From Actinomycetota bacterium (GTDB taxonomy: Bacteria > Actinomycetota > Acidimicrobiia > Acidimicrobiales > Ilumatobacteraceae), in contig JAUSLQ010000135.1 of NCBI GenBank assembly GCA_030645675.1, forward strand, positions 1 through 38,279: DNA of 38,279 nucleotides, in the 5' to 3' direction. Positions 1 to 38,279 of the stretch are shown in pieces. The translations under genes and the position numbers were made by a program. Numbering within the stretch: the stretch's first letter is position 1; each line of letters begins with the position of its first letter. Under the pieces are notes generated by a model. It ran no database searches. It was not told where the DNA came from and saw nothing but the letters and a program-made list of their open reading frames with translations.

Positions 1-153
1 CCGGTACGTCCGGCACTGAGCGGCGAGAACTTAACCCCTGGTCACACCACTTGCTACTTACTGATGCAGCAGACAGTGGTGCTGATGAGTCGGTCAGTCG
101 TACCGACTGTTCACACAGTGGACATGACGGCGCGACACGGCAGACTCGAGCGC
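1..153. other. left edge, no supported gene
   Basis: No gene is supported here. One plus frame ends at a TGA at 17-19 and could be the last five codons of a gene lying off the left edge, but so short a remnant cannot be assigned. A 7-bp inverted repeat, AGTCGGT at 88-94 and ACCGACT at 102-108 with a 7-nt loop, is the only structure I notice. It has no T-run on either side. Confidence 0.4.
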
Positions 154-175
154 TCCGCCCCCGCTGCTGGGCGGG
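154..175 (-). terminator. possible GC-rich hairpin terminator
   Basis: CCGCCC at 155-160 pairs with GGGCGG at 169-174 around an 8-nt loop, directly after the stop codon of the minus-strand secreted protein. There is no U-tract, so it could be a weak terminator, an mRNA 3'-end stabiliser or chance in GC-rich DNA. Confidence 0.25.
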
Positions 176-176
176 T

Positions 177-737
177 TCAGGCGGCGCTGGAGGTGTGCCG
201 GCGGCGGCGGGCCACCAGCACGAACCCGAGGCCGGTGCAGAGCAGTGCGGTACCGGTGACCACCCACGACTGCGAGTCGCTGCCGGCGCGCGGGATGCCG
301 CCGCCCGGGGTTGTCGTCGGGGTTCCCCCCGGGGTTGTCGTCGGGGTTGTCGTCGGGGTCGAGTTGGGCAGGTTCACCGCGAACGACGAGCTGACGACGC
401 CGCAGTTGACGGTGGTGATCGTGACGGTGTACGAGCCTGGCGTCTGCGGGGCGGTGATCGTGGCCACGGCGAGACCTGAGGCATCGGCGAGCGCGCTGAC
501 CACGATGGGCGTGACCTGCCCGGCGCCGGTCAGCGTGATCGTGAAGGTGATCAGGAGCCCCCCGTCGGCCGGGGTGCCCTGGGCGGTGAGGGTGACCACG
601 GCACCGGGTGCGTACGCCGACGCGTCCGTGAAGACGTCGACGCAGCCTGGCGGGTAGATGTTGGCGTGGGCGGTGGCCACGGGCGTGACAGCGACGGCCA
701 GCACAGCACAGATCAGCATCGCGATGCGCTTGAGCAC
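177..737 (-). CDS. secreted protein with LPXTG-like C-terminal sorting signal
   Basis: This 186-residue protein has a classic exported layout. An N-terminal signal peptide (basic MLKR, hydrophobic stretch to about residue 25, AxA-type cleavage near ATAHA) is followed by a beta-rich Ig-like region (about 30-125) and a Thr/Pro/Gly linker of repeated TPTTTP units. The C-terminus reads IPRAGSD, then a hydrophobic helix, then RRRR. That is the arrangement of a sortase substrate (motif, helix, positive tail), but with IPRAG in place of LPxTG. The GTG start is fixed by a strong ribosome binding site, GAGGAGA, 5-6 nt upstream. It follows the pglF-like gene by 12 nt, so the two are probably cotranscribed. 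No sortase is visible in the window. It could be a wall-anchored or simply membrane-anchored surface protein; its function is unknown. Confidence 0.75.
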   Translation of the reverse strand: MLKRIAMLICAVLAVAVTPVATAHANIYPPGCVDVFTDASAYAPGAVVTLTAQGTPADGGLLITFTITLTGAGQVTPIVVSALADASGLAVATITAPQTPGSYTVTITTVNCGVVSSSFAVNLPNSTPTTTPTTTPGGTPTTTPGGGIPRAGSDSQSWVVTGTALLCTGLGFVLVARRRRHTSSAA

Positions 738-749
738 TGCGTCTCCTCG

Positions 750-2540
750 TCACCCGCTCGTGTGCGGAGCAGCATATCCGACGGATTCGGCCGCAGCGAG
801 TGAGTGTAAGACCGACGCTTCGTAGTCGGCGGGCAGGTCGGGCCAGATGGCGGGCACGTGCACATGGTCGATCAACGGGTGATGCGGCCGGGTGGCCTCC
901 TCGCCGTTCGACAGCAGCACCTCGTGCAGCTTCTCGCCCGGGCGCAGGCCGATGAACCGGATCTCGACCCGCTTGCCCGACTGCTCGATCAACTGGCGGG
1001 CGATGTCGGCGATGCGCACGGGCGCGCCCATGTCGAGCACCAGCACCTCTCCGGCGGAACCCATGGTGGCGGCCTGCAGCGTCAGCCGTACGGCTTCGCG
1101 CACCGCCATGAAGAAGCGGGTGACCTCGGGATCGGTGACGGTCACCGGACCTCCGGCCTCGATCTGGGCCTGGAACGTCTCCATCACCGAGCCGCGGCTG
1201 CCGATCACGTTGCCGAACCGCACCGAGACGTAGCGCCGGCCGGTGCGCTGGGCGACCGCCGCTGTCATCTGCTCGGCGATGCGCTTGGTGCGGCCGAGCA
1301 CGCTGAGCGGGTCGGCGGCCTTGTCGGTGCTGATGTTGACGAACTGCTCGACGCCGTTCGCCTCGGCGGCGGCCAGTACGTTGCGCGTGCCGAGCACGTT
1401 GGTCTTCCATCCCTCCGCCGGGGCTGCCTCCAGGGCAGGCACGTGCTTCAACGCGGCAGCGTGGAAGACGACCTCGGGCTGGTAGGTGGCGAACACCTCG
1501 TTGACGCGTGCCTCGTCGCGGATGTCGGCGAGCACCGGGAACACGTCTGGAAAGCCGGCCACCGAGCTGTGCACCGCGTGCAGCAGCGAATCGTCGTGGT
1601 CCAGCAGTGCGAGCGACTGGGGTTCGAACCGGGAGATCTGGGCGCTCAGCTCGGAACCGATGGAGCCGCCGGCGCCGGTGACCAACACCCGCCGGCCGGC
1701 GATCAGCGCGTGCACGGCGGCCATGTCGATGGAGACCATTCTCCGGCGCAGCACGTCTTCGTCGTTGTAGGTACGCAGCTCGGCGGTGCTGCCGCTGCCG
1801 ACCAGTTGCTGCACCGGCGGCAGGACCAGCGTCTGCAGGCCTGCCCGCTGGGCGAGCAGGTGCAGGCGGCTGAGCAGTTCCGCGTCGGCCGACGGGATTG
1901 CCAGCACGGCGGCCTGCGCGTGCATGTGGTGGGCGACCCGGGGCAGCTCGTCGAACCTGCCCAGCACGCGTACGCCCATGATGCGGAGGCTGCGCTTGGC
2001 GGGGTCGTCGTCCAGCAGCGCCACCGGGCGGTAGCCGCTGACCGGCGACGACAGCATCGCCCGTACCGCGCGCATGCCGCCTTCGCCTGCGCCCAGCACC
2101 ACGACGGGCGTGCGCGGCCGTGCCCGCCGGTTGCGCACCACGCGGGCGCGCAGGCGGCGGACATAACGCAGGGTGAGCACCAGCGACCCGGCCGTCGCCG
2201 TCGCCCAGACACACCTGTGCCCGAACGGCTCGCCCGCGGCGAACCGATCGGCGACCAGCGCGATCACGCCGGCGAGACCGACGGTGAGACCGGCGACGCC
2301 GATCTCCTCGAAGCTGAACGGCTGGAAGCGCCGGCGGTAGAGGCCGGTGGCGAAACCGACCAGGACCTGCCCCAGCATGCCGACCACGGCGATCAGCAGC
2401 ACGCGAGAGGACGTCAGTGGCCACTCCTCGACGGCGGCGGTGAACGCAAGCGCCAGCGGCCAGCACAGCCCATCGCTGGCGGCGAGGATGAGCGTACGCG
2501 TCCAGTCGTCGAACGTGGGCAGGTCACTGCTGCGACGCAT
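750..2540 (-). CDS. pglF: PglF/WbpM-like UDP-GlcNAc 4,6-dehydratase, membrane-anchored
   Basis: At 596 residues this matches the long PglF/WbpM/CapD family, inner-membrane enzymes that convert UDP-GlcNAc to the 4-keto-6-deoxy sugar, the first step towards bacillosamine. The N-terminal third (about 15-130) carries four hydrophobic segments. A first Rossmann-like domain follows (VVVLGAGEGG near 147-155). The catalytic SDR domain begins at GAGGSIGSE (289-297) and includes VFHAAALKHV (358-367) and the ISTDKA motif (403-408) with a conserved TKR lysine near 419, as in PglF. The ATG start puts the first membrane segment at a normal distance. It diverges from the pglD-like gene at 2684, so pathway genes lie on both sides of one intergenic region. 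The exact product stereochemistry cannot be read from sequence. QuiNAc- or FucNAc-type pathways use related enzymes, but the PglD and PglE homologues favour bacillosamine. Confidence 0.9.
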   Translation of the reverse strand: MRRSSDLPTFDDWTRTLILAASDGLCWPLALAFTAAVEEWPLTSSRVLLIAVVGMLGQVLVGFATGLYRRRFQPFSFEEIGVAGLTVGLAGVIALVADRFAAGEPFGHRCVWATATAGSLVLTLRYVRRLRARVVRNRRARPRTPVVVLGAGEGGMRAVRAMLSSPVSGYRPVALLDDDPAKRSLRIMGVRVLGRFDELPRVAHHMHAQAAVLAIPSADAELLSRLHLLAQRAGLQTLVLPPVQQLVGSGSTAELRTYNDEDVLRRRMVSIDMAAVHALIAGRRVLVTGAGGSIGSELSAQISRFEPQSLALLDHDDSLLHAVHSSVAGFPDVFPVLADIRDEARVNEVFATYQPEVVFHAAALKHVPALEAAPAEGWKTNVLGTRNVLAAAEANGVEQFVNISTDKAADPLSVLGRTKRIAEQMTAAVAQRTGRRYVSVRFGNVIGSRGSVMETFQAQIEAGGPVTVTDPEVTRFFMAVREAVRLTLQAATMGSAGEVLVLDMGAPVRIADIARQLIEQSGKRVEIRFIGLRPGEKLHEVLLSNGEEATRPHHPLIDHVHVPAIWPDLPADYEASVLHSLAAAESVGYAAPHTSG

Positions 2541-2670
2541 CGGTGTGGGAGGTGACGTGGTCGAAGGACGAATGCCCCGAGAGTACCTGGTTCAGTTCTG
2601 TGGCCGACGGCCAAAGCGTTTCCGCGACGTGTGATGGGGTGCAGTCACCCCCCGGCGCGACCTCCACCGC

Positions 2671-2676
2671 TAGCTT
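2671..2676 (+). promoter_or_regulatory. -10 box TAGCTT, leaderless start candidate
   Basis: TAGCTT fits TANNNT and ends 7 nt before the ATG at 2684. That spacing would put the transcription start on or next to the start codon, and no Shine-Dalgarno is apparent. The same layout recurs before 15984 (minus), 16167 and 19493. Confidence 0.4.
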
Positions 2677-2683
2677 GACTCCG

Positions 2684-3334
2684 ATGGGAGCGGAGTTGGA
2701 TCGCCGGGTGCTGGTGGTGGGCGCAGGCGGCCACGCGCGGGTGTGCATCGAGGCCCTGCTCGACTCCGGTTACGAGGTCGTCGGTTGCGTCAGCAGCGAC
2801 GGTACGGGCGCACCGGGCCTGCCCTGCCCCGTGTTGGGCACCGACCACGACCTCGGCGAGGTCGCTGCCTCGGCCGGCGCCACCCACGCGTTCGTGGCGA
2901 TCGGCGACAATGCTGTCCGGGAGGCGTTGTCGGCGCGTTGTGCAGCCGCGGGCTTGCCGTTGGCGACGGCCGTCAGCCGGTTCGCGATGATGTCGCCGTC
3001 AGTGCTGCTGGGCGCGGGGGTGGCCGTGCTGGCGGGTGCGGTGGTGAACGCTGCTTCCGCCGTTGGGGTCGGCGCCATCCACAACACGCGCTGCTCGGTG
3101 GACCACGACTGCACCATCGGCCAGTTCGCACACGTCGCCGTCGGGGCTTCGCTGGGGGGCGGCGTCGCCGTCGGCGATCGGGCGCTGGTCGGCATCGGGG
3201 CGTGCGTGTTGCCGTCGAAGGCCGTCGGCGGCGGTGCCGTGGTCGGCGGTGGCGCGGTGGTGGTTGACGACGTGGTGGCGGGTTCCACGGTGGTTGGTGT
3301 GCCGGCGCGGGCCATGGCGCGGGGTCCGCGTTGA
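2684..3334 (+). CDS. pglD: PglD/NeuD-like sugar N- or O-acetyltransferase
   Basis: A 216-residue acetyltransferase of the PglD/NeuD family. The N-terminus forms a small Rossmann-like nucleotide-sugar binding domain (VLVVGAGGHARVCIEALL near 8-25). The C-terminal half is a left-handed beta-helix of hexapeptide repeats. The segment CSVDHDCTIGQFAHVAVG keeps the His pair expected for the catalytic base and acetyl-CoA site in PglD, and the end reads VVGVPARAM, as is normal. In the bacillosamine route PglD acetylates the C4 amine of UDP-4-amino-4,6-dideoxy-GlcNAc. An open frame extends upstream to 2543, but ATG 2684 is the natural start because the Rossmann fold begins there and a -10 box sits 7 nt before it. 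The stop overlaps the TTG start of the next gene. NeuD-type sialic-acid O-acetylation is the alternative, but no sialic acid genes are seen. Confidence 0.88.
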   Translation: MGAELDRRVLVVGAGGHARVCIEALLDSGYEVVGCVSSDGTGAPGLPCPVLGTDHDLGEVAASAGATHAFVAIGDNAVREALSARCAAAGLPLATAVSRFAMMSPSVLLGAGVAVLAGAVVNAASAVGVGAIHNTRCSVDHDCTIGQFAHVAVGASLGGGVAVGDRALVGIGACVLPSKAVGGGAVVGGGAVVVDDVVAGSTVVGVPARAMARGPR

Positions 3335-3948
3335 GCGCTTCAGCTCGCGGTGCCGACGCCGTCCGGAGGGTGATCGACGTGGTGGTCGCAACCTTCGGAC
3401 TGATGGTGCTGTCGCCGCTGATCGCCGCCGCCGCCGTTGCGGTGAGGGTGCGCATGGGCGCCCCGGTGATCTTCCGCCAGCAACGGCTGGGCCGCGGCGA
3501 ACGCCCGTTCATGTTGTGGAAGCTGCGCTCCATGCACGCCCCCGCTGCGGGCAGGGAAGGGCCGGAGTTCGACCACGAGCGGCTCGGCCGGCTGGGCGGT
3601 CTGCTGCGATCCACCAGCGTCGACGAGCTGCCCTCACTGGTGAACCTGCTGCGGGGTGAGATCACGCTGGTGGGCCCACGCCCTCTGCCGGTGCACTACC
3701 TGCCTCGTTTCACCGCCGCGCAGCGGCGCCGGATGGAGGTGAAGCCCGGGCTCACCGGCCTCGCCCAAGTGGCGGGCAGGAACACGGTGGACTGGCCGCG
3801 CCGCCTGGCGCTGGATGTGGAGTACGTCGATCGCCGCAGCCTGTGGCTGGATCTCACGCTGCTGGCGCGCACCGTGCCCTTGGTACTGCGTCGCACCGGG
3901 GTGGACCACGCCGACGGGCTCACGATGAAAGAGCTGGATCACCAATGA
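3331..3948 (+). CDS. pglC: PglC-like polyprenyl-phosphate phosphoglycosyltransferase
   Basis: A 205-residue small monotopic phosphoglycosyltransferase, the size of PglC, lacking the large N-terminal membrane region of WbaP or WcaJ. It has one hydrophobic re-entrant segment (about 14-38), then FRQQRLGRGERPF, WKLRSM, the catalytic Asp-Glu dyad in STSVDELPSL, VGPRPLP and KPGLTGLAQV, all family hallmarks. The reaction moves phospho-sugar from a UDP-sugar to undecaprenyl phosphate, starting repeat-unit assembly at the cytoplasmic face. The TTG start overlaps the preceding stop (TTGA); a GTG 13 codons in is the alternative, but the RRVIDVVV entry to the membrane segment favours the longer form. Position right after the pglD-like gene suggests it uses the diacetylated sugar. 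Substrate choice among PglC-like enzymes is an inference from context. Confidence 0.85.
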   Translation: MSASARGADAVRRVIDVVVATFGLMVLSPLIAAAAVAVRVRMGAPVIFRQQRLGRGERPFMLWKLRSMHAPAAGREGPEFDHERLGRLGGLLRSTSVDELPSLVNLLRGEITLVGPRPLPVHYLPRFTAAQRRRMEVKPGLTGLAQVAGRNTVDWPRRLALDVEYVDRRSLWLDLTLLARTVPLVLRRTGVDHADGLTMKELDHQ

Positions 3949-5231
3949 GCACCGACGCCACCGGGGCGCCGGCATCCCTCGTCGTCATCGGCCAGGGGTA
4001 CGTGGGGCTGCCGCTCGCGTTGCGGGCGGTGCAGCAGGGCTTCCGCGTGGTCGGGTTCGACGTCGCCGCCGATCGCATCGCCGAGCTGCGTGCTGGGCGC
4101 AGCTACGTGGGCGACGTCAGTGACGCCGAGCTCTCGGCAGCGCTCGCTGCCGGCTACGTGCCCACCGACGACGCGGCGACGCTGGCCGGGTTCGACGTCG
4201 CGGTCATCAGCGTGCCGACCCCGCTGCGCGACCGACAGCCCGACCTGTCGGCGGTGCAGCAGGCGGCGCGCACACTGGGACCGCACCTGCGCGCCGGTGC
4301 GGTGGTGGTGCTGGAGAGCACCACGTACCCGGGCACCACCGAGGAGCTGGTCGGCCCGATCCTCGACGAGGCCAGCGGGCTACGGGCAGGCACCGACTAC
4401 CACCTCGGCTACTCGCCCGAGCGCATCGACCCGGGCAACAGCAGCTTCACGTTGGTGAACACGCCGAAGGTGGTGTCGGGTGTCAACGAGTCGTCGCTTG
4501 CGGCGGTGAAGGCGTTCTACGATCGCATCGTCGAGCGCACCGTACCCGTCGGCTCGCCCGCTGAGGCCGAGATGACGAAGCTGCTGGAGAACACGTTCCG
4601 GCACATCAACATCGCGCTGGTCAACGAGATGGCGATGTTCGCCCGCCAGTTGGGCGTCGACATCTGGCGGGTGATCGATGCCGCGTCCACAAAGCCGTTC
4701 GGCTTCATGCGCTTCACGCCCGGGCCGGGCGTCGGCGGGCACTGCCTGCCGGTCGACCCGTCGTACCTGTCGTGGCGGGTCGAGCAGCACCTCGGGCGCA
4801 AGTTCGAGTTCGTCGAGCTGGCCAACGACATCAACGAGGGCATGCCCCAGTTCGTGTTCGAGCGGGTGGCATCGCTGCTGAACGACCACGGCAAACCGTT
4901 GAACGGCAGTCGCGTGCTGCTGCTCGGCCTGGCCTACAAGGCCTCAACGTCGGACTGGCGGGAGAGCCCCACCGTGCCGCTCGCCGCGCAGCTCGCCGCG
5001 TCGCACGCTGAGGTGGTGGTGTGCGACCCGCACGTCGCCGAGGTCACGCTCGGCCAGCTGCCCTATGCGATGGTGCCGTTCGATCGTCTGCAGCTGGCCG
5101 CCGCCGACATCGTCGTGGTGATGGTCGACCACCCGTCGTTCGACCCGCAGCTGGTCGCCGAGGTCGCACCGTTGGTGTTCGATGCGAAGGGACTGCTGCG
5201 CGGGCGGTCGTTCAACGGCGAGGTGCTCTGA
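3945..5231 (+). CDS. UDP-N-acetylhexosamine 6-dehydrogenase (WbpA/TviB/WecC family)
   Basis: This 428-residue enzyme belongs to the UDP-glucose/GDP-mannose dehydrogenase family. It oxidises a UDP-sugar C6 alcohol to a uronic acid with two NAD+. Motifs in order are VVIGQGYVGLPLAL (13-26, NAD site), SVPTPL (89-94), ESTTYPGTT (124-132), YSPERIDPGN (156-165), KLLENTFRHINIALVNEM (212-229), GVGGHCLPVDPSYL (262-275) with the catalytic Cys near 267, and GLAYKAST followed by DWRESP in the C-terminal domain. The YSPERIDPGN segment and overall pattern point to HexNAc enzymes rather than UDP-glucose. The ATG overlaps the previous stop (ATGA); a longer open frame back to 3843 lies inside pglC and is not used. 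The final 20 nt overlap the convergent GT4 gene. UDP-GlcNAc or UDP-ManNAc are both possible substrates. Confidence 0.92.
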   Translation: MSTDATGAPASLVVIGQGYVGLPLALRAVQQGFRVVGFDVAADRIAELRAGRSYVGDVSDAELSAALAAGYVPTDDAATLAGFDVAVISVPTPLRDRQPDLSAVQQAARTLGPHLRAGAVVVLESTTYPGTTEELVGPILDEASGLRAGTDYHLGYSPERIDPGNSSFTLVNTPKVVSGVNESSLAAVKAFYDRIVERTVPVGSPAEAEMTKLLENTFRHINIALVNEMAMFARQLGVDIWRVIDAASTKPFGFMRFTPGPGVGGHCLPVDPSYLSWRVEQHLGRKFEFVELANDINEGMPQFVFERVASLLNDHGKPLNGSRVLLLGLAYKASTSDWRESPTVPLAAQLAASHAEVVVCDPHVAEVTLGQLPYAMVPFDRLQLAAADIVVVMVDHPSFDPQLVAEVAPLVFDAKGLLRGRSFNGEVL

Positions 5232-6396
5232 CCCGCCGGTTGCGGGCCAGCAATCGCGAGTACGTGGCCAGCGTGATGTCGATCACCCGTTGCTGGTCGA
5301 ACTCCGCCGCCGCCTTCTGCACCCCGGCGGCGCCCAGCCGGTTGCGCTCGTCGGCATCGCTGACCAACCGCTGCGCCGCGGCTGCCAGCGCCGCTGAGTC
5401 GTGCACCGGCACCAGCAGGCCGTTGTGCTCGTGCTGCACCACCTGGCGGCAACCGCGGATGTCGGTGGCGATGATCGGCAGCCCGCTGGCCGCGGCCTCC
5501 ATCGCTGCCCGCGGGAAGCCCTCGCGGTGGGTGGCCGTGAGGAACACGTCCATCGCCGCGTAGCAACGGGGCATGTCGTCGCGGCGGCCGGCGAAGCGCA
5601 ACCCGGCCGCCTCGGCGCGCTGCAGGGCGGCGGCATCGAGCCCGTCGCGCTTGTCGGGGTCGGCCGGGCCGATCACCACGATGTCCATTTGCAGTGCGGT
5701 TCGCTGGAGCAGCTCGGCGGCCTCGACGATCTCGGCGAAGCCCTTCTCGCTCACCAGCCGGCCCACCACGCCCACCACCACCGTGCCGGGAGCGATGCCC
5801 CACTCGGCGCGCACGGCGTCGCGGCCCGAGGGGTCGGCGGTGAAGCGGGTGAGGTCGATGCCGTTGCCCAGCACGGTGACCTTCCGCCGCGGCACCCGCA
5901 GGGTGCGCACCAGGGTGTCGGCGTCTTCGCTGTTCTGCACCAGCTCGTGGTGCGAGAACGCGGCGGCCAGCCGCTCGAGCGCATACACGGGCAGGCGGCG
6001 CCGCCAGCGATCAGTGGGCTGCGCAAACAGCCCGTGCTGCGTGTTCACCACCACCGGCACACGCGCCAGCCTGCCGGCGATGCGGCCGAGCACCCCCGGC
6101 TTGGGGTTGTGGGTGTGCAGCACGTCGGGGCGCTCGCGGCGCAGCAGCCGGTACAGCTCGATCATCGCCCGCAGGTCGCCCAGCGCGCTGGGAGCACGGG
6201 TCAGGGAGGGTACAGCGACGTGGCGGATGCCCAGCTCGCGCAGGTGCGCGACATGTACCCCGGCGGCCGACATTCCCACCACCTCGCAGCCGGCCGAGCC
6301 GAAGGCCACCAGCTGCGGGGCCAGCAGCCAGTCGAGGCTCATGTCGGTGGTGGTCAGGTGCACCACGCGTGTGCGCGTGCGTTCCGCCGGGGTCAT
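5212..6396 (-). CDS. GT4 family glycosyltransferase
   Basis: A 394-residue retaining GT-B glycosyltransferase. The acceptor-side half contains a long DVLHTHNPKPG motif and VVNTQHGLF. The donor-side half carries VVGVVGRLVSEKGF (the usual G-R-K donor region) and the E-x7-E signature in THREGFPRAAMEAAASG, followed by GLPIIATDIRGCRQVV. It is soluble and probably membrane-associated, adding one sugar to the lipid-linked intermediate. The ATG overlaps the upstream deacetylase stop (ATGA), and it is the last gene of the minus operon that begins with the BY-kinase. Its 3' end overlaps the end of the convergent dehydrogenase gene by 20 bp. Donor and acceptor sugars cannot be told from sequence. Confidence 0.88.
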   Translation of the reverse strand: MTPAERTRTRVVHLTTTDMSLDWLLAPQLVAFGSAGCEVVGMSAAGVHVAHLRELGIRHVAVPSLTRAPSALGDLRAMIELYRLLRRERPDVLHTHNPKPGVLGRIAGRLARVPVVVNTQHGLFAQPTDRWRRRLPVYALERLAAAFSHHELVQNSEDADTLVRTLRVPRRKVTVLGNGIDLTRFTADPSGRDAVRAEWGIAPGTVVVGVVGRLVSEKGFAEIVEAAELLQRTALQMDIVVIGPADPDKRDGLDAAALQRAEAAGLRFAGRRDDMPRCYAAMDVFLTATHREGFPRAAMEAAASGLPIIATDIRGCRQVVQHEHNGLLVPVHDSAALAAAAQRLVSDADERNRLGAAGVQKAAAEFDQQRVIDITLATYSRLLARNRRVRAPRR

Positions 6397-7187
6397 GTGC
6401 GCACCTTGCGGTAGCGCACGTGGCCGTAGAGGTCGCGCGCAAGGCCTTCCAGCCGCAGGCCCCCGTCGGCCTTGGCGCGGAACAGCTCCAGGTCGTCGGC
6501 GCGGGTGATGGGCACCCGGCCCAGGCGCAGCAGGTCGGCGGCCGACCGGTTCACGCGGTGGCCGGCGAGAGCCGCCGTACGGAACCGTGCCGCAACCTCC
6601 GCACGAGCTGCGGCGTTGCCGGCGACGGCCTTCGGGTATGCGAAGTGCTGAGGGACGTGGCCCAACTGATCGGTGATGGCTGCCACCGACATGGTCAGCT
6701 GGCGGGCGGCTTCGGCGCTGCCGGTGCGGTGCAGCAGAGTGTGGTCGTGGGTGTGCGACTGCACGCTGACCAGCCCGGTGCTCTGCGCGTCGCGCAGCGC
6801 CTTCCACGAGACTGCGGGCACTCCCCACGGCAGCCGCCCGGCATCCGGCGCCGAGGTCACCAGGTACAGGGTGGCCGGCAGCCCCAGCTCGGCCAGGATG
6901 GGCACGGCGACATCGCAGAAGTCGGCGGCGCCATCGTCGAACGTCAGCACGACCCCGGCAGCGTGCTCGCCGCGCTGCAATGAATCGGCGGCAGCGTCGA
7001 GCGACAGCACCTCGTTCGTGCCGGCCAGAATGCGCATCTGTTCGCGGAACACGTCGGTGGGCAGGTCGACCGAGGAGTCGGAGCCGCCGCCCACGCGGTG
7101 GTAGATCAGCACGGTCACCCCCGGCCCCGCGGGGTGGCGGTGATGGAGGTGCAGGGCGGTGCGCCGCAACAGTTGGCGGGCGTTCAC
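6393..7187 (-). CDS. polysaccharide deacetylase family protein
   Basis: A 264-residue NodB-type deacetylase. The fold markers are VLIYHRVGG near residue 30, the metal-binding VVLTFDDGAADF, the H-x3-H metal motif in SHTHDHTLL, and a C-terminal HFAYPKAV motif. The family removes N- or O-acetyl groups from chitin-like oligosaccharides or surface polysaccharides using a divalent metal. All three metal ligands (second Asp of TFDD, two His) are present, so it should be active. No convincing signal peptide is seen, so it may act on the lipid-linked intermediate in the cytoplasm or be exported in an unusual way. The GTG start overlaps the phosphatase stop (GTGA) and its own stop overlaps the GT4 start. 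A second deacetylase lies at 21600. Confidence 0.88.
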   Translation of the reverse strand: MNARQLLRRTALHLHHRHPAGPGVTVLIYHRVGGGSDSSVDLPTDVFREQMRILAGTNEVLSLDAAADSLQRGEHAAGVVLTFDDGAADFCDVAVPILAELGLPATLYLVTSAPDAGRLPWGVPAVSWKALRDAQSTGLVSVQSHTHDHTLLHRTGSAEAARQLTMSVAAITDQLGHVPQHFAYPKAVAGNAAARAEVAARFRTAALAGHRVNRSAADLLRLGRVPITRADDLELFRAKADGGLRLEGLARDLYGHVRYRKVRT

Positions 7188-7726
7188 AGCAACCTCGCGA
7201 TGGCGCGGCACCAACCGTCGATGTCGATGGCCGTCGCGCCGAACGCATCGGTGGACAGACCTGCCGGATCGGCGATCTCCGGCGTGGCCGGCGAGAGGAA
7301 ACCGGCATGCGTGCGCCCTTGGCCCACCGCCGCCAGCCACTCGTGCATCGTGCGCCGGCCGCGCTGCCCGGCCGCCTCGGCACGGGCCGCGAACTCGGGC
7401 AGCGTGTAGGCCTTGGCGAACACGTCGTGACGGTCCTCGGCCAGCCGCACCACGTGCAGCCGTTCGGCGGTGAGCACGAGATCGGCCCCGGCCACCATCG
7501 CGTCGTCGACGCGCGTGGTGAGCACGGCAGCAGCGTCGAGGCCCAACTGGCGCAGCACCCGGACGGTGTCGGGCAGGGGTGGCTTGCCGGGTTCGGCGAA
7601 GCCGGCGCCCTGCACCGTGGCCCGCACGCCGGCGGCGTCGAGCGCGCGTTGCAGCAGCAGCTGCGCCATCACCGAGCGCACGCGGTTGTACGAGCACACC
7701 GTGAGGATGGAGAGTGGCCGGCTCAC
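7184..7726 (-). CDS. low-molecular-weight protein-tyrosine phosphatase-like protein
   Basis: A 180-residue protein starting SRPLSILTVCSYNRVRS. The CSYNRVRS stretch is the C-x5-R-S active-site loop of low-molecular-weight tyrosine phosphatases, placed close to the N-terminus as the family requires. A candidate catalytic Asp lies in EIADPAG further on, although the classical DPYY ending is not obvious and the C-terminal part (FGATAIDIDGWCRAI) is family-like but divergent. The protein is a little longer than the usual 150 residues. The GTG start overlaps the upstream membrane-protein stop (GTGA), which fixes it; a longer open frame to 7840 lies in that gene. Two genes upstream is a BY-kinase, so this is probably its partner phosphatase (a Wzb/Wzc-like pair) controlling chain length or export by tyrosine dephosphorylation. 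Confidence 0.82.
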   Translation of the reverse strand: MSRPLSILTVCSYNRVRSVMAQLLLQRALDAAGVRATVQGAGFAEPGKPPLPDTVRVLRQLGLDAAAVLTTRVDDAMVAGADLVLTAERLHVVRLAEDRHDVFAKAYTLPEFAARAEAAGQRGRRTMHEWLAAVGQGRTHAGFLSPATPEIADPAGLSTDAFGATAIDIDGWCRAIARLL

Positions 7727-9147
7727 GCGTTCACCCTTCCACGCTGCTGCCTTGGCGCAGCGATGGCGGGTGCCCTGGTGTCGTCTCGCCCGTGCACCGC
7801 GGACATCGTGGGCTCGGGCCTCACGTAGGGCGGCAGGCACAGCAGGAACAGCAGCGACGGCATCAGCAGCGACCGCTGGCGCACGAGGATGGCGAGGTTG
7901 GAGAAGCTGCTGTAGGCCAGCGCACCCGTGACCACCACCAGCAGGTGGAAGACGGTGAACGGCGAGCGGCGCAGCATGCCCGGCAACGACGCCAGCCGCC
8001 GGGCACCCACCACCGCGAGCACGATGATGGCTGTGGTCTCCAGCGCCGGCAGCAGGGTGCTGATGCCCGTCACCTCGTGAGGCAGCGGTCGGGTGAGCGT
8101 GCGCAGCACCGACAGCGGGTAGTCCAGCGGCGATTCGATGGCCGACGGCACGAACTGCGAGCCGCCGCCGGATGTGCGCCGCAAGGTGCGATCGAACGCG
8201 TTGTCGATCTGGCTGCCGACCGAGTCGGAGGTCTCGTTCTCACCCAGGAACTGCAGGGCGATGCGGCCGACGAGCACCAGCCCGGCGACGCCGATCGCCA
8301 TCACGACCGCCGCCGTGGCCCGGCTGTTCGAGCGGTCGGTGCGAGTGCCCACGGCGCTCCACACGGCCGCGGTCACCGCGGCGCCCACCCAGACTGCTGC
8401 GATGTGCGGGCGCACGAACACGCCGCCGGCCGTGCCGGCGGCCACGTACGTCAGTGGGCGCACGAACTGCCGGGTGCTGAACAGGCGGGCAGAGCCGTAG
8501 GCGAGCAGGCCGAACGACAGGCTCATCCAGCTCTCCTTGCCCAGTGACGACGGCCAGAAGACCAGACTGGGCGACAAGCAGCAGAGCAGCGCATACCGCT
8601 CCAGCGATGCCTTCGGGGCGGCGAGGCAGGCGGCCTTGATGCACAGCAGCACCCCGCCGAAGCCGAGCGCGGAGAACCACATGAACCCGGCCAGCTTGCT
8701 GGAACCGACCAGTGTGTAGAGGGTGCCGTTGAGGCTCTCCAGGAACCGGGTGCCCTGCCCGTGGGGGATCAGCGACCACAGTGCCACTTCGCCGCCGCGG
8801 ATCTGCCCGGCGATCAGCCGGCCCTTGTCGTGGTACGCCTGCGCGTCGGCCGCACCGCCATAGGCGTCGAACGCAACCCAGTACCGCGCCAAGGTGCCCA
8901 GGCCCTTGGCCGCGAGGCCTGCGTAGGCGATTCGTCGCAAGGCCGGTTGCCTGCGGAACGTGGCATGGATGATGGGGATCATCACCGCCGCGATGAGCGG
9001 GGCGGCCACGAACGCGCCCCAGATGTCGTAGCTGACGTTCTGCATCGCCCAGGCGGCGGCGAGCATGTAGCCGAGACCGGCCAGGCCCACCATCAGGTCG
9101 AGGTGCCGGAACCGGGCGACGTCGAGATGCAGCGACTGCAGTCGCAC
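7723..9147 (-). CDS. polytopic membrane protein, candidate polysaccharide polymerase
   Basis: I do not recognise a named family with certainty. This 474-residue protein has about ten hydrophobic segments, a soluble loop after the first pair (YWVAFDAYGGAADAQAYHDK), the conserved-looking PSSLGKESWMSLSFGL near the middle, and a large polar loop (about 310-370) before the last helices. Size and topology suit Wzy or EpsG-like polymerases or a GT-C glycosyltransferase, and its position directly after the Wzz/BY-kinase supports a polymerase or ligase. The GTG start at 9147 lies 2 nt after the kinase stop. ATG 9093, just before the first helix, is an alternative. The frame stays open far upstream inside the kinase gene, but that part is a shadow. 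An active-site Asp/Glu in the first big loop is conceivable but unproven. Confidence 0.72.
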   Translation of the reverse strand: MRLQSLHLDVARFRHLDLMVGLAGLGYMLAAAWAMQNVSYDIWGAFVAAPLIAAVMIPIIHATFRRQPALRRIAYAGLAAKGLGTLARYWVAFDAYGGAADAQAYHDKGRLIAGQIRGGEVALWSLIPHGQGTRFLESLNGTLYTLVGSSKLAGFMWFSALGFGGVLLCIKAACLAAPKASLERYALLCCLSPSLVFWPSSLGKESWMSLSFGLLAYGSARLFSTRQFVRPLTYVAAGTAGGVFVRPHIAAVWVGAAVTAAVWSAVGTRTDRSNSRATAAVVMAIGVAGLVLVGRIALQFLGENETSDSVGSQIDNAFDRTLRRTSGGGSQFVPSAIESPLDYPLSVLRTLTRPLPHEVTGISTLLPALETTAIIVLAVVGARRLASLPGMLRRSPFTVFHLLVVVTGALAYSSFSNLAILVRQRSLLMPSLLFLLCLPPYVRPEPTMSAVHGRDDTRAPAIAAPRQQRGRVNA

Positions 9148-9149
9148 GG

Positions 9150-10763
9150 CTATCTGCCGGTCTTGGTGCCGGTCTTGGTGCCGGTCTTGCGCTTGCTGCG
9201 CTTGCCCGACGAGTTGCCGTACTCGTAGTACGGCGAGCGCTCGATGTTCTCGCCCACCACCACGAGGTGCAGGGTGCCGGTGCTGAGCGAGCGGAGCAGC
9301 TGCATCGTGCGCTGGGTGGCGGAGGTGAGGGTGTGGTCGAGACGGATGGCCACCACCACGTGGTCGGCGAAGGGCAGCAGCTCCAGCACCTCGGCGGTCG
9401 CGCCGACGGGGGAGCTGTCGATGACGATGCTGTCGGCCATCTCGGACAGTGGCTCGAGGACTCGGGTGGTGGCACGGGCGAGTGTGCCCGGCGGCGCATC
9501 GATGCCCGACAGATCGAGCAGCACCAGGTTGGTGAGGGGCGTGCGTCGCAGCAGCTGGCGCGGCGGTACCTGGCTGAGCTCGGCGAGCGAGAACGGCAAC
9601 GGATCCGGGGCGTGGCCCAGCAGGCGGGCGGCCAGGGTGGGTCGACGGAAGTCGGTGTTGATGGCGATGGTGCGCTTGTTGGTCTCCACCAGCGCAGCGG
9701 CGAGGTTGGCGGCGATGGACGTCTTGCCGTCGCCCGAGCCGGGCGAGACCACCAAGGTGACCGCCGCACCGCGGGGCTCGCTGCCGTCGCCGGCCGTACG
9801 TGCGGCCTCGGCGAAGCTGAGCATGCTGCGCAGGGTGCGGTACGAATCGCTGAGCTGATCGTGGCGCTCGGGGCGCACGGCGACCTCGTTGCCGGCCCCG
9901 CTGACGTCGGGGATGACCACCGAGACCTGCCCGCCGTAGAGCAGCTCGGCCTGCGCCCGCGAGCGCACCCGGCGGTCGAGGCGGCTGGTGATCAACGCCA
10001 CGAACGAGCCGATGACGGCGCCGACGGCCAGGCCGGTGGCGCCGCGGCCCAGGCGGCTGTCGGGTGCGCCGAGCCCGCCGGCGCCGGAGCTGACCGGGAT
10101 CGCCGTCGCCTTTCGCAGGGTGTTGAGCGTCAGGGTGCTCGTCTGGTTGTACTGATCGCCGTACTGCTGCTCGAACACCACGCTGTACTCGCGGCTGAGT
10201 GCGTCGAGCTCGGCGGCGACCAACCGGTCGTCGGGGTCGGCGGCGGCCTCCCGCTGCAGCTCGGCGATGTCGGCCTGCAGCTGCTGCGCCTGGGCGAGCA
10301 GGGCGTTGGCGCGGTTCGTGCGCTCCTTCTCCTGCAGCTCGGCCAGGTACTTGGTGAGTTCTTCCGCGAACGCGTCGGCGTACTGGACCGCCAGTTCGGC
10401 GGTGGCGTCGGCGGCCTGGATGACCAGCGCGCCGGTGGTGGCGTCGAGCACGGGAGTGCTGATGTGGCTGCTGGCAGCCAGCTCGGCCGCTTCGTCGGTG
10501 CCCAGGCCGAACCGCGCGGCGACGCGTTTGGGCACTTCGCCGGTGACGGCGTACAGCGTCAGCTGGTTGGTGGCGATGGGATCGGCGAAGATCGAGCCGT
10601 TGTCCGACTTCACCAGCAGCACGTGCTCGGCGCGATAGGTGACGACGGCGTCGGCAGCCTTCGAGGGCTCGGGAATGGCCCCCAGCACCGCACCACCGAT
10701 GGCGAAGAGAAGCGCGATCCACCAGAAGCGCCGCAGCGCTTCCATGGCCGTCGCCTTCATCAT
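9150..10763 (-). CDS. Wzz-like chain-length regulator fused to BY-kinase
   Basis: This 537-residue protein joins a Wzz-type co-polymerase to a bacterial tyrosine kinase, as in Wzc or fused CapA/CapB. TM1 lies at about 12-30 and TM2 at 241-260. Between them is a periplasmic-side or extracellular domain with a predicted coiled coil (about 130-200). The kinase domain has Walker A SPGSGDGKTS (340-349), Walker A' AINTDFRRP (367-375) and Walker B IVIDSSP (446-452). The C-terminal tyrosine cluster YYEYG (512-516) is the likely autophosphorylation site, followed by a basic KTGTKTGTKTGR tail encoded by a 12-bp tandem repeat. It should set glycan chain length and export. Two ATGs are adjacent; I used the first, 7 nt after a TAGGGA box. 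Walker A' has Asn-Thr-Asp in place of the usual Asp-x-Asp, a mild deviation. Confidence 0.88.
   Translation of the reverse strand: MMKATAMEALRRFWWIALLFAIGGAVLGAIPEPSKAADAVVTYRAEHVLLVKSDNGSIFADPIATNQLTLYAVTGEVPKRVAARFGLGTDEAAELAASSHISTPVLDATTGALVIQAADATAELAVQYADAFAEELTKYLAELQEKERTNRANALLAQAQQLQADIAELQREAAADPDDRLVAAELDALSREYSVVFEQQYGDQYNQTSTLTLNTLRKATAIPVSSGAGGLGAPDSRLGRGATGLAVGAVIGSFVALITSRLDRRVRSRAQAELLYGGQVSVVIPDVSGAGNEVAVRPERHDQLSDSYRTLRSMLSFAEAARTAGDGSEPRGAAVTLVVSPGSGDGKTSIAANLAAALVETNKRTIAINTDFRRPTLAARLLGHAPDPLPFSLAELSQVPPRQLLRRTPLTNLVLLDLSGIDAPPGTLARATTRVLEPLSEMADSIVIDSSPVGATAEVLELLPFADHVVVAIRLDHTLTSATQRTMQLLRSLSTGTLHLVVVGENIERSPYYEYGNSSGKRSKRKTGTKTGTKTGR
9157..9189 (-). repeat. 12-bp tandem repeat in BY-kinase tail
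   Basis: Two exact copies of CCGGTCTTGGTG plus a nine-base partial copy. On the coding strand they give the KTGT-KTGT-KTG tail of the tyrosine kinase. The period is a multiple of three, so gain or loss of units would lengthen or shorten the basic tail without a frameshift. Confidence 0.85.
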
Positions 10764-10838
10764 GGCCTGATCCCTACCGTCAAGATGACCGACTGTAGCC
10801 CCGGCGCGGCTGCAACACTGGGTGGCATGGAACGGGGT

Positions 10839-10889
10839 CGTATGAGCTGGACGGTCGTATGAGCTGGACGGACGTATGAGCTGGACGGT
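10839..10889 (+). repeat. 17-bp tandem triplication across the pglE start
   Basis: Three adjacent units of CGTATGAGCTGGACGG plus T or A, at 10839-10855, 10856-10872 and 10873-10889. Each contains ATGAGCTGG, giving start codons at 10842, 10859 and 10876. Because 17 is not a multiple of three, each ATG is in a different frame; the first two read six codons and stop. Each stop TGA overlaps the next ATG as ATGA, and the third ATG opens the aminotransferase gene. Confidence 0.9.
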
Positions 10890-12012
10890 GTGGTTGTCGC
10901 CGCCGGAGATGTCGTCGGTCGAGCGCGAGATGCTGCTCGCCGCCTTCGACAGCGGGTGGGTGGCGCCGGCCGGCCCCGACCTCGACGCGTTCGAACGCGA
11001 GCTGTGCGCGTTCACCGGCGCAGCCGCTGTCGTCGGGCTCAGCAGCGGCACCGCCGCGCTGCACATGGCACTGATGGCGGTGGGCGTCGGCGAGGGCGAC
11101 GAGGTGCTGATGAGCGACCTCACGTTCGCTGCCAGCGCATTCGCGGCCACGTACCTGGGGGCGCGCCCGGTGTTCGTGGACAGCGAGCCCCAGTCGTGGC
11201 AGCTCGACCCTGAGCTGGTGGAGGCCGAGCTGGCAGCCCGGGCCGCACGGGGAACGCTGCCTGCCGCGGTGGTCGCCGTCGATCTCTACGGCTCGGTGTG
11301 CGACGGCACCAGCATCGCAACCTCCTGCGCGCGGTATGGGGTGCCGCTGGTGGAGGATGCGGCCGAGGCACTCGGCGCCGGGCGCGACGGCATCATGGCC
11401 GGCCGTTTCGGGCGCGTGGGCGTCTTGTCGTTCAACGGCAACAAGATCGTCACCACCGGTGGTGGCGGCGCGCTGGTGGCCGACGACGTGGAGCTGGTCG
11501 ACCGTGTCCGCCACCTCAGCACCCAGGCCCGGCGCCCGGTGCCGTGGTACGAGCACGGCGAGGTGGGGTACAACTACCGGCTCGGGAACCTCAACGCGGC
11601 GGTCGGCCGTGGCCAGCTGGCCACCCTGCCGGCGCGCATGCAGCAGCGGGCAGCGGTACGGGCGGCGTACGAGCGCGGCCTGGCCGACGTGCCGGGGGTG
11701 CAGTTCCAAGTGGTGCCCACCGGCTGCCGCCCCAACCACTGGCTCACCACCATCGAGCTGCATCCGCGCACGTTCGGCGCCAACTCGGTCGAGGTGCTCG
11801 CGGCATTGCGCGCGGCGGGCATCGAGGCCCGCCACGGCTTCCAGCCGATGCACCTGCAGCCGGTCTTCGCCGGGTCAGCGCCGGTCACCGCCGGTGGCAC
11901 CTCGGTTGCGGCCCGGCACTTCCAGCGTTCCGTCAGCCTGCCCAGCTCCGGCCTGCTCTCCGGCGACGACGTGTGTTGGATCATCGACACGGTGCTGTCC
12001 GCGAGGCACTGA
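10876..12012 (+). CDS. pglE: PglE-like DegT/DnrJ/EryC1 sugar aminotransferase
   Basis: A 378-residue PLP-dependent aminotransferase. Motifs are LSSGTAALHMAL (PLP phosphate region), VDLYGSVCD, VEDAAEALGA, and SFNGNKIVTTGGGG, in which the Lys forms the Schiff base. The SFNGNKI.TT pattern is typical of PglE-type enzymes that add a C4 amine to UDP-4-keto-6-deoxy-GlcNAc. C-terminal residues RHGFQPMHLQPVF also fit the family. It would work between the PglF-like and PglD-like enzymes. The start lies in the third copy of a 17-bp tandem repeat, so translation may be coupled to two mini reading frames upstream. A leader ATG at 10827 reads into the first of them. The next gene begins directly after its stop. 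LegC-type or other 4-aminotransferases are alternatives. Confidence 0.9.
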   Translation: MSWTVWLSPPEMSSVEREMLLAAFDSGWVAPAGPDLDAFERELCAFTGAAAVVGLSSGTAALHMALMAVGVGEGDEVLMSDLTFAASAFAATYLGARPVFVDSEPQSWQLDPELVEAELAARAARGTLPAAVVAVDLYGSVCDGTSIATSCARYGVPLVEDAAEALGAGRDGIMAGRFGRVGVLSFNGNKIVTTGGGGALVADDVELVDRVRHLSTQARRPVPWYEHGEVGYNYRLGNLNAAVGRGQLATLPARMQQRAAVRAAYERGLADVPGVQFQVVPTGCRPNHWLTTIELHPRTFGANSVEVLAALRAAGIEARHGFQPMHLQPVFAGSAPVTAGGTSVAARHFQRSVSLPSSGLLSGDDVCWIIDTVLSARH

Positions 12013-12765
12013 GTGCGCGCCGCCGGGCTGGTGCTGCTGGCGTGCGCGACGGCAGCGTGGGCGTTCCCCGGCGCGCGGTCGTGGGCCTCGGAGTCGGTGT
12101 CGGCGGTGTGGTGGGCGTCGGCGCAGCGGCTGCTGGCCGCCGGCCGCGTGCTGCTTTCGGCGTGTGGTGGGGCGCTGCTGGTGGCGGCCACCTGGCAGCC
12201 CAGCTTCGCCGGCCGCACCAACGGCTGGGCCGTGGCCTCGGTGGTGCTGCTGGCAGCTGTCGCCGGCTGGGCACTGCCCCGTGCCGCCGGCGCGCCACTG
12301 GGCTGGCGGTGGTTGGTGCTCGCCGGCTCGGCGGCGGCGGTGTACGGCTGCGTGCCCGAGACCGACCAGATGCGCGAGGTGGGCGTGGTGGTGGCAGCGG
12401 GCCTGCTGGCGGAGGGTGTGCTGCGCGTCGCGCTGCCGGTGCCCGCGTACGCGGCCGCGTGGGGGTTCGTCGCGTGGGCGGCCCTGTTCGGTGCCACCGG
12501 GCGCCCCAGTGCCCTCGCGGGCGGCCTGTTCGCACTGCTGCCGCCGCTGGCCTTGGGCGCGGTGCAGGCCGGCGGCCGACGTCCGGCGGCGGTGGCCGTG
12601 GTCGCCGGCGGTTGGGTGGTCGCGGCTCTGGTGGTGGCGCGCACCGGGGGCATCGCCACCTCGCTGCCGCCGGCCGCCGGCTGGGTGGTGGGTGGGGCGG
12701 TCGCCGCGTCAGTGCTCACCGCACTGGTGTGGCACCGCTCTCGCTCACCACGACCCGCCGAGTGA
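12013..12765 (+). CDS. hypothetical polytopic membrane protein
   Basis: A 250-residue, extremely Ala/Val/Leu/Trp-rich protein with about eight hydrophobic segments and very short loops, starting with a GTG that directly follows the pglE-like stop (TGA-GTG). I recognise no family motif. A polar loop VPETDQMREVG near the middle is the only clearly charged stretch, and the tail is basic (HRSRSPRPAE). Its adjacency to the aminotransferase suggests cotranscription and perhaps a role in export or lipid-linked steps, but it is too small for a typical Wzx or Wzy. Its last 50 bp overlap the 3' end of the convergent DUF4012 gene. Codon use matches the neighbours, so I regard it as real. Confidence 0.62.
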   Translation: MRAAGLVLLACATAAWAFPGARSWASESVSAVWWASAQRLLAAGRVLLSACGGALLVAATWQPSFAGRTNGWAVASVVLLAAVAGWALPRAAGAPLGWRWLVLAGSAAAVYGCVPETDQMREVGVVVAAGLLAEGVLRVALPVPAYAAAWGFVAWAALFGATGRPSALAGGLFALLPPLALGAVQAGGRRPAAVAVVAGGWVVAALVVARTGGIATSLPPAAGWVVGGAVAASVLTALVWHRSRSPRPAE

Positions 12766-15049
12766 GGGCTGCGACGTAGTCGATGTCGGCGTCGCCGTGC
12801 ACGCTGACTGCCACCTGCTCGTCGCGCGCGAGCGGCTGCGGCCGCAGCACGAGTTCGTAGCCGTCGGGTGCGATCGCCCCCAGCACGTTGATCACCAGTG
12901 TGCGGCTGGCCCCTGGTGGCAGGTCGATGGTGGCGGTGTACGCGTTCCAGCCCAACTCGGTGGTGCGGTTGAAGCCCTGCTGTGCCCCGTCGAGCGTGGC
13001 ACCCATCTGCTCCAACGGTGTGAACACGGTGAGCAAGGTGCGGTTGGTGCCCTGCGGCAGGTCGAGGAACTCGCTGCCGATGACGTAGTCGGGGTAGCCG
13101 CTGGCCGGAGCAGTGTTGGTGAGCGTGACCGTGATCGTGCCGCTGACCACACCCGTGGAGGCGTCGTAGTCGGCCTGGTACCGCACGTCGCGTTCCATGA
13201 ACGAATCGATCTTGTTGGCGATCGCGTTGTCGGTCACCACGGCCAGGCCGTCGCGGCCGGCCAGCGCCGGCAAAGCCCCGTCGAGGCCCACCAATTGCAG
13301 CATCGCCTGCTCGTCGGCGATCGGCGACCACATCAACAGGTGGCCCTCGGTGGCGGCCGGGCCGAGGGCTGCGGCGAGGTGTTGGGGCGCGGGCAGCGAA
13401 CCGTTCAGCACTGCGTCGAGCGTGGCGTTGGCCACGTCCTCCAGCAGGTCGCGGCGTTCCGGGGTGTCGAGGGCGTACTGCTGCAGGAGCAGGAACTCCT
13501 CCACGGTCGCCGAGGTGAGCGGCGTGGCGAGGCCCGGTACCTCGATCGGCCCGGTGGCCTGCAGCAGGCCGGCGAGCGCGGCGGGGTCGAGGATGATCAC
13601 GCCGTCGATGGGCGCTCCGCCACTGGCCTCCCACAGCTGCGTGATCAGCGCGCCGGCAGTGGGCATGTCGGGGGTCATCGTCACGTTCGACCAGAAGCCG
13701 GCGGCGGCGGGCTCGTCGTTGCCGGCTCCGGCGCCCCACCGGGCGTAGCGCTGGTGGAACTCCGGGGACGCCTGCAGTGTGAACGGGCGCTCGGCCAGCG
13801 CGTTGCGCAGGTCGTTGATGCGGCCGAACTCGGAGCGCTCGATGAACCCATCGTCGATGGTGAGCACCGCGTAGTTCCCCATCACGCCCACCAGGCCACG
13901 CGCCTCGGCGGGGGATGCGAAGCCCATCAGGTAGCGGCGCGGACCGTCGGCGCCCAACATCGCCGGCGCGTTCACTGCGGCCGAGTGGATGGCCCGGGCC
14001 TGGCGGGCGACGTCGGTGGCACGGGTGGAGTAGGTGTCCAGCCGCTGAGCCAGAGGTTGCACCAGCCAGGGCGAGTCGGCGGCGAGCATCGCCTGCTGCA
14101 GGTCGGTGACGGCGGCCTGCAGACGGTCGAGCGGCTCTTCCATCACGGCGATGGCGTCGATGTCGATGTGCCCGCCGTCCACCGTGAGCGCGTCGAAGTC
14201 GACCACGTCGAGCGCGTCGGCCGCTGCTTCGGCGGAGTCGGCCGCGTGGCTGACCAGCGCGGCAATCGCCTGCTGGTGCTGCGCCACCACGGGCACCAAG
14301 CGCGCCGGCTGCGACCAAGGGGCCGCCAGGCTGTCGTCGGCGGCCGCCAGGTGCTGCGCCGCCTCGTGCAGGGAGGCGGCCGCGGTTCGCGGGTCGCCCG
14401 ACTGCAGTTGATCGAGCCCGTCGAGCATCCCGTGGTACCCCTGCTCGAGGTCGGAGCGCGTGCCGAGGGCGGCGAGTGCGAAACCGGCGATGGAGACCAC
14501 CGCCACTCCCAGCCCGACAAGCACGTACTTCAGGATGCGCCTGCGGGCGAAGCGGCGGCGGCGTTGCAGGCCGACGCCGATGAGGAACAGCATCGTGCCC
14601 CCCGCCACGAGCGCGGAGGCGGCGAAGAAGCCGTGCAGCTGCAAGCGCAGCAGGCCTTGCACCGTGAGGGCGGCGCTGACACAGCGAAGAGGGGGGAGGC
14701 TGGCCCGGCGATCGCCGAGGTACAGGCCCACGGCCACCCCGGCCAGGCCGAGAGCAAAGGGCAGCCACGCGCCTGCAGCGGCGATGGTGAACGCACCTGC
14801 GAGGACGAGCGACCACCAGGCGGCGGTGGCCGCTATCCAGATGGTGAACGCCGCCAACCCGCCCGTGAGCAGCGCGTCGCCCACCACGTTTCCGGTGGGC
14901 CGGCAGCCCGCCAACGCGGCGGCGATGGCACCGACCGCGGCCACCGCCGCCATCGCCGGCAGGTCGGAGCGCGTCACGGTGTTCCGCCGCCCACCCGACT
15001 GGCCGGCAGAGCGGCCGGCAGAGCGGCCGGCGCCGCCACCGAATCTCAC
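12716..15049 (-). CDS. DUF4012 membrane protein with extended N-terminal membrane domain
   Basis: This 777-residue protein carries an extracytoplasmic DUF4012 region, common near actinobacterial and chloroflexal polysaccharide loci but of unknown function. Family-like segments include GPRRYLMGFASPAEARGLVG, NYAVLTIDDG, VIILDPAALAGLLQATGPIE and DNAIANKID. Unlike shorter members with a single anchoring helix, it starts with about five hydrophobic segments (roughly 25-150), then a basic RRRRFARRRILKY patch and the final helix before the outer domain. A C-terminal beta-rich segment (about 650-775) follows. The GTG start overlaps the epimerase stop (GTGA). A GRSAGRSAGQ stretch near the N-terminus is encoded by a 12-bp repeat. 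DUF4012 proteins may help attach or process surface glycan; this is inference. Confidence 0.85.
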   Translation of the reverse strand: MRFGGGAGRSAGRSAGQSGGRRNTVTRSDLPAMAAVAAVGAIAAALAGCRPTGNVVGDALLTGGLAAFTIWIAATAAWWSLVLAGAFTIAAAGAWLPFALGLAGVAVGLYLGDRRASLPPLRCVSAALTVQGLLRLQLHGFFAASALVAGGTMLFLIGVGLQRRRRFARRRILKYVLVGLGVAVVSIAGFALAALGTRSDLEQGYHGMLDGLDQLQSGDPRTAAASLHEAAQHLAAADDSLAAPWSQPARLVPVVAQHQQAIAALVSHAADSAEAAADALDVVDFDALTVDGGHIDIDAIAVMEEPLDRLQAAVTDLQQAMLAADSPWLVQPLAQRLDTYSTRATDVARQARAIHSAAVNAPAMLGADGPRRYLMGFASPAEARGLVGVMGNYAVLTIDDGFIERSEFGRINDLRNALAERPFTLQASPEFHQRYARWGAGAGNDEPAAAGFWSNVTMTPDMPTAGALITQLWEASGGAPIDGVIILDPAALAGLLQATGPIEVPGLATPLTSATVEEFLLLQQYALDTPERRDLLEDVANATLDAVLNGSLPAPQHLAAALGPAATEGHLLMWSPIADEQAMLQLVGLDGALPALAGRDGLAVVTDNAIANKIDSFMERDVRYQADYDASTGVVSGTITVTLTNTAPASGYPDYVIGSEFLDLPQGTNRTLLTVFTPLEQMGATLDGAQQGFNRTTELGWNAYTATIDLPPGASRTLVINVLGAIAPDGYELVLRPQPLARDEQVAVSVHGDADIDYVAALTRRVVVSESGATPVR

Positions 15050-15984
15050 GAGGCGCCCTCGCGCTGAGCCTGCATCCACTCGACGGTGGCGCGCAAGCCC
15101 TCGCGCAGCGGCACCGGCTGTGCATGCGGGAACAGCTGCATCAGCCGGTCGTTGGCGGCTTGCGAGTGGCGCACGTCGCCGGCGCGCTCGGGTTCGTGGC
15201 GCACCGTCAGCGGCGTGCTCAGCAGGTCGCTGAGCTCGGCGACCAGCTGGAGAAGGGTCACCCTGCTCCCGAACGCGAGGTTCACCGGGCCGTCGACGGC
15301 GACCCCCGTGGTGAGCGCCTCGGCCAGCAAGCCGGCCACGGTGCCGACGTAGGTGAAGTCGCGGCTCTGCTGCCCGTCGCCGTAGATGATCAGCGGCTCG
15401 CCCGCCAGCGCGGCGGCGACGAAGCGGGGCACGACCGCGGCGTAGATGTGGTGCGGCGACTGCAGCGGCCCGAACACGTTGAAGAAACGGAAGGGCAGCA
15501 CGGGCAGCCCGTAGCTGCGCGACCAGGCGAGGGCGTACGTCTCGGTGGCCAGCTTGCTGGCGGCGTAGGGCGACAAGGGTTGTGGAACCAGACCCTCGTG
15601 CTTGGGCAGTGCCGGGTTCGCGCCGTACACGCTGCTGCTGCCGGCCAGCACGGTGAGCAGCCCGCCGTGGCGCCGAGCCGCTTCCAGCACCATCGCGGTG
15701 CCGGTGGCGTTGGCGGCCAGCGTGGGCAGCGGCTCGGCCACCGACCTGGGCACGCTCCCCAGCGCAGCCAGGTGGGCGATGGCGTGCGCACCGTCGCACG
15801 CCTGGTCGAGCGACTCGGCAGAGAGGATGGACCCAGTCACCAGCCGGGCTTCGGTGCCCGCCAGGTTGGCGGCGCTGCCGCTGGACAGGTCGTCGAGCGC
15901 GACCACCTCGTGGCCCTCCGCCAACAGGGTGCGGCAGAGGTTGGCGCCGATGAAGCCGGCGCCGCCGGTGACCACGATTCGCAT
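15046..15984 (-). CDS. NAD-dependent UDP-sugar epimerase/dehydratase (GalE-like)
   Basis: A 312-residue extended short-chain dehydrogenase. The start MRIVVTGGAGFIGANL is the NAD-binding glycine motif, ALDDLSSG follows strand two, SSVYG carries the catalytic Ser region and YAASK is the catalytic Tyr-x3-Lys. FRFFNVFGP and the late IIYGDGQQSRDFTYV motif are typical of UDP-glucose or UDP-GlcNAc 4-epimerases. It would supply galacto-configured sugars to the locus. An 11-codon N-terminal extension is open to 16017, but the ATG at 15984 is preceded 6 nt upstream by a TATCCT -10 box and gives a normal Rossmann start. It leads a two-gene unit with the DUF4012 gene, diverging from the GT4-GNAT gene. 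Other SDR reactions remain possible. Confidence 0.9.
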   Translation of the reverse strand: MRIVVTGGAGFIGANLCRTLLAEGHEVVALDDLSSGSAANLAGTEARLVTGSILSAESLDQACDGAHAIAHLAALGSVPRSVAEPLPTLAANATGTAMVLEAARRHGGLLTVLAGSSSVYGANPALPKHEGLVPQPLSPYAASKLATETYALAWSRSYGLPVLPFRFFNVFGPLQSPHHIYAAVVPRFVAAALAGEPLIIYGDGQQSRDFTYVGTVAGLLAEALTTGVAVDGPVNLAFGSRVTLLQLVAELSDLLSTPLTVRHEPERAGDVRHSQAANDRLMQLFPHAQPVPLREGLRATVEWMQAQREGAS

Positions 15985-15990
15985 CGGGCG

Positions 15991-15996
15991 AGGATA
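15991..15996 (-). promoter_or_regulatory. -10 box TATCCT for the epimerase gene
   Basis: On the minus strand TATCCT lies 6 nt before the ATG at 15984 and no Shine-Dalgarno is visible, so a leaderless transcript is likely. A good -35 was not recognised. Confidence 0.42.
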
Positions 15997-16152
15997 GACC
16001 GCGAGGGGTGGTCGCACCGGTGCGTTCCGGCGCCCTTCGCGCCCGTGGCGGCGGTGCCCGCCGGCCGGGTGGCCGGCCGGACGGCGGCTGCGGCTGCGCG
16101 AGTGCGGGAGCGTGCAGCGTCGTGCGGCCTCAGCCGCCAGAAGCCGTACAGG

Positions 16153-16158
16153 TAGGGT
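16153..16158 (+). promoter_or_regulatory. -10 box TAGGGT for the GT4-GNAT gene
   Basis: TAGGGT fits TANNNT and ends 8 nt before the GTG at 16167. It forms a divergent promoter pair with the box at 15991-15996 and supports this GTG over 16161 or 16173. The purine-rich stretch could also act as a ribosome binding site. Confidence 0.4.
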
Positions 16159-16166
16159 GTGTGGTC

Positions 16167-18236
16167 GTGGCCGTGAGCGTCCTGTGGGTGATCAAGGGTC
16201 TCGGCCCCGGAGGTGCCGAGCGCCTGCTCGTGTCACTGGCCGGCGCCCACGACCCGGAGGTTGCGAGCTACGAGTGCGCGTTCGTGCTGCCCTGGAAGCG
16301 CCACCTGGTGCCCCAGTTGGAAGCGCGCGGTGTGCCCTGCCGTTGCGTCGCGAAGGGCAGGCGCGACCCGCTGTGGCCGCTGCGCCTGGCCCGCATGGTG
16401 CGGTCGGGCGGCTACGACATCGTGCACGTGCACTCGCCCTTGCCGGGCAGCGTTGCTCGCCTGGCCGTGCGGTCGCTGCCCCGCTCGAAGCGGCCGGTGG
16501 TGTACACCACCGAGCACAACGCCTGGGGCACGTTCCGGCTGCCCACGCGCGTGCTGAACCGGCTGACCAGCCGCCGCGATCACTTCACGTTCGCGGTCAG
16601 CACCGAGGTGGAGGGCTCGCTGCGCGGCCCGGTGGTGGACCACGCCGGGGTGCTGGTGCATGGCATCGACCTGCCCGGCACCCGCGCCGAGCTGGCCGGC
16701 CGCGAGGCGATGCGTGCCGAGCTGGGCGTGGCCGGCGGCGAGGTGGTGGTGGTCACCGTCGCCAACTTCCGCACCCAGAAGGACTACCCGACGCTGCTGC
16801 ACGCCTGCGCGGAGCTGCAGCGTCGTGGCGTGCCCTTCCGACTGCTGGCCGTCGGGCAGGGGCCGCTGGAGGAGGAGATGCGGGCACTGCACCGTTCGCT
16901 CGATCTCGGCGGCTCGGTACAGCTGCTGGGCTATCGCGAGGATGCCGTGGCCGTGCTGGCCGCCGCCGACGCGTTCGTCCTGGCTTCGCGCTGGGAGGGC
17001 CTGCCGGTGGCGCTGATGGAGGCCACCGCGCTGGGCCTCCCTGCCGTGCTCACGGAGGTGGGCGGCATGCCCGAGGCCATGGGGGCCGACGGTGCGCTGT
17101 GGGTGCCACCGGGCAGGCCGCACGCGCTGGCCGATGCGCTGCAGCAGCTGGTGGAGCAGCCGGAGCTGCGGTCCATGCTGGGCGAGCGTTCGCTGACTGC
17201 ATCAGCTGCGTTCGACGTGCGCCGAGCGGCGCGCGCCATCGAGCGTCGCTATGTGCCGCCGGTGCCGGGTTGGGCGCCGCCGGTGGGCTTGGAGCACATC
17301 GAGATCTGCCGGGCCCGTCCCGAGCACGAACAGCAGGCGATCGAGCTGTGCCAGCTGGTGCTCAGTCACCAGCACGAGGGCGACTGGCCGGCGCTGTTCC
17401 GCTGGAAGCACCGCCGGAACCCGTTCGGCCCGTCGCCGATGTGGGTGGCGGTGGACGACGGCCGGGTGGTCGCAGTGCGGGTGTTCATGCGCTGGGAGTT
17501 CCGCCGCGACGGCCGAGTGGTGCGTGCGGTGCGGGCAGTCGACACCGCAACGCACCCCGACTACCAGGGCAAGGGTCTGTTCACCGCGCTCACGCTGCAG
17601 GGCCTCGCCGAGGTGGCGGCCGAGGGCGTGGAGCTGGTGTTCAACACCCCGAACGACCAGAGCCGGCCTGGCTACCTGAAGATGGGCTGGCAAGAGGTGG
17701 GCCGACTGGCGCCGGTGGCTGCCATCCGGTCTCCGTTCGCGCTTGCCCGCGTGATGAAGTCGCGGGTGCCGGCCGAGCTGTGGCCTGTCCCGCTGGCGGT
17801 CGGTGTGCACATCGACGAGTGGCTGGCCGCCGGTGGCTTCGATCGCTACTCCACGGCAACGCCCGCGGGCCGGCTGGCGACTGCGTTGAGCCCCGACCTG
17901 ATGCGCTGGCGGTTCGGCTCCGCGCTGCAACCCTGCCGTGTGCTGGACGACGGCAACGCTGCAGCGGTGATCGAGTGCCGAACCCGTGGCGCGGTCACCG
18001 AGCTGGTGTGTTTGCTGGGGCTCGGTGAGCCGGTCGCCCTCGACCGCCTGTTGCGCAGGACGATGCGCGAGGTGCGGGCCGACACCGTGCTGCGGCTCGG
18101 TCAGCGACGGCCGGCCACGGGGTTCTTCCCGATGCCGGCGGTGGGGCCGCGGCTGACCTGTCGCATGTTGGGTGCGGAACCCGTGCCGAAGTTGCCGGAG
18201 TGGGCGCTGACGCTCGGCGACGTGGTGCTGTTCTGA
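16167..18236 (+). CDS. GT4 glycosyltransferase fused to GNAT-like acyltransferase
   Basis: The 689-residue product appears to be two enzymes in one chain. Residues 1 to about 365 are a GT4 glycosyltransferase: SVLWVIKGLGPGGAERLL at the N-terminus, DIVHVHSPLPG, VANFRTQKDYPTLL at the donor side, and SRWEGLPVALMEATALGLP with the E-x7-E motif. From about 375 a GNAT-like domain follows: a WKHRRNPFG segment, then RAVDTATHPDYQGKGLFTAL, which holds the acetyl-CoA binding Q/R-x-x-G-x-G/A-like loop, then FNTPNDQSRPGYLKMGWQ. About 130 further residues are unassigned. The neighbour at 22501 encodes a separate GNAT with a matching WKHRESPWG segment. One likely role is sugar transfer coupled to acylation of the product. 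The frame is open back to 16008, but those codons are antisense to the epimerase promoter and unlike protein. Confidence 0.85.
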   Translation: MAVSVLWVIKGLGPGGAERLLVSLAGAHDPEVASYECAFVLPWKRHLVPQLEARGVPCRCVAKGRRDPLWPLRLARMVRSGGYDIVHVHSPLPGSVARLAVRSLPRSKRPVVYTTEHNAWGTFRLPTRVLNRLTSRRDHFTFAVSTEVEGSLRGPVVDHAGVLVHGIDLPGTRAELAGREAMRAELGVAGGEVVVVTVANFRTQKDYPTLLHACAELQRRGVPFRLLAVGQGPLEEEMRALHRSLDLGGSVQLLGYREDAVAVLAAADAFVLASRWEGLPVALMEATALGLPAVLTEVGGMPEAMGADGALWVPPGRPHALADALQQLVEQPELRSMLGERSLTASAAFDVRRAARAIERRYVPPVPGWAPPVGLEHIEICRARPEHEQQAIELCQLVLSHQHEGDWPALFRWKHRRNPFGPSPMWVAVDDGRVVAVRVFMRWEFRRDGRVVRAVRAVDTATHPDYQGKGLFTALTLQGLAEVAAEGVELVFNTPNDQSRPGYLKMGWQEVGRLAPVAAIRSPFALARVMKSRVPAELWPVPLAVGVHIDEWLAAGGFDRYSTATPAGRLATALSPDLMRWRFGSALQPCRVLDDGNAAAVIECRTRGAVTELVCLLGLGEPVALDRLLRRTMREVRADTVLRLGQRRPATGFFPMPAVGPRLTCRMLGAEPVPKLPEWALTLGDVVLF

Positions 18237-18237
18237 C

Positions 18238-19467
18238 ATGGCGGGCACAGAGGCCGGCACTGACGCCGGGCAGGCCGGGCAGGCCGGGCGGGTGCTGATC
18301 GTGCTGGCCTCCGCGCAACGGCGTGGCGCCGAGGTGGAGGGGTCGCAGCTGGCGGCTCAACTGGTCGCGGTGGGCGTCGACGCGCGGGTGGTGGCCCTGC
18401 ACCCTGGCGGCGGGGCCGCAGCCGGCAAGAGCGCCGCAGCCGGCAGGAGCGCCGCAGCCGAACAGTTGCTGGACGCGCCCGTGCTGGGCGAGCGCCCGCT
18501 GTCGTGGGCCACCCTGCGTGGGCTGCGCCGTGAGGCGGCGAGCACGGATGTGGTGATCGCCTACGGCTCCAGCGCGCTGCCGGCCTGCGCGCTGGCGCTG
18601 ACCGGCTGCCGCACGCCTTTCGTGTACCGCAGCATCGGCGACCCCGGACGATGGCTGCGCGGCCGGTTGCACCGCTGGCGCACCGCTCGGCTGTTCCGCC
18701 GGGCCGCTCACGTGGTGGCGTTGTGGCCGGCGGCAGCGGAGGCGATCGTTCGGTTGCACGGCGTGCCGGCCGCGTCGGTGTCGACCATCCCGAATGCGCG
18801 GCCGATGCCGGCGGGTGCGCCGGGTGGAGCCGCCGACACTGGCGCCGGCGACGGCGCGGATGCCGCGCACGGGCGCGCCCGGGCGCGCGCTGCACTGGAG
18901 GTGCCCGACGATGCCCTCGTGGTCGCCTGGGTGGGCGCGCTCAGCGCCGAGAAGCGCCCGCTGGCTGCTGTGCGGGCAGTGGCCGCGCTCGGTCCGCCGG
19001 CCGCCGGCTTTCCTCCCGCGTGGCTGGTGCTCGCCGGTGCCGGTGCACTGGCCGCGGAGGTGGAGGCCGAGTGCGAGCGGCTGCTGCCGGGCCGGCATCG
19101 TCTGCTGGGCGTGGTGCAGCTGCCTCCCGTGTGGGCCGCGGCCGACCTGGTGCTGCTGACCAGCGCCACCGAAGGGATGCCGGGCGTGTTGATCGAGGCC
19201 GCGCTGCACCGGGTGCCGGCGGTGGCCACCGACGTGGGTGCCGTCGCCTCGATCGTCACCGACGGTGCGGGCGGCCGGCTGGTGCCCGCGGCTGCGGGGC
19301 CCGCCGAGTTGGCCGCGGCGATCAGGGAAGTGGCCGGCCGGGCACGCACCATGGGGGATTTCGCGGCGGCCCACGTCGCCGCCCGTTTCACCTGGCAGGT
19401 GGTGGTGCCGCAGTGGCAGCAGATGCTCGGCGAAGTGGCCGCTCGGCGGGGAAACCCCGGCCGCTGA
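18238..19467 (+). CDS. GT4 family glycosyltransferase
   Basis: A 409-residue GT-B glycosyltransferase. The N-terminal domain begins after a low-complexity leader (AGQAGQAG) with VLIVLASAQRRGAEVEG. The donor domain shows VVAWVGALSAEKRPLAAVRA and the E-x7-E motif in SATEGMPGVLIEAAL, then VPAVATDVGAVASIV. Between domains is an Ala/Gly-rich insert (about 195-220). Two in-frame tandem repeats, at 18265-18291 and 18415-18460, encode low-complexity loops, so the N-terminal domain looks expanded relative to relatives. ATG 18238 begins one base after the previous stop, so it is cotranscribed with the GT4-GNAT gene. Sugar specificity is unknown. Confidence 0.83.
   Translation: MAGTEAGTDAGQAGQAGRVLIVLASAQRRGAEVEGSQLAAQLVAVGVDARVVALHPGGGAAAGKSAAAGRSAAAEQLLDAPVLGERPLSWATLRGLRREAASTDVVIAYGSSALPACALALTGCRTPFVYRSIGDPGRWLRGRLHRWRTARLFRRAAHVVALWPAAAEAIVRLHGVPAASVSTIPNARPMPAGAPGGAADTGAGDGADAAHGRARARAALEVPDDALVVAWVGALSAEKRPLAAVRAVAALGPPAAGFPPAWLVLAGAGALAAEVEAECERLLPGRHRLLGVVQLPPVWAAADLVLLTSATEGMPGVLIEAALHRVPAVATDVGAVASIVTDGAGGRLVPAAAGPAELAAAIREVAGRARTMGDFAAAHVAARFTWQVVVPQWQQMLGEVAARRGNPGR
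18415..18460 (+). repeat. 18-bp tandem repeat inside GT4 gene
   Basis: Units of GCCGCAGCCGGCAAGAGC and GCCGCAGCCGGCAGGAGC, followed by a partial third, encode AAGKSAAAGRSAAAE. A separate 9-bp repeat (GCCGGGCAG) at 18265-18291 encodes the AGQAGQAG leader of the same protein. Both periods preserve the frame. Confidence 0.8.
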
Positions 19468-19479
19468 GGCGCCCGCCCC

Positions 19480-19485
19480 TATCGT
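19480..19485 (+). promoter_or_regulatory. -10 box TATCGT, internal promoter
   Basis: TATCGT ends 7 nt before the GTG at 19493 and lies in the 25-nt gap after the GT4 gene. This suggests a leaderless internal start within the long plus-strand run. No Shine-Dalgarno is visible at that GTG. Confidence 0.42.
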
Positions 19486-19492
19486 GGGCGAC

Positions 19493-20440
19493 GTGCGCGC
19501 GTTGGTGACAGGAGCAGCAGGCTTCATCGGGTCCACCCTGTGCGAGCGACTGCTGGCCGACGGGTGGTCGGTGCGCGGAGTCGATGCGTTCACCGACTAC
19601 TACCCGCCGGAGGCGAAGCGCCGCAACGTCGCCGGCCTTGCCGGCGAGGCCCGCTTCGAGCTGGTCGAGGCCGACCTCACGGTGGCGGCCGTGGAGCCGT
19701 TGCTGGCCGGCTGCGACGTGGTGTTCCACCTCGCTGCCCAGCCTGGTGTGCGCGCGTCGTGGCGGCAGGGCTTCGCCGAGTACGACGAGCGCAACATCCG
19801 CGCGACCCAGCGGTTGCTGGAGGCAGCCCGCGACCGGCCGGTGCAGCGGGTGGTGTTCGCCTCCTCGTCGTCGGTGTACGGCAACCCGCAGCGCGTGCCC
19901 ACGCCGGAAACCGACGTCGCGCGCCCGTTCAGCCCCTACGGCGTCACCAAGCTGGCGGGCGAGCACCTGTGCCGCGCGTACGCCGACAACTTCGGCGTGC
20001 CCGTGGTGGCACTGCGCTACTTCACGGTGTACGGCCCGCGGCAACGCCCCGACATGGCCATCCACCGGCTGGTGGAGTGCGCCCGCCGCGGCACCCCGTT
20101 CGCACTCTTCGGCGACGGCTCGCAGATCCGCGATTTCACGTTCGTCGACGACGTGGTGGCGGCCAACGTTGCCGCGGCAACGGCTGCGCTGCAGCCGGGT
20201 GAGGTGTTGAACGTCGCCGGCGGCTCGTCCACCGCCCTGGTCGATCTGGTGGCGATGGTCGGCGAGGCGGTGGGCCGCGAGGTGCCCCTCGACTGGCAGC
20301 CCGCGCAGCCTGGTGATGTGCAGCGCACCGGGGGCGCGGTCGAGCTGGCCGGCCGGCTGATGGGGTGGGCGCCGCGGGTGTCGTTGCGCGACGGCGTGGC
20401 ACGCCAGGTGGCCTGGCACCAGGCCCACCTGCCGTCGTGA
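19493..20440 (+). CDS. NAD-dependent nucleotide-sugar epimerase
   Basis: A 315-residue extended SDR. It starts RALVTGAAGFIGSTLCERLL (NAD site), with DAFTDYY after strand two, a HLAAQPGVR segment, SSSVYGNP and the catalytic YGVTK (Tyr-x3-Lys), then RYFTVYGPRQRPDMA and GSQIRDFTFVDDVV. The HLAAQ.GVR, FTVYGP.QRPDMA and RDFTFVDD motifs are those of UDP-glucuronate or UDP-GlcNAc/GalNAc 4-epimerases. Together with the UDP-HexNAc dehydrogenase, a HexNAc-uronate product is plausible but unproven. The GTG at 19493 is preferred to the GTG at 19484 because a -10 box sits 7 nt upstream of it. The gene overlaps the next start (GTGA). It is distinct from the epimerase at 15046. Confidence 0.9.
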   Translation: MRALVTGAAGFIGSTLCERLLADGWSVRGVDAFTDYYPPEAKRRNVAGLAGEARFELVEADLTVAAVEPLLAGCDVVFHLAAQPGVRASWRQGFAEYDERNIRATQRLLEAARDRPVQRVVFASSSSVYGNPQRVPTPETDVARPFSPYGVTKLAGEHLCRAYADNFGVPVVALRYFTVYGPRQRPDMAIHRLVECARRGTPFALFGDGSQIRDFTFVDDVVAANVAAATAALQPGEVLNVAGGSSTALVDLVAMVGEAVGREVPLDWQPAQPGDVQRTGGAVELAGRLMGWAPRVSLRDGVARQVAWHQAHLPS

Positions 20441-21603
20441 GGATCCTGTACGTGATCGACAGCCTCGGGGCCAGCGGTGCCGAGCACTCGACGGCGGCGA
20501 TGATGCCGCTGCTTCGCGACCTCGGGCACGAGGTTGGTGTCGCCACGCTGTACGACGCCGGCTTCGGCGACGAGGAGCGCGTGCGCGCCGATGGCTTCGT
20601 GGTGCAGCCGCTGCACAGCCGCCGGTACCTCGGGCGCGTGCGCGAGCTGCGGGCGCGCATCCGTGCCGAGCGCCCCGACGTGGTGCACACCACTCTGTTC
20701 GCGTGCGACATGGTCGGCCGCCTGGCGGCAGTGGGCACCGGCGCCAAAGTGGTGTCCAGCCTGGTGAACACCACCTACGACCCGGCGCGTGGCACCGACC
20801 CCAACCTGCGCGGCTGGAAGCTGCGCGCGGTGCAACTGCTCGACGGCATCACCGGCCGGCTGCTGGTGCACCGCTTCCACGCAGTCTCGCCGGGCGTGGC
20901 CGAGGCCAACGCACGCGACCTGCGCGTGCCGCCCGCGCGCATCGACGTGGTGCAGCGGGGGCGTTCGCGCGACCGGCTCGGCACGTGGTCGGCCCAGCGG
21001 CGCGGCAGCGTGCGCGCATCGTTGGGCATCGGCCCGCAGCAGCCGTTGGTGCTGGCGGTGGGGCGGCACGAGCACCAGAAGGCGCACACCGATCTGGTGG
21101 CGGCCAGCGAACTGCTGGCGCAACGGGTGCCGGAGGTGAGGGTGCTGGTGGCCGGCCGCGAGGGCAATGCCACGGCGGGCCTGCACCAGGCGCTGGCGCA
21201 GCACTCGCTCGCTGCCGGCGCGATCTCACTGCTGGGGCACCGGCACGACGTGCCCGACCTGATCTGCGCTGCCGACGTGCTGGCCATCCCGTCTCTGTAC
21301 GAAGGCACGGCCGGTGTGGCGCTGGAGGCGATGGCGCTGCGCTGCCCGGTGGTGTGCACCGACCTGCCCGGCGTGCGGGGTGTGCTGGCCACCGAGCAGA
21401 ACGCGGTGCTGGTGCCCGTGGGCGACCCGGCGGCGATGGCCGCAGCGCTGGAACGCGTGCTGGCCGACCATGAGCTCGCGGATCGGTTGCGCGACCGCGG
21501 CTTGGCCGACTTCGAGGCCCGGTACGACATCCATGTCGCTGCCGCGGCGATGGAGGCGTTCTACGCCGACGTGGTGGCCAACGGCCGCAGGCGGGCTGCA
21601 TGA
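20437..21603 (+). CDS. GT4 family glycosyltransferase
   Basis: A 388-residue GT-B glycosyltransferase. It begins RILYVIDSLGASGAEHS, the usual GT4 opening with the Gly-rich SGAE loop, and continues with RPDVVHTTLF and HAVSPGVAEANA. The donor half has VLAVGRHEHQKAHTDLV and the E-x7-E motif in PSLYEGTAGVALEAMALR, then VVCTDLPGVRGVL. It is the third GT4 enzyme of the plus-strand run. The GTG start overlaps the epimerase stop (GTGA), and its stop overlaps the deacetylase start (ATGA), so translation is coupled. The frame is open upstream to 20365 but that lies inside the epimerase. Substrates are not predictable from sequence. Confidence 0.88.
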   Translation: MRILYVIDSLGASGAEHSTAAMMPLLRDLGHEVGVATLYDAGFGDEERVRADGFVVQPLHSRRYLGRVRELRARIRAERPDVVHTTLFACDMVGRLAAVGTGAKVVSSLVNTTYDPARGTDPNLRGWKLRAVQLLDGITGRLLVHRFHAVSPGVAEANARDLRVPPARIDVVQRGRSRDRLGTWSAQRRGSVRASLGIGPQQPLVLAVGRHEHQKAHTDLVAASELLAQRVPEVRVLVAGREGNATAGLHQALAQHSLAAGAISLLGHRHDVPDLICAADVLAIPSLYEGTAGVALEAMALRCPVVCTDLPGVRGVLATEQNAVLVPVGDPAAMAAALERVLADHELADRLRDRGLADFEARYDIHVAAAAMEAFYADVVANGRRRAA

Positions 21604-22514
21604 ACGCGGTGGTGTCCTTGCTGGGCAGCTCGGCGGTGAGTAGCGCTGCAGCGTGGCTCACGCGTGGGCGGGTGCGCGCGGTGGCGTACCACGACGTGCA
21701 GCAACCGGCAGCGTTCGCCGCCCAGCTCGACCACTTCCGCGCCCGCGGATATCGAACGATCACCGGTGGGCAGCTCGCCGATGCCCTGGCGGGTGTGGCT
21801 TCGTTGCCCGAGCGCGCTCTGTGGCTGACGTTCGACGACGGCGACGCCAGCGTGGCGCAGGTCGCGCTGCCGCTGCTGCGCGAGCGCGGCATGGTGGCAA
21901 CCGCCTTCCTGTGCGGCGCGTGGATCGGCACCGACGAGCCGCCGTGGTGGCAGGTGCTGGAGGCCGCCGTCGCACCCTCCGAACTGGTGGCCACCCGCAT
22001 CGCGCTGAAACGCGGCCCCGACCAGGAACGGCGCCGCCGCATCGAGCAGATGCAGCAGGCGCTGGCTGCCGCCGGTCCACCGTCGGTGGGCCAACAGTGG
22101 AGCGAGGGCGATGTGCACGAGTGGCTGGCAGCGGGCAACGAGGTCGGCAACCACTCCTGGGACCACCCCTGCCTCGATCGTTGCGACGACGAGGAGCAGC
22201 GCCGCCAGGTGCGGTTGGCCCACGAACGGCTGAGCCGGTTGATCGGTGCCCCCGTCGACACGTTCGCATGGCCGAACGGCGACGCATCGCCTGCCGCGCT
22301 CGCCGAACTGCAGGCGCTTGGCTACCGGCTGGTGGCAGGCTGCGACCACCGGCTGGTGGCGAGACGCTCCGACCCGATGGCCGTGTCGCGACTGCGGCTC
22401 GACACCTCGGTGGGGCCCAACCGCACACGGGCGATCATCTCGGGTGCGCACTCCTCGCTGTACCAGTTGCAGCACCTCGTTCGTGGAGGGAGACCATCCA
22501 GTGCCGTCACCTGA
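21600..22514 (+). CDS. polysaccharide deacetylase family protein
   Basis: A 304-residue NodB-like deacetylase. The opening AVAYHDVQQP is the first conserved strand, LWLTFDDGDASVA holds the metal-binding Asp pair and NEVGNHSWDHPCL the H-x3-H motif; FAWPNGDAS is the C-terminal substrate motif. An insertion of about 50 residues (LKRGPDQERRRR) lies between the two metal motifs, larger than in the 6393 deacetylase. No signal peptide is evident; the N-terminus is hydrophobic but lacks a clear basic start. The ATG overlaps the GT4 stop and the last 14 nt overlap the GNAT gene. It may de-N-acetylate a HexNAc residue, creating an amine that the neighbouring GNAT-like protein could acylate; that pairing is inference. 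Confidence 0.86.
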   Translation: MNAVVSLLGSSAVSSAAAWLTRGRVRAVAYHDVQQPAAFAAQLDHFRARGYRTITGGQLADALAGVASLPERALWLTFDDGDASVAQVALPLLRERGMVATAFLCGAWIGTDEPPWWQVLEAAVAPSELVATRIALKRGPDQERRRRIEQMQQALAAAGPPSVGQQWSEGDVHEWLAAGNEVGNHSWDHPCLDRCDDEEQRRQVRLAHERLSRLIGAPVDTFAWPNGDASPAALAELQALGYRLVAGCDHRLVARRSDPMAVSRLRLDTSVGPNRTRAIISGAHSSLYQLQHLVRGGRPSSAVT

Positions 22515-23406
22515 CTTCCAGGTCCGCCTGGCAACCCCGGCCGATGTGCCGGCAGTGCTCGCTGCGCTCAGCGACGGCTACGGTCGGTCCTTCACTCCCG
22601 ACTGGTTCCAGTGGAAGCACCGGGAGAGCCCGTGGGGCCGCTCGCGCTGCTGGGTTGCCGACGACGCCGAAGGGCTGTTGGGTGCGGTGTTCGGCCTGCC
22701 GTGGCGGCTCGCCGACGACCGTGGCCCGGTGGCGTGCTCCCGGCTGGTCGATGGTGCCACCACGGTGCGCTCGCAGCGACGCGGCGTGTTCCGGGCGGTC
22801 GTGCAGGCCGAGCTCGGTGCTGCGGCATCGGCCCAGAGGGTCGGCCTGGTGATCGCCACGGCCACGCCGGAGGCGCGCGCCGCACACGTGAAGAACGGCG
22901 CCGCCGCGCTGGAGCCGGTACGGTCGTACTACCAGCCCGTGCGGTGGTCGCCGGCGAGGGTGCACACCGACCCTGAGGTCGTGCAATCGTGGCAGGCGCC
23001 CCCCGGCCCGAGGCTGGCCACCGCGTGGGATCCTGCCGCGCTGGCTTGGCGGCTCGACGCGCGTGGTGGGGTGCAGTACCAGGTGTCGCAACTGGCCCAG
23101 GCCGACGCGCCGCACGGTGTGGTGCACCGCACGGTGGGCGGTGTTGCACGCACGATCGTGGTGACTGCGGCGTGGGGAGACCCGCCCGCGGTGCGCCGGT
23201 TGCTGCGAGCCTTGGCATGGCAGTCGAAGGCGGTCGCGGTGCTCGCTCCTGCGGGCGCGGGTACCGGTCGTCCGGCCACTCGGATGGCGCTGCCCCGCGG
23301 CGAGTCGCTGCTCTGCGTGTGGGATCACCGCACCGATCCTCGGTCAGCCGCGACGACACGCGAAGCGTGGCAGCTCGACGGCCTTGACGTGGAAGGCGTG
23401 ATGTGA
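22501..23406 (+). CDS. GNAT-like acyltransferase
   Basis: A 301-residue protein with a GNAT-like N-terminal half. The opening VRLATPADVPAVLAAL is the usual GNAT strand-helix. The DWFQWKHRESPWGRSRCWVA segment closely parallels the GNAT part of the fusion at 16167 (WKHRRNPFGPSPMWVA). TTVRSQRRGVFRAVVQAEL occupies the place of the CoA-binding loop, although the Gly pattern is weak. The C-terminal half could be a second, degenerate GNAT-like domain. GTG 22501 overlaps the deacetylase end by 14 nt; a much longer upstream open frame is a shadow of that gene. A role in acylating a surface sugar or lipid intermediate fits its neighbours. Confidence in the fold is moderate and in the substrate low. Confidence 0.74.
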   Translation: MPSPDFQVRLATPADVPAVLAALSDGYGRSFTPDWFQWKHRESPWGRSRCWVADDAEGLLGAVFGLPWRLADDRGPVACSRLVDGATTVRSQRRGVFRAVVQAELGAAASAQRVGLVIATATPEARAAHVKNGAAALEPVRSYYQPVRWSPARVHTDPEVVQSWQAPPGPRLATAWDPAALAWRLDARGGVQYQVSQLAQADAPHGVVHRTVGGVARTIVVTAAWGDPPAVRRLLRALAWQSKAVAVLAPAGAGTGRPATRMALPRGESLLCVWDHRTDPRSAATTREAWQLDGLDVEGVM

Positions 23407-23410
23407 GGCG

Positions 23411-24298
23411 ATGAGTGCCCGTGTCGCAGTCGTGATCGTCACGTTTCGCCGGGTCGACGTGATGCTGCAGACCCTGGCGTGCGTGCTGCGGCAGACGACG
23501 CCTGTGGTTCGTGTCGTGGTGGTGGACAACGACGGTGGCAGCGATCAGCGAGTGCGGGCGGAAGCGACGGCTCTGTCGGACGGGGTGCACTACCTGGCAC
23601 TGGCGGGGAACCTCGGCCCGGCGGCCGGCTTCGCGGCCGGCCTCGAGTGGTTGCTGGAGGCCGACGACCCCGATTGGGTGTGGTTGCTCGACGACGACAG
23701 CCCGCCGGCGCCCACCTCGTTGGCGTCGTGCCTCGTAGTTGCAGCGGAGGCCCAGGCGGCCGGCCTGCACGTGGGCGCCGTCGGCAATCGCGGCGGTCAC
23801 TTCATCCGGGGCCTAGTTCGGCACGACCTGCGCCGCGTCGAGGGTGGATGGCAGCGGGCCGACTTCGTGCTCTCCGATGGGGCCATCGTCTCCAGCGTGG
23901 CGGTCGCCGCCGCCGGTGTGCCGCGCCGCGACCTGTTCATCATGTTCGAAGACATCGAGTTCACCTCTCGCATCCGGTTGGCCGGCTTTGACGTGCTGGT
24001 GCGGCCGACCGACGGGTCGACCTTCCTGCACATGGGTTCCACGGCCGACTGGCGTGGGTACTACCAGGCTCGGAACCACATCCGGGTGGCCCTCGACCTT
24101 CGGCAGTGGACGTGGCTGTGGGGTTGGGTCGCCCGCGAGACAGGCATCGGGCTGCATCTGCTCCGCGAGCGGCGGTTCGCCGGCTTGTGCTTCCGGTGGC
24201 GGGGCGCGCTCGACGGGTTGCTCGGGCGGATGGGAAAGCGCGTCGACCCAGCCGACCCGAGGCTGTGGAAGCGTCGGCCGCCGAAGGGGCCACGGTGA
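23411..24298 (+). CDS. GT2 family glycosyltransferase (GlfT1/WbbL-like)
   Basis: A 295-residue GT-A enzyme. VAVVIVTFRRVDVMLQTL is the first strand, VVVDNDGG the second, and WVWLLDDDSPP the DxD-like metal site (DDD, as in galactofuranosyl- and rhamnosyltransferases). A FIMFEDIEFTSRIRLAGF motif holds the catalytic-base ED pair and is followed by HMGST. The C-terminal part is basic with amphipathic stretches that may bind membrane. It is the first of four consecutive GT2 genes. A GTGAGG element lies just before the ATG at 23411. Its stop overlaps the next GTG (GTGA). The DDD site makes a Galf or Rha donor worth considering, without proof. Confidence 0.87.
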   Translation: MSARVAVVIVTFRRVDVMLQTLACVLRQTTPVVRVVVVDNDGGSDQRVRAEATALSDGVHYLALAGNLGPAAGFAAGLEWLLEADDPDWVWLLDDDSPPAPTSLASCLVVAAEAQAAGLHVGAVGNRGGHFIRGLVRHDLRRVEGGWQRADFVLSDGAIVSSVAVAAAGVPRRDLFIMFEDIEFTSRIRLAGFDVLVRPTDGSTFLHMGSTADWRGYYQARNHIRVALDLRQWTWLWGWVARETGIGLHLLRERRFAGLCFRWRGALDGLLGRMGKRVDPADPRLWKRRPPKGPR

Positions 24299-25260
24299 GC
24301 GGCGGAGGGGGACGAGTGACGGTGGTGGTGCCGTGCTACAACGCCGCTGCGTTCCTCGCCGACACCCTGCGCAGCTTCGACGAGCAGACGCTCGGTGGCT
24401 TCGAGGTGCTGTTCGTCGACGACGGCTCCACCGACGGAACGCTGGGCATGGTGACCGACTATGCCCGCGAGCGGCCGGGGACGCGTGTGCTGCACCGCCC
24501 CGACAACCGCGGGGTCTGCCGAACCCTCAACGAGGGCGTCGCCGCCGTCTCGACGGAGTTCACCGTCGTGTTCGCCGCAGACGACGTGATGCTGCCCAAC
24601 CTGATGGCCGACGCGTTGGCGGCGATCGACCGCAGCTCCGAGCGCTGCGCCGCCGTCGCGTTCGCCCACTACGCGGGCACCGCCGAGGCCGAGATCCGGA
24701 GTGGGCCCGACGGATCGCCGGAGGTGCGTCGGCCGCCGGCCGGCGCAGACGGCTTGGAACCACCCGGCCTGCTGCCGCTGCAGCTGGTCGCGAACCACCT
24801 CGCCGGTGTCGCCCTGTTCCGCACCGATGTGCTGCGCGGGTTGGGCTACGACGAACGCTCGCACATCGAGGACTGGGACATGTGGTGCCGCATCGTTGCC
24901 GCGCACCCCATCGCCGTCGCCGACGAGCCGGTCTTCATCTACCGCGACTCGCCGATGTCGCTGGACAAGCGCTTGAAGCAGTCCGGGCAGCGATCGGTTG
25001 CGGGCGCTGCGGTGCGGGCGAAGTTCTGTGGCGACGGCGGCCCGATCGACGACGCCATCCTCCGGCGGACGAAGATGGAGCTGCACGTGTTGATCGCAGC
25101 CGGCCTGCGGCGCGAAGCCCGCACCGTGATGCGCCTCCTCGCCGAGGGTGGCCTGCGAGCCCGCTTCCCGGTGGAGCGCGCCGTGATGGCCGTGCCCACA
25201 CCGGTCGTGCGTTGCCTGGCCAGGCTCGCTCAACGCGCCCGCCGGCTGCGAAGCCGGTGA
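24295..25260 (+). CDS. GT2 family glycosyltransferase
   Basis: A 321-residue GT-A enzyme. VTVVVPCYNAAAFLADTL opens the nucleotide-binding fold, followed by VLFVDDGSTDGTLG, NRGVCRTLNEGV and VVFAADDVMLPN as the metal site (ADD). HIEDWDMWCRI is the ED-type catalytic motif. The C-terminal part (KRLKQSGQRS onwards) is basic and amphipathic. Two starts compete: GTG 24295, overlapping the previous stop, and GTG 24316, which has an excellent GGAGGGG 5 nt upstream and begins exactly at the first strand. I give the longer form, but the shorter is at least as likely. Family members add neutral sugars or HexNAc; the donor is unknown. Confidence 0.87.
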   Translation: MSGGGGRVTVVVPCYNAAAFLADTLRSFDEQTLGGFEVLFVDDGSTDGTLGMVTDYARERPGTRVLHRPDNRGVCRTLNEGVAAVSTEFTVVFAADDVMLPNLMADALAAIDRSSERCAAVAFAHYAGTAEAEIRSGPDGSPEVRRPPAGADGLEPPGLLPLQLVANHLAGVALFRTDVLRGLGYDERSHIEDWDMWCRIVAAHPIAVADEPVFIYRDSPMSLDKRLKQSGQRSVAGAAVRAKFCGDGGPIDDAILRRTKMELHVLIAAGLRREARTVMRLLAEGGLRARFPVERAVMAVPTPVVRCLARLAQRARRLRSR

Positions 25261-25316
25261 CAGCCGGCGAGGCGCAGCCCGGCCGCCATCCGGGCAGTGT
25301 GCCAAGATCTCCCCTC

Positions 25317-26192
25317 GTGACCGAAGAAGGCCGCATCGTGGCGAACGATCTGGCGGTGATCATCCCGGTGCACAACCGCCAGAGGCTGCTGGAGCGCGCC
25401 GTGGCCGGCGTGGTCGGGCAGCTCCAGGCCGGGGTGCACATCGTGGTGGTGGACGACGGCTCGCAACCGCCGGTCGATGCGGCGAGGATCGCCGGGCCGC
25501 AGGTGACGCTGGTGCGTGTGGAGCACGGGGGTGTCTCGAACGCCAGGAACGCCGGTGTCGCGGCGGTGCCCGACGCCCGCTGGGTGACGTTCCTCGACAG
25601 CGACGACGAGCCCATGTCGGGGTGGATCGACGAGATCATCGCCTCGCAGCGCTCCGGGGCCTCGATGTTCTCGTGCGCCGCCCGGTACGAGTGGGACGAC
25701 GGCACTGTGGAGACGCCCGTTCCCGTGCCGCTGTGGTCGTCGCCTCCCGGCGCACCGCGGGCACAGTTCCTCGCCGGCACGTTCGCGGTGGCGAGCGCCG
25801 TCTTCCACGCCGCCGGTGGCTACCGCGCGGGGCTGCGCCACGGCGAGAACACCGATCTCGGCTGGCGGATCGCGTCGGTGCTGCAGGAACGGCGGGCTGC
25901 GTGCACCAGCACGGATCAGCCGCTGGTGCGCGTGCACTCGCGGCGGGTGCGCGCCGAGCCGGCCGTGCGCCTGGAGAGCGCGTTGATGGTGCTGGCCGAC
26001 CCGCCCCCGATGCTGCTCGCGGATGCTCGCACGCTCGGCTCGTACCATGCGATCGCAGGCGACTCGGCGTGGCGGCTGGGCATGCGCCGAGCTGCCGTCC
26101 GCCACTTCGCGAACGCACTTCGGGCCGATCCACGCCAACCCCGCCACCTCGCCCGGCTGCTGCGCGCCCTCGTGAAGCGCGTGCCCCGATGA
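25317..26192 (+). CDS. GT2 family glycosyltransferase
   Basis: A 291-residue GT-A enzyme. After a short leader come DLAVIIPVHNRQRLLERAV, VVVDDGSQPPVD, GGVSNARNAGVAAVPDA and the metal site FLDSDDEP. A GENTDLGWRI segment takes the place of the ED catalytic motif, and the C-terminus (AVRHFANALRADPRQPRH) resembles the TPR-like tail of some rhamnosyl- or galactosyltransferases. GTG 25317 is supported by a CAAGAT element ending 8 nt upstream; GTG 25338, with GAAGAAGG upstream, is the alternative. A 56-nt gap before it may hold an internal promoter. The longer frame starting at 23844 is not coding. Donor and acceptor are unknown. Confidence 0.87.
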   Translation: MTEEGRIVANDLAVIIPVHNRQRLLERAVAGVVGQLQAGVHIVVVDDGSQPPVDAARIAGPQVTLVRVEHGGVSNARNAGVAAVPDARWVTFLDSDDEPMSGWIDEIIASQRSGASMFSCAARYEWDDGTVETPVPVPLWSSPPGAPRAQFLAGTFAVASAVFHAAGGYRAGLRHGENTDLGWRIASVLQERRAACTSTDQPLVRVHSRRVRAEPAVRLESALMVLADPPPMLLADARTLGSYHAIAGDSAWRLGMRRAAVRHFANALRADPRQPRHLARLLRALVKRVPR

Positions 26193-26208
26193 CGCCGCGG
26201 TGGCCGGC

Positions 26209-27087
26209 ATGAACATCACGGTGGTGATTCCTGCGTTGAACGCAGCGGGCACGCTGCCGGCACAGCTCGCAGCCCTGGGCCGGCAGATCGGCGCTGCCGC
26301 CTTCCACGTCGTGGTGGTGGACAACGGCTCGTCGGACGGCACTGCGGGCGTGGCCGAGCGCTTCGCCGCGCCGTTCTCGCTGAGCGTGGTGCACGAGCCT
26401 GTCCGAGGCATCAACTCCGCACGAAACGCGGGTGTCGCTGCGGCCGGCGAGGGTTTGGTGCTGCTGTGCGACGCCGATGACGAAGTGCATCCACAGTGGG
26501 TGGCCGCGATGGCCGCAGCGATCGCGCCCTTCACCTGGGTGGGCGGCAGGTTGGACTACGAGGCACTGAACAGCCCGGCGACGCGACAGGTCTGGGGAGC
26601 AGCGACGACCAGCACCTACAAGGAGCGAACACCCTTCGTCGACACGACCTACGGGTGCAACTGCGGGTTCTGGCGGTCGATGTGGTCGCAGCTCGGCGGC
26701 TTCGACACCAACATCAGCGGCACCGGCGGCGACGAGACGGAGTTCTTCATGCGCGCCCATGCCGCGGGGTATCGGCGCACGGACGTGCCCGACGCCGTGG
26801 TGTCGTACCGGCTGCGCCCGGGCCGGCGGGCGATGGTGCGGCAACGGTACCGGCAGGGGCGCAACCAGGTGCTGATGCGGCAGCTTCCCGGTGGGGCCTT
26901 GCTGCCCGGCGCGGAGACCGTGCGCGGGGCGCTGCGGGCGCTGGCCAAGTTGATCCTCGTCTCGCCGATGTACGCCGTGTCCCGCCGCGGGCGCTCCGCA
27001 TGGGCCGCCGCAGTTGCTCGCAACGCCGGCAAGTTGGCCGGCCTGTGGAACGCCCGACGGAGCCGTGCACGACCAACACCGGTGTGA
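26209..27087 (+). CDS. GT2 family glycosyltransferase
   Basis: A 292-residue GT-A enzyme. It starts NITVVIPALNAAGTLPAQL, then VVVVDNGSSDGTAG, RGINSARNAGVAAAGEG and VLLCDADDEVHPQW as metal site (DAD). A GGFDTNISGTGGDETEFFMRAH segment carries the acceptor-base acidic motif, unusually with a Gly-rich run. The C-terminal tail is Arg-rich with a hydrophobic stretch near AKLILVSPMYAV. ATG 26209 is chosen over GTG 26200 because the first strand begins there. It is the last of the four GT2 genes and is followed by a 140-nt gap containing a 12-bp repeat and the putative promoter of the ABC gene. Sugar specificity is not predictable. Confidence 0.87.
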   Translation: MNITVVIPALNAAGTLPAQLAALGRQIGAAAFHVVVVDNGSSDGTAGVAERFAAPFSLSVVHEPVRGINSARNAGVAAAGEGLVLLCDADDEVHPQWVAAMAAAIAPFTWVGGRLDYEALNSPATRQVWGAATTSTYKERTPFVDTTYGCNCGFWRSMWSQLGGFDTNISGTGGDETEFFMRAHAAGYRRTDVPDAVVSYRLRPGRRAMVRQRYRQGRNQVLMRQLPGGALLPGAETVRGALRALAKLILVSPMYAVSRRGRSAWAAAVARNAGKLAGLWNARRSRARPTPV

Positions 27088-27093
27088 CCCTCA

Positions 27094-27122
27094 GAGCCAT
27101 GGACTGAGCCATGGACTGAGCC
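27094..27122 (+). repeat. 12-bp tandem repeat in gap before ABC gene
   Basis: Two exact copies of GAGCCATGGACT and the first five bases of a third lie between the last GT2 gene and the ABC transporter. They introduce two ATGs, each followed at once by GAC TGA. Beyond them, TACAGT at 27191-27196 is a possible -10 box for the ABC gene. Confidence 0.8.
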
Positions 27123-27227
27123 GCGTCTGAGCTGTTGATCGGGTTAGTCACCGGCGGGATGGATACCCGGTTCCGGATCACCATGGCCCGTACAGTGACT
27201 GCGGGTTCCCCTCCGCCCGTTGTGCCC

Positions 27228-28967
27228 ATGACGCCACTCTCCACTCGCTCCATCCTCTCCCGGTTGCTCCATGGTCATCGCTCGCGCGTCGGCCTCATCG
27301 CGGGCACGTCGATGCTGGGCGGGTTGTCCGAAGCCGTGTTCCTGGTGGTCATCACCCGCGCCGCGTTCGCGATCACCGACGGCGACGACTCCGTTGGCAT
27401 CCTCGCCAGCAGGCGCCTCTCGGTGAACCTGACGGTGGTGCTGGCGCTGGCACTGGTGCTGTTCCGAGTCTCGATGTCGGTCGCTGCCAACTGGCACTCG
27501 GCTGCGCTGAACGCCGACGTCGTCCGCGACCTGCGGCACAAGTTGGCCCACGGTTTCCTGCGTTCCACGTGGGCAGCTCAGCAATCGGCTCGGTCGGGCC
27601 ACCTCCAGGAACTCGTCACGACGTACAGCGGTTCGGGTGCCGCGCTGCTGGGCAGCTTCTCCGCGGGTGTCGTTGCCGCGTTCAGCGTCGCGTCGCTGCT
27701 GGCCTTGGCCACGGCCGTCGACCCGATCGGCTCGCTCGTCGCGGTGGGGGCCCTCGGTGTGCTGGGCTTCACGCTGCGACCCTTGCGTCGCAAGGTGCAG
27801 GTGCACGCGCGCAAGGCCGCCAACGACGGCATGGGCCTGGCGTTGGCCACCAACGAGATCTCCGGCTTGGGAATGGTGGTGCACGTGTTCGATGTGCGCG
27901 ATCAAGTGGAGGCGCGAGTCGATGCCCTCCTCGACGAGGGCATGCGGTCCGGCCGGCGGCTGGGCCTGGTGCGCGGGCTGGTCCCTGCGATCTACACGGG
28001 TCTCGCCTACCTCGCGCTGGTGGGGGCGATCGGGCTTGCCAGCGTGTGGGACACGGCCAGCCTCACCTCGTTGGGCGCGGTGATGCTGGTGATGCTGCGG
28101 TCCCTCAGCTACGGCCAGCAGCTGCAGACGGCGTACACAGGTGTCGCATCGTCCGTGCCGGCGGTTCGCGACGTGTTCGAGGAGATCGAGCGTTTCACGG
28201 ACAACGAATTCGTCGATGACGGCGACCCCGTCGAGGTCGTGTGCCCGCTGCGCCTCGAGCACGTCTCGTTCCACTACACAGACGGTCAGCCCGTGCTCGC
28301 CGGTGTGTCGGCCGAGATCCACGCCAACGAATTGGTGGGTGTGGTGGGGCCGTCGGGTAGCGGTAAGTCCACCCTCGTGCAGCTGCTGCTCGGCTTGCGC
28401 GTACCCACCGAAGGGCGGGTGTTGGCATCCGGGCGCGAGATCCACAGCCTGCGCCACGCCGACTGGGCCCGCAAGGTGACGTTCGTGCCGCAGAGCCCTG
28501 CCCTCGTGCACGGCACCATCGCCGAGAACGTGCGCTTCTACCGCGACGGCTTCAGCGACGCCGACGTGCAGCGCGCCCTGCAACTGGCAGGCTTGCTCGA
28601 CGAGGTGACTGCGTTCCCCGACGGCCTGCGGCACCAGGTGGGCGATCGCGGCGGCAACCTCAGCGGCGGCCAGCAGCAACGCCTGTGCATCGCCCGCGCG
28701 TTGGTGACGCAGCCCGAACTGCTGATCCTCGACGAGCCCACCAGCGCGCTCGACGCCCGGTCCGAACAGTTGGTCCGCGACACCCTCAACACGCTCCGCC
28801 AGCGCATGACCGTCGTCGTCATCGCTCACCGCCTGTCCACGCTGGACGAATGCGACCGCATCATGATCATTCAGGACGGCACCATCTCCGCCTTCGACAC
28901 GCCCGACCGGCTGCGCGAGTCGTCGAACTTCTATGCCGAGGCGATCCGCCTCTCCGGCATCGCCTGA
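27228..28967 (+). CDS. ABC exporter, PglK/MsbA-like lipid-linked glycan flippase candidate
   Basis: A 579-residue half-transporter with the order membrane domain, then ATPase. Six hydrophobic segments span about 15-300, and the coupling-helix region (EISGLGMVVHVFD) resembles PglK and other lipid-exporting ABC proteins. The ATPase has Walker A GPSGSGKST, Q-loop FVPQSP, signature LSGGQQQR, Walker B ILDEPTSALD and H-loop IAHRLS, all intact. With a bacillosamine pathway present, a PglK-like role in flipping the lipid-linked oligosaccharide is attractive, since no Wzx is visible. The frame is open back to 27135; ATG 27228 is preferred as it precedes a normal basic N-terminus, with TACAGT 30 nt upstream as a possible -10. 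MsbA-like lipid or drug export remains possible. Confidence 0.88.
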   Translation: MTPLSTRSILSRLLHGHRSRVGLIAGTSMLGGLSEAVFLVVITRAAFAITDGDDSVGILASRRLSVNLTVVLALALVLFRVSMSVAANWHSAALNADVVRDLRHKLAHGFLRSTWAAQQSARSGHLQELVTTYSGSGAALLGSFSAGVVAAFSVASLLALATAVDPIGSLVAVGALGVLGFTLRPLRRKVQVHARKAANDGMGLALATNEISGLGMVVHVFDVRDQVEARVDALLDEGMRSGRRLGLVRGLVPAIYTGLAYLALVGAIGLASVWDTASLTSLGAVMLVMLRSLSYGQQLQTAYTGVASSVPAVRDVFEEIERFTDNEFVDDGDPVEVVCPLRLEHVSFHYTDGQPVLAGVSAEIHANELVGVVGPSGSGKSTLVQLLLGLRVPTEGRVLASGREIHSLRHADWARKVTFVPQSPALVHGTIAENVRFYRDGFSDADVQRALQLAGLLDEVTAFPDGLRHQVGDRGGNLSGGQQQRLCIARALVTQPELLILDEPTSALDARSEQLVRDTLNTLRQRMTVVVIAHRLSTLDECDRIMIIQDGTISAFDTPDRLRESSNFYAEAIRLSGIA

Positions 28968-29005
28968 ACGGGCCGCTGCGCCGGCCAGACGGGCCGAATC
29001 GCTGC

Positions 29006-30559
29006 TCAGTGCACCTTGCGGTCGAGGTCGGCCCAGTACGGCTCGCGCAGCTTGAACTTCTGCAGCTTGCCGGTGGCCGTGCGAGCCAGCGAGTCGCGGA
29101 ACTCCACGACCTTCGGGCACTTGTAGTGCGCGAGCTTGGTGCGGGTGTAGGCGATCACGTCGGCCTCGGTGATCGTCGAGCCCGGCGAGGCGACCACCAG
29201 CGCGAGCACCATCTCGCCCCACTTCTCGTCCGGCACCCCGATCACGGCCACCTCGGCCACCTCGGGGTGGCTGAACACGGCGTCTTCCACCTCGATGCTG
29301 CTGACGTTCTCGCCGCCGGTGATGATCACATCCTTCTTGCGGTCGCTGATCGTCACGTACCAGTCGTCGTCGACGATGCCGCCGTCGCCGGTGTGGAACC
29401 ACTGCGGCCCATCGGGGTCGTCGGTGGCCGCGTGCACTGCCTCGGCAGTCGCTGCTGGCTGTGCCCAGTAGCCGCCCATGATGTGGTTGCCGCGGGCGAG
29501 GATCTCGCCGTCGGGCGAGATGCGCACCTCGATGCCCAGGGCTGGTGCGCCGGCACGGCTGAGCTTCATGGCGCGGTCGGCGGGGGAGAGCTCGTCGTAC
29601 TCCGCTCGCATGCGGTTCATCGTGACCAACGGCGTGGTCTCGGTGAGCCCGTAGATCTGGATGAACTCCCAGCCCAGTTCGGTCTCGACGCGCTCGATCG
29701 TCTTCGTGGGCGGGGGAGCGCCGGCACACACGATGCGCACCTGGCCACGCCCGGGAATGGGGCCGTCCCAGTGCGTCGCGGCGTCGAGGACGGCGTTGGC
29801 GACTGCTGGCGCTGCGCACATCACCGTCACGCCGTGCTGCTGCACCCGGCGCAGGATCTCCGTGCCGTCGATCTTGCGGATGATGATGTGCTGCGCACCC
29901 ATTCCGGTGACGGCGTAGAGCACGCCCCACCCGTTGCAGTGGAACTGAGGCAGGGTGTGCAGGTACACGTCGCGGTCGTTGATGCCCAGGTGCCAGCCGA
30001 ACGTGGTGGCGTTCAGCCAGATGTTGCGGTGGGTCAGCTGCACGCCCTTGGGTCTGGCCGTCGTGCCGCTGGTGTAGTTGATGGTGGCGGTGGCATCTTC
30101 GTCGTACACCCATGGCTTCGGTGGGGCGTGGTCTGCGGGAGCATCGCTGCCGCTGCCGATGACGAACTTGTGCTCGCACTGCACCTCGGCCAGCGCTTCC
30201 TCCAGCTCGGGGTCGACCATCAGTACACGCGCACCGCAGTGCGCCACGATGTACTTCACCTCTTCGGCCACCAGCCGGAAGTTGATCGGTACCAGCACGC
30301 GGCCGGAGCCGCTGACACCGAACAGCGCCGTCAGCAGCCGTGCGGAGTTCTGGCTGACGATGGCTACCCGCTCGCCCACCTCGATGCCCAGCGCGTCCAG
30401 CGCAGCTGCCTGAGCGCGCGCTCTCGCCGCCATCTCCGCGTACGTGCACGAGCCCCACGACTCGGCGGGCTGGTCCGGCTCGTCGACCACGGCGATGCGG
30501 TGCGGGTAGACCTGCTCTGCACGGCGGAGGAAGTCGTTGACGGTGAGTGCGACCTTCAT
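29006..30559 (-). CDS. AMP-forming acyl-CoA synthetase (fatty-acid CoA ligase family)
   Basis: A 517-residue adenylate-forming enzyme. It carries the phosphate loop INYTSGTTARPKG, the IYGLTETTP motif, WFHTGDGGIVDDDWY with the conserved Asp, and the hinge DRKKDVIITGGENVSSIEVED. The GKLQKFKLRE end contains the catalytic Lys. The family activates a fatty or aryl acid with ATP and loads it on CoA. It begins at ATG 30559, with MKVALTVNDFLRRAEQVYPH, and diverges from the PqqD gene at 30679; a six-codon longer GTG form at 30577 is possible. Nothing in the flanks links it to glycan assembly, so it is probably a separate gene from lipid metabolism. The substrate is unknown. Confidence 0.9.
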   Translation of the reverse strand: MKVALTVNDFLRRAEQVYPHRIAVVDEPDQPAESWGSCTYAEMAARARAQAAALDALGIEVGERVAIVSQNSARLLTALFGVSGSGRVLVPINFRLVAEEVKYIVAHCGARVLMVDPELEEALAEVQCEHKFVIGSGSDAPADHAPPKPWVYDEDATATINYTSGTTARPKGVQLTHRNIWLNATTFGWHLGINDRDVYLHTLPQFHCNGWGVLYAVTGMGAQHIIIRKIDGTEILRRVQQHGVTVMCAAPAVANAVLDAATHWDGPIPGRGQVRIVCAGAPPPTKTIERVETELGWEFIQIYGLTETTPLVTMNRMRAEYDELSPADRAMKLSRAGAPALGIEVRISPDGEILARGNHIMGGYWAQPAATAEAVHAATDDPDGPQWFHTGDGGIVDDDWYVTISDRKKDVIITGGENVSSIEVEDAVFSHPEVAEVAVIGVPDEKWGEMVLALVVASPGSTITEADVIAYTRTKLAHYKCPKVVEFRDSLARTATGKLQKFKLREPYWADLDRKVH

Positions 30560-30638
30560 GTGGTCATTGTTGCCCACACGCGCAAGCCGCTGCGCAGTCA
30601 GCGCGACTCATCGCCCTCCCGCGACGGCGATGCCGGTA

Positions 30639-30644
30639 TAGCGT
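30639..30644 (+). promoter_or_regulatory. possible -10 box TAGCGT for the PqqD operon
   Basis: TAGCGT, within TATAGCGT, lies 34 nt upstream of ATG 30679 in the 119-nt divergent gap. It could start the five-gene PqqD/nucleotidyltransferase operon. The match is short and no -35 was recognised. Confidence 0.25.
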
Positions 30645-30678
30645 CGCGACGACGCACCTGCCCGCGGTTCGTCTGCGT

Positions 30679-31095
30679 ATGACCACGGAGCCCGACATCC
30701 ACCCTCAACCGCCCAGCCTCAGCAGCGTGCTCTCACACGCGACCGCGCAGTGGGCGCTCGCGGGTGCGGAGGCCGTGGTGCACGTGCCGGCGTTCGCCGC
30801 CACCCACGTGCTCGACGCCACGGCCACCGTGCTGTGGCAGTGCCTCGACGGCGAGAGCCCGTTGCAGCTGGTCTTCGCCGACATCGCCGCGGCGTTCGAT
30901 GTGCCGCTGCAACGGGTGGCATCCGACTGCTTGCCGGTGCTGGGCACCTGGCTGCAGGCAGGCCTGGCCGTGCAGGTGCCGGCCGCGCCACCGATGGTGA
31001 CGCCCACGCCTGTGCCCACGCTCACGCCTGTGCCCAAGCCACCGTCCGGGAGCGGCCGTGCGTGGCGACGATTGGTCGACCCGCCCAACACTTGA
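30679..31095 (+). CDS. PqqD-like protein with proline-rich tail
   Basis: A 138-residue protein, the first gene of the operon. Residues about 38-105 follow the PqqD pattern: HVLDATATVLWQCLDG, then a winged-helix-like segment LVFADIAAAFDVPLQRVASD, ending LQAGLAV. A low-complexity tail of VTPTPVPTLTPVPKPP follows, rich in Pro and Thr, which a plain PqqD protein lacks. PqqD-family proteins bind RiPP leader peptides or occur in HPr-rel-A-like sets beside exopolysaccharide genes. Two more PqqD-like genes follow, so this is not a RiPP cluster by itself. The ATG is the first in-frame start after a -10-like box, though the frame is open from 30547. Function is unknown. Confidence 0.72.
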   Translation: MTTEPDIHPQPPSLSSVLSHATAQWALAGAEAVVHVPAFAATHVLDATATVLWQCLDGESPLQLVFADIAAAFDVPLQRVASDCLPVLGTWLQAGLAVQVPAAPPMVTPTPVPTLTPVPKPPSGSGRAWRRLVDPPNT

Positions 31096-31113
31096 GGCGG
31101 TTGCGCGCGGCCC

Positions 31114-31917
31114 GTGTGGCCGCACACGTTCACCATTGCCGTCGACGACACGCTGATCGCAGTGGGCACCGACGACGACGAACTGATGGAAGTGCTCGAG
31201 CCGTGGGTGACCGACGGCGACACCGACAACGACACCGACAACGGCAGCAACAACGGCAGCAACAACGGCAGCCTCACCACCAGCACCGACACCCGCTTCG
31301 GCCCGAGCACCCCAGCGCCGCAGATCGACTTCGGGCTCGAGCTGCACCCGGCGCGCCCCGAAGCGCGCGGTGCGCGACGCGAGTTGCCCACGTTCCGCCA
31401 CGGCACGCGAGTGGTGGGGCGCGCAGCCGACATCGCCGCGCTGCGCGACGGCCTGCTGCGCACGCTCGGCTCGCTCACCTCGCCCACGCTGCCGGGGTGC
31501 ATCCGCATCAGCGGCGTGCCGCTGCTGCGCGACGGCGGCGTCGAGCTGGCCCAACCAGAGGCGGTCGACCGGGTATCGCACCGGTGGCTGCTGCACAGGG
31601 GTCTGACCCCGCTCTACGTACCCAGCGTGCTGATCGACCCGCACGACCTGACCGTGCGCATCGAGGCCCCGCTGGGGGCCGGCGAGGCGCCGGTGATGGC
31701 GCCGCTGCGCCGGTGGTGGGCCGCTCTCCCTGCAGCAGAACTGCCACGCGGGCAGCTGAGCGTCGGCCAGATGGCGGCGCACACCGCCCACCGGCTGGCG
31801 CCGGCGCTGCTGCACGACGAGGCCACGCACCTCGCCGGGCCCAGCAGGGACGCGCTCGCCGGGCTGGTGGCGCTGATCCAGCAACTACCGCCTGCAGCGG
31901 GCGGGCCGGGCTCGTGA
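31114..31917 (+). CDS. HprK-related protein lacking its P-loop (hypothesis)
   Basis: A 267-residue protein with no textbook motif. Reading it beside HprK-related kinases of EPS-linked sets, the N-terminus (HTFTIAVDDTLIAVG, then ELMEVLEPW) matches their amino-terminal domain. Further on, ISGVPLLRDGGVEL and LLHRGLTPLYVPSVLIDP fit the positions of the H-A-G and LSDD-type segments of the kinase core. The Gly-rich Lys-Ser/Thr P-loop is absent, replaced by AQPEAVDRV, and the catalytic acidic motif by VPS, so it would be a pseudokinase. A low-complexity DTDNDTDNGSNNGS insert, encoded by 12-bp repeats, sits near residues 35-55. The GTG start lies 18 nt after the PqqD gene. The assignment rests on eye alignment and could be wrong. 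Confidence 0.6.
   Translation: MWPHTFTIAVDDTLIAVGTDDDELMEVLEPWVTDGDTDNDTDNGSNNGSNNGSLTTSTDTRFGPSTPAPQIDFGLELHPARPEARGARRELPTFRHGTRVVGRAADIAALRDGLLRTLGSLTSPTLPGCIRISGVPLLRDGGVELAQPEAVDRVSHRWLLHRGLTPLYVPSVLIDPHDLTVRIEAPLGAGEAPVMAPLRRWWAALPAAELPRGQLSVGQMAAHTAHRLAPALLHDEATHLAGPSRDALAGLVALIQQLPPAAGGPGS
31219..31272 (+). repeat. 12-bp tandem repeats inside HprK-like gene
   Basis: Two copies of GACACCGACAAC (31219-31242) pass into two copies of GGCAGCAACAAC and a half copy (31243-31272). They encode the DTDN and GSNN low-complexity linker without disturbing the frame. Confidence 0.85.
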
Positions 31918-32216
31918 ACCTCACCGACCGCGGCACCGACCGCGGCACCGACGGCGGCGCCTACCGCCGCTCGCCGCGGGCGATCTGGCGTGCGTCGGCC
32001 AACCTGCTGGTGGCCGCCGTGCCCCCGGCGGCGCCCACCCGAATCGTCGGTTCGGCGGCGATGGTGTGGAACCACTTGGCCGCACCGGTCGGCATCGACG
32101 AACTGGTCGCGGAGCTGGCCGCCGTCAGCGGATCCTCCGCGGCGGCCATCCGGGCCGATGTCGAGTCGTTGCTCGCTGCCCTGGTGCCGCTGGGTCTGGT
32201 GGAGGTGCAAGCGTGA
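31914..32216 (+). CDS. PqqD-like small protein
   Basis: A 100-residue protein that overlaps both neighbours by four bases (GTGA at each end), so it is translated as part of the operon. After a repeat-encoded N-terminus (LTDRGTDRGTDGGA, from a 12-bp repeat) come RASANLLVAAVPPAAPTRIVGSAAMVWNHL and the C-terminal SSAAAIRADVESLLAALVPLGLVE. The order of conserved hydrophobic strand, AxxVW, helix and LLAxLxxLGLV matches PqqD-like domains, here with a weaker N-terminal strand. Nothing shows a target peptide. It sits directly before the nucleotidyltransferase, in the layout of HPr-rel-A-type operons. Confidence 0.7.
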   Translation: MNLTDRGTDRGTDGGAYRRSPRAIWRASANLLVAAVPPAAPTRIVGSAAMVWNHLAAPVGIDELVAELAAVSGSSAAAIRADVESLLAALVPLGLVEVQA

Positions 32217-33310
32217 CGGCCTCTCTCACCGCGGCGGTTGCCGCGCGCCTGGCGACGCTGGGCCTGGGCGACTGGGGGCCAGCACTCGCCTTGGCCCCCA
32301 CCGAGGTCGCCCAGGTGCTGTCCGCCGCTGCCCACGAGGGGTTGGTGTGCCTGCTCGGCGCCGCCCTCGACGGGGGGCTGGTGCACGTCGACACAGCCTC
32401 TGCCTCCCAAGTGGAGGCTGCGTGGGCGGAAGCGATGGCGCGGGTGGTGCAGCTGGACGGCCTGCTGCTGGAGGTGCATGCGTGCCTGACTGCGGCCGGC
32501 ATCGACACCAGGGTGCTGAAGGGCGTGGCCATCGCCACGCTCGACGAACCCGACGCCGCATGGCGCTCGTACAACGACATCGACGTGCTGGTGCCCGCCA
32601 CCCGCTTGCTGGACGCCGCTGATGCGCTGGCCGTCCGGGGCATGCGGCCCGCTGCCGCCCCGGTGGGCCGCCGGTGGGCCGCCCGCCACGCCAAGAGCCT
32701 GACGCTGACCCACCCGTCGGGCGCCCAGGTCGATCTGCACCGCATGCTCGCGGCGGGGGTGTTCGGTGCACGGCTGCGGAACGATTGCCTCTTCGAACGC
32801 GGGCGCGAGTTCTCCGTCGGGGGCAGGGTGATGACCGCGCTGGCCGACCAGCACCGCTTCCTCCATGCGTGCTACCACGCCGCCCTGGGCGGCACTCGTG
32901 GCACTCGCCACCAGCGCGACGTCCTGCTGTTGGCGCAGGCCGTCGGGCCCGACGCGGTCGAGCCGCTGTGGCCCGAGGGTTGGTCGCCCGCCGTGGTGGC
33001 GGCAGCCCTGCGTTGGGCTGGTGGTGGTGACGCGACGCTGCCGCCCGCATGGGACGAGTGGCTGCGCAGCGTGTGCATCGACCCCGCCGACGCAGCCCTG
33101 CTGAACTCGTACGGCGGGTCATACCGCGAGCTGGCGATGGCGGAGTGGCGTGCGACGAAGGGCCTCCTGCCCAGGGTGCGGTTCGCCGCCGCGTTGGTGT
33201 GGCCGTCGTCGGAGAACCTTCGTGCCCGTGGTCGGAGCCGCTGGGGGAACCTGCGGAGCCTCGCCGGTGCCGGCCGCACGCTGGGCACCCGACGGCGAAG
33301 GTCGCCATGA
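32213..33310 (+). CDS. NTP_transf_5-like nucleotidyltransferase
   Basis: A 365-residue protein of the uncharacterised nucleotidyltransferase family found with PqqD and HprK-related genes near exopolysaccharide loci. The core is VLKGVAIATLDEP, then SYNDIDVLV with the paired Asp, and AQVDLHRML with a third Asp, in the order G...DxD...D of polymerase-beta-like nucleotidyltransferases. The N-terminal 100 residues are helical, and the C-terminal half includes LADQHRFLHACYHAALGGTRG, a His-rich helical segment typical of the family. All three acidic residues are present, so it is likely active. Substrate is unknown. The GTG start overlaps the previous stop and the end overlaps the next PqqD gene (ATGA). 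Confidence 0.8.
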   Translation: MTASLTAAVAARLATLGLGDWGPALALAPTEVAQVLSAAAHEGLVCLLGAALDGGLVHVDTASASQVEAAWAEAMARVVQLDGLLLEVHACLTAAGIDTRVLKGVAIATLDEPDAAWRSYNDIDVLVPATRLLDAADALAVRGMRPAAAPVGRRWAARHAKSLTLTHPSGAQVDLHRMLAAGVFGARLRNDCLFERGREFSVGGRVMTALADQHRFLHACYHAALGGTRGTRHQRDVLLLAQAVGPDAVEPLWPEGWSPAVVAAALRWAGGGDATLPPAWDEWLRSVCIDPADAALLNSYGGSYRELAMAEWRATKGLLPRVRFAAALVWPSSENLRARGRSRWGNLRSLAGAGRTLGTRRRRSP

Positions 33311-33588
33311 TCACCTCTCACCCGGCCGGCGGCCGAGCACCCCAGCAGGCCGCCCACGTGTGCGCTGCCTTCCTGGACGACGAAGTGGTGCTGTACGACG
33401 TGCACCGAGCTCGGCCGCTGCTGCTGAACGCAACTGCGGCGGCCGTGTGGGCCGCGATCGACGGAGCGCGCACCGCCGATGCGATCGCCGCCGACCTGGC
33501 CCAACGGTTCGAGGCCGACCCGCGTCACGTGCGTGACGACGTTGCCGCAACCCTGCTCCAGTTCGCCGAGCTCGGCCTTCTCGCGTAG
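33307..33588 (+). CDS. PqqD-like protein
   Basis: A 93-residue protein, the best PqqD match of the three. VLYDVHRARPLLLNATAAAVWAAIDG is the conserved N-terminal strand and helix, then TADAIAADLAQRFEADPRHVRDDV and LLQFAELGLL complete the winged-helix-like fold at the usual family length. The ATG overlaps the nucleotidyltransferase stop. No radical SAM, ATP-grasp or precursor peptide gene follows within the window, so the standard role as a RiPP recognition element has no partner here. Its partner is more likely the nucleotidyltransferase or the degenerate HprK-like protein. It is the last gene of the operon; the next gene has its own promoter-like box. Confidence 0.78.
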   Translation: MITSHPAGGRAPQQAAHVCAAFLDDEVVLYDVHRARPLLLNATAAAVWAAIDGARTADAIAADLAQRFEADPRHVRDDVAATLLQFAELGLLA

Positions 33589-33651
33589 TGAGCGCGCCGC
33601 TCTCCGTGGTGAATTCTCAATGCTGTCCACGATTCGACCGATACGTCTCTG

Positions 33652-33657
33652 TAGACT
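33652..33657 (+). promoter_or_regulatory. -10 box TAGACT before the giant surface gene
   Basis: TAGACT lies in the 123-nt gap, 54 nt before GTG 33712. A strong GGGAGG Shine-Dalgarno at 33701-33706, 5 nt before that GTG, shows that this gene, unlike the leaderless ones, uses a leader. Confidence 0.35.
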
Positions 33658-33711
33658 TTGCCGTCGCAACCGTTGGGTCGCGGCGGCGCGAGGATCGGAC
33701 GGGAGGTCGAA

Positions 33712-36700
33712 GTGGGTAAACGCGTGGGCCCCGCCTCTCGTCCGCGCACGTCGGTCCTCGCGGTGCTGGCCGTGTTCGCGTCCGCCCTCGGGTGGTCCAC
33801 CCTGCATTCCGCTACCCCGGCCGGCGCCGCCGGCGAGACGATCATCAGCACGTTCTACGTGCCGCTCTTCGAAGACAACGCCCGGGCCGCGCTGTTCGCC
33901 GTCAACGGCGGCACCGGCACCCAGCTGTCGTCCACCACCTCGGTCACCGTCGGTGCCGAGGACGCGATCATCTACTACGACAACTGGGAAGACGGCTACG
34001 AGGCCGCCGCGAACGTGCGCACCCAATCGACGACCTCGGTGTTCGGCGACGGCGACACCGCCAATGGCAACGCGGCCACGTACTGCGTGCCTGCTCGTTG
34101 CGCCGGCGACAACCTGCCCGTGGGCGCGGTCCTGCGCCTGAACAACTCCGCCACGGTCGTGCCCGGCGCCATCAACACGCCGCGCAGCGCGGCCACCGTC
34201 GTCTTCGACGGACGCGACAAGATCTCCTCCACCGACGGCCTCGCCGTCACTCACGCCTCATGGCCGACGGCCATCGACGCACTGCACAGCGAGATGGCTG
34301 CCGCCTTCGACACCTCTCGCTGGGGTGTCAGCTTCTCCGCCCCAGTGGGCGTCAACACGCCGGCCCAGGGCGCCGGCACGGCCAGCTTCAGCTACACCGG
34401 CATCGAGGTGATGGCCCGCGAGGCCGGTACGCAGGTGTACATCGACACCAACAACAACGGCGTCTACACCGACGCCGGGGATGTGAACGGCACCACCATC
34501 GGCGAGGGCCAGACGGTCTACGTCAACGGCAACGTGCGCGAGGGCGCCAAGGTGGTCACCACCAAGGCCGCACAGGTCTTCATGATGACCGGTGTGATCG
34601 GCTCGAACTACGAGAACCGCTCGTTCCAGGTGTTCCCCACCGAAGGCCTCGTCAACGACTACGTGGCGCCGGCGTCCTCGGCACGCGCCAGCGGCACCCT
34701 CTACGCGACGGTGCTGTACCTGTTCAACCCACAGACCTCGGCCATCACCGTCAACGTGCAGACACCGTCGGGGACGACGGCCTACAGCATCCCCGCCGGG
34801 CAGACCCTGAACCCGGCCCCGGTGCTGGCCAACGGCGAAGGCGCGCGGGTCACCTCCGCCGCCACGTTCGCGGCCGTGGCCGGCATCGGCACGCGAGAGG
34901 TCGCCGGCAACTCCCTGAACTACGACTGGGGCTACAGCCTGCTGCCGGCGCGCGTCATCACCGACTCGCTGGTGGTCGGGTGGGCACCCGGCTCGCAGAA
35001 CCTGTCGGTGTCGAACTACGACCCGGTGTGGGTGGTCACCCTCGCTCCCACCACCCTGTTCGTCGACTTCGACGCCGACCCCACCACGGGCGCCAACACC
35101 GACCCGAACGGCAGCCGCTACGACACAGCGATCACCGTCGTGACCGCGCTGTCGCAGCTGCGCATCACCGACACCACTGACAACGACATGACCGGTGCCC
35201 ACATCTACACGGTCGATGGCGTGGGCGTGGCCGCGGCCTACGGCGAAGACCCCAACGGCACGCCGGTCGCCTTCCCGGGCATCGACCTCGGCACCACGCT
35301 GTTCCCGTCGTGTGGCGCACTGTGCGTGCGCAAGCTGGCCACCATCTCCGTCGACGTCGACGGCGACGGACTGATCGACCCGGGCGACACGCTGCTCTGG
35401 TCGGTGGAGGCCACCAACACCGACTACTACACGCTGATCAACCCGGTGCTGTTCGACACCCTGCCCAGCGGCCTGGAGTACGTGCCCGGCTCCACCAGCG
35501 TGATCATCGACACCGATCCGCCGGTGGCCGTGGCCGACGACGTCGTTCCGCCCGCTGCCACCCTGTTCCCGTACGACGGGCCCGGCCGGCAGATCTCCGC
35601 CAACATCCCGGTCGGCGGCGTCGTCGCCGCCACCTTCCAGACGGTGGTCGACCCCTCGTTCGCCGGCACCGCCGCCATCTGCAACCGGGCCATCGTCATC
35701 AGCCAGCGCGAGACGCTGCTCACCCCCGCCAACGGCGCCGACACCGGCTGCGTGCCGGTCGACGGCCTGCGCATCACCAAGACCTCCAGCTCCGGCGGCA
35801 ACCCGGTGCTGCCCGGCCAGGCGCTCAGCTACACGATGACAGTCACCAACGCTTCGTCGGCGACGCTCACCGGCCTCGCCGTGACCGACCCGCTGCCCGC
35901 CGGCCTCACGTGGGTCGACACGGCGGTCACCCGGCCGGCGCTCGCGGTCAGCAGCACCACCGTCGCCGACGACTTCCAGAGCGCCGGTGTGTACACCGGC
36001 AGCAGCGGTACCACCGCCTGGTCGGGCGCTTCCTGGGCCGAGACCGACGACGGTGGCGGCGGTGCGACGGGCGGCCTCATCCGGAAGGTCACCGACCTCG
36101 GCGACCTCAGCATCGGCTTCCTGGCCACCACGCCCAGCGGCAACCAGCTGCAGCGCACAGCGGGCGACCTGTCCACTTCTGGCAGCGTCACGCTCAGCGT
36201 CGACACCCGCTGCGCCAGCATGGAGAGCGGCGACTCGGTCGTGCTGGAGATCCGGCCCATCGGCTCGGGCGGCTGGACGAACCTCGACACGTTCAACACC
36301 TGCGACGACGCCGCGTACCAGGCCAACTCGTACACCCTCACCAGCGGTCAGTGGGGCACCAACACGCAGGTTCGGTTCCGGGTCACCGACTCGTTCAGCA
36401 GTGGTGGCGGCGATGCGTTCTACTTCGACAACGTCGTCTTCACCGCCTCCACCACGAGCCGGGTGGTGTCCACCGTGCCGGGGGCAGCACCGCCCGCTCT
36501 GGTGACCCTCACCGACCTGCTGGCCGGCGAGTCGGCCACCATCGTGGTGAACACCACCGTGAACAGCCCCTACACCGCCACCGACGAGGTCACCAACATC
36601 GCGACGGTGCGCACCGGCAACCAGGTCGCCAAGGCCACGGTCGTCGACTGCGTGCGCTGCTTCGACTTCAGCGACGACCCGGGCACGTTCAACGGCAGCG

Positions 36701-38279
36701 GCGGGCTCGACCCCGGCCGTGCCCGCGCCACATCTCCGCGAACGTTCATCGCCGACACGTTCCAGAGCATCGGTTACTCCGGTTCCACCGGTACCGCCAG
36801 CTGGTCCGCCGCCTCCTGGACGGAAGCCGACACCGGCGGCGCCGGGCCGGCCGCGGGCCTGGTGCAGAACGTGATCGACGCGTCCACCCGGGCCATCCGC
36901 ATCGGCAGCGCCAGTGTCACCGCCGGCACCACCACCACGCTTTCGCGCGTCATCGGCGACCTGTCGTCGTACACGTCGGTCTACCTCGCGTTCGAGTACC
37001 GCTGCAGCAACCTGGCTGTCGGCGACGTCGTGGAACTGCAGGTGCGGCCCACCGGCGCCGCGGCGTGGGCCACCCTGCAGACGTTCACCTCGTGCAACCA
37101 CCCCACGATCTACTCCAGCCAAGACCTCACCCTCGCCGGTGCCGACTACGGCACGGCCACCGAGATCCGCCTCAGCGTCACCTCGGCGCTGGAGGCCAAC
37201 GAGTTCTTCTTCTTCGACGACGTGCAGATCCGTGCCATCGCCGACGGCGCCACCATCGGCCCGCGGCTGGGCACAGCCTTCGACCGTGAGGTGCAGGGCA
37301 CCGGCGGTGCGTCGCCGTTCCCGGTCACCGCACCCGCAGCGCCCACCGGCGACGACCTCTCCGGCGTCGACGACGAGGATGGCGTGGTCGTGCCCGCGGT
37401 CGACGTGAACACGCTCGACGTGCCCATCACCGTCACCGACGCCACGGGCGGTGTCAGCTACGTGAACGGCTGGTTCGACTGGAGCAACGACGGCACCTTC
37501 CAGGTGGCCGAGTCGCTGTTCGCGGCCGGTACGTTCGCGTCGGCCACCGGTGGCCTCACCGTGGTCAGCGGCACGGGCCAGGTGCCCGGCCCGGGCACGT
37601 ACACGGTCACCATCAACGTGCCCGACCTCGAGGCCAACGGCTCGGGCTACGCGATCGGCAACACGCTCTACAGCCGCTTCCGCGTCGCCACCGAGCTCAG
37701 CGGCGTCGGCATTGCCACTGCCGCCTCGTCCGATGGCGAGGTGGAGGACTACAGCACCACGCTGAACACGCTGCCGGTCAGCATCTCGTTCGTGGGCTCC
37801 CGGCGCACTGGGGGCAAGGTGACGGTCGATTGGCGCACCGCGCAGGAGGTCGACAACCTGGGGTTCAACCTGTACGCGGCGGCCACCGACGGCACGCTCA
37901 CGAAGCTCAACGACGAGCTCGTGCTCACCCAGGCACCGACCTCCATCGAGGCCCACGACTACTCGCTCACCGTGGCCACCACCGCCGGCACCTTCTGGAT
38001 CGAAGACATCTCGCTCGACGGCGCCACCGACCTGCACGGCCCCTACGCCGTCGGCCAGCGGATCGGCGACCCGGCGCCGCCGCAGCAGATCGACTGGGCA
38101 CCCGCGCGCGAGCAGGTGGCGCGGTCGGCGGCGGCCTCCCGGCGGGCCGAGCTGCGCCGGGCCCGAGCCGAGTCCGCCCGTCGCGTCGCCTCACCCGCTG
38201 CCGCTGCCGTCGGCCCGGTTGCCCGTCTGGAGGTGACGGAGGCCGGCGTGCAGGAGGTGACCTACGAGCAGCTGCTCGC
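33712..38279 (+). CDS. giant multidomain secreted surface protein, partial at right edge
   Basis: An open frame of 1522 complete codons runs to the window end without a stop, so the 3' end is missing. GTG 33712 follows GGGAGG by 5 nt. A signal peptide (about 1-42, ending near PAGAAG) leads to a large beta-rich ectodomain. There are two DUF11-like domains (about 540-610 and 685-750, PGDTLLWSVEATN and PGQALSYTMTVTN), two related jelly-roll-like modules (about 750-915 and 1010-1175, DDFQSAGVYTGSSGTT and ADTFQSIGYSGSTGTA) and a GEVEDY motif (1342-1347). A fibronectin-like segment then contains VTVDWRTAQEVDNLGFNLY. Ca-binding-like loops occur at 245-257 and 548-559. After an Arg/Ala-rich linker the last residues, ARLEVTEAGVQEVTYEQLL, resemble the N-terminus of gingipain-type C25 proteins, so a peptidase may follow; that part is inference. 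It is probably an adhesin or surface enzyme. Confidence 0.85.
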   Translation, partial: MGKRVGPASRPRTSVLAVLAVFASALGWSTLHSATPAGAAGETIISTFYVPLFEDNARAALFAVNGGTGTQLSSTTSVTVGAEDAIIYYDNWEDGYEAAANVRTQSTTSVFGDGDTANGNAATYCVPARCAGDNLPVGAVLRLNNSATVVPGAINTPRSAATVVFDGRDKISSTDGLAVTHASWPTAIDALHSEMAAAFDTSRWGVSFSAPVGVNTPAQGAGTASFSYTGIEVMAREAGTQVYIDTNNNGVYTDAGDVNGTTIGEGQTVYVNGNVREGAKVVTTKAAQVFMMTGVIGSNYENRSFQVFPTEGLVNDYVAPASSARASGTLYATVLYLFNPQTSAITVNVQTPSGTTAYSIPAGQTLNPAPVLANGEGARVTSAATFAAVAGIGTREVAGNSLNYDWGYSLLPARVITDSLVVGWAPGSQNLSVSNYDPVWVVTLAPTTLFVDFDADPTTGANTDPNGSRYDTAITVVTALSQLRITDTTDNDMTGAHIYTVDGVGVAAAYGEDPNGTPVAFPGIDLGTTLFPSCGALCVRKLATISVDVDGDGLIDPGDTLLWSVEATNTDYYTLINPVLFDTLPSGLEYVPGSTSVIIDTDPPVAVADDVVPPAATLFPYDGPGRQISANIPVGGVVAATFQTVVDPSFAGTAAICNRAIVISQRETLLTPANGADTGCVPVDGLRITKTSSSGGNPVLPGQALSYTMTVTNASSATLTGLAVTDPLPAGLTWVDTAVTRPALAVSSTTVADDFQSAGVYTGSSGTTAWSGASWAETDDGGGGATGGLIRKVTDLGDLSIGFLATTPSGNQLQRTAGDLSTSGSVTLSVDTRCASMESGDSVVLEIRPIGSGGWTNLDTFNTCDDAAYQANSYTLTSGQWGTNTQVRFRVTDSFSSGGGDAFYFDNVVFTASTTSRVVSTVPGAAPPALVTLTDLLAGESATIVVNTTVNSPYTATDEVTNIATVRTGNQVAKATVVDCVRCFDFSDDPGTFNGSGGLDPGRARATSPRTFIADTFQSIGYSGSTGTASWSAASWTEADTGGAGPAAGLVQNVIDASTRAIRIGSASVTAGTTTTLSRVIGDLSSYTSVYLAFEYRCSNLAVGDVVELQVRPTGAAAWATLQTFTSCNHPTIYSSQDLTLAGADYGTATEIRLSVTSALEANEFFFFDDVQIRAIADGATIGPRLGTAFDREVQGTGGASPFPVTAPAAPTGDDLSGVDDEDGVVVPAVDVNTLDVPITVTDATGGVSYVNGWFDWSNDGTFQVAESLFAAGTFASATGGLTVVSGTGQVPGPGTYTVTINVPDLEANGSGYAIGNTLYSRFRVATELSGVGIATAASSDGEVEDYSTTLNTLPVSISFVGSRRTGGKVTVDWRTAQEVDNLGFNLYAAATDGTLTKLNDELVLTQAPTSIEAHDYSLTVATTAGTFWIEDISLDGATDLHGPYAVGQRIGDPAPPQQIDWAPAREQVARSAAASRRAELRRARAESARRVASPAAAAVGPVARLEVTEAGVQEVTYEQLL

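Follow-up and report, generated by a model that had tools for sequence, protein, structure and literature searches.

What would three PqqD-like proteins do beside a nucleotidyltransferase and an HprK-like protein without a kinase site, in a locus where no RiPP partner is visible? The question is raised by the window studied here, the whole stretch of 38,279 nucleotides analyzed from an Ilumatobacteraceae bacterium (Actinomycetota; assembly GCA_030645675.1, contig JAUSLQ010000135.1), for which the original prediction proposed a complex remodeled by tripling of PqqD and loss of the kinase site. Five genes, D1-k-D2-N-D3, form a tight run on the forward strand (30679-33588). Profile searches, named by that prediction as a possible refuter, sustained three distinct PqqD-like (PqqD/RRE-like) proteins: D1 (30679..31095, 138 amino acids), D2 (31914..32216, 100 amino acids), and D3 (33307..33588, 93 amino acids) all exceeded the PF05402 cut-off of 23.4 bits, with 30.2, 28.4, and 56.3 bits, respectively. 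The nucleotidyltransferase N (32213..33310, 365 amino acids) was recovered as NTP_transf_5 (PF14907, 80.3 bits against a cut-off of 31.2), and K103/G104, R118, D122-x-D124, and D174 are invariant in an alignment of three sequences. Between D1 and D2 lies k (31114..31917, 267 amino acids), a degenerate HprK-like protein. The tight, mostly overlapping layout was also borne out, with 4-base overlaps at k/D2, D2/N, and N/D3 and 18 bases between D1 and k. Throughout the assembly, D1, D2, and D3 are the only PF05402 matches and N is the only PF14907 match. The tripling is uncommon but not unique, because 8 of the 120 sequences with any match, the window included, have at least three PqqD matches. 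A reading as anti-phage defense was rejected, as PADLOC matched 0/5 of the proteins.

The glycan neighborhood that had been predicted corresponds to an exopolysaccharide locus on the forward strand (2543..27087), with a sugar transferase, a UDP-sugar dehydrogenase, an aminotransferase, and glycosyltransferases; a Pfam family was found for 12 of the 19 open reading frames scanned. After it comes an MsbA-like ABC exporter (27171..28967, forward strand; PF00005, 115.6 bits), whose best NCBIfam match, MsbA, reached 242.8 bits, below the cut-off of 602, and whose counterpart in one relative (L179) is 52% identical. An AMP-binding acyl-CoA ligase-like gene (29006..30577, reverse strand; PF00501, 255.6 bits), divergent from D1, is 89% identical in L179 and 85% in another relative, L180. 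Downstream of D3, a gene with a probable GTG start encodes a giant secreted protein, and its front part (33712..38279, forward strand) carries the Pfam domains DUF11 and GEVED. The window is the entire contig, and its 3' end falls within this gene.

The claim that the operon has no RiPP partner is not supported: the contig ends in the next gene, and in three relatives a small Tat-signal protein (T) with an RRE-binding motif stands right after the giant gene. The neighborhood survey found that the gene order recurs outside this genome, with D1-k-D2-N in 4/4 named relatives and D3 in three of them; in one (L075/L182), N and D3 share one open reading frame. In L179, eight genes (D1, k, D2, N, D3, the giant, T, and an HprK-like kinase) follow head to tail on one contig; the same order occurs without D3 in L181/L155 and spread over two contigs, L075 and L159, in G386. 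Thus, the succession of giant, T, and kinase was found in all three relatives with the giant beside the set (L179, L181, and G386). The window's giant protein is 72% identical to that of L179 over 1529 amino acids, up to the contig end; in a relative where the giant is complete, its C-terminus is formed by a C25 peptidase domain.

The kinase that closes these operons has an intact P-loop and, among NCBIfam families, matches HprK_rel_A best. Its H108, K129, and D146-D147 are invariant in three sequences, in keeping with the His-Lys-Asp-Asp pattern of lasso kinases (PMC9266682). Searching PDB sequences with this kinase and with N returned no informative relatives. Since it comes after the giant in three relatives, the kinase seems not to have been lost, contrary to the original prediction. 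Neither this kinase nor T was found in the source genome's own assembly, which is 80% complete (best kinase match, E 0.006); one of the searches behind this result scored at most 20 candidates per genome.

The protein k does lack a P-loop, as predicted, and GK[ST] is missing in 5/5 orthologues; its predicted likeness to HprK proved weak. No Pfam family exceeded its cut-off, NCBIfam gave no match at all, an hhalign comparison of five k sequences with three of the downstream kinase gave no match, and a profile built from P-loop kinases alone scored the window's k at E 2.7. The AlphaFold model of k (pLDDT 64.6) had no Foldseek match at E<=0.001; HprK/P chains made up 12 of its best 50 Foldseek rows, which weakly suggests an HprK-like fold. 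At 13 of 20 degenerate-k loci, the k homologue and a PqqD domain share a single open reading frame. An intact-type kinase is also present at 19 of these 20 loci, window counted, of which 16 have it in the fetched region, L047 by profile only, and L075 and L079 further on (L159 and L155); the sole locus without one is the window, on its cut contig. This count leaves out variant-loop kinases tagged as k by the P-loop pattern and k matches of 55 bits or less, and the conclusions on k do not rest on the first k profile, which drifted into true kinases. We regard k as probably a separate, degenerate pseudokinase partner of D1.

What the PqqD-like proteins may bind is suggested by their relatives. 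The best solved-structure (PDB) match of the D2 profile is LppB (9x8z, E 0.027) and that of the D1 profile is TbiB1, the matches of D1 and D2 to TbiB1/LppB reaching only E 0.03-0.04; both proteins are RREs with structures solved together with a leader (PMC13381572). D1 also has a conserved C-terminal tail, W-R-x-L-x-x-P-P. In three relatives, T has 160-175 amino acids, compared with 35-200 for LPP precursors, and carries WVAPQV; its signal contains [Y/W]xxPx[L/V/I/F/A], the leader motif bound by PqqD/RRE domains in lasso and LPP peptides (PMC13381572). Outside the source's class, 7 of 16 T-profile matches of at least 30 bits lie within 10 kb of N, as do 0 of 63 weak matches of 20-25 bits (Fisher p 3.9e-6), with N taken from the matches listed. 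The seven strong matches compare with 0.15 expected by chance, assuming a 3 Mb genome and 20 kb for each N; the 16 strong matches are spread over 10 genomes and are thus not wholly independent of one another. The 34 weakest listed out-of-class places of N were left out of this count, and none shares a contig with a T match. PqqD and/or kinase matches occur in the fetched region for 12 of the 16, and the full motif is present in 15 of them. The T seeds were picked from loci with PqqD, N, or kinase genes by a pattern requiring W..P; therefore, the motif counts are partly built in. The residue after P and the out-of-class genomes are more independent, yet the profile favors W and P there too. A structure of T (pLDDT 68) had no Foldseek match at E<=0.001; MATH domains topped the list at E 0.02 and were not used.

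Given the genes, their order in relatives, the motif, and the association, all directly observed, we consider it likely that the five genes make up the first half of an LPP-like operon of phospho-RiPP type, with T as the substrate, its Tat signal as the leader, and the giant C25 peptidase and the intact kinase further on; the window's operon would then continue as in its relatives. Such a set would probably attach phosphate, and perhaps sugar, to a protein that is exported. The PqqD proteins would bind the Tat-signal leader and present T, the kinase would phosphorylate Ser/Thr of T, and N would attach a nucleotidyl or sugar group to that phosphate, while k might serve as an inactive scaffold acting with D1. 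Once modified, T would be exported through Tat, possibly to be processed by the secreted C25 enzyme.

Other explanations weigh the same loci differently. T could be an ordinary Tat protein, truly associated with the set but merely co-regulated, the PqqD proteins binding another, unseen peptide. Its mature parts vary between loci, a generic Tat protein of 24 bits (L202) also carries the motif, and motif-bearing T occurs where D, N, and K are absent from the fetched region at 4 of the 16 strong out-of-class matches (L191, L192, L195, and L196, the last a 6 kb contig) and absent nearby at 11 of 16 non-seed matches of at least 25 bits inside the class. However, the signal holds the exact RRE-binding motif, weak, generic Tat signals are not enriched near N among the matches listed, and none of the gaps in the L179 operon could accommodate a further gene, which makes this explanation unlikely.

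It is also rather improbable that the three PqqD proteins, N, and a dead HprK-like protein form a remodeled, kinase-free complex that acts in a glycan pathway, on a lipid-linked sugar or an exopolysaccharide enzyme, and modifies no peptide. The missing P-loop of all five k orthologues would suit such a complex, as would the glycan locus upstream in the window, the glycosyltransferase genes in L179 and L180, and the five genes of L180, which have no giant, T, or intact kinase alongside. On the contrary, intact kinases follow the giant in L179, L181, and G386 and accompany k at nearly all its loci, the partner bound in solved complexes of PqqD relatives is a peptide leader, and no glycan genes were seen beside the set in L075 or L079 when their open reading frame listings were judged by eye. 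The giant protein might itself be the partner, a PorU-like, sortase-like surface enzyme whose assembly or glycan attachment depends on the five-gene set: it adjoins the set in 4/5 loci (window, L179, L181, and L182), and its C-terminal part matches PF01364 at 215 bits and the T9SS sortase family NF033707 at E 1.5e-35, below the cut-off. We consider this very unlikely, given that L180 keeps the set without the giant, that the giant occurs in only 3 of 121 class sequences (window, L075, and L079), whereas PqqD/N/kinase sets are common, and that the one giant seen among L183-L202 is in L199, beside a T and without D, N, or K.

The favored LPP-like reading extends a kind of system already known. 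LPPs are linear polyphosphorylated peptide RiPPs of Bacillota, encoded by lppAKBSDN; sets of RRE, HprK kinase, NTP transferase, and MsbA-like exporter have been reported inside capsule loci, and LPP and paeninodin-type phosphopeptides are described as restricted to Bacillota (PMC13381572). The window shares with LPP a discrete RRE, an NTP transferase, a polysaccharide locus, the lack of a macrolactam cyclase, and perhaps the nearby MsbA-like exporter, and its relatives add the HprK-like kinase and the leader motif; N, assigned by PF14907, is likened to LppN as an NTP transferase. The exporter is possibly an LppD counterpart or an exopolysaccharide flippase, perhaps belonging to the exopolysaccharide locus. 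Unlike LPP, the systems here come from Actinomycetota, their leader is a Tat signal in which W predominates over Y, and they have three RREs, a pseudokinase, and a giant C25 peptidase in addition. No SpI-like leader peptidase (LppS) is encoded in the eight-gene L179 operon, whose gaps are too short, and an S24/S26-like motif was found by a crude pattern in 2 of 120 class regions. Systems for lasso peptides that are phosphorylated or phosphoglycosylated (paeninodin and pseudomycoidin) likewise have an RRE (B1), an HprK-like kinase, and a nucleotidyltransferase, and the paeninodin leader has W-x-x-P, as T does; the candidate precursor here differs in being an exported protein of 160-175 amino acids. 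A lasso peptide was rejected, since the macrolactam synthetase (C; asparagine synthetase-like) and the B2 protease are absent from the operon and could not fit in the L179 gaps. The gene between N and the kinase in four other class loci had no Pfam family over the cut-off. The HPr-rel-A system of NCBIfam offers related kinases (TIGR04352) and PqqD proteins (TIGR04353), and D3 passes TIGR04353 at 36.7 bits (cut-off, 35); in contrast, D1 reaches only 14.5 bits, D2 and k have no match to their respective families, and five kinases of the relatives score 58-95 bits against a TIGR04352 cut-off of 200.

In our best reading, therefore, the LPP-like kind is known, and the actinobacterial variant with a leader doubling as a Tat signal would be new; no title or abstract listed in word searches of the open-licence literature describes the combination. 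More tentatively, and with some doubt, these loci may represent a large actinobacterial RiPP-like family in which the RRE motif lies in the hydrophobic part of a Tat-signal leader. Binding of this leader by PqqD proteins and by the Tat translocon would be mutually exclusive; thus, the PqqD proteins would act as export gatekeepers, retaining T until the kinase and the nucleotidyltransferase have modified it. The three protein kinds of LPP are found here again in Actinomycetota, with a different candidate precursor: exported proteins that carry the RRE motif in their Tat signal. If this is true, many unannotated PqqD/HprK/NTP_transf_5 loci would become testable and gain candidate substrates, and RiPP leader recognition would be joined to the control of Tat export.

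The window holds five tightly packed genes, as originally predicted and as the coordinates bear out: three PqqD-like proteins, D1 (30679-31095), D2 (31914-32216) and D3 (33307-33588), a P-loop-less protein, k (31114-31917), which matched no family above a cut-off, and an NTP_transf_5 nucleotidyltransferase, N (32213-33310), which exceeded the PF14907 cut-off. The PqqD-like identity suggested for D1, D2 and D3 held in profile searches, all three scoring above the PF05402 cut-off. They were the only PF05402 matches, and N the only PF14907 match, in the source assembly (4.09 Mb, 80% complete), of which the window is one entire contig. N keeps K-G, R, D-x-D and one more D, presumably the active site, as in nucleotidyltransferases generally. 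No PADLOC family matched the set.

Four relatives carrying the set turned up when named genomes were scanned, all titled as Actinomycetota or Actinomycetes metagenome bins (L179, JAUXQB010000257.1; L180, JAUSLV010000030.1; L181, JANYCT010000014.1; L182, CAUJEE010000052.1). The order D1-k-D2-N recurs in 4/4, showing that the arrangement is not confined to this genome, and D3 is found in three; in L182, D3 lies in one open frame with N. The distribution is patchy, since two other genomes of the window's genus have no PF14907 match. The glycan locus expected near the set is real upstream in the window, where 12 of the 19 ORFs scanned match a family. L179 shares with the window glycosyltransferases, an ABC exporter and an AMP-ligase, and L180 shares a glycosyltransferase and the AMP-ligase; at L075 (the L182 region) and L079, visual inspection of the ORF listings revealed no glycan locus. 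In a common arrangement in the class, a gene of about 520-540 codons lies between N and a kinase (L106:7453-9081, with equivalents in L128, L123 and L133), with no Pfam family above cut-off in the four tested.

The P-loop is absent from k in 5/5 orthologues. HprK/P made up 12 of the best 50 rows in a fold search (top HprK/P row, E 1.3), and this match, with drifted profile iterations, weakly suggests that k is an HprK relative. At 20 loci with k, the window counted, a P-loop kinase occurs within the fetched region in 16; at L047 the profile picks out a kinase-type protein that lacks the P-loop pattern used, and at L075 and L079 an intact HprK-like kinase is located further on, leaving the window as the sole locus without a kinase. 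The k and PqqD domains occupy one open frame at 13/20 loci, and D1-k is therefore best seen, from gene structure, as a single unit. In the intact kinase, the GKST loop and the H, K, D and D residues do not vary across 3 sequences; the kinase's top NCBIfam match is HprK_rel_A, far under cut-off. A second copy, 50% identical and with one in-frame TAG reported, occurs in G161, the genome of L181 (L206, G161:C25:134762-135616).

After D3, the window encodes a giant secreted protein truncated by the contig end, 72% identical over 1529 aa to the L179 giant; the complete giant in G161 has a terminal C25 peptidase domain (PF01364, 215 bits). Directly after the L179 giant (11389-18156, measured from stop to last codon) comes T, a small Tat-signal protein and candidate precursor (18156-18680), and then the intact kinase (18680-19570). 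L181/L155 has the same succession; in G386, the genome of L182, L075 ends within the giant, and another contig, L159, opens with the giant's end, then T and the kinase. Because a DEAD-box helicase-like gene (named from the sequence) follows D3 in L180 and a DEAD-box helicase lies downstream of the kinase in L179, giant, T and kinase seem to behave as one block, all or none. The 80% complete source assembly yielded no continuation of the giant, a chance-level kinase match only (E 0.006) and one generic Tat match (22.6 bits). The giant is rare (3/121 class sequences: window, L075 and L079). In another genome, G035, at L199:8045-14595, a giant C25-type protein has a Tat-leader protein immediately after it and no PqqD, NTase or kinase match within the fetched 17 kb; a PqqD/N/kinase set of G035 lies on another contig (L086).

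The T profile was built from a recurring Tat-type signal near NTP_transf_5 loci. At E<1e-3 it matched 30 of the 121 class sequences (the window, which has no T, plus 120 fetched regions); 23 of these had supplied the seeds. To avoid circularity, the T profile and PF14907 were run over 346 phylum genomes and the test was restricted to those from other classes than the window's. Among the matches listed, 7/16 T matches of at least 30 bits had an NTP_transf_5 gene no more than 10 kb away (chance expectation, 0.15), as against 1/14 at 25-30 bits and 0/63 at 20-25 bits (Fisher p 3.9e-6, strongest versus weakest group); the 16 represent 10 genomes, 8 with a PF14907 match among those listed, and are not fully independent. 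PqqD and/or kinase matches surround 12 of the 16 in the fetched neighbourhoods, and none was found in those of L191, L192, L195 and L196. Within the class, 30 genomes gave 16 non-seed T matches of at least 25 bits, five (L150, L159, L165, L169 and L171) whose fetched region contains PqqD, N and/or kinase matches and 11 with none, three of these 13-34 kb from N on the same contig; T genes therefore occur apart from the set too. Short Cys-rich Tat-leader proteins, knottin-like by eye, adjoin PqqD and HprK/NTase genes at L187:5838-6155 and L197:8071-8382, and PqqD and a weak kinase-like match only at L193:2987-3418.

Leaders of lasso peptides and of linear polyphosphorylated peptides (LPP; RiPPs of Bacillota, lppAKBSDN) bind the PqqD-like RRE domain through [Y/W]xxPx[L/V/I/F/A], as crystal structures and mutants show (PMC13381572). 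[Y/W]xxP occurs in 27/27 T-profile rows and the full motif in 25/27, in 15/16 strong out-of-class matches and in none of nine weak class matches (14-23 bits). Two more matches of 28-29 bits were inspected; one has the full motif and resembles an ordinary Tat enzyme (L202), and the other lacks it. The W/Y lies 10-19 residues past the nearest preceding RR (15 in 14/27 rows). The best PDB matches of D2 and D1 are solved RRE chains, LppB (E 0.027) and TbiB1 (E 0.04), respectively; D3 matched PqqD chains first, then TbiB1, PbaB1, TfuB1 and LppB. LppB D70 (paper numbering), which touches the leader Tyr (PMC13381572), aligns by eye with an invariant Asp of D2, as does the corresponding TbiB1 Asp with one in D1 and in D3.

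The proposed scheme takes LppK, PadeK and PsmK/PsmN as its models (PMC13381572, PMC8498205, PMC9266682): the PqqD proteins would present T, the intact kinase would phosphorylate it and N would modify the phosphate; PMC9266682 leaves undecided whether PsmN is itself the hexose transferase. Judging by its signal, T would be exported via Tat. More tentatively, Tat signal and RRE leader may be one element, in which case the PqqD proteins would gate export. Two ORFs, from two genomes of one genus (L073:4418-5833 and L111:7511-8893), combine a Tat leader, an HprK-like kinase domain and an LPFTG-like sorting motif accompanied by a hydrophobic stretch and a basic tail; they carry the RRE motif without its W/Y and are possible precursor-kinase fusions.

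An S24/S26-like signal peptidase motif, recalling LppS, lies beside kinase, PqqD and NTP_transf_5 genes at L060:6553-7167 and L090:4782-5531 (2/120 regions, by a crude pattern). We file the set as working like LPP and not as an LPP member, because the operon has no LppS-like peptidase, a defining LPP feature, two defining features were tested in relatives only, and the host, unlike that of LPP, lies outside Bacillota.
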